Source: Umbilicaria muhlenbergii
Taxonomy: Eukaryota > Ascomycota > Lecanoromycetes > Umbilicariales > Umbilicariaceae
DNA length: 64,000 nucleotides
Assembly (NCBI GenBank): GCA_000611775.1
Contig: KK106983.1
Location: 2,848,808-2,912,807, forward strand
Reading direction: 5' to 3'
Shown: piece by piece, positions 1 to 64,000 of the stretch
How positions within the stretch are numbered: the stretch's first letter is position 1
Layout of the letters: every line of letters begins with the position of its first letter
The notes under the pieces: model-generated
What the model was told of the DNA's origin: nothing
The model's database searches: none
Seen by the model: the letters and a program-made list of their open reading frames with translations, nothing else
Program-made: the position numbers and the translations under genes

Positions 1-1291
1 CATCGAGATGATGGTCTTTGGAAGGGGTTCGGATGTTCGTTAGCACTCCAATCCGCGCCTTATTCGGTATGGGACACTTTGGTTCGGAGAGACCTACGCC
101 ACCTGGAACCCACACTCCTCCGACCCGCGCTCCACCCTTTGGTACCACCCGCGGAAGACTCCCCACAGCGGCAGGGTACATGCGAAGTCCCTCTTGAACA
201 ACAGCATCAAGCACCTCCAAGTTCCGAATCTGTGCATACGAAGCAACACCCCCATCGAACACAACATTGTTCGCTCTAAACTCCTCCCTCAGCCGCTGCT
301 GCCACTCCGGCTGCCGCGAAAGCTCCCAGGTCATGAATGTCAGCACATTCGACGTTGTGTCCGTGCCGCCTTCCAGTATACTCCCGAGCACAGCCGCAAT
401 CGCCTCATCGCTCATTGGGTCCGCGCCCCTGGCAGCCTTACTCGCAAGCACTTTCTTAAGGAGATCCCCGCGCTCGGCCAACGGGTTGCGGCCATTGCGC
501 GCCACATACTGCCGAAAAGCCTTGCACGTATACTCATGCATGCGACGACTCGACCCCAAAAAGTGCTGCCAACTCGCGATCGGAACCCACGAGGTCAGCG
601 GCAGCAGATAGGGCAGATTCCACGTTAGAAAAGCTTTAAAGAAATGCAGATCAAGATCCACCAGAAACCCCGGCGTCACGCGCGTAGTGAGCGCATCGAA
701 CGACGCCCCAAGAAACAACACACCCAGGATATCCAGATTGAGCATCCGAAACCCGAAAAACACATCAAACCCCCTTCCGGCGGAGCCCGCACCCGCCCCC
801 TCATCCACCCACCCCAGAAACTTCCGGATCTGACCCGCCACCAGCGGCTCCGCCGCACACGTCGCCCCCGCGGTAAAAGTACTCGAAAGCAATCTCCTCC
901 GCCGCCGATGCCCTTCGCGGTCCCTACTCTCGAAGGTCCCCGGATGGTCTGCGAGTTGGAAATGCGCGTACAACTCGCTTTTCATAAAGGGGGTTGCTTG
1001 GCCGTATAGTTCTTTTGTGACACGGGGGTCGGAGAAGGAGAGTTCGTTTGGGGCGATGCGCACGATGGGGCCGTAGCGGTGGTGCAGGGTGTTGATGAAG
1101 AAGGCGCGGCGGCCGAGGACGGAGTGGATGCTTAGGGGTTTGGATGTTAGTGCCGAGAGGGGGGGGCTGGGGATGGGGGAGAGGGGGTGCAGGTAGAGGT
1201 TGTAGATGGTGGTGTAGAGGAGGTAGGTGAGGGTTAGTGAGAGGAAGAGGAAAGTAGGGGACGATAGTATAGTTGCTGGTAATAACGCCAT
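1..1291 (-). CDS. Cytochrome P450 monooxygenase, cut by the window edge
   Basis: Haem-thiolate monooxygenase, anchored in the ER membrane by its N-terminus. Read on the minus strand, the first exon (1291-98) is open for 398 codons. It starts with a hydrophobic anchor (MALLPATILSS...), followed by a proline-rich hinge and HRYGPIVRIAPNELSF, typical of fungal P450s. The I-helix oxygen-binding motif GGTDTTSN lies near residue 308 and the K-helix ExxR motif (QEGLR) near residue 367. A GT-AG intron (97-16, with GCTAAC as branch site) is followed by TIISM, giving the usual VPGGTIISM junction. The haem-binding cysteine region is beyond the window. The family is certain; subfamily and substrate cannot be read. 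The start is the first ATG before the anchor. Confidence 0.93.
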   Translation of the reverse strand, partial: MALLPATILSSPTFLFLSLTLTYLLYTTIYNLYLHPLSPIPSPPLSALTSKPLSIHSVLGRRAFFINTLHHRYGPIVRIAPNELSFSDPRVTKELYGQATPFMKSELYAHFQLADHPGTFESRDREGHRRRRRLLSSTFTAGATCAAEPLVAGQIRKFLGWVDEGAGAGSAGRGFDVFFGFRMLNLDILGVLFLGASFDALTTRVTPGFLVDLDLHFFKAFLTWNLPYLLPLTSWVPIASWQHFLGSSRRMHEYTCKAFRQYVARNGRNPLAERGDLLKKVLASKAARGADPMSDEAIAAVLGSILEGGTDTTSNVLTFMTWELSRQPEWQQRLREEFRANNVVFDGGVASYAQIRNLEVLDAVVQEGLRMYPAAVGSLPRVVPKGGARVGGVWVPGGVGLSEPKCPIPNKARIGVLTNIRTPSKDHHLD

Positions 1292-1573
1292 TGTTTGGGA
1301 CTGCTAATTTGGAAGGTATAGAAATTTTTCAGATGGGAAGGGAAGAGGTAAGCTGTGGGAGAATGTGGGGATGTAGCTGGCTTCAAATCAGGAGAAAAGA
1401 AGAATTTTAAAATCACGTGGATGCCTCGAATTTTCAGCAGTGAATATTTCAATTATGCAACATTGCTTCCTTGATTTTCCGCACAACCCAAAGTGAAGCA
1501 ACCATCATCCCCACCCTACCTCCGCGGGATTGTACAAAAGACCCTATCCCATCATTCTGACCGACCCCCCCTC
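1292..1573. other. Intergenic stretch between P450 and VPS17
   Basis: This short spacer separates the 5' end of the P450 gene from the 3' end of VPS17. Both genes lie on the minus strand. I see no open frame with coding character and no repeat here. It should contain the P450 promoter and the VPS17 terminator, but I cannot point to individual sites. Confidence 0.4.
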
Positions 1574-3536
1574 CTAAAACGTACTCGTCGCCAACCGACT
1601 CGCCGCATTCTTCGCATCAACCCGATCATCATCGTCCTCCTCCTTCACACTCTTCAACGTAGCCCCACTCAGCCCCCTCGCCCTCCCCGCCGCATTCTCA
1701 TCCCCATCCGCGCCGTCCTCTTCACCCACCGGCGCCACGAAACTCCCGCTGATACTGCGGCTCAACCCGTCCGGTCTCCTTGGCACTCCACTCCACGCGT
1801 CCCCTCTGGGCCCCTGACTAGCGGCCATACTGGCCCGTCGGGCCGCCGGGTGGGATTCCCTCCCGAGACGCGACAGGCCGCCGGAGGAGTCGATGGCGCG
1901 GATGTCCGGGCGGACGCTCTCGAGGGTGGCGAGGGTGCGGCGCTCGGCTTCGATTTGGCGGAGGACGTATTCGCGGATGCTGGCGCGGAGGTCGGCGGAG
2001 GTGCGGGCGAACCAGCGGCGTTTTTCCTGCAGGAGGTTCGAGGTCACGCGTTGGGTTTTTTGGGAGAGGTAGAGCTCGTGGCTGCGGGCTTCGTCGAGGG
2101 CGCTGATGGCTTCGTCAACTTTTTCGCGGCGGACGGAGCTGCTGGCTTTGAGCCGGTCGGCGGCGGATAGCTTGCTGCGGGTGGCTTGCTGGGCTTGGAT
2201 CAGTTCGCGCAGGAGGATGTGCCTGTTCGTGAGGGTTTCTTTGACGATGAAGGCGTCGGATGAGTGGTAGTTTAGGGGATCGCCGAGAGTGGTTGCTTCG
2301 GCTGTGCCTTGAGCTGCGTGGTAATCTCCGGTAGTTTGGATGGTCTTCCCAAGCTTACGATACGCATTTGCGAGACCGGGGTGGATCTCTTGTACATGCA
2401 TTGAACCAAGCTTTACTCCGAGGTCTGATTCGGCTAGACCGAGTCCTGTTTATGATGTTAGTATGTTCCCTTTAGTGTCAAGACAAGGGTCTCACCTCTT
2501 CGCGCTTTGACGACCCGATCAACCTTCTGCCCCGTCTCCATCGTGCCTAGATAAAACAGCTTCACGACAGGTCTCGCCTCGTGAAGCTCCGGTGTATCGT
2601 CTGGTGGAGGAGCAAACTGCTTCAGGACCCTCCTCCGCACCCCAGTGGCTGGCTGCTTCATCCTCACCACCGGGCTATATCCGAAATCGCTTTCAACGAA
2701 GAAGACCATCTCGTCATCTCGCATAAGCACATCGTTCCCGCAGACGTAATTCAGCCACCGTTGCATAGAGCCTTTGACACGAGCTTCATCTTCATCAGTT
2801 CCAGCTCCGGCAGCGGTCAAGGGTGGAGGTATTGCTGGTACCAGAGCCTCAGGATTTGACGAGATCAGATGATCGGCGAGTTTGACAAACTCAGAGTGGG
2901 TTCTTCGTACATCTCGGAACTGAGTGGTGCGGAATTTGGGGAGGTTTGTCTATTTCCAATATTAAAAAAAGATATGTAAAGCCGAAAGTCTCGCCCTACA
3001 TGTACATCGAACCTCAAAATGGGGTCCTTCCGTCCTGTCCGTTCCAGACCCGTAATCTTAGCCTGCAATTTGTACTGGGGTATGTTTTGTCGCTGGGTAG
3101 GGCGACCACTGGAGTGGTACCTGTGTGGACCGACCGGCCTCTGCTGCTGCTGTGATTGCGGTTGGCGCTGGTATTGCTGCTGCTGTTGCTGATACTGCTG
3201 TCCGCTGTAACCCTGCTCTGTCGACGGGGGACCCTGTAACCGCTCCGAATAATTTGAGGAGTTGCCGTTTTCCGCCGGGGCAGATGCATATCCCGAATTC
3301 TCCTCAGCGCCGCCATAGCCCCCACTTCTTGAAGCGGCTATATCTTGGTCGCTGCTATCCTCTTGAGTTCGCCGCTGATCATAGGTATTGTATGGCGATT
3401 GCCCTGGTGTGGGCGATGCAGAGGCCTGGTCCCGTGGAGACAAGAAACTTTGTCTACTTGTATGCTGCGGAGAGGATTGCCATGGTGAGCTGCCCGCTGG
3501 ATGATCTGGATCGTTGGGCAGCGTCGAGTAATCCAT
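1574..3536 (-). CDS. VPS17: Sorting nexin Vps17, retromer PX-BAR subunit
   Basis: Vps17 pairs with Vps5 as the sorting-nexin dimer of the retromer, which returns cargo from endosomes to the Golgi. Three exons on the minus strand (3536-3000, 2949-2496, 2445-1574) join in frame to 620 residues; both introns (50 and 50 nt) have GT-AG ends. The protein has a disordered Q/S-rich N-terminus, including a run of glutamines near residue 110. A PX domain spans about residues 153-285 (QYKLQAKITGLERTGRKDPI..., then TNLPKFRTTQFRDVRRTHSEF). A helical BAR region spans about 300-540 and is followed by an acidic, low-complexity tail. The start MDYSTLPNDPDHP fits fungal Vps17. It is divergent from MEF2, 363 bp away. 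Confidence 0.92.
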
Positions 3537-3899
3537 ATTATGTGGACGCTCTAGGATGTTGCGCTCGATCGGCTACCGTCTTCTCAGTGGATCGGCCGCG
3601 GGCAAGCTGGTATGCGGTCTGACTAACAGGCCCCTTGGAGCATTGTGAGCCCTAGTACAGATTTCTCCTTGGTAAGCCGCTGAGACTCGAAAAGTAATGA
3701 ATGAAGCCGGAGAACCACGAAAGGTAGAGACACTACGGGAGAGCTTGGCATAAGCCGTAAATGGCGACGTCGACACGGGAGCGATCACGGCGTTAGCCGG
3801 ACCCGTAAGGCTGAACTCCGAATCTGTGGGGGATCTTTCAGTCTTCGCAGTTGAGGCGTAAAGGTCTGCAGCAAGCCAAAGCACCGAGAGACGGCTACA
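3537..3899. promoter_or_regulatory. Bidirectional promoter region VPS17/MEF2
   Basis: This 363-bp spacer separates the start codons of two divergently transcribed housekeeping genes, so it must hold both promoters. I cannot identify a specific TATA box or factor site with confidence. The small open frames crossing it lack coding character. Confidence 0.45.
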
Positions 3900-6827
3900 T
3901 TGTTGATGCATCTTGGCTCTGGCTCAAGATGGATTTGCCGGGCTTGTCAACACAGCCTGAGAAAGCCTCTACATTCGATATTCAAGAACAGGCACCTCTC
4001 AGCGATACCGAGCAAACGTCTAGAGCAGAGCGTCGAAGAAGTTTCAGTCATCGATAAGACTAGAAACATTGGTATAATAGCTCATATCGATGCAGTAAGT
4101 GGTATCGAGCAAGTAAGTCTTCGCCACGTTAAACTTCGTGCAGGGCAAAACCACTACCACAGAGCGCATGCTCTACTATAGCGGTTACACGCGACGAATA
4201 GGAGGTACTATCCACTCCGTTTGACCCTCTTCGAGTTGACTTGATTCTCTGTTGTCGCGTCTTCTCGTTGGACGTTCCAAAGTTTCGTTCCTTACCCGTA
4301 TGATGCCTCTAAATTCTGCAGTTATCGATTCATATCTGTTTAATCTACCTTTCAAACAATCCTGATAGTTGTTATTTCAGATGTGGACGATGGATCAACG
4401 GTCACGGATTTTCTCCCTGCCGAGCGCGCTCGAGGGATCACTATACAGTCCGCGGCGATCACCTTCCATTGGCCCCCTTCCGCTCCCGGGCAGAACGATG
4501 CCGCAGCATTGCCAGCACAGGCTAGATCACAAATATCCCACACAATCAACCTCATAGATACACCAGGACACGCTGATTTCACGTTCGAGGTGCTCCGCTC
4601 CCTAAGGATTCTGGATGGTGCTGTCTGTATCCTGGATGGTGTTGCCGGGGTCGAGGCACAGACCGAGAAAGTCTGGCACCAGGCAGCTAATTACCGTATT
4701 CCGAAGATAATATACGTTAACAAGTTGGATCGAGACGGCGCAGCTTTCGGCAAGACGGTTAAGGAAATTGCTTCTCGGCTCTATACCTGGCCCGCCGTCT
4801 GTCAGATTCCGTGGTGGGAGGGCGGTAACGGCCGCTTTATAGGAGTCGGAGACGTCGTAGGTCTTCAAGGGCTTCGGTGGGCAGGTGGAGATGGAAAGAG
4901 GGTGAAGACCGTCGGCATCGATGAGCTTGAAGATACGGACCAAAGGTTTGCTGAGGAAATTAGAAAGGCAAGAATGGCCTTAGTGGAGACTTTGAGCGAA
5001 TTTGACGATCAAATGGTTGAGAAGTACCTTGAATATGACGAGAACCACCTAGCGATCCAACCGGAAGATATAGTCCAGAGTCTCCGACGTTGCCTCCTGG
5101 ATGAGTCCTCGCGAATGGTTCCCGTCTATGCCGGGGCAAGCTTCAAAAACATTGGGGTTCAGCCTCTGCTGGACGCCGTTGTCAATACCCTTCCAAGTCC
5201 AGAGGAAGCAGCAGATCCAGAGGTCAGCGTCGGTGCACTCAAGGGCGGACTCAAGGACCTCCTAGATGGAAAGATATCACTAGAAGCACCCGATTCTAAC
5301 CCCATTAAATCGAAGAAGGGTGTGATGCCTGCACGAAAGTCTAAAGCCGCTCTTATAGGGAACCTGGAGGCTTGTGCATTGGCGTTTAAAGTTGTCAATG
5401 ACCCGCGGAGAGGCGTATTGGTCTATGTTCGTGTATACTCTGGTACGATTAACCGCAATGCATCGCTTTTCAATACCAACCTCCAGATCTCTGAGAAAGC
5501 GCCCCGACTTTTACGGATGTATGCTTCTGATGCAGTCGACATTCCTGTCATTCCAGCTGGCCAGATTGGAGTGATCCTTGGCCTCAAGCATACTAGAACA
5601 GGGGATACACTCGTATCGTACACAGGCATAAACCCAAAAACGGGGCCACCAGCGCCGCTGAACACACTACAACTACGGCCAATCGAAGTACCTCCGCCGG
5701 TTTTTTTCGCAAGTATCGAACCGCATAGCCTGAGCGAAGAGACGGCAGTGGCTGACGCACTGGCATTGCTGTTGCGGGAGGATCCTAGCTTGCAATGCAC
5801 TGTGGACGAGGAATCAGGGCAGACGCTCCTGAGCGGAATGGGAGAGCTCCATCTTGAGATTGCAAGAGACCGACTTGTTCAGGATTTCAAAGCTAAAGCC
5901 TCAATGGGAAGGATCGAAGTTGGCTATAGGGAGTGCCTCCTAAGTCCGTCATCCGTTGAGACTGCCATGTTTGAGCGGGAAACGGCGGGAAGGAAGGGCA
6001 AAGCTGGCTGCACGGCCTCTGCCGCTCCTTTCACTGTGGATGAAGAAGCCGTTTTTATGGTCACCACAGATATGGAGTACACGACCCATCAAGACGGCAA
6101 CCGCGTCACAGTGTCGATCGTCGGTTCAATCGGATTGGCCGAAGAATCCGAGTCTTCTGGCAATCTACTCCCCCCACATCTTCCACTCATTACTGTTCAT
6201 ACAGCCCTTACAAACGGTGCTTTCGCAGCTCTTGCTCGAGGACCCAGGCACATTTACGCTATGCATGGTACCAACGTATCGATAACTCTCGATCCAGCCT
6301 TACACGTCTTTAGTAACGAGACTACACCCGCCGCTCTCTCTTCAGCCGCTCGTCTCGCAACACATGCAGCTCTCAAGAACGCCGCCGCCCAAGGGGGTAC
6401 CGCGCTGATGGAGCCCCTAATGAACGTCATCATTAGCGTCGACGAAGCTAGCCTCGGCCCCGTAGTTCATGACATCTCCTCTTCCCGCGGTGGCCACATC
6501 ACCTCTCTTGATGACGCTGATGTCATCGACGCAAGCACGAAGACCCGAGAAGACCTGCCCCTGATCGACATCCGTAAAGTCTACGCGCCTCCAGACCCTT
6601 TTGCGGCTTCGTTGGTCGCGAGTGGCGACGACCTTGGCGTGGGTGGCAGTAGTCACCGGCAGAGGAGTATTACGGCGAAGGTACCGCTGAAGGAAATGGT
6701 GGGGTATCTGAAGCATTTGAGGAGTTTGACTGGGGGGAGAGGGACTTTTGTTATGAGTGTCGATCGATTTGAGCGGATGGGTGGGCAGAGGGAGAGGGCG
6801 CTGTTGAAGGAGTTGAGCGGTGTTTGA
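3900..6827 (+). CDS. MEF2: Mitochondrial elongation factor G2 (ribosome-releasing factor 2)
   Basis: Translational GTPase that works with mitochondrial RRF to split ribosomes after termination. Three exons (3900-4094, 4144-4204, 4381-6827) join in frame to 900 residues through introns of 49 and 176 nt. The N-terminus ([22 protein letters not shown]) is basic and fits a mitochondrial presequence. GTPase motifs are visible: P-loop [13 protein letters not shown] spanning the first intron, RGITI of switch I, DTPGHADF at residues 145-152 and NKLD at 199-202. EF-G domains II to V follow, with [14 protein letters not shown] and a C-terminal [20 protein letters not shown]. The EF-G family is certain. 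The G2 rather than G1 assignment rests on length, on the long spacers inserted in the G domain and on overall resemblance to fungal Mef2. Confidence 0.92.
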
Positions 6828-7162
6828 AACTACTGCTATACGTATCGTCGCTACGCAGAGCTACTCCGAGTAAGGGATTATCCAGCGGGACCAGGGCGGC
6901 GTAGGGCGGCCCGACGGATTTAAGGAAAGCTAATACTAGTGGAAGTATAATGTCCAATGACATGTCAGTTATGGGAGACTCTGTAAACATTTGTAGCTAC
7001 TGCTAGCCTAGTTCTCTCAGGCTTTTTCGATGGCCACCGGCTGTTGTTGTGACCGCACGTCGTTGATCGCCGAGTCTAAGCCCACACCTCTTTAAGGTCA
7101 CCACGGGGAAGGAAGGTCACAAGGCTCTGTTCGGCGGCAACGTTCAACCGAGCACTGGCTGG
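6828..7162. other. Intergenic stretch downstream of MEF2
   Basis: This is the 3' flank of MEF2 up to the TRIM element. I see no open frame with coding character and no repeat. The last five bases (7158-7162, GCTGG) are one arm of the target-site duplication of the element that follows. Confidence 0.4.
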
Positions 7163-7695
7163 TGTTGAGTTTTCACTGTCGCCTGCTTAGTGGCTTGGCA
7201 TTCCCCTCTATATATTCGCACCACTTTTCGTAGCAATCGAACTCTAGTCAATCCGTTGAATAAATTCAACAGGTTATGAGCCCGGTCAGCGCAAGGCGCT
7301 GCGGATTGACTCCGTCCATGCTGAGAGGACGTTAAAGACTATGCAAACAAGCCCTCTACGGAGGCAGTAACGGAAGCCAGCCCACAGAGGTGGCGTTTCA
7401 GTCACGGAAGCCCACAAAGGTGGCCATTCCACTTCAGAAGCCCTCCACGCAGAGGCATTACAGGCCTACAAGGCACTTATCGGAAGCCCACAGAGGTGGC
7501 CATTCCTTTGAGAATATATTGATTTGGGTGAGAAAATGAGGTTGTGGTTTTAGAGTTGTGGGGGAGCAGTCACAGTGAGGGGGAGTGTTGAGTTTTCACT
7601 GTCGCCTGCTTAGTGGCTTGGTATTCCCCCTCTATATATTCGCACCACTTTTCGTAGCAATCGAACTCTAGTCAATCCGTTGAATAAATTCAACA
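7163..7695. mobile_element. TRIM (miniature LTR element), looks whole, 5-bp target duplication
   Basis: This 533-bp element has direct terminal repeats of 109 bp (7163-7271) and 110 bp (7586-7695) that begin TGTTGAG and end TTCAACA, the TG...CA ends of LTRs. They differ by one substitution and one 1-bp indel. GCTGG flanks both sides (7158-7162 and 7696-7700), a perfect 5-bp target duplication. Directly inside the left repeat, GGTTATGAGCCC (7272-7283) is complementary to the anticodon arm of initiator tRNA-Met, which fits half-tRNA priming as known for copia. A purine-rich tract (7576-7585) precedes the right repeat. The inside has no coding capacity and repeats short GGAAGCCCACAGAGGTGG-like blocks. 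It is non-autonomous and, from the near-identical repeats, a young insertion. The superfamily (copia-like) is inferred only from the priming site. Confidence 0.88.
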
Positions 7696-8040
7696 GCTGG
7701 TAGCGATTATGATGATATATTTGGCGGATTTCACATGTCAGGCAGCCCGGGAAGCGCACTGCGCCGCACAAGGCTGTCTTCCTTGTGTTCTAAGCCTCTT
7801 CAGCCCCCCCAACGGCCTTGGTGATTTGGCGCAGCGCCCGCAATGAAAACCCCTCATAGTGCCCTGCCTACACCTTGGAGTTGACAGTGACAACTTTCTT
7901 CCTGCCCTTCGTGGCCTGTTGCCCTTCGTTCTTCTTACCTTTGGCATTGCCCTTAGTGGTGCTTGGCCGTGCCCAGCCGAGGTTGGGAACCTTGACACGA
8001 TGACCTGATAAACACTTTCCACTGCCCTCCAAGTGTCTTA
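7696..8040. other. Intergenic stretch between TRIM and NLR gene
   Basis: Promoter and 5' leader of the NACHT-ankyrin gene should lie here. An arginine-rich open frame on the minus strand crosses most of it, but it has no recognisable domain and looks like chance. I see no other structure. Confidence 0.35.
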
Positions 8041-11000
8041 ATGATGGAAGACAGCACCGGCATAGCCATAGATCCGTGGTTGATCGCCCGCGATCGTTAT
8101 CTCGAAGATCTATCGGAGGACGAGAAGGCGCTCTTCACAAATGCTACTATCGAGAACATCTTCTACAGTGCAAGTGCTGCACAGAAAGTCCATGAAGCAG
8201 ACAGTAAGACAAGACTTGTTGCGAGGAAGCTGAGGCCTCTCGTTGCAGCCCTAGAACAGTATGGAAAAGCACTAGACACCTATTCTAATGCCTCACCGGT
8301 CATCATGAGTCCTTTATGGGGAAGCGTGAGGGTCGTCCTTCAGGTATTCCCTCCATATTTGCTTTACCATCTTTCATCTCAAAGCGCAATGGCCGAAGTA
8401 ATTACTGATTCGATGCATATTCGTAATAGCTTGCTGCTGCCTTCGACAAGTATTTTGGCAAATTGGTTGACATGTTTTCGAGGATCGGAGACGTCCTTCC
8501 ACAATTCCAAGCGTATGGACGATTATTTCCAAACCACCAGCGCCTGTTGCAAGTAATGTCTGTCGCATACCTAGACATTGTTAAGTTTTGCGTGGACGCA
8601 AAGTGCATTTTCAGAGAGGGGAGGAAGCTCCGAGGTTAGCAAGAACAATTTTCGCTTCAATGTAATGAGCGAATGATGCTGACGTTGTAGGTATCCATAT
8701 TGCCTGGAAGGGCGTCTGGAAAACATTTGACTCCAGATTTGACGAATCCCTGGCCGAATTCCGCATTCATAAGGAGAATGTAGAGAAAGAGGCTATGCTA
8801 TCACATATGATCGAAGCCGGAAAAGCAAGGGATTTGGAATTGAGAGAAAGGGCGCTGGCAGAGACAAGACGAAAAGGTGCGTTAAGCCGTTCGTGAAACC
8901 TTCGTTATACCAGTTGATGAAATCTTCTGTAGAAGAGTCACGTAGGCGGCTTTTGCAGCAGCTCTCTTCTGTTGACGCTGATTACAAGCATCGAAAAATA
9001 CGCCAGCTACGGCATGAGGGAACTGGGAATTGGATAAAGAATACGCCTGTCTTCCAAAAATGGATGAAGGCAATTGGCTCATCTTGCCTCTCCTGCTATG
9101 GAATACGTAAGTAATTCGAAAAACTTGCCCTCTCGTCGCCCCAGCCAGCCCGCTGACAGGTAGCCTCGAATTGCCAGCCGGGTCAGGAAAAACAGTTTTA
9201 TCGTAAGCGTTCCATCTTACATTGAGGACCTCCAAAAGCTGATGGACGGCCATGGTCAGATCGAGCGTCGTAGACAGTCTTCTAACCGAAGTCGACAGCG
9301 GACAGACTGCTGTAGCTTCCTACTATTGCGATTACTCAGATGTGAACTCTCTGACAGCTCTGAGCATTTTCGGAACACTCATCAAGCAACTGCTTGCTAG
9401 GATTGATATCCCACAGGATCTAGAACAATTGATAGATCGATGTTACGCACACGGTACACGCACGCCTGATAATCGAGAGATGCTTGAAATTTTCTTTGAA
9501 ACGTTGAAGCTGTTTTCTAAGGTCTATCTGGTTGTTGATGGTCTAGATGAATGCAAAAGAGAAGAACGTGCTGCGGTCCTGTCCTCGGTGAAGAGGCTGG
9601 TGGCTTCTGATGTACCTGTAGTCAAGATTTTCGTGTCCAGCCGGGAAGAAGCAGACGTGACAGCTTGCCTGGAGGCATATCAAACGATCCATGTTACCGA
9701 GGAGAATATCAGCCCTGATATAGCGCTGTTTGTCACAGAAGCGGTTGATGAACGACTGCGCTCGGGGGCGATGGTGGTTCACAGTCAGCCTCTAAGACAG
9801 GAGATCATTACGGGACTTGTCGAGGGAGCCCGAGGCATGTATGATCTCACTGTCTCTCCTACGTTTTCGGTTTCTATACTGACGCATAGCAGGTTTTTGT
9901 GGGTTTCATTCCAGCTCGACGATTTGTGCGAGGCTGCTTCTGATCGCGAGATTCGAGAAACACTTCGCAATTTGCCTAGGGATCTGGCGGAAACATACAG
10001 CAGGATCCTGAGAAAGATCAAAGATACTAAAGGGACTCCTGAAAGGTTAATCAAGATTCAGAGGATATTCAAGTGGATAATCTGTGCAGAACGCCCGCTG
10101 ACAATAGACGAGTTGACCGAGGCTATTGCAATCGATACCACAGACAAGTGCTGGGACTCAGAAAAGATGACTGCTGACGGAGAGCGATTGATCCGCTACT
10201 GTGGCAGTCTAGTTGTCTTTGACAAAGAGAATCGAGCAGTGCGCCTCGCTCACTATACTGTTCAACAGTTCCTAGTTTCTCATCCAGTCGATATGTCTCT
10301 TGCTAGTCTTCACATAGACCTCCCAACAACTATTGTGCAGCTTGGCGAAGCTTGCATCGCATACCTCTCTTTCTCCGACTTCGAGACACAAGTTACAAGG
10401 CGAAGGAATCCATTGCCAGTAGGCAAGACGCTGTTGCTAGATTCCGCAATCGACCAAGTACCGTTCGGCAAGCGACTTGTGAAGGACGTCATTTCCAGCT
10501 GGTATCATGTTCGCAGATCCAGTGCTGACAACATCAATCCCGTTATAGACCTTACAAATCATCTAGTTGTGGGTGACAATGCTACTTCGTCTGACACAAT
10601 GGATGCGAAGTATCGTTTCTTGAAGTACGCCGTTGATAATTGGACATGGCATACAAAAGGTCTGACCAAAGACAATCAAAGTCTATGGAACGCCTTCACA
10701 GATCTAGCATTGAATAAGCAAATGATGTTTGAGTTCAGGCCATGGGACCATGTTCAGGTACCGTACGACTTTCCGCACTCGAAGATGTTTAGCTGGGCCA
10801 TCGATGCAGAACATTTAGCTCTCTTACGATTGATTCCATACGATGGATCAGATCTGCGCCAAATTCTTGTATCCCAAGCTCAGTCAAGCGTTATCAAGGC
10901 TGCAAAGAAGGGTTCGACAGAAGTTCTCAAAATACTGTGTGAGGTCTCAGGCCTTAGCCTGAGGGACTTGCCAACGGATGAAATAGTTTGTGATGCCGCG

Positions 11001-12653
11001 GCCGATGGGCGTTGCGAATTCCTCGAGGTACTTCTGAGGCTAGACGCTGATCCGAATGCGAAATCTTACAGTGGCAAACCTGCTCTTGTTTACGCGCTCC
11101 AGAGAGAGCAGGAGTCGGCATTTGAATTACTCCTAGAGTATGGGGCAGACCCAGATCTATGTTTAAGCAAGAACCACTTTGTCGATGACGAGCTTTTTAT
11201 CGGTGTTCCGGAGCATACAACTTTTCCATTGCTGTATCTGGCAGCCTTGAGCGGTCACCCTACTTTTATGGCAGCCCTTTTAAGGGCTGGGGTAGAAGTC
11301 AACGTTACGACGTCATATGGTTTTGGAGGTATTGATACCCCGTTGCTGGCTGCTTTGAAATGGGGCCACTACGAAACGGTAGAGATGCTGCTGAGGGCCA
11401 AGGCCGATGCCAACTACTTCTCCCCTTCATATCCAACAGCGCTACAGCTAGCAGCTAAGTATGGGGCAATTCAGTTGGTAAGGCTGTTACTTTCTGCAAA
11501 AGCAGACCCAAACCTAAACTCCGCCAGCATTCCAGCTTTGTGCGCTGCAGCCAAAAATGGTCACATTGAAATGGTGGAGACGTTGTTGGCGGCGGGAGCT
11601 GATGCTAACTTGTATTCTCCCCGTGGGATGACAGCTTTGCAAGCAGCAGCGGATGGTGGCCATATCAGCGTGGTGAAAGCACTACTGGCTGCAAGAGCTG
11701 ACGTTAACTTATTCATACCTAAAGGGCCAACAGCTTTACAGGCAGCAGCTAGAGATAACGACGTCGACTTGGTAGAGCTTTTGCTGGAGGCAAATGCTGA
11801 TACCAACGTGATATCTGACCTAGAAAAATGCACGCCGCTACAGCTTGCAGCCGAAAGAGGCCGTTCCCATACCGTGGGAATCTTGTTGGCCGCAGGAGCT
11901 GATGTTAACTTTTACGCCGCGGGCGGTGGAACAGCGCTGCAATTAGCAGCGGCGGACGGTTACCATACAATCATCAAACAGTTGCTCGCTGCAGGTGCGG
12001 AAGTGAACTTCTGTAATAACCACTTCACAGCATTGCAGGCAGCAGTACGGTCTGGCCACTTCCGTGCGGCACTATGCTTGCTGGAAGCAGGGGCCGATGC
12101 TAACATATCCTTGGGAATTACAGCTCTAGAACGCGCAGTGGCGCGCAACGATATCAAGATGGTGAAAGTGCTACTAGCATCGAAAGCAGACATCAACGTA
12201 GCCTCTCAACCACATGGTGACACAGCATTGATGGAAGCAGCGAAGCATGGCAATATGGAGATTGTGGAGACGCTGCTTCGTGCAGGTGCCAATGTCAACG
12301 CAGTGAATAAATTTCAAGAGAGTGCTTTGATTTCCGCAGTCATGCATCGCCAAAGCGATGTAGCACAAAGGTTGCTCGAAGCAGGTGCTGCTGTCGATGC
12401 TCAAACTCGCATCAATCGAACTGCGTTGATGGAAGCAGTCATACACAATAACTTCACCCTCGTGCAGCTACTAGTCAATGCCGGCGCTAGCGTCGAGTTG
12501 CGCGATCAGTCTAAGAAAACAGCACTTGACCTAGCAAGAATACACAATCGAGCAAGAACACACATTCGAGCAAGAATATACAATCGCGACCCAGTGCTAA
12601 TAGAGGTCCTCAAGATGGCCGAAGCCAAATCTACAAGGTTTCGCAAACGCTGA
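8041..12653 (+). CDS. NLR-type STAND protein: DUF7708-like N-terminus, NACHT, ankyrin repeats
   Basis: A fungal NOD-like receptor candidate; this architecture is associated with non-self recognition and regulated cell death. Seven exons (8041-8343, 8430-8634, 8691-8876, 8933-9106, 9160-9202, 9260-9838, 9893-12653) join in frame to 1416 residues; all six introns are GT-AG, 53-86 nt. The N-terminal 230 residues resemble the DUF7708 effector-side domain (AYLDIVKFCVDAKCIF; IAWKGVWKTFDSRFDESL). Walker A is LPAGSGKT at about 294-301, on its own 43-nt exon, and Walker B is VVDGLDEC at about 395-402. A winged-helix-like region follows, then about 16 ankyrin repeats at residues 855-1385 (for example TALQAAADGGHISVVKALL). 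The last intron of 54 nt has no stop and keeps frame, so an unspliced reading would add 18 residues between RGM and FLW. No inactivating change was seen. Confidence 0.88.
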
Positions 12654-13780
12654 GCACACCAGTCTCAGCCCCTACTCCCTCCCGTCGAACCAATATCATC
12701 AGTCTTAATACCAGAGACGGTCAATACTCAAACACAACTATTTCCAATTACTCGCCGCGAAGCTGGAATCTACAAGATCCACCGCAACAAGCATCTTCGA
12801 GATTCAATATCCCAACGACCTCACACTTATAAGTGGCAGTCATCAGCTGGGGGTCCTCTCGACCACTTAGCATTCACGACGGATTCTGAGGACTAGTTGA
12901 TGCAAATGTGATAAAAGCATGGATCCCCACAACATTTACTTCGGGAATTCAGATTCATCGCTTCCGTCGTTGTGATATTGATAGGGCCCTCAGGGCTAGC
13001 TGAAGACTGTCACTTATTTTATCCGTACTTCTGCTAGTTGTTTCTCCTCTTTTCATGTCTCATGTCCGATGATTTTATTATATGCTGGGGTAGTCTGGAC
13101 CAGGTGGCGACTGTAAGCGGGTCATGACACTGGAGAACCCTTGCGGGCAATGTATTTTTGAGTTTATCTCTTGCGATCTCAAGTATAACAGTGGCATCGG
13201 GTCTGTCATTTGGTCGCAATTAGAGACAACGAGTAATGAAATTAACTAACGCTTCTCAGTATTGATCAGGCAGATCGGTCATAGGCTTACCGTCTCGTGT
13301 GGTCCGTGGTGCCTCTGACACAATACAAAGCGAGAATCGTATCCAAGGGCGATAATCCTGTGGTTGAGCATGAGCCTGGTTCTCATCTTCCATCGACTTC
13401 TGCGCAGGTGAAGGATGGCCGACACCATCTTCTCAACCTCTAAATTGAACTCCATCTGGTTTGGTCGTCCTTGATCATAATCGTCGCGTAATAGATTATT
13501 GTTTCGCTTATTGATGGAACAATCAATAACACGCAGCATTCTGTTCTTTCTTATCTCCCCATCATAATCGCTACCCTTATCAGCAAGCCAGACAAGGAGG
13601 CTGAAGCTAGTCATGACAGCGATGTGGATGATTTGGACATAGAAAGCTCTATTGCAGAGAATCACCTTACTACACTCTCTATCCGATTTGCGCGCTGAAA
13701 GAGTCTAAAGGCACCTCTCATTCTGGTATGATGGACACATCTGGAAGCAATAAGTCCGAACTCCACGTTCTTCACACAGA
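12654..13780. other. Intergenic stretch, one weak hypothetical frame on minus
   Basis: Downstream of the NLR gene I see no recognisable gene. On the minus strand an open stretch (13665-13279, about 128 codons, with GEIRKNRMLRVIDCSINKRN) has a mildly coding-like composition. It could splice at a GTAAGC near 13290 towards another frame ending at 13034, but no domain or homologue is recognised. It may be a small unknown gene or a relic. Confidence 0.25.
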
Positions 13781-15861
13781 AATAGAGGGAGTGGCAGCGC
13801 AGTTGAGTATGCAACATACAAGAACTTTCTGGCCCCTTTTCACTAACAGCATAATAGCATAGTCTTCATTCACGGCTTGAATGGTCATCATCGACCTACT
13901 TGAGAAATTAAGGGCGTGTTCTGGCCAAAAGACTTTCTTGCTCGAGATCTTCCAAAGGCGCGCATCATGACTTTCGGTTACAACAGCGCTGTCCGGATGC
14001 CATGGGCCCAGAACAGAGCTGCAATTGCTGAATGGCCCCAAACGCTCATAGTTGCAATCTCAGAGCTTTAGTGAAAGCGGTGCGCGATTGCTCTTTATGA
14101 TAGATTTGCTGACTATCTGTTTCCGTCTACTGATGTGTCAAATCTAGATTGATCGCTCTCCGATATTTATTGTGCATTCGCTAGGTGGTCTGCTTCTGGA
14201 AAAAGTATGTGAAAGCCACCATTCATTTCAGAACACACTCCTTTGACGTCATTTAGGCTCTCCTCGACTCGGAGAATGATCTAGATCGCGCACGTTATCA
14301 CACCGTTGAGTGCACGCACCGCATCGTTTTTCTTGGTACGCCACAAGTTGGATCGAATGTCTCGAATTGATGTTCCATTCTTCAGAGGATTCTCAAAATA
14401 TCAGTATCTCCATCAAGCATCTTAAGCAGTATGAAAGACTTAGATAGTTTTGGATCCATCCATTCAGACTTTCATCAAATGCTTCGGGACCGCGTTCAGG
14501 CAGGCTCTGCTACTTTGAATATGAGCTTTTTCTATGAACTGCTGCCTTCACAACTTGGCCAAGTTAGTATATCTTCGTATTCCATCTTTGCCGATTCGAA
14601 CTCGAAGGAGAAATTAGTTCTGCTCAATGAGACTAGATCGTTGTGGAACGCGATTCAGCGACGCTCCCTGGATACACTTCTTATTCTATACACGCCAATC
14701 ATGCCAACTTGGCGACCCTTCGTGAACCGGGAGGACGATGGTTATCACAAATTCCGCTACATCTCGCATTCTTGGATAACACAGATCGCAAAAAATGCCA
14801 CAACGGAACCTTTCGAAAGGTCTTTTGAAAATAGCACATATCCAAGAAGTCCAATATGCGCGGGTGCCTCAACGGTTGAGCAGCTAGCGGAGCGACAAGA
14901 AGCATTACTCAAAGCTGTGGCAAAGTTCTTGCATCAGGGTCACTATGGAAAAGCTGAAGAACTGCAAAGACGGATTTGTGGAAAGGCGGAGATTGGCATA
15001 CGGCAACGACCACACAAGAACCTTGAAATTGGTGGGCGGCTTGGCTGTCATCGTCTGGCGCCAAGGACGTTGGGCGATGGCTGAGGAAATGCATTGTCTG
15101 GTCTTAGAGAAATCAAAAGGGAGTTCTGGCATGAACAACCTTTCCATCGGCTTGGCGCAGCGTAACGAAGTTGACGAGGCCGAAGGGCTTCTTCTGCACG
15201 TTCTGCAAGCAAGAAAGCAGACTCTGGGTGCCGAGCATCCTGATACTCTCATCACAGTATCAAATCTAGGCGCCTTTACTTCAGGCAAGGCAGGATTGAA
15301 GAGGCGCAAACAATGCAAGAGTGTATGGTGGAGACTACGACCCGTATATTTGGTCCTGACCATCGCGAATCACTAATCGCAAGGAGCGATCTAGCCCGGA
15401 CATTGGCGACGACAGGAGACTTGCACCAAGCCACTGAGATGCTCGAATCGGTTTTCCATGCTGGGATGAAAGTTCTTGGCCCTCGACATCCGACCACAAT
15501 TCAATTTGTCACAAGGCTCGCACGCATCTATTCGCGCCAGGGACGGGCCGACGAAGCTGATTATCTTCAAACCCGGGTCTTGAGCCAGATGCGTAAAACT
15601 CAAGGCGCCGAACATCCAGCGACCTTCAAAGCGCCCTCTGAGCTCGCTCAAATCTTGCTGGAGAACAAGAAGTTCGGCAGAGCGGCAACTACGCAGACGC
15701 TGGTTGTGGAAGCTTTGACCAAGAAGCTGGGGGTCGAGCATCGGGACACAGTGAAGGCCAAGGCGGCTTTGCAGAAGATTGTGGAGGCAAGAAGTGCGGC
15801 TGGAAAGCAGCGTCAGGATGTTGATGAGATGTCCGGGCCGGAGCGTCATGGGAGCAGTTAA
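13781..15861 (+). pseudogene. Decayed alpha/beta-hydrolase-TPR (NLR-family) gene
   Basis: The remains read IVFIHGLNGHHRPT, then (after a stop where the family has Trp) VFWPKDFLARDLPKARIMTFGYNS. Next comes the nucleophile elbow VHSLGGLL near 14170, a DUF676/PGAP1-like hydrolase as found at the N-terminus of fungal NLRs. Further on are SIHANHANLATL and four to five kinesin-light-chain-type TPRs (GAEHPDTL, GPDHRESL, GPRHPTT, GAEHPAT, GVEHRDT) ending at 15861. The reading frame changes near 14640, 14725, 14985 and 15272, and there are several in-frame stops in the hydrolase half. No NB-ARC/NACHT module is present between hydrolase and TPRs. The pieces share order and strand, so this is one host gene that has decayed; some apparent breaks near the 5' end could be unrecognised introns. 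Confidence 0.75.
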
Positions 15862-15982
15862 GGTGTTGAGTCTGCTGCAGAAGATCATGGAGGCAAAAGC
15901 TGCGGCCGGAAAGCAGCGTCGGGACGCTGATGAGATGTCTGGGGCGGAGCGGGGTAAGAGCAGTTAAGGTGTTGTGTCTGAG
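15771..15982. repeat. Tandem duplication of 106 bp at the 3' end of the TPR pseudogene
   Basis: Two adjacent blocks of exactly 106 bp (15771-15876 and 15877-15982) align without gaps at about 82 percent (I count 19 differences). The first block holds the last codons and stop of the TPR gene. The second repeats the AGKQRRDADEMSG coding stretch and its stop downstream. Confidence 0.85.
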
Positions 15983-17077
15983 AACAGTCTAATGCGGGAA
16001 GGTTCGGGGATTTCGACAGCAGCGAAGAGTGTTCTTCAAGGACAGGTTCTGGGATAGCTGCTTCTTCGATACTGGAAGTCTGGACCAGACTGGGTCTTGT
16101 TCTGACGTATCCATGAATGCTTTGCTGCTTAGACACACCAGTTGACGGGGCATTGAAAGGATGGCAAGAAGACAAACTACCTAAGAGCGATGTGGAAAAT
16201 CACCTAACCCCAAAGCCCTGCTGTGATTGTCTGAACAATGAAACTCTGAACCCTAAAACCTACCCGGATATATAACTACTGAAGCCGGTGCATATGCAAC
16301 ACAGATAGACCCCCATATCAACTCACACCAACCCCGAATCGATCCACGTCTTACCCGGACAGGCGACTAGCTTCCAAGGTCTAGTCACACCTCTACAAAC
16401 CTTGCCATTTCAAAATCATTTCCAAATACATAACATCATATATTTCCAATTGACCCCTTGGTAGTCCAAACACCCTTAAACCATCATCCGCCTCACTGCA
16501 GCAGCTGTTACCTCACTACCTCGCCTCCCTCCTCACCAACTACCTCACTTGTCCTAATCATCACAGTCATCACTGTTAACAGCCTCAGCTACCACTTCCC
16601 CATCCAACTCTCAAAGAACCAGGGTTGCCCCAGCCACTCAAGTGCAGCCAGTTTCGAGTCGAATCGCCATCGTCTCTTACCGTTCATAACAGCTGCCCCG
16701 ATCGCTGCTGCTGCGGCGCTGTATCCCACTTCCTGTGTGCTAGCCAGCCAACCAGCTAGTCAGCCGAACAAAATCTTATGGTGTGCGCGTAGAGACTTTA
16801 AGGGGAAGCTTAATCACCTGAGGTAGCTAATCAAAATACCGCTGGTAGTAAGGTCAGGCAGGGTCCATGTGGATCGGTTAGGGGTTTGTTTATCGGACTC
16901 GTTCCCCTCGCGTGAAGTAACAACCTATACATATGCACGCTTGTTTTGCACAACGCAAACACACCACGGCCTACCCAATCCCAAGACCGACGTGCTAGAA
17001 AAAGCGCCACAAAGGCTTCGCTAATGCTGATAATCCGCAGTCCATGCCAGAACAACACACACCGCGAACCCCATCCG
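15983..17077. other. Intergenic stretch, pyrimidine-rich
   Basis: Between the TPR pseudogene and the 3' end of the sterol-transfer gene I find no gene with recognisable content. Stretches around 16450-16620 and 17080-17340 are C/T-rich on the plus strand; the latter is already the reverse of the sterol-transfer gene's coding tail. Open frames here look like composition artefacts. Confidence 0.35.
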
Positions 17078-20000
17078 TCACCCCCCCCTCCCTCCCGCCT
17101 CCGCACCGGCCTTCTCCCTCTTCCTCCTCCCCACAGCCCCCTTCAGCGCCTCCAACCTCTCCTCCGTAACCCTAATCGCCTCATCCACCTCCCTCTCCCC
17201 CATGCTCCCCTCCGCCAACCTCGCCTCCATCTCCTTCTGCCTCTGCTGCTTCCCTCCTCCTTCCCCTGTCCCAGTCCCATGCACCCCAGCCCCCCCACCA
17301 CCAGGATACGCCATCCCCCGCATCCCCACCCTCTCCTCCAACCAATCCCACAACTCGCTCTCCTCCCGCCGCCAAATCTCCTCATACGCCGCTACCCGCT
17401 CCGGCGTCGCCATGCCGGGCAAACCAACGCCCGCAACCTTCGCCGGAGCGCGTGCGCGAAAACCGCGGAACCAAGAAATCAGTAACAGGAACAGCAGAAA
17501 CCCAATAACCATATTTGCGGAGACGAGCGGCTTGAGAATATCGACGACAGGGCCGAGCGGGCCGTGTAGAGGTTCGAACAAGCCCCAACTCTCGTCCTTT
17601 TTCTGGATGCGGGGGGAGGCGGAGCTGGTTGGGGTTTTGGACGGGCTGGTGGGAGAGCCTTTGCGGCGTTTGCCTTTGAGTTTGCTTTTGGAGGCTGTGG
17701 TGCCGGCGCGGGGGCGGGAGGAGACGCCGGCTTTGAGGGCTTTGATGAGGTCGGTGGCGTAGGCCAGTTGGCCGTCTTTAGCGCCTTTTTCGATGGGGTC
17801 TGTAGGGGTTTGGGTGTCAGCTTCGATTATTATTTGGCTGCATGTGGGTGGGAATGGAGAAGGGTGGGATACGCACTTTTCAGCCAGCTTTTGCCGGTCC
17901 ATTCGATCATGCAGTTCATTTGGACGCGTGTGGCGTTGCCGGGAGCCCAGGTCAGACAGTATTTGGTCTTGGTGCTGAAGACGTTGCCGCTGGGGACGTC
18001 CGGGGTTTGGGTGGAGGAGGTGATGGTGATGGCTTTTTCGAGATCGAAGGCTTCAATTGTTTCATTTATGAGACACTTGGTTTGCTTGGGGCCGATTGAA
18101 CCACCGAGAGGCTTGATGTAGGAATAGCTGCGAGACCTGACCTCGTCGGATAGTCCTTTCTTGCCATCCTCCATCTGCAGCTCGGTAACTCTCTGCTCGT
18201 CAAGGAGCCATCTTGACAAGAACCCACCCGATGCGGGTCCGAACATCATCGAGTAGACCTTGCCTAACGGCGCTAGGATGACGTCGTCACCAATAACGAT
18301 GTCGTAATGGGTATCCGCATCACCGCACTCCGTTGGAGCGTGAGTAGCGGGCCCAGGAAAGTCTGCAGCAGCTGTCGTAGCTGCGGCACCGGCCTTCTCG
18401 CCAGCTTTAGCAGGTGGTGCAGTAGGCACACTACCGGCTGCCATACCAGCGGCAACTCCAACAGCAGACGTTTTTCGGCTTACTGACTTTATAGTCGAGT
18501 CTCCAGCTTCACTGCCTGCTATGCTGCCGTCTCCTGCTTCGATGAAGCTACCATCACCTTCGTCATCTTCATCTTCGTCGTAGATGCCATCGTCTTCCTC
18601 TGAGTCGTCACTACCGCCTTCGCTGCCACTTGGCTCGACTTTCTCTGTCTTGTCCCCTGTGCCGCCCTCAACCAAACGTACTCCGTTCAATGAGCTTTTC
18701 AGACTTGGGTGGCTGATCTTCCAGATGCCAACCATAAGATCATATGTTGCTTCTCGGCTAAGTAAACTGCGGAAAGTGTGCCTCGCATGCAGTGTTTGGA
18801 TTGCAATTGCATTCGGAAAGACCACGGCTGTGCTTTCCTTTTCAATCGACACTACTTCATCGAAGCTGATAATCAGGGTCGTTACCCATCCAAGGATGTT
18901 GCTTGAGAAGCAGATGTGACCCTCGGAGACATAGATTCGACCTGCCAGGATAATGTCCCGCTGCAGGGCACAGCTGTAATCTTCAATAAGGTAATCGTCT
19001 TCGGGCACACTTCGGAACAGTTGGTGAAAGTCCCTGTTCCGCTTCTTGCTGGCCACGGCAAAGCCGGTCAATTTAGGAACACTGCTATTTGCTGCAGGAA
19101 TAGCAAGAGCGGCATGACCTGCGCCGATAGCAGCACCGATTGTAGCGCCGGTGGCGCTGGAGCTATTGCGGTGCCTCCGCACAACACCTCCGACGCGGCT
19201 ACGGACACTACCACTACGAGGGACCCCATGATTGCCTTCGAAGACACTACCGTTAGGAGGCGTTTTCTCCCCAGCCACACTGGATTCGTACGTTGAGCTA
19301 GGCCGGATACTAACAGCGGTATCTCCACCTATTGACGCAGCGGTGCCGTCATCATGTGGCTTCTCACTGTACGCTGCAGAAACAGCTCGCGCAGCAGAGA
19401 CGTCCTCGGCACGGGCTGCGGCTTCATCCCGTTGCACCGCGGAAACTCCATCTGGATGGCTCACCAGCGTGTCAGAAGAGATGCCGAGGTGACTGAGACT
19501 GAGATCGCCGCTACCAAGTGTTTCAACGGCTAGTTGCCTCTGTTGATTCATTTGACCAGACTCCGCTTGTGGAACAACAGCAGTTGGCCCATCAATACCC
19601 TTCTTTTCATCCATTTCAGAATCCTGGGTGCCGCTTCTTGACCTTGTCTGGTTGTTGGCGATGGTATTGCTCAGCGTGTTGGCAGCGTTTTGAGCAGCGG
19701 AGAAGACTGAAGAGAAGAAGCCGCCTGCACCACCGGGCGAACCTTGAGTCCCGCTTACTGCACGCCCGCCCGGTGTTCTGCCCTCCTCAATGGTTGGTGT
19801 CAATGGTGCAGAGGTAAAGTTTGATAACTTGCTAGGCTGGTGCGTTGCAGAATCGGATCTTATCCTTCGGTGAGATATCATGTTCCCAGATGGAGATGTT
19901 ACCGTGTTCGAGTCCATGTCCGCATTCGGAGCTGGTACGGACTTCCTTGATGGCGTCGATGGAAGCGCCTGTTGTCGCTCCGTCGGTGTGGGGGGGGTGA

Positions 20001-21429
20001 CTGTAGTAAGTGGCGTCTCGAGTGAAGCACTTACGGGCGTCTTCGGCGTGGTTTCCAGGGATACAAGGGTAGCGCCGATCGATTTCGAGCGAGTCGGATC
20101 GGTCTGAATGGGCTGCGGTATGTTTGGAGGATTTTCCGAGACCTTGGAGGCTCTGCGAGAGCTCAAACTATTGGAGAATATCCCAGTCAACGCATTCCCA
20201 CTGCTTGAGGACTTTGTAGAGGCTCTTTCCGGACTTGTGTTGGGGCTGGCGCCTTTCTTCCTGAAAGATGGTGTGAACACGTCCTTTATCCTTGTGGCGG
20301 GCGAAACGTCACGAGACCCTCTTCCACCCGCCTCTGCCGAAAGCAATTGTGACTCGCCTTGTGACGGCTCGAATGTAGCAGCATGTCGAGGTGCCAGATT
20401 TGTGTCGAGCGATGTGTTGCTCGCAGTGACGGGAAAGGTGGTAGCCTTGAACTGCGGCAGCGACGGAGTTTCGTCAATAGAGTCGAGCCGCGGCACGGCG
20501 GCGGAGTTCCCGTCAGAGCCTTCTGGGGCAGTTGTTTTGATCAAGGGTGACGACGAGGTAAGATATCCCGTATGCGAGTCGTGGCTTACAAGTGGAGGTG
20601 GTGAGGCCAGTCGCCTGTTGGGCACGAGGATTTCAGTCAGCAGTGATGATGCCAAGAGAGTAAGCAAGGCCCTCTAGCTACGTATGTACACGACCGAGGT
20701 AGGTTTCGGAGTCAGAACACAGGGTAAATGGCTACTATCGACCGCGATAGATGGTAAGACTATGAAAGGGTTGACGGGGCAAAGCAAGAAGTAGATGTGG
20801 TGGAGCTCGAGCTCAAGATGATGCTGCATGCGACGATGGTAGAATTGGCGGCGTCGGGTCCAGCATCAGTCCGCCTTGGCAAGGTTCCACACCTGCAGTT
20901 CCCACACGGGTCCGGCGTGGAAAAACAGAACAGGCGAAAGAACAACTCACGGTTCGATGTCGGAATCATAGGTGATGAGGCTACTGCCATCATCATCGCC
21001 GTCGAGGGCGTCATGGCCAGCATTGGCATCCAGCGGCGGTGTGCCGAGACCGGCACCTCCCACGCCGCCTCTGTCGCCAATGCTTCTGCCCCGCCGGAGC
21101 TCCTCCGCTTCTTGTTGCACTGCTTCGGCCTCGCGCTGTCGCCTCTTCTTCTTGATCCTCCCGGGGATCAACTTCGTGATGCCTCCCGAGCCTGAGCTGT
21201 CCACGTCGTCGTGCTCTCCACTGCCGCGCGTCTTGATCTTGTCGATTGTAGCGTCCAAGGAGGCTCTGATGCCACGGCTACCACTGGCGGTGCTGTCGGT
21301 GTCATTGATGGACAAGGACGAGGCATTGTCCTTGTTGCCCCGACGAGCTTTGGAGAAGACGGCCTTCAGCTTGTTCGTACTTGTAGAGGGCGCTGGCGAT
21401 GGCGAGTGGTCAGCTGCTGCTGGCTCCAT
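17078..21429 (-). CDS. Lam/Ltc-type sterol transfer protein (GRAM, VASt, TM)
   Basis: Membrane-contact-site protein predicted to be ER-anchored and to move sterols between ER and another membrane, like yeast Ysp2/Lam2 and Lam4-6. Three exons on the minus strand (21429-20951, 20671-17877, 17799-17078) join in frame to 1331 residues. The N-terminal 690 residues are disordered and S/T/P-rich. A GRAM domain follows at about 697-815 (RDFHQLFRSVPEDDYLIEDY, HICFSSNILGW), then a very acidic linker (DEDEDDEGDG). One VASt (StART-like) domain lies at about 945-1092 (VIGDDVILAPLGKVYSMMF, GKSWLK), then one membrane segment (MVIGFLLFLLLISWF) near 1190 and a short basic coiled tail. The 77-nt second intron is clear. 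The 279-nt first intron is less certain because its acceptor was chosen to keep frame. A single VASt domain resembles Lam5/6 more than the two-domain Ysp2. Confidence 0.88.
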
Positions 21430-21942
21430 GACGTAGGCGTGTTTGGGAATCGCGAGCGCGATTGCGTAGATTAGAGGTGGAAGTCGTCCATGTGGTAGAG
21501 GAAAGTGGGGGTAGAGGCTTGCGAAGGCTGTAGGATACGCATAGGTACAGAGAGAGGAGAAGGTGTCGGCGGCATAGGTTAAGCTGGAGCTGGAGCTGGA
21601 GCTGGAGCTGGAGCTGGAGCTGAAGGAGGACTGGCTAGCTTGGCTACGTGGGGAACGACCCTGTCGATTTCTAGTTTCCCGCTTTCCAAGTCACCTTCTC
21701 GCTTGCCTTTGGCGTTGAACCCAGCCTGAGGAGCCTAGATGCGACCATCGTCAACAGCGTACCACTACATGCGGAATCAACGAGCGTAAGGTAATAAGTC
21801 CAGCTCTCGTCACCACACAACTAGAGTTCGTTATCCTTCTCTGGATCCATGATGCTCAGGGTACTGGATCTCAAACAACACCGCTGTTGAAGCGGGCCCA
21901 TAGCCGTGACGTGAAGCTGCAGTTCGTAACTACTTACTAGTC
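21430..21942. promoter_or_regulatory. Bidirectional promoter region with a GCTGGA microsatellite
   Basis: The sterol-transfer gene and the Atg38-like gene start on opposite sides of this 513-bp spacer, so both promoters should lie here. It contains about seven tandem GCTGGA hexamers at roughly 21583-21624. No specific factor sites were identified. Confidence 0.5.
21583..21624. repeat. Hexanucleotide microsatellite (GCTGGA)n
   Basis: About seven perfect GCTGGA units lie in tandem within the shared promoter region, 160-195 bp upstream of the sterol-transfer start codon. Such arrays commonly vary in length between strains. Confidence 0.9.
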
Positions 21943-23472
21943 ATGGATGCATCACCTCTCACCTTGGTATGCTAGCCCAAATGAAACCCGTTGATTGCTC
22001 GCTGACTGCCACAGGCGCATTCTCACGCGCGGAACGCCTCAAACGAAACTCACAAGTCCAATCCCGCTGCGGCCAGCGAAGAGCACGACCTCGCTGCTGC
22101 AGAGTTTGCGAATGCGGCCAAAAGCACTACCGATGGAGAGGCATTTCGTACGCTAAAGCTATTGGAACAGCATCATCAAAAGCTTGCCCAGCTCCTTCAG
22201 TTCCGCACGTCTCACCCAGTGGCGGCACCTTCAGAAGCTACATCCGAACCGACGGCCGCAAAATTTACCTCACAACCATCTCCGTCTGCAGAGAAAATAC
22301 CTCGTCCTCGCAACCTCTCCCCCTCTGCGTTGCCTCAACCGTCACCGCTATCCCCGCACTTCCCGCCGCGCGACCTGTCATCGTCCATAGCAAGCAACCT
22401 GGCCTCGGCCCGGGGCATTCCATCAAATAGGCAACGGCGAGGGAGTCCACTATCGCCTACATTGTCTGCGCAACATGCCGGAGGAAAGGTGACGAATACA
22501 TTGGCAAAGTCAAGGTTGCGAGAGTCCGAGCAGCCAGATGCGTCTCCAGCGCGGCCGAAAGCGTCACCTCGATCGGCCTCTACGCCTGCGCCGTCTACAT
22601 CGCAAGAAATGACCGGGGAGAGTCCACCATCGCAGCCTGCAAGGAGCGACGAGCCTTTCCAAAGGTTCTACGCCACCTTTGAAGGTCTTCTCTCCAAGCT
22701 CTCCGCACCCCTTGCTTTTGCCGGTCTTCCCTTGGGTCTCGAAGAAGCTGCACCGACGCCCGAGCCTCCACCAACCCAAAAGTCCAAGCCAAGGCCTGAG
22801 GACCGCGCCACCGCCGATCCGGACGTCACTAAAATCTTTTCTAAAGCCGCACTACGCGCAATTCGCGAAGAGAACGGGACAAATGGCGGAGCTTTTGGTG
22901 GCGCAGAAAGCTTCTACGTTGTACCCACAACCGGCGGTACAATATCCTATGCTGGAATTCTGTCGCGTGCAGAACAAGAAGCGCGAGCTGCTGCAGGAGC
23001 AGAAGCCGATGATCAGTACGAAGACGAGTTTGTGGACGCCAGGGAAACGCCACAGCCGGCTTCCCCGGAGCTTCGGAAGAAGGGTAGACCTAAGCCGGGT
23101 ACCAAAACCATGGAAGAACTGCAGTTGGAAAACGAAGCACTAAGAGCCCTGGCCGATCATCTTAGTGTGAGATTGCAGCGCTTCGAAATGGGAGCCCAAA
23201 CCTCGAGTATGGCGCTGCAGCGGAGTATACGCGCGTTGCATCAGTCACCGTCGGCTTCTGATGCCGGTGTTGGTGGCGGAGAGAAGAATGATGAGAAGGT
23301 CAAAGCACTGGGAGAGGAGATGGCGGCGGTGAAGAAAGAGTTGGAGAAGTTAGGACGGGAGAATGAGAAGTTGAGGGGAGTGGTGGCGAGGTACAGGGAG
23401 AGATGGGAGAAGCTGAAAGAGGGGGCGAGGGTTAGGAGGGGTGGGAAGGACGATGGTGGTGCGGAAGCATAG
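21943..23472 (+). CDS. MIT-like and coiled-coil protein, probable Atg38/NRBF2 relative
   Basis: Two exons, a 24-nt first exon (21943-21966, MDASPLTL) and 22015-23472, join across a 48-nt GT-AG intron into 493 residues. Residues about 25-75 (EEHDLAAAEFANAAKSTTDGEAFRTLKLLEQHHQKLAQLL) form an MIT-type helical hairpin. A long P/S-rich disordered middle follows, then leucine/glutamate heptads near the C-terminus (MEELQLENEALRALADHL; EKVKALGEEMAAVKKELEKL). This layout, MIT hairpin plus C-terminal coiled coil, is that of Atg38/NRBF2, a regulatory subunit of the autophagy PI3-kinase complex. The match is by architecture, not by a diagnostic motif, so another MIT protein is possible. The start is fixed by the tiny first exon whose splice restores the frame. 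Confidence 0.75.
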
Positions 23473-24805
23473 GGTGAATGCGTTGTGGAATTTTGAGAAG
23501 AACTAGGTGAAGCTGATATAGAGAAAGCGAATTAGGGCTAGCGAAGCTACTCTATCGAGCAGTGAATATGAATCGAATAGGCCCAATGTGAGATACTAAA
23601 GGCATGGTAAACATCGAGAGTCGAAGTTTGTGGTGAGGTTTGAGTGGTTTCCGGCATCATTCATAGCTAACCTTTGAGTCTCGCTTTCTGGCACGCGATA
23701 ACGAAATAAACCTGGTGTGTCGACAAGATAACATGTATGCCGTCTTGCTAATCACGACTAGGCGTCTAGCATTAAGACGGTGTAATTGCCCTTCACACTG
23801 GAAAACGGCGGCCCTTAATGGCAACACTGCTACGAGAATCATTGCGCTTTTGACCGCAGTCAGTCTACCGGGAATGTACTAGCTTAACCCTAACCCTTCT
23901 CTAAACTTTCGCATACCATTCGGACACAGCCACGACAATCTATCACGGACAGCGTTCTGGATTTTCAGCTGGTCTATTTCGGCTGATGTTGGCGTCGTGT
24001 AACCACACCTTTGGCTTGGTGACGAGCAAGTCACCAACGAAATACGTTAGCCCGGCGGCGAGGCGGATTGGAAAGCGGCCAAGCCTTCGTTGATCGTGCC
24101 TCGCAGCTAATAGTTTGCGCCTATCAGTTGCGAGGCACGACTATTCAGCCCGTCAGGCAGACGCAGCCTCGATAATATCGGCGATTTCGTGTTCTCTTCC
24201 TCAATGTTGGTCGCTCTTCTTCCAATGTCAGAGCAGTGGTTTTGATAGCTTGGATTACTTTGTCTGCACTGCCTCTCACCTGGTACATTACTGCCCGTGG
24301 TCACCCAGTCGGTTGCACTGTACATTTCAAAGTTATGTGTCGATAACGCTCAGCACTTCTCGTGCGTTCAGCCTCGCGTTGTCTCGTCCGATTTCCGCCC
24401 TCGCATCCTCTTTCTTCCACCGATTCTATTATATACCTATAGCGTCCCTCGCCGCAGTCGATATATATCGGTTCTTACTTCCGTCCGATCCTCTGCTACA
24501 TTTCAGCCCTTGGTTACCTAGTTGCTTGCGCTTAGACTTTCAGAGTTATGTGTCTATAGTCTCAACGCTCAGCACTTCGTGCATTCAGCCTCGTTGTCTC
24601 ATCCGATTTGCGCCCTCGCATCCTCTTTCGTCAACCGACTCCATTACATTTCTGCGGCCTCCGTCGCCGCATCCGATATAAACCAAATCTTATTTCCATC
24701 CGAAGTAGCGTGCTCGTCGGCCGAGAATAATAGCACATCCTGAGCCGTACCGGGCACACTGTTCCATCATCTCTCACGCCATCTGTGATCTCATACCTTA
24801 CTACG
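23473..24805. promoter_or_regulatory. Long upstream region of the PNP-NB-ARC-TPR gene
   Basis: No gene is recognisable. The stretch holds a 12-bp perfect inverted repeat (24094-24105 with 24129-24140, loop 23 nt). It also holds two imperfect direct copies of a roughly 213-bp pyrimidine-rich block (about 24275-24490 and 24493-24705), sharing AGTTATGTGTC, CGCTCAGCACTT and GCCCTCGCATCCTCTTTC. The duplicated block ends about 100 bp before the next start codon, so it is likely promoter or leader sequence. Confidence 0.5.
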
Positions 24806-27800
24806 ATGACAGAGATCTCACCGCCCAGAGACCGTAACGGTTTTGAAACCGCTATTATATGCGCCCTGAAGTCGGAAGCTGATGCAGTGGAGGCTTCATT
24901 CGATAAATACTGGGACGATGATGGCGATCCGTATGGAAAGGCGCCCGGAGATACAAATTCCTACACTACGGGTGCGATTGGTCATCGCAATGTTGTGCTG
25001 GCATTCTTGCCTGGCATGGGTAAAGGCAGTGCAGCGAGTGTGGCAGCTAGCATCCGATCTAGCTTCGGAGGAATCAAGCTTGCTTTGCTCGTCGGTGTCT
25101 GTGCTGGAGTGCCTAACGACAGCAACGATGAGCACCAGATTCTGCTCGGCGACGTTGTCATTAGCAAAGGAGTTATACAATACGACTTCGGGAGGCAATT
25201 TGATGGTGGATTTAAAAGGAAGACCGATGTGGAGGAAAATCTAGGCAGGCCTAACCAAGAAATCCGATCTCTTTTAGCCAAGCTAGAGAGCGCGAGGAGC
25301 CGCAAGCGTCTACAGGACAAGACTTTCAGTTACCTTACGGACGCAATTCGGGAAACAAAAGTACAATACCCAGGCGCAGTTGAGGACAAGCTTTATAAAT
25401 CAACTTATCGTCACATGCACCACGACCTACTGGCCTGCACCATATGTGCAAGATGTGAGGAAGAAGATATTCCTGCCTGCGACATTGCTCTCAAAACATC
25501 GTGTTCAGAGCTCAACTGCGACGAGAACATGTTAGTACGTCGTGGCCGACTGGACAGGGCCATGGAGGATATTCATTTAGGGAAGGCAGCAGAACAGAAG
25601 CCTGCCATACACTATGGCTTGGTTGCATCTGGAGACGCAGTGATGAAGTCGGGGAAGCATCGTGACAAGATCGCCGCCGAAGGGAAAGTTATTGCGTTTG
25701 AGATGGAGGGTGCTGGCGTCTAGGACAATTTACCTTCTGTCGTCATCAAAGGAGTTTGTGACTATGGGGATAGTCACAAGAACAAAGCCTGGCAAGGCTA
25801 TGCCTCAGCAACAGCTGCTGCTTGTATGAAGGCATTTTTGACCGAGTGGAGTTCCCCAAGTCAGACGCAGAGTAAGTAGTCGTACGTCATCATATATTTA
25901 TTTCTTGCACCGCAACTCATTGTATTGTAGCTTAGATGTGTTGAGATCTGAAGAGGCATGTGGTTCCGCTTGATATGAGTTGATAATTATGTCTGGACAC
26001 TTGATGTGAAGCGCATTTTCAGAAGCATTTATCGCTGGCTCCTCTGCCTTTCTAGCTTCCTGCTAGTTCGCTCTCCTTGAGATGTCAACCTTGTCTTTGA
26101 TTTTCTTATCATCATCTAATGGCGTGTGACATTTAATGTAATCTCATCTAAAGGGGACCTGTTACCTATTTGTCTTCTGTAGTGATTGAGCTATTTGAGA
26201 ACTGTGGAAAAATATGCTAATATAGTTGTAGTCTTATCAAAGGGACACTGGCTTGTTCCGTTCGGGCGGAATGACCAGTTCGTCGGTCGTGAATCTCATC
26301 TTGAGGAGCTTATGACGAAGCTTCACCCACAGAATTACGAAGATAATTGTCAACGGGTTGCAATAGCAGGTCTTGGAGGAGTTGGCAAGACTCAAATTGC
26401 CCTTGAAGCCGCTTTCAGAATTCAGAAATTGTATCCTCATCATTCAGTATTCTGGGTTCCTGCGATTGACACGACGAGTTTCGAACGTGCGTATCGCGAG
26501 ATTGGTCAGAAACTTCGGGTAGCTGGTATAAACGACGAAAAAGCGGATGTGAAGTCGCTTGTGAAGATGGCGCTGAGCCAGGAAGCCGCTGGCAGTTGGT
26601 TGATGATTGTGGACAACGCTGACGACGTCGACATGCTCTACAAGAGAGGCAATGAAGGCAATGAGAGCAGTGGCTTACTCGGTCTAGCTGACTATCTTCC
26701 ATTCAGTCGGAAGGGATCCATTCTGTTTACAACCCGGAACCACAAAGTTGCAGTCAAACATGCTGAGGCCAATGTCATCAAAGTGAAAGAGATGACTGAA
26801 GGCGATTCTCTGCAGCTTTTAGAAACAAGTTTGGTTGAAAGGAACTTGAGAGCAGAAGAAGGTATCACGAGCAAACTGCTTGACCTTCTCACCCATCTTC
26901 CGCTAGCGATAAAGCAAGCAGCGGCTTTCATGAACGAAAACGAAACATCCGTCTCCGAATACATAGGAATTTACGAATCCGAAGAGCTCCCAGAACTGCT
27001 TAGTATAGATTTCGAGGACCAAGGCCGGTATCGAGCTGGAAAGAACCCTGTTGCTACGACATGGTTGATTTCCTTCAGCCAGATTGTGGATCGTGATGCA
27101 CTAGCTGCAGAGTATCTGTATTTCATGTCTTGCATCGCTCAGCAAGACGTCCCTCACTCTCTTCTGCCACGGAAATCCCGGCTCAAAGAAACACAAGCTA
27201 TTGGAACTTTGCAGGCATACGCATTCATTACCCTACGCGAAGGACAGCATTCCTACTACATCCATCGACTTGTTCGTATTGTGGTGCAAAACTGGTTGAG
27301 AGTACGAAAGGATTTACATGTGTGGACTGGGAAGATTCTCGAACACATCGCAGATGTATTTCCAGACCCAAATCACGGGAACAGAGACGTATGGACAGTG
27401 TATCTTCCTCACGCGCTGTGTATCCTCGATTATCAGGATTATTCTGGTGATCATGCAGAACCTCAGAGAGATCTGCTAAGTCTCGTAGGAGAGTGCTTTC
27501 GAGCTATCGGAAAGTATGCAAAGGCTGAGCAGATGCATCATCAAGCACTGGAGCTGAGGGAGGAAGTGCTGAGCAAGGCACATCCAGATACTCTTTCAAG
27601 CATGAACGACCTTGCGTTAGTGTTAATGGATCAGGGTAAATATGAGAAGGCTGAGAAACTGTTCAGAGAAGCACGGCAGCTGGGCGACAATGTATGGAGC
27701 AATGACCATTCAAATTCTCTCATGAATAACCTTGCACAAGTGCTACAGTGTCAAGGCAAATATGAGGAGGCTGAGAGAATGCATCAACAGACTCTGAAGC

Positions 27801-28270
27801 TGCGAGAGAAAGTGCTAGGCAAGGAACATCCAGATACACTTATCAGCATGAACAACCTTGCATTAGTGCTACAGCTTCAAGGCAAATTTGAGGAGGCTAA
27901 GGAAATGCATCAACAGACCCTGAAGCTGAAAGAGAAAGTGCTAGGCAAGGAACATCCAGATACACTTATCAGCATGAACAACCTTGCATTAGTGCTACGT
28001 CATCAAGGCAAATATGAAGAGGCTGAGGAAATGCATCAACAGACTCTGAAGCTGCGAGAGGAAGTGCTGAGCAAGGAACATCCACATACACTGCAAAGCA
28101 TGACGAATCTTGCATTCGTGTTAATGCGTCAAGGCAAGTATGAGGATGCTGAGAAACTGCTTCAACAAACCCTGCAGCTGCGACAGAAAGTGCTGGGTGA
28201 GGAACATCCAGATACACTTCTAAGCAGGAATAACCTTGCAGCATTGCAACGACAAAAGAGGAAAGTTTGA
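24806..28270 (+). pseudogene. NLR-type gene: PNP/UDP phosphorylase-like, NB-ARC, TPR; one in-frame stop
   Basis: Two exons (24806-25871 and 26226-28270, intron GTAAGT...ATATAG) keep one frame over 1036 codons. Residues 1-350 are a purine-nucleoside-phosphorylase-like domain (ETAIICALKSEADAVEASF, LLVGVCAGVPN, LLGDVVIS, FEMEGAGV). NB-ARC follows, with FVGRE, Walker A GLGGVGKT at 404-411 and Walker B WLMIVDNADD at 480-489. Seven kinesin-light-chain-type TPRs of 42 residues end the protein. At 25721-25723 TAG replaces the Trp expected after EMEGAGV, and the conserved [21 protein letters not shown] continues in frame behind it. The rest of the frame is clean, so the lesion is recent or strain-specific. 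Alternatively it separates a short PNP protein from the NB-ARC part. The 354-nt intron is long and may hide a further small exon. Confidence 0.85.
27490..28250 (+). repeat. Tandem 126-bp TPR-coding units
   Basis: The TPR part consists of 126-bp units (42 residues each). Units are most alike in the middle: 27805-27872 and 27931-27998 are identical over 68 nt. One unit near 27670-27730 is a codon shorter (SNSLMNNLAQ). Strong DNA identity between units is typical of NLR repeats that turn over by recombination. Confidence 0.85.
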
Positions 28271-30787
28271 TAGGGGAGAACAGAGAATCCGAGACTCCGA
28301 ATTCACCAACACTTGTTACCCAAAACGAAGTCACGTCTAAGACCGCCGATATCGAGAGCACCTCCGTAGGTCGCGGATTACCCACCATCCCGCACCCATC
28401 TCACACTCCTTGACCCCCCACAACACTTCCCACAACGACCTCTGCCTCCTCACCACAAGCACCACTCCCGATACCGCCACCCCGCGTACTTCTTCGCGAC
28501 CTACGCCATCGGATCCTGCGCTTAGGCTCTTGGGGAGGCGAAAGACGCACCCGTTAGCAACCCCCGTGAGATGCGGACGAGGTAGTCGCACCCGACGGAC
28601 AATACGACCGGTTACGTGCGGGTAGGTGGGCGGGGTGAGTTGGTCTTTGGAGCGGGTGCCTAGAGGTTTGGTGATGTGGCTGGAGGGTTGGAGGGTTGGG
28701 CATTGGTGACGTGGGTGCTGGGTGGGAACGTGGGTGGGAACGTGGATGCGGGGGAGGTGATGTCCTCGGGAGGAAGGGGAAAAGGTCGGGGAAGGAGGGG
28801 GGAGAGGTGATGGAGAGGGTTTCGATGGAGGGGTTGGTTGGGGACTTTGGACTGGTGGGGGGAAGGGGACGGTGGGGGGTTCGCTGGTGCTGGTGGAGGA
28901 GAAGGAGGATGGAGGGGGCGGAAGTGCGCTGGATGCGGATTGCGTCGACGTGCCTGGTGAAGGTTGAGGATTGAGGGGGGCCGGTGAGGCCGGGCTGGAC
29001 ATCGAGGAAGAGGCGTAGGTGGCTGTGCTGTCGGCGTTGGAGGTGCCGTGGGAGACGGCCATGTCGCAGGTTATTGGAGTGTGAATGTTTGCTGGGCCTA
29101 GTCTTGGTTTGCGGACACGTGGTGGAGCTAATAGGAATGGCGTGGGTGGTTTTCATGCTGGCGGTGGAGCCGAGGAGGACGCTTTGGATGACGGGAATGC
29201 CGGGTGTGGGGACAGCTTTGCGGTAGCATGGGAAGGCGTAGGGGGCGCCGGGGGTGATGGCGATACCGTCTTGGTATATCGTTCGTCCATTCGAGGCGGA
29301 GAATGCCTAGACGCCTAGAGAAGGAAGAGTCAGGACTGGTTGTTATTGTGGAGACGGAGCTTGGTTAGCCCCGAAGATCTTATCAGCGGCGGCATTATAG
29401 GTCTCGAATTGGCGTGCAGATCCGCTACATCTTGAAATCGACCATCCCGCCGAATCTGCGCCTACTTGGGCGGCGCTTTGTCGTTTGGCTAATGATCTTT
29501 CGACTTGGTCGCTCCTAAACCTTCGAATGATGGACTGGCTATTGCTACTGGCGTGTCTTGTGGAAGCATTACAATACCTTCTGTGTAAGTCAGTGGTGGT
29601 TGAAGGGGTGCCGCTCATGGCAGAGGAGGTCGTTAATGTGAAAGTGGTCGAAGTCGGAAACGTGGAAGCATCACTGGATTTTGAGGGTGACGATGAAGAT
29701 AAACTGGTATAAGATATCATGGGCGAAAAGGAGGTACTGCTCGACGTGATCGATGTTGTTGTTGGAAAAGACGTGGTGGCCAATGTAGATGTCATCGATG
29801 TCGTTAAGTGGTGGTCGGAGTCGAACTTTCAGACAATGTCAACAGCAAGGAAGCTCTTCATGAGGAGAACCCTCTTCGGAGTTACAGAAGAGTCGGGGCC
29901 ACTGATCGGGAAAGCTGTGGGATAGAGCTCGAGTTGAAGGATCGATGCAGACCGTATATGTCAAGGCGGAGCGATCAGGAGCGGCCAATTCCAATAACAC
30001 GACTGCGGAAAACATATTCATATTCAAAAACCTCGACGTCTTTCCTTCCCTATAAAGCCTCCTCATACTTTCCTTAGTCAACACAACACCTGGTACCCTA
30101 GATCATCTCCGCATTTACTAGACCGGCTGGTCGTTACGCTCACCCATTGGAAGTCGTCGGTGGGCTCGGGGGGTCGATCTAGCCCTTAAACTGGCCATTG
30201 TGGCGTTTGCGAGGACGAAGACAGAAACAGGAAAGCTGATTCGGCATGCTCGGGGCTATGGAACGGCCTTGAGGAATAGATGTCTGCGACGTCGGACTTT
30301 CCAGGACTTATCGGCAGGACGAGAGATGCAAAGCAAGGATAGAGGTGTGAACAAACATGTCAAACAGCGGAAGGGACAGAGAGAGACAGCAGCAGTCAGT
30401 GATCAAGGATTATAAGAAGGTAGCAGAGTCGAAGAGCAGGAAAAGACACAGAAAGGGAGAGAGACTGTCTTTGGATAGGACCGGCATTCTCAAGCCGAGG
30501 GACATGGATAACAGTACTATCACTCCTGTAATATGGAAGAGCCCTTGCATATGCAGAGTAGCAACCGTGTGGCACAGATGGACATGCTAGATTGTGACAA
30601 ATACCGAAATGTGGTGCAGTGTATGCACATGCTGAAAACCCATATGCTTCAACGTCGGCCCTACCCGTAGCGGCCGTGACTGTAACATAAACCTCACGAC
30701 GCCTGCATCAGACTCGTCATAGCCACTGGAACCACCGAAACCCACAGAGACAAGGGTATCGTGGCAGAATGATACCAATCGGGTGAT
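28271..30787. other. Gene-poor stretch with Pro/Ser/Thr-rich open frames on minus
   Basis: On the minus strand two low-complexity open frames stand out. One at 29795-29343 is Ser/Thr-rich. The other, at 29062-28337, is Pro/Ser-rich in its first half (PPPPSSFSSTSTSEPPTVPF). Between them (about 29310-29150) lies a more coding-like segment, ASNGRTIYQDGIAITPGAPYAFPCY, whose continuation KPRLGPANIHTPITCDMAVSHG is in a different frame. This may be a broken or multi-exon gene for a secreted or cell-wall-like protein, but I do not recognise a family and cannot fix exon borders. From 30100 to 30787 I see nothing with coding character. Confidence 0.3.
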
Positions 30788-31508
30788 CTATGGGTCCTCA
30801 TCCTCTTCCTGCTCGATCGCTTCCTGTTCAGCTTCACGATCGGCCCAGTATTGATCCGCGGCATGACTCCTTGACTAGGAAGGAGTTAGTGGGAGACTGG
30901 GGCCGTCATGAGAACTGGTTATAATACCTGTGCTAGAAGGCGGTTGGCTTGAAACTTGGGGTTATTCATTCTCCAGTTCTCGAAAACGTAGTTCACAAAG
31001 GCGCGCCACGCCTCATCGGTTGTTTCCCGGCCAAGCTTCACGGTAGGATTGGCACGCGGTAAGGCCGTTGATGAAAAATGGATGTAATCAATGCGTTCGA
31101 CAGCACCCTTACTGGTGATGGGCACATTGACTATGCGGTCGTTGATGGGTACGGGCCTCGTGCCTTCGATCCTTGGTCCTGAAATGATGTAATACTTTTC
31201 GGGCGTGTATTTGTTTTTCCAGGCCATGCGCGCGTCTTTTTTGTTTACCTGTTGCACTTGTTAGACTCTTTAGCTCTATACGAACAGGGCCTGGGACATT
31301 ATACCAGTTGCATGAGACCTTCCCTAGCCTTCGAGTCGGGAACATCACGGATTACCATTCTTTGCCATTGACCGTCAACGAGGCCTTTGTCCATGAGATC
31401 CTTTCTCTGGTAGTTGTACTCGAACACAGCCTTTAAGAACTGTGTATAGCTCGCGCCCTTGTAGACACGAAACGAAGGCCAACGTAGCTTGGTGAGCTTA
31501 CTCGCCAT
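30788..31508 (-). CDS. Hypothetical small basic protein, three exons
   Basis: Three exons on the minus strand (31508-31305, 31248-30928, 30874-30788) join in frame to 203 residues across GT-AG introns of 56 and 53 nt. The protein starts MASKLTKLRWPSFRVYKG, is rich in Lys/Arg and aromatic residues (AWKNKYTPEKYYIISGPR; DEAWRAFVNYVFENWRMNNPKF) and ends in an acidic tail (REAEQEAIEQEEDEDP). No signal peptide, membrane segment or known domain is visible. An upstream in-frame ATG (31556) would add 16 residues; the downstream ATG sits in a better fungal start context. I do not recognise the family. Clean splicing and balanced composition suggest a real gene. Confidence 0.7.
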
Positions 31509-31556
31509 CGTAAGCGGCCGATGCTCAAGGTTGAAGCGGATGAGATGCGGATGCAA

Positions 31557-33344
31557 AGTGTAGAATCAAAGTAGAAGACGTGAGGAAATGCAAATCGCAG
31601 GTGGGCCATTTATGGCGCCAATCGTACAATATAATTTGTACGCAGACGAGGGAAAACGACTAAATCCTCCAGAAGGCAGACACCAGGCATCAGAGACACA
31701 TAGAGTTCCGACGCAGAAAGCTCTTCCATCGCGTTCGTGATCGTATCGGGGTTACACTGCGTACTCCCGCAGTGATTCATGGTTAGACCTTGCATTCCTC
31801 CGAGCCAGCAAGTTTTGGTGAGTCATTTAGTGGTTGTTGGTAGAGAGCAACTCGAATACTCTGGATGGATGCAACGATGGACCAAAGAGGACATGTCGGC
31901 ATGATCAAAGTCCTTGGTAGTGGTGATTGTTTAGTAATCGCTATAGTAGTCAATGACGCCTCGCTCCCATCTTCACTCCAACCCCGCCTCGACCGTTGCA
32001 TGAGCGATTTCGGAGCAGCTGTTCCTCACGGGCGCATACCACATGGAGACAACGCTGCAGTATTTAATTAACCTGCTGCCGCGGGTAACAGCAGTCCCTG
32101 CAGAGGCACCTCCTGAACTGCAACTGCACAGCCTCTCAAGCATCGCCCCTTCTCAATTATAAACATCACGTGCAAGCGACTATGCCCCGCCCGTCCCTTA
32201 TCCACAACTTTCTCTTCAGTACACCCCTTGCTTCGCTAACCCCTACCGCAACCCACCGATTATAGTAACGCTTGGAGCGAGGCTCTCTTACGTCCCCCAA
32301 TGCCTTTCCTTCCGCTTCAGGACGTTCCGTAGCTTTCATGGCGCCATGCTCTCGATCTCCTCCACCCACAGCTCTTGAAAGACCTGCACCGCCTCAACCT
32401 TACCCGACTCCGGACATATATCCAGTTCGCGCCCTATGGGCCAATCAACATTCCTGGTTGAACAGGGGTTCCCGCTTGCCGCCGCCTACACCTCCACTGG
32501 CTCTCTCTCCATCCTGCCTAATCCACGATCCCATTGTACGTCAAGTCCCTATTAGGACCCCTCTCAGATGGGATTCACTCCCTTGATGCACCATCCCCAC
32601 CCATCCTTCTAAGCAGTAGCACCAGTCTGGCGCCGTTGTTGGATTCCCTTATACTGCCTCCATCAACGTGAACGGTTCTCCCAGAAGTTGCGCAATTTAT
32701 CATCCCCACAGCTGTGGCAAGAGGGCTTACATATCCGTATTCATCTTCGTAATTGCATGACGGAGGCCGCCAGGACAGTTTATAGTGTGTAGTCGTAGGC
32801 TGGTTGATTGAAGGTGAGTGGCTTGTAGTTGAGTACTCCAGAGCAAGTCCATCCATCAGTACGTAGCGGTTGGAGTGGGCCCCTACTCGTCCAAAAGCTC
32901 GGACTGAACTGGATTGGACTAGATTGATCTCGTAGTCCGGACTAGTCCCAAGCCTGCGTAAATCCCAAGGGTTGAGTCATTGGTTTCCATCCTGTCCCAG
33001 GGTATGCTTCTCTTTATGCAAAATGGCGCGCCAGCGGCGTATCAAGGTCGAGGGCTCAGCCGCATCAGTGCGCTCAAGAAGGTAGAGGGGTCGAATTAGG
33101 TAGCCCTCTAGGTGTTGCCAATGCGCGGAAAGTGAAGTCGGCCATGGCGGGCGTGGAAAAGAATTGACGTAAGTGTTAATGATGCGATTTTAGCTTCGAG
33201 CTTGGGTGGACCTCTGATACTTAGGAGCCATGCGGTGGAGGTGTGAGTCGAGTCAGGTATCGGCAAAAGAGGAGTCTCTCATGCCCATTGGAATCCAGAC
33301 GTCCGGACCAGTGCCTTCCACGAGCAGTGTAGATCGATCCAAGA
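31557..33344. other. Intergenic stretch, nothing recognised
   Basis: Between the two small hypothetical genes I find no open frame with convincing composition, no RNA gene and no clear repeat. It should hold the promoter of the gene to the left and the terminator of the gene to the right, both minus-strand. Confidence 0.35.
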
Positions 33345-34146
33345 CTATACAGCTTCCCAAGAGGGTATATAGGTCGTGCCGCCATGTATTGATGGGGCTT
33401 CTTCGATTGGTATGACATAGTGCGGTGCCTTCGGGCAACTGCTCTTCATTTGCTGCGTTATTGACCATGTTTCCAAAGCATCCATTAGCTCTTTCCCATC
33501 TCTATCTTTCAAGACCGCTTCTTCTTCTTCCCTCCTCTCCTCTAGTTCTTGCTCGGCGGCCATTTGCTGCGCCTGCCACATCTCTTTATTAGTTATGCTC
33601 ACTGAAACATTTCGGAAAGGAGTAGATTGTGTATCCACCTTCGCTAAAGCAATCTCTACGTGCTTCATCAAACGAAAGCCACGATCTTAACATTCCTTGG
33701 CCACGATTCCAACCTTCCGGGGAGCCAGGTAGATACGCGCCCGTGCCGTTATACTCTTTCCCCGCCGTAGTTGGAGCGAAACTTCTGTTGTAAAGTTTCT
33801 CCGCTGCATCAACCATCGCCTGATCGTTTTGCCATTGACCATTTGCGTCTCGGTACGCGTCTAACGTGAACTGACCTCTTAGTTTACGTTTGTTCCGCGC
33901 TTGGGTTTCCTCTGTTTTGTTGCTCCAAATTTCGGCGTACCTAAAGAGGTAGGAGAAGCCTTCGGATGGTGATATGATAAGCATAATACTGTGATACCTG
34001 GAGTCTTTCTCTTGCTTTACCTGTTCCATCCAGTGTTCCCTCCTAGACTCTAAATTCCGTTCCACTATCTTAGCCCGAGTGGAATTTACCATCTCTTGGT
34101 TCATTAGGTCCTTCCCGTCCTTGTTGCAGTATAGTACCAGTCTCAC
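33345..34146 (-). CDS. Hypothetical charged protein, at least three exons
   Basis: On the minus strand, exons 34146-33998, 33940-33639 and 33583-33345 join in frame to 229 residues. The introns are 57 and 55 nt; the second has a textbook branch site ACTAAT before AAAG. The protein is strongly charged: RAKIVERNLESRREHWMEQV, then QFTLDAYRDANGQWQND and a Glu/Arg-rich helix (AEQELEERREEEEAVLKDRD). The 5' end is uncertain because the first ATG lies close behind a possible acceptor, and the 3' end may include another intron after DALETW. No known domain is seen. A KDLM motif near the start also occurs in the neighbouring 30788-31508 protein. Confidence 0.5.
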
Positions 34147-34547
34147 AAACCGTGCGTATTCTTTCTAGGATGATCCTCGTAGAATAGTGAACCTTGGTGT
34201 TTTCAGCTTCTTAAACCCCATCGCAATGGATCGGAGAAGTGGTGCACACGGACATCTGGGGCTAAAGGAGACGAACTGCGAGATTGACAACTAGAGTAGT
34301 GATGAAGGTTGCGGCACCACTGACGTACGAAACAACCCTATCTGACGGATGCGGAGAAGAAAGAAAGGCCGTAATGGAAGGAACAGACAGAGCACATATG
34401 TCCTAGAGGACGGTCCTGGAGTCGGAGCTGTATGCCAAGCGATGTGCACGTAGTTACACGCCAGTATCACGCCCACTGCTCTCTAATCTGCACGGGTGTA
34501 TTCCGATAATGGTATCACAACCCAAACCCCTAAATTGCGAAAATGCA
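34147..34547. other. Intergenic stretch, nothing recognised
   Basis: This is the upstream flank of the charged hypothetical gene, up to the TA dinucleotide that borders the small transposon. No gene or repeat was seen. Confidence 0.35.
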
Positions 34548-34549
34548 TA

Positions 34550-34982
34550 ACGTAGTCCACGGGGCAACGCCGCACTATAGGCAACGCCGCACCCCCCCCC
34601 CCCCCAACTATTGAAATTACCCATTTCTCCACCATAATTGCATGCATTCAAGGGAGAAAGAAGTGCGTATTCTGAAGGCCATTGAGGCCTATAATAACGC
34701 TCTTACAAATCCAGAAAGCAGCTAGAGACACAGGCTAGGAAGTCAAAACGGCTGCAGGATAAAGAGGAGAAGCAGACTGCGAAGACTGCAGTTGCCACAG
34801 CAAAAGCAGCCTTGGAGGTGCTGAAATGCATAGAATCCTACAGCTCTGTTATAGACTACAATGTAGAGCTTCAAAGTTCCTTATTTAGATCGAAATTTAC
34901 AGCTCAATTGGTGAAATTCTGATTTTTTTCCCGGGGGGGGTGCGGCGTTGCCTATAGTGCGGCGTTGCCCCGTGGGTTACGT
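34550..34982 (+). mobile_element. Internally deleted Fot1/pogo-type transposon (433 bp)
   Basis: The ends are long inverted repeats of about 55 bp: ACGTAGTCCACGGGGCAACG... at the left and its near-perfect reverse complement at the right. They include a repeated GGCAACGCCGCAC and a run of C (34592-34605) facing a run of G (34933-34940). TA flanks both sides (34548-34549 and 34983-34984), the target duplication of the Tc1/mariner superfamily. Inside, MHSREKEVRILKAIEAYNNALTNP resembles the N-terminal start of Fot1/pogo transposases. It jumps, with a frame change, to RKQLETQARKSKRLQDKEEKQ...LVKF and a stop, resembling the C-terminal tail. The catalytic core is missing, so this is a deletion derivative able to move only in trans. 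Confidence 0.82.
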
Positions 34983-34984
34983 TA

Positions 34985-36355
34985 TATGACTTCTGGCGTG
35001 CGATTGGAATAAGCTTGCGGGTGAAAAGCTTAAGGCCGAACCGTCGCGTGTTGGCGCACCTACTTTTGAGCCAATCAGACAACATTGACGCAACTGCTTC
35101 CTCTTCCTCGTTTGAACATCAGCCAGACTGAGTAGCTTCCACTAGCTTCCACTCTACCTTCAAGTCCATTCAATGGTGCGACTCTGCCTTCCTTCACCGT
35201 CGTCCTCACGAGATTCGCGTCGGGTATACAAGTACGGCTTAGGTAGGTAGGTCCTCTATTTTGCTTACATTGACAAACAGAACCTCCATTGCCGCTACCC
35301 TTCGAAACCCACCCCCCGTTCGAGCTACGGCATCGAAGGCCTTTATACATAAATGCCTGCCGGATATCAAGCGGGATCGGAGAGAGGATCACGGTATCCG
35401 TACACGTGACGTTTACCAGGCCATTGTGACATCACCACAGGCCTCTGCCTTCTGCTCATTTGCCGCCAACTCTAGACCGAGGCCATCAATGTCCTTTACG
35501 ACAGCGACGTATATGACATGGAAGACTTGAATGCTCTCATGTACCTGAGGGAGTACCGTCTTCTCGCTCGTCGCCGCCTTGCCATACAGACGCTGCGGCG
35601 GCCCTGGAGCATAGATAAGGGGCCGCATCCACGATTGGGCATTGTCGGAGTGCTTCTGGAAGGATGATGTGGACAAACCGGTTTTGAGGGATGCCGATTA
35701 AGCATAATAGGCCGGAGCATGGTCTACCACGCGACAGTGAAATGGACTTGCAAGCGGGATGTACCAAGCCGACGGTGAAGGCCGACGGGGTAGCAAGGGT
35801 ACACATACTAGTCGCTCCAAGGAGGACGGTTAGGGAAGCTGTTCCCGTTGAGAAGTTGACTGCCGGGTTAACGACAGTGATAGGAAGTAATCGCACATTA
35901 GACCCAGGATTGTCCTATTTGAACGTTCGTGTGAATTGCTACTCAGCTGTATCGTACTTTCACCCCATCGCATGTGCTTTAATCACTGGGCAGCAAACTT
36001 GCGTTGACGAGTGAACTATCCAACTTCAACTCGGCCGAATAATCGGCCTAGGCGGGTTGCAATTACAATTGCAATTACAGGTATTAGCTATCGGGTCAAA
36101 CAAACTTAACAAAGTGGCGGTCTCAATCGAAGAGGTCCAGACGCCCACGCCCCCTAGCAACCAACAACAACGGACAGCACAATGTGATCAATAGCCATCA
36201 AGTACTTCCCCACTCAAGCGCACGATCGCGGAGTACCCCCGACTGATTCATGACGGCGGAGTATTCCCCGTTACCTAACGTCTCCACTGAGTTACCCCCC
36301 GCCCTCCCGACCCTTTCCCAACGGCAGAGCCCCAATCCTACAGACTTGGAGTCTA
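34985..36355. other. Intergenic stretch with weak hypothetical frames
   Basis: On the minus strand two overlapping open frames (35896-35537 and 35676-35413) have middling composition, for example FHVIYVAVVKDIDGLGLELAANE. They might be exons of an unknown small gene, but I find neither a convincing splice nor a domain. The remainder shows nothing I can name. Confidence 0.25.
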
Positions 36356-38083
36356 TCACTTATTGTATATGGGTAGCCCAGTAGCAGATTTCCTCAAGTA
36401 CTGCTTTTGCTGCCGAGGCATCTCTTTCCTAGGAAGCGTCAAGCGCTGCCATACAAACCAACAAATGACAACTACTACAGTTAAAGGAACAGCGGTTGCC
36501 CAAAAGACCCAAAATTTATCTGACAGAACCCAGCGCTGGGGCTCGGTACTGGTTCCCGGCGAGAAAGGAAAGAAGCTCATGCTGAAAACTGCCTGGTATA
36601 CTTGTAAGCTCGGATGCCTAGGGTGTGCTTGTACTACAGGAATCAGAAGTGCATACACAGACGAATGTCCCAGGCAGAAAAGTCAGGCCTAAGATACTGA
36701 TGGTTTTCACCGCGGCAGTGTCGACTTGAGATGCTTCGCCAATCCGAACTGATACGTGACTGTCATGTTGAGCAACGACGTTCATGGCCTTTGCCCGTAT
36801 CAGATCCGCAATGAACAAGCCTTTTTACTTGAGACTCACTAGATTGATCTCGTTGTTGAGCCTCTCTTTTAGAGCCTTTGACCTTAGGTGTATACATTTC
36901 AAGATCGTGCTCTGATACCGAAGGCCGTTGCTGGCCTGCTTAGAATATACAATTGCCGAGGGGTTATCAACGAAGAATTGCGAGTGCTCTCTGATCATGG
37001 CTGCCACAACCTCGAGGGCCATTTCCAGCATCTCCGTAGAGTGTATTACATGCCGCGCCATTTCGTGCATCTCTGCGTAGTTGGGCTGCGGGTCATAGTC
37101 GTGTGGCGAAACACGGTTCTGCTCAAGGCCACGGACTAGATCTCGCCAGGCCCAGACAGCTCTGTCATACAATACAGCAATCTGCTCAACTATAACGGCG
37201 TGAACAGCAAAGGGATCTTTAGCTCGAATGGTCGTTCCTGAGCTTGTTATAGATTGTGAAATTGATTCTTGAAGGAAACCAGGTAGGTCGAAACAAAGGA
37301 TGACGCAGGCGTTCCTCCGGTGCCAAGTAGTAAAGAACCCTGCTTTGTGCCAGTTGTAAGCGGTTTTGTTACCTTCATGATGGTTGACCATGGCATTCTG
37401 TTGGCGAGATGGTTCTTTGATCAGAAACCGGAAAAAGGAACTATAGCTTCTTAGAGCTCTATTTGCAGTTCTGTTTTCTTGAACGCCTAGAAAACCGCTC
37501 GCTTCTTGTGCTAAAGGAGTCCAAAAAGAAGCTGGAATCTTGAAATGCCTGGAAAGATCATCGGTCACTACTCCCTGTGCATGTAGTAAGGCAGTCTTGG
37601 TGGCTAGAAAACTGTTGCGGTATTGTAAGATGTGAGTCCCCGTGGTAGAAACATGTTGAGAACACAAACGCAATCAAAATGTCGAACCCGCCAGTATTGC
37701 TGCTGCACAGCTCTTGTCTTGTGATTCTTCTGAATTTCCAAATTCCATCAACTACGAAATTGTTGCCGTCAACAATAGGTTCGTGACTGGGGTCTGCGAT
37801 TCCTCTTACCTCGTTGAATAGTATCAACTTGCATGTCGAGGCTGTTGTTGGAGCTCATTTGCAATGTGGATTTGTCCTTGACTTCTGAGGCTGCGTGCGT
37901 AGTTGTTTTGTGATAAGGCTTACACTGCGGCTCCCCGGTGCTCCAACGCCTTTTCAAAAGGATTCGTAGAGACTCTGCGTACTGAATCTCTACAAGGCTG
38001 CAGAACGGTACGCGAACCACTTGCAAGCCGCCATATGATGCGACTGACAAACAAAATCTTCCTTTTGACGTTCTGATTGTCAT
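36356..38083 (-). pseudogene. CorA-like membrane protein, one apparent in-frame stop
   Basis: Fungal CorA-like divalent-cation-transporter relative. Four exons on the minus strand (38083-37810, 37729-36840, 36788-36657, 36592-36356) join in one frame over 511 codons; introns are 80, 51 and 64 nt. The C-terminal third is diagnostic: LRSKALKERLNNEINL, then MNVVAQHDSHVSVRIGEASQ, VKTISILGLTFLPGTFV and FSMSFFPF (first TM). The second TM is DKFWVFWATAVPLTVVVVICWFVW. The GMN signature of bacterial CorA is absent, as is usual in this fungal group. A TGA at 37676-37674 interrupts the frame in the N-terminal half. It could be a CGA-to-TGA change, or the first intron may be drawn wrongly. The gene is the last one before the repeat block, 57 bp from the first LTR. 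Confidence 0.72.
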
Positions 38084-38386
38084 CTGATAAAGGTAATCCG
38101 CATCTTGATCACCATATTACTCACTTTCAGAGATCCTCGGTGTGGCCTATAAGTGTGTGAAGTAGGAATGTGGTGGCAATGGGAGTGTATATTTATATGT
38201 TGTGTAACTAGCTAGAAAGAGCATGAAAAGCAGGCTTCAATACTCTAGGCAGACTAGTCTGAAAGGAGCACTTTCTTGCTACCTGCTTCACATGATTCCC
38301 CCCTTCAGTGAATTTGCAGAATGCCTCTTTAAGCAAAGTCCTCATCACATGTGATTATTAATCATAATGCTCTTGACCTCTTAGTT

Positions 38387-38651
38387 TGTCAGGACTATGC
38401 AGATTATGAATCAATGCATGTGTTTTAACAGGCTGACATTTAGCTACAGAGAAGAATTCTAGTTTAAGGAGCAAAAGGAAGAAAAAGCATGAAGATTAAA
38501 GCCTTTATGTGCATGTTAAACTCACTCATTTAATCATCACTAACCTGTTCAGTTTAAGCGCCGCTAACCCGTTCAGTCATTCAGTTCAATATATCATTCA
38601 GATCATTCAGTTCAGTTCAGTTCAATTCAATGTTCAAGTGTAAACCTGACA
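38387..38651 (-). repeat. Left LTR (3' LTR) of the nested gypsy element
   Basis: 265 bp, less mutated than its partner at 43950-44214; it keeps CpG sites that the partner has lost. Flanked on the outside by TAGTT. Confidence 0.9.
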
Positions 38652-41600
38652 CTACCCCCTCCTCTGTTTAATGAGCTTCATGAGCTGATTGTTTACATTT
38701 CTGCTTCATTGTTGATGTATTCAGTGACTCAGCCGGTTTATCTGAGTATCTTTCATGAAATGCTTCTTTCAGTTCAGGTGAGTATTTGAATTCCTCAGCA
38801 TTATATCAGGTCTTATCAGGTGAATATTCTTTTCATGTCACTCTGTACTGTAGTTTATTTCTTCATCAACAGCTGTTATTAATCTGTTCAACTTCTCATT
38901 CTGATTCAGCCTGTTCAGTTATTACTGATGACGGGAGTGATTCAATTTGTTCAGGCAAAGTATCATTCACAGCAAGTTATAATAAAAAGGTGTGAAAGAC
39001 AGAGTGTATCTTCATTGACTTAAGCAGTTTAAGTTTATATGCTTGAGCTGAGACTTTCTTCTTGATTCAGAAAGGTCTTTCATTCTTGTGATTCAACTTT
39101 TTAAATAAATGAGTTGTTTGAATGTTTTTTATTAACAATCATATCAGGTCTTCTACTTGATATGTTGAGGTTAATATTCATGTTCAGTTTATGAAGTCTT
39201 TCTGTTGAAGTTGTGCTGTCATCATGTTCTCTTGTAACATTGTATGTAAAGTTTTCATATGATTCATTATGAAATCTGCTTTTTCCTTCAGAATTCATTC
39301 TCTCATCAGTAGTGAAGTGATCAATTATTTAAAGTTAAAGCTCATTCAGAGGTGATATCTCTTATTCACAAAGAATGATGAAACTTTAATGAAGTCAAAA
39401 TCTGCATTGTTGACTGTAAACTTAATCATTGATAATCATTTTGCTCAGTCATCTTGCTGATAGTTTATGAATGCTTTAAGATATCATTCAACATTCATAT
39501 TTATATTTTCAGACTACTCATCTGTCTCAGGGTGAAAAGCAGTTGAAGGTTTTAATCTGATTCAGAGTCATTCATAAAGATGTTTTCAGAGTAATGTTAC
39601 AAATTATGATCCTCAGTCTGATGTAATCATCTGTGATAATTCATGAAATCTTCATACATTATAAAACAAGAGTTTAATAATGTATTCAGCTGAGGTTCTC
39701 TCATTCTTATCTGTTAAATAAAAGATATAATGTCTTTTCTTGATCAGTCTGCAAATGACTGTCAGGATTATGTTGAACCCTTCACTTTCAAGTAACTTAA
39801 TAATTAAGTTGAGTGAAATATCTTGTCATGAGTGACTTAAAATTAAGAGTGATTTTAGAACTTCTTGATACTGCTTATTCATATTCTTTGTTCAGCGGCA
39901 GATGTAACAATTTCAAACAAAATGATTAACTGTTCAGTTCATTCAGGGTTAATAGTAGGAGCATGTAAGCATTTTTAATGTTTTTTAATGTTTTATATAT
40001 TCTGCAGCTGATTGTTCATGTGCTTCTTGAATCAGTCAGAGTCATAGCTCATCTTTATCTGAATCATTGTTGACTTCTGAGACTCATACATGTTCTTGAT
40101 ACAGTAACTGACTATTTGCATCTTCAGTACAGTCATTGAGAGAGATTTTGATTAAATGTCTTGTTTTAATTTATAATAAGTTGATGACTTCCTGACAGAA
40201 ATCATCTGCTTTCACATAATAAGTAATCAACTCATTTAAAGTTTCATTCAAGGCCTGTTCAGTTGATTTGCTCAGAGCTTGTTCAGCTGATTCATTCAGA
40301 GTTGATTCATTTAAAGTTTGTTCAGCTGGTTTTAAAAGCTGAGGAGCCTTTTTCTTTTGTTTAATAATAATACATAAGTTTATGCAGTGACTCAGTAGCA
40401 TGATTTAAGATTAATATCATAATCACTCATCATCTTCATTCTTCTTTAGTTGATCACTTGAGTATTTAATGAGTGTGTTCATCTTTTCATTTTCCTTGCC
40501 TGTTCAGTAGATGATCATAAAGTTGAATTGTGAGAAAAATTCAATTCATTTAACTTGTCTGTGAGTCAGTTTTTTGATCATTATAAAGTACTTCAAAGCT
40601 TTATGATCTGTTAAAATTTAAATCAGATTCTTTGTTTTTGTTAATTCAGCACATCATTCTTTTAAACTTTAAATGATAGTCAACAATTCCTTGTCATAAA
40701 TTTTGTAATTGCATTCAGTTGATATGAGTTTCTTAAAGAAAAATATCATTGAATGCATTAATTTTTAATCATCTTTCTGAGATAATACTCCTGTGAATAT
40801 CAGATCAGAAGAATCACATTCAAGGTAACATGTTCAAGTTTAGTTAAAGTGTTGTAATATTAACATGTTAATCAATCAGTTCTTTAGTTCACTGAAGGCT
40901 TAAAGATATTGTTCAGTTTATATATTAAAGAGTATATTCTTGCCTGTCAATCTGATTAAAGACTTTGTGATTTTGAAATATCCCTTTATGAATCATCAGT
41001 AGAAGTTATAAAAACTTAAGAATGCCTGCAGCTGTTTTACATTAATGAGCACTTCTCAAGTCTTTATAACTGTGATCTTTTCAGGATTTACTCAGATGTC
41101 ATGACATTTTATGATCAGTTTTAAATATTAAGTTTCAGTCTTGTGAAATTCACACTTCTTGATTTCAGTTTATAAATTTGTCTTTCTCAGTCATTCTAGA
41201 ATGATTCAGACATGAGTTTAATATTCAGATAAAGACTTTAAATAAATCAAGATATCATTCAAATATGCTGTACAACATGTGTTCAGTAGATTAAATAATA
41301 TGTCATTAATGAAGTGCTGAAAGGTGACTGATTTGTTAATGAGTCTGAAAGGCAAGATCTTATATTTGTAAAAATCATGTCTTGTTCAAAAGATTATCAA
41401 GCCTTCAGAATCAAGATTCATTCATATACAGTGAAATGCCTGTTGTATATTAATCTTGATGAAGTATTTTGTCTTTAAAATCTGAGTCAGGGTTTCCTCA
41501 ATTAAAGATAATGAATATCAATCTTTCTTCATAATTGAATTCAACTTTTGATAGTTAATGCACAGTCATAAAGACTCATCTTTCTTTTATATAAACAGAA

Positions 41601-43949
41601 TTAGTGAGGCTACTGATGATTGATTAACTTCAATGAAATCTTTTTACAAGTTGTCTTTTATGTAGTTCTTCATCACTATCAGTTCCTCATGTGACATATT
41701 GTAAAGAGGTGTGTATTTAAGCTTTTACTCACCTTTTAAGATAATCTTGTGATCATAAAGTTGATGTGAAGGAAGTTCATTTGCAGCTTTTTTAGAAAAG
41801 ATGTCAATCAAGTCATGATATTCAAAAGGGAGAATCACTTTGATATTTAATTCACTTAACTTTAATTTAAAGTTCAATGCTTCCTCAATCTGTTGAATAA
41901 AGATAATAAAGATTTCATTGCCTTTCTTCATATTTAATGTAAACAGTGTTGTGTTAATCATCTTGATATTAACTGCTGATTTAAGATCTGCTTTTGTGAT
42001 AAATTTCTTCAAGATCTGATAGGTTTTCAGTGATTCAAGTTCAATTGTTCAGTTTATTCATTCATTCAGTGTTTAGTCCTTCAGTTCAGTGAGTTCATTT
42101 GATTTCATTCATTTGTTTGTTCAGTTCTTCAGTTCAGTTCATTCATTCAGTGAGAAAACCACTACTCAGTTCACAGAGTTGATTAAAATTCAGATGTGAT
42201 TCATTTAAGAGAGTCTCAGTATAATGTTGAGATCTTTCATGTTGATAATCATCATGAGAGTAAGTCACTGAGAATGATCACAAACCTTCATAATTAAATA
42301 AATTATGTATATAACTCATCTCACTGTCTTCTTCTGAAAATCATGTAGAGTTCAGAGCTTTGACAGTGATACTGTCTTAATTTTAAATCATTCAATCAGA
42401 GTCTTTGTCAAGTTAGCATTAATGAATGCATATTTAATTGACTCAGTATTAAGTAGAGCCTTGACTCATAGCTTGACCTCATTCAGTGTGAGCTTGCAAT
42501 TCACTTCAAATGATGTTCAGGTGAACAGCATGTCTTCATTAATTATCAGTGCTGATATTACAAGGAGATTATCATTGATTCTTATCATGACTTTAATAAG
42601 AGAACGCCTTTTCCTGAATCTGATTTAAAATCAGAATCAGAATTGAATATGATTTATTACATGCATTTTAATGCTGAAGTCTCTTTCTTTTTGTTCTTTT
42701 TCAGACAGTTTAAGGCAAGGTGCCTTTATTCATTATATTTAAAATAACATTCTTTTTTCATCTGTTGTTTTTTGACGGCATCTGAGTGTGATGTTCAGTT
42801 CAGTGTTCAGGGGACTGACTCAGTGATTATTTAAATCATTGATTTTAAGGTTTTAATAAAACATTCAGTCCTTGTATGAGTTTAACTTGTGAAGAGAGAT
42901 GTTTAATTCAGTTTAATAATCTTTTTTACATCAAGCAGTCATAAGGTCTAATTGATTTATTAACAGCACTTGATGAGTTCATAAAGATCTTCAGGTCTGT
43001 CATCATCAGTGTTTAATTATCATTGAATGATGTTGTTCACCTTGTTCAGAAGTTCTCCTATTCAGTATAAATCAAAAAACTCATTCAGTTCAGTAACATA
43101 TTACTGAAAATCAACTTAAAAGAATGAGAAGTCTTTGAATTCTTAATAAAGTTTATGAAATTTATTGATGACAGTACATTTTTGATTTGAGTTTCTGTAA
43201 ATTCAGGTCAAATGTTTTAAAAGTTCATTAATATTTAAATAAGCTGTTTGAGATGCTGAATTCATTTAAGGTTTTATGTGTTTAACAGGATCACTCTCAA
43301 CTTTTATTTTCACATATGTTATCTTCATCTGCTTAATGAGATATTATTAATTCATTGTTAATAAGTAGTTTCTGATCTTCATTACTCATTCATCATATTT
43401 TGAATAGTTGTTGAAGAATATTGATAAATCAAGAAGCTTTAATAATCTGAAGCTGAATAATCCTTCAACTGTGAATTGAGGGAAATCAGGTCAGAGGGTG
43501 CTCATGAAGATGATTATGATTCATTATTCAAAGTATGTTATCACATCAGCTTATTTAATAACTTTCTTCTTCAGTTTCTTGTTCTTATCTTTCATTCTTT
43601 TATAATCTGCTTGTTGTTCTTCATGTGCCTTTATAATGATGTCAATTTCATTCAAGGACTGCTCATGATTGATGATTAATTATTAAAGAGCAGTCATTGC
43701 TTCAGAGGAATGTTCTTATAAGAGATTAATTAAAATCTCTGCAGTCAGAGCTGTCAAGATCTGATTGATCAGGTTTTCATTCAAGATAAGTTGTTCATTA
43801 TTCATAAAAGTCAACAAAGACTCTTTGATTCATGAGTAAATTATATTATTGATTTCTTTAATCATCATGATTGATTTCTGATTCTGATTTTAATTCTGAA
43901 TTCATTCAGAATGCCTTGCAGCAGGAGATAAAAAAAGAGATTAAAATAA

Positions 43950-44214
43950 TGTCAAGATTATGCAAATTATGAATTAATACATGTGTTTTAACAGATTAAC
44001 ATTTAGCTACAGAGAAGAATTTTAATTTAAGAAGCAAAAGGAAGAAAAAGCATGAAGATTAAAATCTTTATATGCATGTTAAACTCACTCATTTAATCAT
44101 CATTAACTTGTTCAGTCTAAGCGCTGTTAACCCGTTCAGTCATTCAGTTCAGTATATCATTCAGATCATTCAGTTCAGTTTGATTCAGTTCAATGTTCAG
44201 GTGTAAATTTGACA
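43950..44214 (-). repeat. Right LTR (5' LTR) of the nested gypsy element
   Basis: 265 bp, same length as the left LTR. It is the more AT-rich of the two: of 27 differences, 22 are G or C at the left and A or T here. Followed by the TAGTT target duplication. Confidence 0.9.
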
Positions 44215-44416
44215 TAGTTGATCCTCTTAAATACCTTAAATTCAACTGCAATGTATTATAAGCAATTGTTTCTGCGTTCATAAATCAATGTGCAAGAACA
44301 ATAAGAAATAAGTAAGTGATTAAAGATCATAACAAATGATAATGCACAGACAGCACATTATTAAATTAAATTAATTAATTATTCTTTCTCTCTGATAACT
44401 GTCTGCTGCTGAGTTA

Positions 44417-45441
44417 TGCTGCATCATGAGTTGAGTTTTACTCAGTGAGTTTGAGTTTGAGTTGAGTTTGAGTTGAGTTTTGAGGTGAGTTATATGTGTT
44501 AAAACTCAATTCAGAAAAAACTCAACTCATTTAACTTAAACTCAGAAAATTCTGAGTTAACTCAGTACATACAAATAGTTATGATAGTTTTTATGATAGT
44601 TAAGAAAATCAGTTCAAAAGATGTCTTCTCAAGTCATTTTCAAGATTATTTTATGAGGCTGTCATTGAAGTTATTTTAAAAGTCATTTTGAAAGTCACTT
44701 TGAAAGCTGTTTTTCAAGGTTGTTGTTGAAGTCATTTTGAAAGCTGTTTTAAAAGTCACTTTGAAAGCTGTTTTGAAACATCATCATCAAAGTCATTCTG
44801 AAAGTTGTTTTAAAAGTCACTTTGAAAGCTGTTTTTCAAGACTGTCATTGAAGTCATTTTGAAAGTTGTTTTAAAAGTCACTTTGAAAGCTGTTATGATA
44901 ATCTTTATGATAATCAAGAAAGTCAGTTCAAAAGATGCCTTCTTAAGTCATTTTTAAAGTCATTTTTTGAGGCTGTCATTGAAGTCATTTTCAAAGCTGT
45001 TTTGAAAGTCACTTTAAAAGCTGTTATGATAATCTTTATGATAATCAAGAAAGTCAGTTCAAAAGATGCCTTCTTAAGTCATTTTTAAAGTCATTTTTTG
45101 AGGCTGTCATTGAAGTCATTTTCAAAGCTGTTTTGAAAGTCACTTTAAAAGCTGTTATGATAATCTTTATGATAATCAAGAAAGTCAGTTCAAAAGATGC
45201 CTTCTTAAGTCATTTTTAAAGTCATTTTTTGAGGCTGTCATTGAAGTCATTTTCAAAGCTGTTTTGAAAGTCACTTTAAAAGCTGTTATGATAATCTTTA
45301 TGATAATCAAGAAAGTCAGTTCAAAAGATGTCTTCTTAAGTCATTTTCAAGGTCATATACATGAACTTGAACTGAGTTACTCAGTGAAAACTCAACTCAA
45401 ACTTAAAAAAACTCAACTCAAACTCAACTCATGATGCAGTG
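44417..45441 (+). mobile_element. TA-flanked TIR element, copy 1
   Basis: The ends TGCTGCATCATGAGTTGAG and the reverse complement CACTGCATCATGAGTTGAG are flanked by TA (44415-44416, 45442-45443). The body consists of short GCTGTTTTGAAAGTCACTTTGAA-like units. It includes three full identical 131-bp tandem units (44889-45019, 45020-45150, 45151-45281) and a partial fourth. No coding capacity. It sits inside the outer gypsy element. Confidence 0.85.
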
Positions 45442-47511
45442 TATGCTGAGTTAAGCTCTTCTTACTCAGAAAAGTCATCCTCATTTATAAAGTCTGAGGT
45501 ATCAGTGAGATTGTTGATGAAGTCATGAAGTCTGATGTGACTTTCATTCCTCACTAATGATACTTCCTCACTGATTAAATTTATTAAGACATTATTTTAA
45601 TCATCTGATGAAGTCTTCTTGTTGATAATTTTTTCATCACTCATTTCACTTAAGTTCTTTAAGGTGAGGTCATTCACATTCTCATTCATGACAATATCAT
45701 CATATTTAAAAAAGTATGCTTTCATCAGATGATTCTTCTTCTGCAGTTAAGTTATGATGCTTAACAGTCTGTCATTGAGCATCTTCAGGTCAGCATTCAG
45801 GAACTTGATTCATTAAAAATCTTGTGAGTGAAGATTATATGCATTTTGAAGTTGAGTCTCAGTCAACATTTTTATGTGATTTTAATTCTTCTGCTCTGCC
45901 TGCAGTTGTTGTGTGATTTTAAATTCATGATTAACTGCCTCAGCCTTCTTCTTCTTTGTTTTCATTAATGTGTTTTATACATTCTTATAAGTCTTCTTAA
46001 TCTGTTTATGTGAAACAGGCTGTTCTGTCTTTTTATTAACTTTAAGTGCAGACTCTGCTGCTTCAATCTTTACTGACTCATTGTTAAAGTAAGCATGATG
46101 TAATAAATCATCTTTTGTTGTTTTACTGATGATTTAATCATCTTTTGTTCTTAAAGACTTCTTGAATCTTCCTCACATATAATTATCAGATGTATCATCA
46201 TGTAAGTCATTTAACATTTTAAAGAGGCATAGTTTATACTTTTTGTTCATGTTCATGTCAGTGTAGTTCTGAACACCTTTTATTCACTTTGAATAATTAT
46301 TCATCACATGCTTAAGGTCTGTATTCAGGAACTTGTATTCATCATTGTCATCAAGCAGTTTTATTAAGTACTTAAATTGTATTAAAAGATGCTCCTGATA
46401 TGTGTAATAATATGATGCTTTGTAATGCTGAGTGATAAAGTTTTTTACAGAGGTGATAACAATGAGCTTTTCATTTATCTTTCACTCATCTTTTAAAGGG
46501 AAGTTTATAATCTTTAATTAATTTATCTTCTTGTCTGCTTTCTTCTGATACTTTTACTTTTTTAATAATGTGATTAATATAAACATTTCTTCAACCTCCT
46601 GACTTGACTTTGAGAAATTATAATTTAAATTCACTCTCTTCTGATAATCTTGCTGACTTATGAGTATTTTCTTTAAATGATTCACTCACTTCTGTTTTCC
46701 TGCATGTGTGAGAGTTGATTAAGTTGTCTCACTCTGAACTTGAGTACTGTTTTTTAACTTATGAACTTCTGAGTCCTCAACTGAAGTGAGGTAGTAGAAG
46801 ATGTTTTAATTTAATTTAAAAATCTCTGCTGTCTGAAGTTGAGCATTTAATAAATGATGATGAAGATGTCTGATGTTTTTTGCTTCTTCAATGTTAATGT
46901 TTTTCAGAATTTCATGTTTTTTTCTCATGTGTGCTTTATTGTTCTGTTGTGTTTTTTTAAACTTTCATATTTTTAAGTCTTTCTTCACTGACCTCTTCTT
47001 GATCAGGTCTCACATTAACTCATTATTCATCTCAATGATCTTTAATTATTCATTAACTTCAGGTTTTCACTTTTCATCTTGAGCCTCAGTGTGAGTTTTG
47101 TAAACTTTCACTGTGATAATTCTCCTCTTGTGAGTATTGAAGTTGATTGACCTTCTGTAATTGATGATCTCAGTGTTTTAATTAATAAATTTCAGGAATG
47201 CTTCCTTCATGCTGAGAGTATAAGTGATGACAGTTGAAGAGCAGGTATCAGAGGGTATGATAATAATATCAGAGATTTAATTGCTTTCTCATTTAATCAC
47301 TTCATTGATGTAGATGTTGTCAGTGACTGTTGAGTTAACAGACTGTGAAAGTCACACCTTCATAATTTCAGTCTTCAAGTCTCATTTAAAGACTTGAAGT
47401 GAAGTGAACTTGTCAGCTGAATCTTCTTCAGACTCACTGACTTAATAATTTGTAAAATAGTTCATCATGTCATAATTAATCTTGTTGTGATTGAACTTAT
47501 CTTCAGACATG
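45442..47511 (-). other. Extra relic region of the outer gypsy element, past integrase
   Basis: Read on the minus strand, a relic frame appears to begin near 47511 (MSEDKFNHNKINYDMMNYF) and continues in pieces towards 45450. It is rich in charged residues and interrupted many times. It matches no gypsy Gag-Pol part I know and lies where some elements carry an additional 3' gene. It may belong to the element or be an older insertion. Treated as a fossil. Confidence 0.35.
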
Positions 47512-48226
47512 ATTTACTGCTTTGTACTGATCTTTCTGAATGCTCTGTACGTGCTCAACAGTGTAGGGATGAATGATGTAGAATGAATGAAAAGAGAGTG
47601 AAGTTAAAAAGTGTTATAACTTCACTGATGTTAATGCTTCATTCACACATGTAGAGTTTTGATTAATTATGAGCTCTTAACATCATCTCACTTTCATGAC
47701 TTTCAGTGAAGCTGTTGATGAGAGTGTGTTGACATTACAGTTGATGAAAATGTCTGTGTGTGAAGTGAAGTAAAATTTCATTCATTTTTCTCTTTTTTAA
47801 TCTTTGTATTCTGTCATTCTGATTATTAATTGTATGATCTTCAACTTTTTTTTTATTATCTCATAATTTTCTTGCTTTTAACTCTTCTGCCTGTTCAGTG
47901 AGTCATTTAATACTCAAGTGTGTTTAATCTCTGTTTTTATTCATCATTTTTAATGAGTTGTCTGTAAGTCTCTCTTTCATTGACAGTGTTATAAGTGATA
48001 ATCACTGATTTTAACATTCACTGTTTGAACTTAATGTTGATGTAATTATTAATTAATTAAGGTACTTTCTTTATCTTCTTGAGATTCATACTTAATATGT
48101 CATGTTGTTTCATATTCTTTAATAGTGTCATCATTTGATGAATGTCATTAAATGTGTTGAGTCATCTGTTACATAATTCTCCTCTGTTATTTGTTGTGAC
48201 CTGTTATGATTAATAATAATTTAGCA

Positions 48227-48417
48227 TTTTCTTTTTTCTTTTTTTCTTCTTTTCTTTTCTTCTTCTTTTCTTCTTTTCTTCTTTTCTTTTTTTCTTTTTT
48301 TCTTCTTTTCTTCTTTTCTTCTTTTCTTCTTTTCTTCTTTTCTTTTTTTCTTTTTTTCTTCTTTTCTTTTTTTCTTTTTTTCTTCTTTTCTTCTTTTTTT
48401 CTTTTCTTCTTCTTTTA
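48227..48417. repeat. Polypyrimidine tract (TTCTT/TTTTC)n
   Basis: About 190 bp made of TTTTCTTCTTTTC-like units on the plus strand, almost without purines. On the minus strand it would code Lys/Arg/Glu runs and lies just past the integrase relic of the outer gypsy element. Confidence 0.9.
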
Positions 48418-51400
48418 TGAGTTTTTATTCTTCATCAGCATTTTTTCTTCCTTTTTGTTTTCACACTTCTGTGTGCAGTTATTTGTTATCAGCTTGAAGG
48501 TTTACTGCTTTTTTCTTTCAGTAATTTCATTTCACTTCCTCATCATATTTAACTGATCATTCATTGTCAGTCTTTCATCACTGAGTGTTTAATACATTCA
48601 GGAGAGTCTCATTTTTGTTTAAATTTAAATCAATATTCATTCTCTTCTTGTAAACATGCCTTGACTTCATTCATTCTTTAGTCTGAGATAATTGTTCATC
48701 ATTAATGTTTATCACAGTTCTTTAGTTTTAATTCTCTGATTTAAAGTTCATCTGTGATATGAAGATTTTAACATCATTCATATGATATTTTCCTTTCATC
48801 TCATTTGACTGCATAGTCTTGAGTCACAATGACTTTTAATGAGGCTTTACTTTAACTACCAGATATGAATCTTCAAATGATGATGACAGTTTATAACTGT
48901 GTTGTTTATATTTTTATAATCAGTGTAATAAAATGAGATTCTCTTTTTAAATGAAGTGTTCTGATCATTTTGTCTGCTTAATTACATTTTGCTGTTCTTC
49001 AAATATTCTGTTCATTATCAGATTCTGAATTTCATTCAGATTAATGAGTCATGTTTTAAATGCTGCCTCAGTCATTATATGTTTCTCATTGATTCATGTT
49101 TTAATGCTCATGATAACTGTTTTTGATCATAATTCATTCTCAAAGCTGTTGACATCTGTGATGAAATGTGACTTAAATCTGAATAGCATTTGTGCTGATG
49201 AGTAATTAAAGATTTGAATGAGCTGAGTGTTGATAGCATTAATGATAAACTGAAGAAAGTGATTTCATTCAAAGATGTATTTCATTAAGTGTGTTATCAT
49301 AAACTTCAAGTTTTTAATAATTATTTAAACATATCTCTCTGTCAGTTCTACTGAAGATGAGTGATTTATTAATACTTAAACATGCTTGACTCTCATCTCT
49401 CATAATTTTTCATTGAAAGCTCTCATGAAGTGTTTATTATTGTTGAAGTATATCATTCTGAGTCATCTGAAGATGTTTGCTATACATCAGATGAAGAACT
49501 TGATTGTGTTAACTGAGTTAAAAACTGATAATGACATTGCTCAAAGGTATCATGTCATGTAATTTATCATAATGATAATAAACCGTGCTTCACTTTTTAT
49601 TATCAGGGTGAATGATTCAATATAATTAATTCTCATACAGTTTAATGATTATAAATGTAGAATGAGTAATAGTTCTTGAGTCAACTTCAATGTTTTTAAA
49701 GATTAACAGTTGATACACATTTTACAGAACTTCTTAATGTCCTGTTATTAATTTAATCATCAGAATTTACTCATGACCTGTTGAACAGTGATTTCTGTTG
49801 AGAAATGCTCATAAACATTGTGTAAAATCTTCAAGACTCACTGTATTTTGAAGAAATATAAACATCATGATAATTTTTCTGATTACTTTCAGTACATGAG
49901 TTCAGGTTCTGCTTCATTGATTAAAATGAATTTCTTTATTTTAAACTTAATTACTCTCTGTTCTGATCTTTTAATGTTCATTAGTGCTGAGAAGGCTCCT
50001 GAGTGTTTATATTTCATGATACATGAATATCATGAGTTATTCAATCAGTTGACTCATTTGTCATGTCATGACTTCACATCTGAAACTGCTGATATATTCT
50101 CAACATTTAAGTTTAAGTTATCAGTTGTATGATCTTCTGCGTTTACTCCTTTCACTGTCAGTGTTGAGAATGTGAATTCAGCATTGTCATCTGAAATGAT
50201 ATACATCAGAGGTCTGTTGATTCATGATAAGTTATTTATAATTATCATTTTTCTTCCTGAGACATGATGTATCTTCATATCATACTCTGACAGGTGTAGC
50301 TGTCATCGGGTTATTTAAAATGAACTTATGTTAACTTGTAAGATTATTAGAAGAGCCTGATGATCAGTGTACATTTTAATAAAATGTTTAACTTTTAACA
50401 TAAATCATCTACTCTCTTTTAAATCTTATAATATTATCAGGGCTTTTTATTCTGTGATGTGATAATTGACCTCTGCTGATAAGAACTGAAATGACATATA
50501 CATTATCACCCTCATGTTGTTGACATGATCAGGAGACATTACTGTTTCAGATGAAATATTATACAATTGAAATAAATATCCTCTTACACTGAATTTTGAA
50601 GCATCTGTTGATAAATAATATTAAATATGTGCTTCATCTTTTGATGTTGTGTTCTTCAGAATTGCTTTCTTAATCATCTTAAAAGTTGATTGTTGCTCTG
50701 ATTCTCATATGAAGTTTATAATTATTTAAACTTGAGTTTTTTGCTTCTTTATTAATTTAATTATAACTTCTTTCATGATCATCTGCTTCATGATAATTGT
50801 GAGATCTGCTCTTTCAGGAATAAAGGTTCAGAGGAACAGTAACATGTAGATAAATCTCTTTAAAGATGAAGCATCAATTAAGGTAAAGTATTCTCTCATG
50901 ACAGTTAATTTGTCTGTTGATAATTAAATATCAGTATTGTCTTGATTAAAGCTTAAAATCTTTAGTTTTTCAATAAAGAATTTGAACTTGACTGAATTAA
51001 TGATCAGCTTGACTCATATTAATTGAGAAAAATAATGTTCATGCAAGAATGTAATGAGATTCTTAAAAATGTCTGCTTCTTTAATGTTGTCATTAATAAA
51101 ATAATTGAATGTCATCTCTTCTGATACCTCTGACAAAGCTGACTTTAAATGAGGAGCAGGAATATTTCTTATAATAATGTCTTTCATTCTCACATATGTG
51201 CTTGAGGATTCAGTAAGTTCTTGACTCATACATAAATAACACATCTGCTTATATGCTGATGAGAATACTGATTTGTATGCATGTTTCAAGTAAAGTAAGA
51301 CTGCTCAATAATCATTGAATGCATCAATCTGAAAAACGTACTTGATATGCAGCTGTGATATATCATGTAAGATCAGCTTCATTTATCTCATTATGTAATG

Positions 51401-54400
51401 TGCCTTTATTGTAGCTGTGTTTATCAGGATAAAAGCATGAATCATTTTCAACTTATTATTATTTCATTTTCTTGAGAACCTCATCTTTACTGATTATGAT
51501 GATTAACATTTAATGATTATCTTCACTTTCATTAATGATTTAAAGTGTGTTTTTTATCAGTTCATCTCTTCTCTGATATATAATGATTGACATACTTTCT
51601 TCAGTATAACCTCTTTATACATGAGTATTTGATGTATCACAAGATTGATTATTGACATGAATTGAACATTCTCACAGAAAACATCCTGTCATGTGTTTAA
51701 AAACTTCATTACTGTCTCATGATGCTTCAGAGTGTCAGTTAACTCACTTATCATGTCTGAGAACTTATTCAGCCATTTGTAAAATTCTGAATTATCAGTT
51801 GTAAGCATTGTGCATCTGAATTTCATCAGTCATCTGTCAACTGAAAATGTTAAATTATCAGATTTAAACTCTGCTTTCTTCTGAGGAATTGATTTTGATA
51901 AATTTAATGCAATCATTACTTTTGAAAAGCCTTCATTATGCAGTTTCTGCTGATTGCATTTCACTTTTTCAGTGAAGTTCACTCATCTAATCTGAGAACT
52001 TAAATAAATCAGGAGTGTTAAAGTGAGTTATGATGATATCTTCTCAATTTTCTTCTTCTTTAATCATTCTTTCAGTACAGCTGATAGATGTCTTCATTAA
52101 TTTTCAGTTAACTTTCATGTATCATGTTTAATGAAGGTTTATACTTTTTCTCATTATTTCAATCCTTGAGTATAAGTTTCATACTCATTAATGAACTGTG
52201 CAGGAGTCATGTCCTTTGATTAATAATTATTATTTTTTACAGCTGATGATTGTGAAGTTAATTAATAACATTTACTTTTTAATGATCATGATGATTTTAT
52301 CCTGAACACTCATTCTGCTGCATTCATTTTCTTCAACTTTCAGCATGCTCTCATTATGTTTTGTTGTGCTTTTCAGTTCATTGATTATATTTTCTCTGTT
52401 GATGTTGTTTCTTCCTTCAGTCTTTCTGCCTGCTGACTCATCATACTTTATGATGCATTATATTTTTTTAATATAATTTCTGACTTTTTTTTTATCTTCT
52501 CAGCATCACCCTTGCTGTGCTCTCTTGAGTGAGTCACACTCATAAAGATCAAGTTTTTTATGAGTGAAAAGTTTTTAAAAACTTTGATGAATCCTTCTCA
52601 TTGAAGTTTTCATTAATTTCATTATCATCATTCTCTTCTTCTTCAGCTTATTTAATAATTTCTTATAAGATTAAATTGATTTTCTCTTCTTGAGTGAGAT
52701 TAAGGTCTCTGAGGGTATGTTGATCATATGATAAGTGTGCATGATCTGCATATTCACTGATGTGAATCTGAGGTGTCAGTATTAGCTGAGAGAACTGCAT
52801 GATGTCAAGTTTTCTTTAAATCTTATTATTGTCTTGAATTCAGTATTCATTCATTCTGTATATGCTCACTTCTTGTACTGATCATAATCAAAGGTGTTTT
52901 AAAAATAAAGTGTATGATGTATCCTCTGAGACAACTGTCATAAGTATTCTCTTCATTAACCTCTTCATCTTCATATTGATGTGTGTGTATTTTAATAAAA
53001 CTGTTCAGTCTCTGTTGATGATCTTCATTGAGGTGAAAGTGTCAGGTGTAATTTAAAAATTCATGAATTTAATGACTCTCTTTAAAATTAAGTTGATGAT
53101 TGATTCAGTGTTGATTAAAATTTTTAATAAAATGTACTTTTTTAACTCTTTTATTATGAGTCATGCTTCAACTTTAGTGTAGAAGTTGCTGATAATGAAG
53201 AGTTAAACTGATTCAACATTTAAATTTATTTATTAATTTGTTTTTCAAATTTATGAATTCACTTCTGTCATGTTCCTCATCACCTCTCACACATGTTTTA
53301 CATTAATTACTTTTTTAAAAACTTTCATCTTTTTCTTCTTGTTTAAGTTTTCTTTCAGCTTTACATTAATGTTTATTATCAGATGTAAAGCATTCATTAA
53401 CTGAGCTTTAACTCAAAGTGACTTATGAGTCAGTTGCATTATTAATATGAAAATGACAGTGTCTTTAAGAAAGCCTGCAGCATTTCATGAATTCTGATCA
53501 CTCATGCCTCTCAGCTTTTGAGCAGCTCATCATGAAGTAAATGTATCTTTTAATATTATTGAAAGTCATGAGTTTTTTAATCCTCATTGAGTTAATTTTA
53601 AGTCTGCATCTTATGCAGTTCTCTTACTGCTTATGATTTAATCATCAAGGGCAGCATCTACCTCCTCATGATCATTAATCAGGTGAGATGCTTGATACAC
53701 TTTAACACAGTTGACATTATAAGTGAGTTTTAAATAGTTTTCATTGATGTGCATGTCTTCATCTTCATGATCATAACTGAATAAAGAGTTAAAGACTGAA
53801 GGGAAATTTTTCTTAAATGTAATCTTTGCTTAAGTAACTGTTTTCTCTTGTGAATATAAAATGTTACTGTTCATTGTGTTTTTTACTTTTTAATTGTTAC
53901 TTGAGCTTCCTCTTAATTCAGTTTCCTTTGCATTTAATCATGCTTGATGTTTAATTTTTATTTATTTTTATATCTTTCTTGAAGCTTTCTGTTTTCAGCA
54001 GTTCAGGATCATATGTTTTAATTAACAGCATCAGTAACATATGATGTTCTGATGATCAGTATTATTATTATCAGGTGTTGATTAATTGTTATCACTCATT
54101 GATGTACAGCTGAAAGTTTTCATTTAATTCACTGATTGATATTCTTCACTGATAGGCGGCTGACTTATCTTGACATTTAAAAGTTGATTAATCAGCATTT
54201 ACATGCTCTCTGTGAAACTTCATCTCTGCTCATTCATGAGCTGATACTGCTGTGTTATTATTTATGTCAGTGTTAAATTTATTTCTTTTAACTTCTGATA
54301 ATCATTTAATGTAGCTGATTTCTTTTCTTGCTTAAAGATGTTATTTTTATCATCTGCTTCTTTAATTATTTGAGTTATGTTCTTTAGTTCCTTGAGTTCT

Positions 54401-56124
54401 GCTTTAAGAATCATTGCTTAAAAGATATATTTAATAATACTGTCATTTAATCTGTTGATCAGTTGTTTCAACAACTCATTATGCAGTGATTTTGAAAGGT
54501 CTCTCTTAATCTTTCTCATCTTTTTGAAGTAAGCATTCAGACTTCAGCCTTCTTGCTTGAACTTAAAAAGATTTTTAATAATAATCACTTTCAGATCTCT
54601 CTCCTCCTCATTTAAGAATTATTTTAATAAAGTTATGAACAGGAGTGTGAAGTTTTTTCTGATTACTTTAATTTGATTTTTAATTTATTTCTTAATGATA
54701 AAGTCTGTCTCTGTGTTTAAATATAATAAGAACATCTTCACTTTGTTTTTTTCCTCTACTGTATTAAATGTGTCAGTCATTGATAAAGATTCATAACTCA
54801 TAAATGTTAAAAAACCTTTCACATCATCATCTCACTCTTCATTAAACTCTGATATCTTGAAGTTGATGTTAAAGCTTATTAACATGATGACTGACATTGT
54901 GTTTAATTAATTTAATGAAGTTTATTATTCTGTTGATTGAGTCCTTGATTCTAATTACTAAGTAAGAGGTGAGTCATTAAAGTTTAATAAGCTTAAGAGT
55001 TAATTTATTAAAATCATTACTTTTTAATATATTTCTTCTGATTGTTTCTGAAGTTCACTTAAGTGACTTCTTGATTGATTTATAAAATGTGAGAGTGACA
55101 ATTATTGTTTTCATGAGAACTTATCATCAGCTGTATGTGATATGCTGATTTCTTGAATTGCTTAAGCATTCAGTCATCTCTGTTCATTATTAAACAGTAC
55201 ATGAATGCCATTAAAGAAAATGTCTGATGATTTGTTTTTCTCATTTTTTAATACTGAAGAATGAGCCCTTCTGATCAACTTTTTATATGTTATAAATGAT
55301 AATTACTCTGTTTAAGTCTCTTGATTTTAATCTTCCTGAATGTGTTCTTCTGAAGATGATGATTGTTATTAAACTTTAAACATCAAAGATTCTTCTTGTG
55401 AATGATAATCATCTGATTGTCTTGATTTATAAATTCATTCAGTTAAATGTTCCTCTTTCAGCTAAGTTGCTGAAAAACTCTGATGAGAGGTAATCAGGTG
55501 ATGTGTGATGTTCATATGAAGATTATTATCTGAAGCTTGAACTCTTTTTCCTCATTCATTAACAACTTGATGCTCTTTTAGATGACAGCTGATTTCAGGA
55601 TCATGATTGTAACTGATTAATGAACTGTCAATCACTTGTGCATGTATGAGTATGATGATGTTGATGAAGGAGAATGATGAAGCAATTACTGCTCTTGTTA
55701 AATTCTTCTTACAGGAATATTATCAGGTGTATTACTTAAGTTTTTTATCATGACTGTGTTTTGTTGCTTCATTTTTTTTAGGGTAAATAATTGTCATATG
55801 AGTATGTGAAGATGATTGATCAGTTGCTTACATCTCAGTTCAACCCTCAAATGTCACCTATAAGTGTGCAAAGTAAAAATATGATGACAATGAAAGTGTA
55901 TATTAATATATTATGTAATTAGCTAGAAAGAGCATGAAAAGCAGGCTTTAATACTTTAAGCAGATTAATTTAAAAGAAGCATTTTCTCATTATCTGCTTT
56001 ACATCAGATCAGAGATACTCTGTCTTAAGAGCTTAACTTTTAACAAAATTGTCTCAATTAACTCAGACTCATTGTGAAGAACATGATTGCATCATAATTA
56101 ATTCTTTTCAAGAACTTCTTCTTA

Positions 56125-57078
56125 TGCTGCATCATGAGTTGAGTTTGAGTTGAGTTTTGACTATTGTGACTCAACTCAGACTGAGTTGAGTTTTTTTTAA
56201 GTTGAGTCACACTGAGTTGAGTTTTTTTGAGTTTGAGTTGAGTTTTTCACTGAGTAACCCAGTTCAAGTTCATGTATATGATTTCAAACAGCTTTCAAAG
56301 CAGCTTTCAAAACAGCTTCAACAACAGCCTTGAAAAACAGCCTTGAAAAACAGTCTTGAAAAACAGCTTTCAAAACAGCCTTGAAAAACAGCCTTAAACA
56401 ACAGCTTTCAAAACAGCTTTCAAAACAGCCTTAAAAAACAGCTTTCAAAGTGACTTTCAAAATGCTTTTAAAATGACTTCAATGACAGCCTTGAAGAACA
56501 GCTTTCAAAGTGACTTTCAAAACAGCTTTCAAAATGACTTCAATGATGACCTCAAAAAATGACCTTGAAAATGATTTAAGAAGGCACCTTTTGAACTGAC
56601 TTTCTTGACTATCATAAAGACTATCATAGCCTTGAAAAACAACTTTCAAAACAGCCTTGAAAAACAGCCTCAAACAACAGCTTTCAAAATGACTTTCAAA
56701 ACAGCCTTGAAAAACAGCTTTCAAAGTGACTTTCAAAACACTTTCAAAATGACTTCAATGACGGCCTTGAAGAACAGCTTTCAAAGTGACTTTCAAAATG
56801 ACTTTCAAAATGACTTCAATGACGGCCTCAAAAAATGATCTTGAAAATGACTTGAGAAGACACCTTTTGAACTGACTTTCTTGACTATCATAAAGACTAT
56901 CATAACTATTTGTATGTACTGAGTTAACTCAGAATTTTCTGAGTTTAAGTTAAATGAGTTGAGTTTTTTCTGAGTTGAGTTTTGACATATATAACTCACC
57001 TCAAAACTCAACTCAAACTCAACTCAAACTCAACTCAAACTCAAACTCACTGAGTAAAACTCAACTCATGATGCAGTG
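56125..57078 (-). mobile_element. TA-flanked TIR element, copy 2 (inverted relative to copy 1)
   Basis: TIRs are TGCTGCATCATGAG at the left and CACTGCATCATGAG reversed at the right, flanked by TA (56123-56124, 57079-57080). The left subterminal part matches the right part of copies 1 and 4, so it is inserted in the opposite orientation. The body is built of AACAGCTTTCAAAACAGCC-like short units; no coding capacity. It lies 121 bp right of the outer gypsy LTR. Confidence 0.85.
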
Positions 57079-57080
57079 TA

Positions 57081-58930
57081 CTTCTTCTTCATAGAGTCTG
57101 AGCATGTTATTGATAAGAAAGCACTTCTGAATAAACCTCTTCATCTTTCATATAAATTTTTAAACTTTTACATAGATCCTATTAACCTGATTAAGCAGTA
57201 GTACTCAGCGCGTCATTTTTACACATCAGAGGTGATGATTTCTTTGAAATCTGAATAAAAATGAAGATTAAATTAGAAGGCTTAATTATTTAAGATTTAA
57301 GTTCAATTTTAACTTTCAAAAGTCATTCAAAAGATGAATATATGTTAATTGCATGCAGATCTTCATTCTCTTCACTGTCATCATCTCACTACTGACTTTT
57401 TTTTATTATTGATGTCATCATCTTTTCTCTGACTGTTGCTGTCATCATCTTCATCATCTTATAACCCTCTTCAATCAGAATTTTGAGGTAATTTCAGGCA
57501 ATAAAGTGCTGTCAAAATCTGACAGGCAGTTAAATCATCACCTTTATAATATATCTTAAAGGCAGAGATTTAACTGATTAATTAAAAATGTTTCACATAT
57601 CAAGCATCTCATGAGAGATGCTTGATGTGCTTATCACAGTTAAAAATTATTTACTGTTTTTATTACCTCATGTTCTCAAGATGATCTGTCACAGGGGTAA
57701 AGTTAATGAATTAAAATAAAGTTGTCTGCTCTGTTGATGCCTTTTCTTGCTGCTGAGTTTATTAATTTGCTGTTCTTTTTGCTTGCTGACTTAAAGCTCA
57801 TGAAGCTCATAAAGTTTACTGTTACTGTTTATTTCCTTTTTGTTAACTTGCTCTTTAACTTTTTTGCTCTTTTTGTTTTTTTTATTCTCTCTGCCCTCTC
57901 TGCTTTTTCTGCTTCTTTCACTCTCACTGCTCTTGCTGCTCTCACTGATTAATTTAATTTAAAGTAAGCTCTCACTGTGAAAGATCTTATCTGATAAAAG
58001 TTTTAATTAATTTTTCATGTTGATGAACTCAAATGAGGTTCTGAATCATAATTATAACATTCATAAATTGAACCTTTGCAAGTGAATTTAATTATTAATG
58101 AAAATGTATATAATTCTGTTTCAGAGTTTTCTTAATGAAGAGAAAAGTTTAAATATTATGCTTACATGATAAATCTGTGATGATTGAGAAAATTCTGATA
58201 TAAGATAATAAGCATGTAAACTTCTTAATAAACTTCTTTCACTGCTCATGCATAAAATCAATGACTTGAATATTAATCTTGTATTATAAATATTAAAAAA
58301 TTGAGACATTGTGATAAAAAAGCATGATCTCAGCCTTTTGATCTTTATAAAAAAGATGTAATTCATGTAATTAATATTTAAGCTTATATTATATCTTCTT
58401 TATAACATTTATTAAATTTTTAAGACTGCTTTTTAATTTTTATTTAATCTCTTAATGCTTTCCTTCTGCTGTTAACATTATTAACTTATTAAAGTGAAGA
58501 TAAATATTTATTCAAGTTCAGTAATACTTCTCTCACATGTTCTCAGTGAATTACTCCTTTAAGAGGTATTTATAAAGAGTAGTAAATTAATAAAAATTAA
58601 CCTCAGTGTTAAGACTTACTCAGAACAGCACTTAAAAGTATGCATTCATAATAAACAGTTAATATCAATTGAAGTGATTGAGGTGAGTGAGGACTCAAAC
58701 ATCTTGATCACCTCAATCAAGGTGATTGAACTGTTTGAAGTGATTAAGAGCTCAATCATCATGATCAACTCAATCACATGAGTCTTTTAAAGTTTATATA
58801 ATCACAGGTAAATTCACAGTTAGAAGCTCATGCTCAACTCATGTATTAAATGCAATCTCATAATTTCATAAAGCCTTAAAACTATGATAATGTTGTAATA
58901 ATAATTCATTAAATAATTGTATTATCTCAG
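57081..58930. other. AT-rich hypermutated stretch without recognisable gene
   Basis: CpG-poor, AT-rich DNA. I can recognise no protein relic with confidence. The part at about 58640-58930, with inverted short motifs such as AATCACCTTGATTGA, might be an LTR of the gag-bearing fragment that follows, but no partner repeat is visible in the window. Confidence 0.35.
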
Positions 58931-61259
58931 TCATTATGACATCACCTGTTACACTTTGAGCATCATCCTCAGAATATCAGTCATGAAATGAACTGTGACT
59001 CAACAATCATTGCTGAGATGTTAATTTCAAGCTGCAGCACTTCAACCCTTGAGATTGTTGAACTCATGATGAAGATCAAAATCTCATCATCAGACAAGTT
59101 CATGAGAGAAAAAAAAATATTAAGCCTGTTTCTTACTCAGCTGAACACTTATATTCAACTCAATTACATCATGTTCAAGAAGGAAGCTGACAAGATGTTG
59201 TTTATATTAACACACTTAAAATCTGATGTTTTTAATTAATTCAAGCTGATCCTCTGAGATTATATGAAAAATGAGAAGAAAGACTGTGATGATGAGATGA
59301 ATAAAATCTTCTTCAGTTTAAAGAAGTTCAAGAAACAGATAAAGATAATGTTTAAAATTATTAATCAGAAAAGAACTGCAGAGTGAGAAATTTATAACAT
59401 CATGCAAAAAGAAGCTGCTGCAACATACATTGTTAATTTTTAAAGACATGTCATGTATACAAATTGAGACAATTATGCTTTAACAGCATAATATTATAAG
59501 AGCTTAAAGGATTTTGTTAAAGATGAGATCTTTCATTCAGAGTGATTAAGTACCTTAACAGTCATGATTAAAAAATCAGTCATTATCAACAATCAAGCTT
59601 ATGAGAGGTTCATAAAGAAGAGTTAAAAAAACTACATGCTTCAAAAAGCAGCAAAGTCTTGAGACACTTATTATAATAATAAACCCTACTACAGCCCTCA
59701 GCTGATGAAAATTGATGTAATGTTTCAAAAGAATTATTTTCAGAGAGGAGACAAGTCATGAGTATAAGAAAACACTAAAGTTAAAGACAACTGCTATAGC
59801 TGAAGAAAATCAAGACATTTTGTTCATGATTATTAAATCTTAAGAAAGATCTTTTTAGCAAAAAAAACATACACAGCTGTGTTAAAGAAGTCAGTGCTGA
59901 AGAAATTAACTTAACATGAAGTCATGTCTTGAACAGTCTGTTATGATAACAGCTGCATGATTTATCAAAGTGATAAGAACAGCTTCAGATGATTTTCATG
60001 TTAATTAAAAGAAATAAAGAATTATGTCATGACCTCTCATTAAAACCCTGTTGCAGAAGCAGAAAAGCAACAAGTTAAATAACAGAAGTCTAAAACAGAA
60101 GAAAATTATATTAACAGTGATAATATAATATCCTCATTTAGTGAGGAGGAAGACTTCATGAAAGTAATAAACTTTAAAGATTTAAGAAAATTTTTAAAAA
60201 AGGACAACAACAACTGATTGTTCACTCATAAAGAAAGATAAATTCAAACATATTCTGAAGTACTTAACACAGTCAAAGCTCACAAAAAAGAGTATGTGAA
60301 CTGAGTAAAAAAGTTAAGAGAACAGATCCTTTATATTATATGAAACACTTTCACTCAAACTGAAAGTCACAAAAGAGCCAGCTATCAGGACATAATCAAA
60401 GAGAATTCATTAAAAAATTTAATGTTCATCACTCAAGAAGGATATGTTACCTCTGATGAAATATATATCTTCAAAAAACTCTGTATGTGAGTTTAAGAAC
60501 TTAAGAGTGACTATTTAAAAAAAGATCTGATTAAATATTCAGCTCAGAAAGTGAATCTGAAAGACTTTAAGTATGTGAAAAAGAACTTAAGTTTCTTTTC
60601 CTTTAATTTAAAAAATTAAAGAGCCCTTCAAGTTAAAGGCTCCTGAAGACACTTATTTTAAAACCTTCAAGCAGCAGTCAATGAGAATTCACTGCTGCAG
60701 TACAAAAAGACATGAGCAATTTTTATGTTTAAGTTAAAGTCAATGATCAGCCAGCCTGACTGCTAATAGACAGTGATTGTACAGAGAACTTCATGAACTC
60801 AGAATTTACTGTGAAACATGCAATTTAAACTCAGGAAAAGAAAAACCCTTTTCATCTTCAAGAATTCAATGAAACCTTTATGAAGCATAATGATGAATGA
60901 GTAAACTGAGAGACAGTTCTCATGCTCATACATTTAAGTCAACACTGAGAAAAAATTCAATTCAACATCATGAAGCAATCAGGAAGTGATATAATTTTAA
61001 ATATATCATGACTTCAAGCAGTTAATTCAATGATTGATTGAGCTGAAAATGAGATATACTTCATTAAGGGTGATAATCTTAATAAGTTATATTCAGTCCT
61101 GAACTCACCTGAAGGTGTGGAAATCTTCATTATGTCAGCAGAAGAGATGCATGAGGAACTTAAGAATCCTGATGCAAAGATACTGTGAAGCAGGTAAATC
61201 AATGATGATCAAGACTCTATTATCAAGTTATTTATCTTTAAAGAATATAAGGACTTCTA
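58931..61259 (+). mobile_element. Ty3/gypsy fragment: gag and following region, truncated, broken
   Basis: Plus-strand relics resembling gypsy Gag (FLTQLNTYIQLNYIMFKKEADK; MQKEAAATYIVNF) start near 58990. A zinc-knuckle-like and protease-like stretch continues to about 61200. Reverse transcriptase and integrase are missing: the fragment ends where TIR copy 3 begins at 61260, and no gypsy sequence resumes behind it. Broken by dozens of stops. Its orientation is opposite to the two elements on the left. Confidence 0.7.
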
Positions 61260-62222
61260 CGCTGCATCATGAGTTGAGTTTGAGTTGAGTTTTAACTATT
61301 GTGACTCAACTCAGACTGGGTTGGGTTTTTTTTGGGTTGAGTCACACTGGGTTGGGTTTTTTGGGGTTTGGGTTGAGTTTTTCACTGGGTAACCCAGTTC
61401 AAGTTCACGTATATGACTCATTCAAACAGCTTTCAAAGCAGCTTCCAAAACGGCTTCCAAAACGGCCTCAACGACAGCCTTGAAAAACGGCCTTGAAAAA
61501 CGGCTTCCAAAACGGCTNNNNNNNNNNNNNNNNNNNNNNNNNNNNNNNNNNNNNNNNNNNNNNNNNNNNNNNNNNNNNNNNNNNNNNNNNNNNNNNNNNN
61601 NNNNNNNNNNNNNNNNNNNNNNNNNNNNNNNNNNNNNNNNNNNNNNNNNNNNNNNNNNNNNNNNNNNNNNNNNNNNNNNNNNNCGGCTTCCAAAACGGCC
61701 TCGAAAAACAGCTTCCAAAACGGCTTCGACGACAGCCTCGAAAAACGGCTTCCAAAACGGCTTCCAAACGGCCTCAACGACGGCCTTGAAAAACGGCCTC
61801 GAAAAACGGCTTCCAAAACGGCTTCGATGACGGCTTCCAAAACGGTTTCGACGACAGCCTCGAAAAACGGCTTCCAAAACGGCTTCCAAAACGGCTTCGA
61901 TGACGGCCTCAAAAAGCGGCTTCCAAAACGGCCTTGAAAAACAGCTTCCAAAACGGCTTCCAAAATGGCTTTGATGACGGCCTCAAAAAATGACCTTGAA
62001 AATGACTTGAGAAGGCACCTTTGGAACTGACTTTTTTGACTACCATAAAGACTACCATAACTATTTGTATGTACTGGGTTAACTCAGAATTTTCTGAGTT
62101 TGAGTTAAATGAGTTGGGTTTTTTCTGAGTTGGGTTTCAGCATGTATAACTCACCTCAAAACCCAACTCAAACCCAACCCAAACCCAAACCCACTGGGTA
62201 AAACCCAACTCATGATGCAGCG
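61260..62222 (-). mobile_element. TA-flanked TIR element, copy 3, least mutated, contains the gap
   Basis: The ends CGCTGCATCATGAG and its reversed CGCTGCATCATGAG are identical and flanked by TA (61258-61259, 62223-62224). The body keeps CpG sites and consists of CGGCTTCCAAAACGGCCTCGA-like short units. The subterminal parts carry repeated GGGTTTGGGTTGGG-like blocks. It is interrupted by 166 N. Same orientation as copy 2. It shows the CGC ends that have become TGC or CAC in the other copies. Confidence 0.87.
61518..61683. other. Assembly gap (166 N)
   Basis: A run of 166 N lies inside the short-unit repeat of TIR copy 3. The unit repeats on both sides are nearly the same, so the true length is uncertain. 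Any reading across it is meaningless. Confidence 0.99.
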
Positions 62223-62224
62223 TA

Positions 62225-62765
62225 GTCACTTTGAAAGCTGTTTTTCAAGGCTGTCATTGAATAATAAATATGCTAAATAGATAGATAAATAAATAAAAGG
62301 TATTTAAGCATATGATAAATGTCATGCAACTCTTACATGAGTAAGTGATGCAAACTCTGCATGCTATGTGACCTCATCAGTCATCATTAATGACAGCTTA
62401 TTAAGCTGTTTTAGCTCTACACTTAAGCTCTTTAATTTTACACTTGAGTTTTAAATGTATATTTAACACTTCTCCTGCAGTTAGCCTCAAGCTGCTTTTT
62501 AATTTATAATTGTAGACATAAAGTAATCATGTTTTTCATGAATCATGTTAATGAATAATGAGGGGTAACAATCTTATCTTGACATTCATACATCATTCAC
62601 TTTTCCTCCTTAATCATACAATAATCATGATTGATGACATCAGTGTTGCCTCTTCAGAGGTCTTTATCTTGATTATCATGATCAGTAAGTGTTCTTGTTG
62701 TAGTTGTAGTTGTATTATTGTCACTTTTAACTGATCTGTGATTTAGTTGAATAAGATCAACAGTA
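62225..62765. other. AT-rich spacer with a fragment of TIR-element body
   Basis: The first 37 bases (GTCACTTTGAAAGCTG...) match the internal unit of the TIR family but lie outside the right end of copy 3. They are thus a remnant of another copy. A short GATA/AATA-rich stretch follows at about 62275-62297. Otherwise nothing recognisable. Confidence 0.5.
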
Positions 62766-63610
62766 TGCTGCATCATGAGTTGAGTTTTACTCAGTGGGTT
62801 TGAGTTTGAGTTGGGTTTGAGTTGGGTTTTGAGGTGGGTTATATATGTCAAAACTCAACTCAGAAAAAACTCAACTTATTTAACTCAAACTCAGAAAATT
62901 CTGAGTTAACTCAGTACATACAAATAGTTATGATAATCTTTATGATAGTCAAGAAAGTCAGTTCAAAAGGTGCCTTCTTAAGTCATTTTCAAGGTCATTT
63001 TTTGAGGCTGTCATCAAAGCTGTTTTGAAAGCTGTTTTGATTTAACTCAAACTCAGAAAATTCTGAGTTAACTCAGTACATACAAATAGTTATGATAATC
63101 TTTATGATAGTCAAGAAAGTCAGTTCAAAAGGTGCCTTCTTAAGTCATTTTCAAGGTCATTTTTTGAGGCTGTCATCAAAGCTGTTTTGAAAGCTGTTTT
63201 TCAAGGCTGTTTTGAAAGCCACTTTTTGAGGCCGTCATTGAAGCCATTTTGAAAGCCATTTTGAAAGTCATTTTTTGAGGCTGTCATTGAAACTGTTTTG
63301 AAAGCTATCATCAAAGCTGTTTTAAAAGCTGTTTTTTAAGGCTGTTTTTCAAGGCCGTTTTGAAAGCTGTTTCTCAAGGCTGTTTTCCAAGGCTGTTTTT
63401 CAAGGCTGTCATCAAAGCTGTTTTGAAAGCTGTTTTGAAAGCTGTTTAAATGAGTCATATACATGAACTTGAACTGAGTTACTCAGTGAAAACTCAACCC
63501 AAACCCAAAAAAACTCAACTCAGTGTGACTCAACTTAAAAAAAACTCAACTCAGTCTGAGTTGAGTTACAATAGTCAAAACTCAACTCAAACTCAACTCA
63601 TGATGCAGTG
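62766..63610 (+). mobile_element. TA-flanked TIR element, copy 4
   Basis: TIRs are TGCTGCATCATGAG at the left and CACTGCATCATGAG reversed at the right, flanked by TA (62764-62765, 63611-63612). Same orientation as copy 1. It contains a direct duplication of 162 bp (62881-63042 repeated from 63043). The body carries the short GCTGTTTTGAAAGCTG units; no coding capacity. Confidence 0.85.
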
Positions 63611-63612
63611 TA

Positions 63613-64000
63613 ATTAATAAACAGTTACTGTTGACATTCCTCTTCTCTTGATCAGAATTCTGATCAGTGATCACTCAACTGATCAACATGATTTAAAACT
63701 CATTCATCTCACTTGAGTGAGTTGTTTAAGTGTAAGTGATCTCAACATCATTCATTCTCAGGAAGTGCAGATGCTGTTTGTTCAAATTTACTCTGCTCTC
63801 ATTTTTATTACAATATTATCACAGTCTTACCGGGCTATAGTTGTTCTGCATGATGTTAGTGAGCATATATGCCACGTCACCCTTCTAGATAGTTAGATAA
63901 GATTTACACAACATACATATTATTTTAACAATTTTGATGTTTTTCATTTTGATGTTTTCACTTTCAACTGATGTGTTGACAGGATTATGAACATCAGGCA
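63613..64000. other. AT-rich end of the window
   Basis: AT-rich DNA with slightly more CpG after 63820 (ACCGGGC, CACGTCACCC), so the repeat block may end or a less mutated copy may begin near the edge. No gene or repeat identified. Confidence 0.35.

Follow-up and report, generated by a model that had tools for sequence, protein, structure and literature searches.

Histone H3-carrying hAT elements and satellite-bearing MITEs

The closest described systems are fungal hAT elements that have captured histone H3, known as H3L in Pyrenophora tritici-repentis (PMC3538342), or that carry histone H3-like sequence, as in Pseudocercospora fijiensis and relatives (PMC6710886). In P. tritici-repentis, a hAT dimerisation domain and H3-like sequence lie between terminal inverted repeats (TIRs), and the same genome contains both a long form, likely autonomous, and a shorter one that is non-autonomous (PMC3538342). 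Both features recur in the family described here. However, the P. tritici-repentis elements measure ~5.6 and 2.3 kb, carry a single H3L and have a short form that is a coding chimera produced by recombination (PMC3538342), whereas here the likely partner has a length of 11.2 kb and contains four H3-like remnants, and the short elements are filled with repeats. In P. tritici-repentis, RIP is said to work inefficiently or to be absent (PMC6710886), but many copies here show RIP-like decay. The P. fijiensis-type elements are 9.5-9.9 kb at full length, with one or two H3-like copies, a 20-bp TIR, an 8-bp duplication and no insertion bias; H3-like remnants and an 8-bp duplication are also found here. 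Their captured H3 copies are RIP-inactivated and lie in AT-rich blocks, and decay is from CpA to TpA (PMC6710886), in contrast to the CpC and CpG changes that predominate here. Neither MITE nor non-autonomous occurs as a term in the main text of PMC6710886. The comparison with these Dothideomycete elements covers domains, sizes, duplications and decay.

The second group comprises MITEs that contain or seed satellites, namely miDNA4 of Xenopus tropicalis, Xstir of X. laevis, the lepidopteran (GTCY)n elements and the HindIII satellite of bivalves (PMC9659126). As in the present family, a non-autonomous element is tied to a tandem array, and the model put forward for miDNA4, which is listed as Tc1/mariner, has the satellite arise within the element (PMC9659126). 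These systems are all from animals, whereas the present one is fungal and has hAT-type ends. It also differs in that the interior is mostly array and that two unrelated array types occur within the same ends. Non-autonomous hAT derivatives such as Ds of Ac and mar of Drosophila have the ends of the autonomous partner, no transposase and 8-bp duplications, and their bodies are not known to consist mainly of tandem arrays. Judged by titles and the starts of abstracts, none of the papers listed in searches on fungal MITEs with internal repeats and on hAT elements with histone H3 describes this family. When four strings from the less decayed end were compared with a collection of papers, only the 11-base string occurred, in five papers with unrelated topics. 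The present family ties a fungal MITE-like group to the histone-H3-carrying hAT elements described from Dothideomycetes (PMC3538342, PMC6710886).

Four elements in the window

The window is the whole 64-kb stretch of DNA that was analysed. It includes four elements, very probably members of a MITE-like, non-autonomous cut-and-paste family that a hAT-type transposase moves in trans. Allowing up to 3 mismatches, the window contains 8 occurrences of the end with TA on its outer side, against 0.02 expected from shuffled sequence. They combine into four convergent pairs, at 44417-45441, 56125-57078, 61260-62222 and 62766-63610, with lengths of 1025, 954, 963 and 845 bp without the terminal TA. The first-pass annotation had placed four copies of 845-1025 bp at these positions, two in each orientation. 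The positions are confirmed, and typing of the ends as A or B likewise gives two copies in each orientation. Chance, or a longer repeat with edges that resemble TIRs, is favoured only by low sequence complexity in the subterminal GGGTTT repeats; both are refuted, and keep a negligible probability, given the excess of ends over expectation and the clear-cut boundaries marked by target duplications and by empty sites.

Copy A (44415..45443, forward strand; 1029 bp with terminal TA) has end A on the left and is bounded by identical 8-bp duplications, TGCTGAGT, at 44407..44414 and 45444..45451. Its tandem-array body (44660..45356, forward) has a 12-bp unit and higher-order repeats of 61 and 131 bp. 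Copy B (56123..57080, reverse; 958 bp with terminal TA) has end A on the right and exact 8-bp duplications, CTTCTTCT, at 56115..56122 and 57081..57088, and its body (56282..56904, reverse) is made of 12/13-bp units with a 276-bp duplication. Copy C (61258..62224, reverse; 967 bp with terminal TA) has the highest GC of the four. It contains 166 N (61518-61683), so its length is uncertain, and the array to the right of the N stretch (61684..61989, reverse) has a 12-bp unit. The flanks compared contain no target-site duplication, and 38 bp of family body sequence adjoin the right end. Copy D (62764..63612, forward; 849 bp with terminal TA) has end A on the left and a body (62878..63447, forward) composed of a 162-bp duplication and 12/13-bp units. 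Its 8-bp flanks, ATCAACAG at 62756..62763 and ATTAATAA at 63613..63620, are identical at 5/8 positions, and the 3 mismatches are all C/T or G/A.

Open frames of at least 150 aa occur only in copy C, where two frames within the array (155 and 176 aa) cross the N stretch, in agreement with the earlier statement that the copies lack a transposase. The common end sequence proposed earlier, CGCTGCATCATGAGTTG, needs amendment: the ends are alike, but an exact match is found in the third copy only, and the other three read TGCTGC... and CACTGC.... A further end-like match with 2 mismatches lies at 54475, and no family sequence adjoins it at E up to 1e-8.

Ends, target-site duplications and empty sites across the genome

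A genome-wide search for the ends, as the first-pass annotation had proposed, found 162 ends and 63 pairs in 34.8 Mb (7 contigs). The TIR is 24 bp, TACGCTGCACCATGGGTTGGGTTT, with TA as the outermost bases, and the commoner form of the end in the genome, TACGCTGCACCATGGGTTG, has 73 exact matches. All 58 pairs in which both ends could be typed have one end A and one end B. The detailed comparisons used 44 copies with both ends near the query (46 pairs minus two on contig C7), and TA is found on both ends in 42 of these. Outside the TA, an 8-bp duplication is exact in 38 of the 50 pairs examined (of 63); of the other 12, 4 have one mismatch, 2 differ only by transitions and 6 have no duplication. 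Within the first 44 copies the duplication is exact in 34 and has at most one mismatch in 38, exact duplications of 9-12 bp are found in none, and re-pairing of the flanks as a control gave 0 in 1000. Six more pairs were added, and the duplication is exact in four of these (L081, the partner copy on C5, L061 and L064). Stretches of N lie inside 8/44 copies, and also beside the array at L095. No second end was found in the stretches examined near 8 of 36 single ends (L062, L063, L065, L080, L091, L092, L094 and L095).

MITEs are usually small and uniform, under about 600 bp. This family has the TIRs, the target duplication, the absence of a transposase and ends in common with a larger coding element, but not the small uniform size: 59/63 pairs measure 483-1634 bp, and the remaining four 2077, 7143, 11244 and 19522 bp. 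The 2077-bp pair (C1:1434602-1436678) was considered as an autonomous copy and rejected, as it contains a long array and has no duplication.

Paralogous empty sites were found for 14 elements. In the sequence compared, 41 alignments cross the element junctions, some of them overlapping records of one place; 27 are gap-free in 14 junction columns and 14 are gapped in the core. All 14 elements are represented among the gap-free junction alignments, none of which shows a TA pair. Two of the empty sites lie in the window. The first, at 42056..42831 (reverse), matches the surroundings of the L032 element (C1:8752935-8753484) at 87.3% over 782 columns with no gap at the junction. At the empty site AATACTGA occurs once, at the filled site GATACTGA flanks the element on either side, and there is no TA pair. 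The second, at 59665..60442 (forward), corresponds to the L035 element (C1:10500284-10501341) at 72.1% over 797 columns, also gap-free at the junction.

The flanking TA is therefore the element's own terminus and not a target duplication. The first-pass annotation had read it as the duplicated target of a Tc1/mariner-driven MITE family, and had itself named empty sites lacking a TA duplication as grounds for giving up its reading; the paralogous empty sites are of that kind. The TA beside both ends of 42/44 copies agrees with a Tc1/mariner origin, and DDE_1 remnants are common in the genome (at least 43 matches). However, 0 of the 43 DDE_1 matches listed lies inside any of the 63 pairs, and a scan of 12 DDE_1 loci for the end gave no match at 11 and one match, with 5/19 mismatches, at the other. 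Since the 8-bp duplications lie outside the TA and the empty sites have no TA pair, Tc1/mariner mobilisation is refuted and keeps only a very slight residual probability. The other part of the earlier reading, a TIR-bounded non-autonomous DNA-transposon family with a repeat body, stands. TA beside a TIR is accordingly insufficient for assignment to Tc1/mariner.

A likely autonomous partner with a hAT domain

An autonomous element with the same TIR had also been suggested as a check, and a likely one was found. It is an 11.2-kb element on C2, with a 19.5-kb sister copy on C5 that contains a nested Gypsy-like element; the two are 93.9-94.4% identical over the C2 length. The C5 copy has an exact target duplication, and none was found for the C2 copy. 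End A is common to the C2 element and the small copies over at least 186 bp in 42/43 (81-95% identity across all 43), and end B over 141-146 bp in 32/43 (65-88%), with a shorter match in 8/43 and no match of 60 bp in 3/43.

The C2 copy contains a hAT dimerisation domain (PF05699) that scores 29.7 bits (cut-off 21.4) and 28.3 bits in read-through, and the other 12 of the 13 matches to this domain all fall outside the 63 pairs. The same place in the C5 copy scores 17.5 bits, below the cut-off. The transposase gene is heavily decayed in both copies. Pfam scans of the read-through frames recognised no RNase-H/DDE domain, and solved structures gave no match to the read-through at E up to 1. The domain inside the partner marks a candidate mobilising enzyme. 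Each partner copy also includes 4 histone-fold remnants; histone H3 is the best match of the one that was compared. Such H3-like sequence inside the TIRs belongs to the partner and not to the window copies. Two further loci, C5:882777-886403 and C3:3464613-3470153, have histone-remnant spacing as in the partner and were not counted as full partner copies. At the C3 locus the B end is present and the A end was not found in 2.8 kb near the predicted place. At the C5 locus there is no B end in 0.6 kb at the predicted place, and an A end at 890117 points away.

The 8-bp target-site duplication and the C-terminal dimerisation domain, above the cut-off in the C2 copy and below it in C5, are as expected for hAT. 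At 24 bp the TIR is short, as in hAT elements, but the hAT TIR consensus starts YARNG, from which the start TACGC departs. Against the hAT target preference nTnnnnAn, T is at position 2 in 18/38 duplications and A at position 7 in 12/38. MULEs were also searched because their duplications are of similar length. A MULE or other transposase making 8-9-bp duplications, with the hAT domain as a passenger, could account for the atypical TIR start, and at least 24 MULE matches occur in the genome, including two that lie 1.7-4.2 kb inward of the unpaired end at C2:4071904. However, that end has no partner end in 9.5 kb, 0/24 MULE matches listed lie inside the 63 pairs, exact duplications are of 8 bp and never of 9-12 bp in the 44 copies, and the hAT domain is at the same place in both partner copies, though below the cut-off in one. 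This alternative is improbable. On the preferred hAT reading, the TIR and the subterminal TTGGGT-type repeats would have served the partner's transposase as recognition sites in the partner and the small elements alike, and the small elements would be internal-deletion products that retained the ends.

Array bodies, satellites and decay

The bodies were described earlier as arrays of short units differing in number, and this holds. They are degenerate arrays of mainly 12/13 bp that differ in length; self-matches of 34 bodies peak at 12 and 13 bp, and unit number varies among copies. The 12-bp unit was searched in the partner and not found, so the body must owe its origin to more than internal deletion. 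The earlier proposal of satellite DNA inside a transposon is borne out by two extreme cases. In the first, a 3.0-kb array (C1:8631749-8634756) lies next to a lone end and has ~248 units of 12 bp, 207 of them identical. The 7.1-kb element L081, with an exact target duplication, consists mainly of a 742-bp satellite repeated x 6.1 at 98%. A frame in L086 with matches to designed repeat proteins is the wrong frame and was disregarded.

The 12/13-bp unit in the middle may have expanded and contracted by slippage or unequal exchange after the internal deletion, and such growth would give copies from 0.48 kb upwards and the 3-kb array beside the lone end. The alternative, an older satellite captured between transposon ends, draws on the absence of the 12-bp unit from the partner and on the L081 array, which resembles sequence elsewhere in the genome, including 58775-58953 of the window, so that foreign repeats can fill the middle of an element. 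Against capture, the 100 of 370 genome matches to the unit that were listed fall at five places, 4 inside paired elements and 1 no more than ~3.1 kb away from a lone end. This distribution agrees with growth inside the element, as does the variation in unit number between copies. Capture is rather unlikely. Also unlikely is the proposal that the ends serve as a vehicle for tandem-repeat cargo, with 12/13-bp or 742-bp satellites in one hAT-type end pair, mobile as elements and stranded as fresh arrays after loss of one end. Array length might affect mobilisation if transposase binds to the units or if these determine how far apart the ends lie.

In one fungal genome, non-autonomous elements can be read alongside their likely autonomous partner, with empty sites and target duplications, and array growth is seen at several stages, between about 0.1 kb and a run of 3 kb in which most units are identical. 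Satellite birth inside a transposon becomes testable here because a point-mutation process marks the copies. Many are decayed by RIP-like C-to-T change, mainly at CpC and CpG, a process that would also have decayed the transposase gene. The TGCTGC... and CACTGC... versions of the end fit C-to-T decay of the commoner genomic form.

Genome-wide distribution of the family and its insertion sites

The same end forms four convergent pairs in the window (8 end matches versus 0.02 expected), in agreement with the four TA-flanked copies recognised in the first-pass annotation. Including the TA, copies A, B, C and D span 44415-45443, 56123-57080, 61258-62224 and 62764-63612, respectively. All are located within an AT-rich block extending from ~38.5 kb to the window end, with a GC content of 0.27-0.34 versus 0.46-0.58 upstream in the window (2-kb steps).

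The genome-wide search for the end that had been proposed at that stage covered 34.8 Mb in 7 contigs (C1-C7, window included) and located it 146 times with ≤2 mismatches, and a less decayed form, TACGCTGCACCATGGGTTG, has 73 exact matches. To judge from gene content and RIP-like decay, the genome is most likely that of a filamentous ascomycete. Two kinds of end, A (76 matches) and B (73), diverge just inside the shared terminal inverted repeat. Merging these with the places listed for the end searches gave at least 162 ends and at least 63 pairs; 36 of the 162 ends listed are single. Wherever both ends could be typed (58 pairs), an A end is combined with a B end (31 AB, 27 BA). Pair length is 483-1634 bp for 59 of the 63, the other four being 2077, 7143, 11244 and 19522 bp. 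Two MULE remnants in opposite orientation (C2:4073584-4076056) lie just inside a lone family end at C2:4071904.

The family has inserted into once-continuous sequence, with defined element boundaries and an 8-bp target duplication. Among 44 copies (40 fetched and 4 from the window), TA is present at both ends in 42, and immediately outside it is an 8-bp direct repeat that is exact in 34 and has ≤1 mismatch in 38. Exact direct repeats of 9 to 12 bp outside the TA were found in none of the 44, and re-pairing of flanks gave the 8-bp result 0 times in 1000. The duplicated target is hence these 8 bp and not the TA, as had first been supposed. The duplication is exact for copies A (TGCTGAGT) and B (CTTCTTCT). 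The flanks of copy D (ATCAACAG/ATTAATAA) show 3 mismatches in 8 positions and those of locus L031 show 2, all of them transitions. Comparison of flanks revealed no 8-bp duplication for copy C, L040, L045 and L056. Copy C adjoins 38 bp of family body sequence, and was therefore probably inserted in or next to an older family copy. Six further pairs were inspected, four with an exact duplication (L081, the long C5 element described below, L061 and L064) and two with none (C2:6621253 and C1:1434602), bringing the totals to 38 exact and 6 without among 50 of the 63 pairs.

Empty-site queries, consisting of the left flank and a single 8-bp copy joined to the right flank, were compared with all fetched loci and the window. 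This yielded 41 junction-spanning alignments (71-92% identity; some are overlapping records of one place) covering 14 elements, and none for the four copies that lack a duplication. Across the 14 junction columns 27 of the 41 are gap-free, with at least one such site for each of the 14 elements, leaving no space for a TA on both sides and again opposing a TA target. The 14 gapped alignments may reflect misalignment or post-insertion change. Empty sites for L032 and L035 are in the window, at 42056-42831 and 59665-60442.

A larger element with the same ends

The search for a larger element with the same ends, also suggested earlier, identified a partner that carries a hAT-type domain in decayed reading frames and is present on C2 and C5. 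The C5 copy spans C5:8584-28105, is bounded by an A end and a B end, is flanked by an exact 8-bp duplication, TTTATATT, and contains a Gypsy-like insertion between similar repeats. This insertion is missing from the C2 copy (C2:6621253-6632496), which has no target duplication in its flanks and aligns with the C5 copy in stretches of 4608 bp (94.4% identity) and 6648 bp (93.9%). At end A, 42 of 43 small copies have a match of ≥186 bp to the C2 partner (81-95% identity in all 43; L042, for which no orientation could be assigned, is excluded from the partner-match, body and decay comparisons). For end B, 32 of the 43 match over 141-146 bp, 8 have a shorter match and 3 have no match of ≥60 bp, with identities of 65-88% across matches.

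In the C2 copy the hAT dimerisation domain (PF05699) reaches 29.7 bits, above the cut-off of 21.4; in the C5 copy it falls short of that cut-off at 17.5 bits. In both copies it is ~2.4 kb from end A with its C-terminus facing that end. It is the sole one of 13 hAT matches within any of the 63 pairs; by coordinates, 0 of 43 DDE_1 and 0 of 24 MULE matches listed genome-wide fall within them. Domain scans recognised no catalytic domain in the decayed frames, and the hAT read-through has no match among solved structures. A hAT enzyme probably moved the small elements in trans, and these probably originated by internal deletion.

Each partner copy includes four histone-fold remnants, one of which was searched against solved structures and matched histone H3 (best E 6.7e-11; best 60 of 167 matches all named H3). 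Elements of hAT type with captured histone H3 have been described in Pyrenophora (PMC3538342) and in the Cercospora/Pseudocercospora/Sphaerulina clade (PMC6710886); judged by its anatomy, the partner is another such element. Further partial histone-carrying copies with the same remnant spacing are at C5:882777-886403 and C3:3464136-3470153. In a second hAT group, a histone-fold remnant ~5.3-5.8 kb from the hAT domain occurs at 4 of 6 loci (L074, C4:2967196; L076, C3:1125388; L077, C5:2438252; L078, C7:1385767), so that H3-like genes may not be confined to a single hAT lineage in this genome.

Internal arrays and decay

The internal array varies widely. Bodies of the window copies are arrays of short units, as originally described, with periods mostly of 12 and 13 bp. 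In 34 copies with no N and a middle of ≥200 bp, self-match peaks at shifts of 12 (0.585) and 13 (0.537), and also 25 and 37 (mean 0.263), and TRF covers 53-98% of the middle in the 43 oriented copies. A search of the partner for two unit strings, allowing ≤4 substitutions, gave no match. N are present inside 8 of the 44 copies, the lengths of which are therefore uncertain; copy C has 166 N in its array (window 61518-61683).

Beside a lone end B at C1:8634887 is a 12-bp array of 3,008 bp (C1:8631749-8634756; L094 2250-5257) with 247.8 units at 99%, where 207 of 250 windows in register are the identical 12-mer GAAGCCGTTTTG. It starts abruptly in AT-rich DNA, end A was not found in the 2.2 kb to its left, and it may be either a satellite of very recent origin or an artefact of the assembly. 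L081, with its exact duplication, contains a 742-bp unit (6.1 copies at 98%, base 300 to 4814, followed by partial units) that is similar to sequence at other places and has no match to the C2 partner. Slippage or unequal exchange probably caused the changes in the arrays. Satellite-generating MITEs are known in animals (PMC9659126). The combination of hAT-type ends, a mostly satellite interior, a fungal host and two satellites in the same ends was not met in the literature searched on fungal MITEs and hAT/histone H3.

Decay was counted in the first ~170 bp of the 43 oriented copies and both partner copies against a majority reference drawn from the 12 rows with the highest GC content, rows that were themselves counted. 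C-to-T changes were 262/1794 at CpC, 8/90 at CpG (resting on only about two sites per copy), 38/1255 at CpA and 1/310 at CpT, and 56/4059 A/T sites were changed. Decay increases as the surrounding DNA becomes richer in AT (correlation with flank GC, r = -0.49); many copies with AT-rich flanks are nevertheless little decayed. Observed/expected ratios in the AT-rich block (window 38500-64000) are 0.11 for CpG, 0.47 for CpC and 1.48 for CpA, a composition that points to a RIP-like process at CpG/CpC instead of the usual CpA. Such decay would end the activity of the elements.

The window also includes a 190-bp polypyrimidine tract made of TTTTCTTC units (48227-48416). An open frame at 26186-28270 has a front part that by eye is ATP-binding (NB-ARC-like) and tandem TPR-like repeats with a DNA period of 126 bp, an architecture that we take to resemble fungal incompatibility-type genes.
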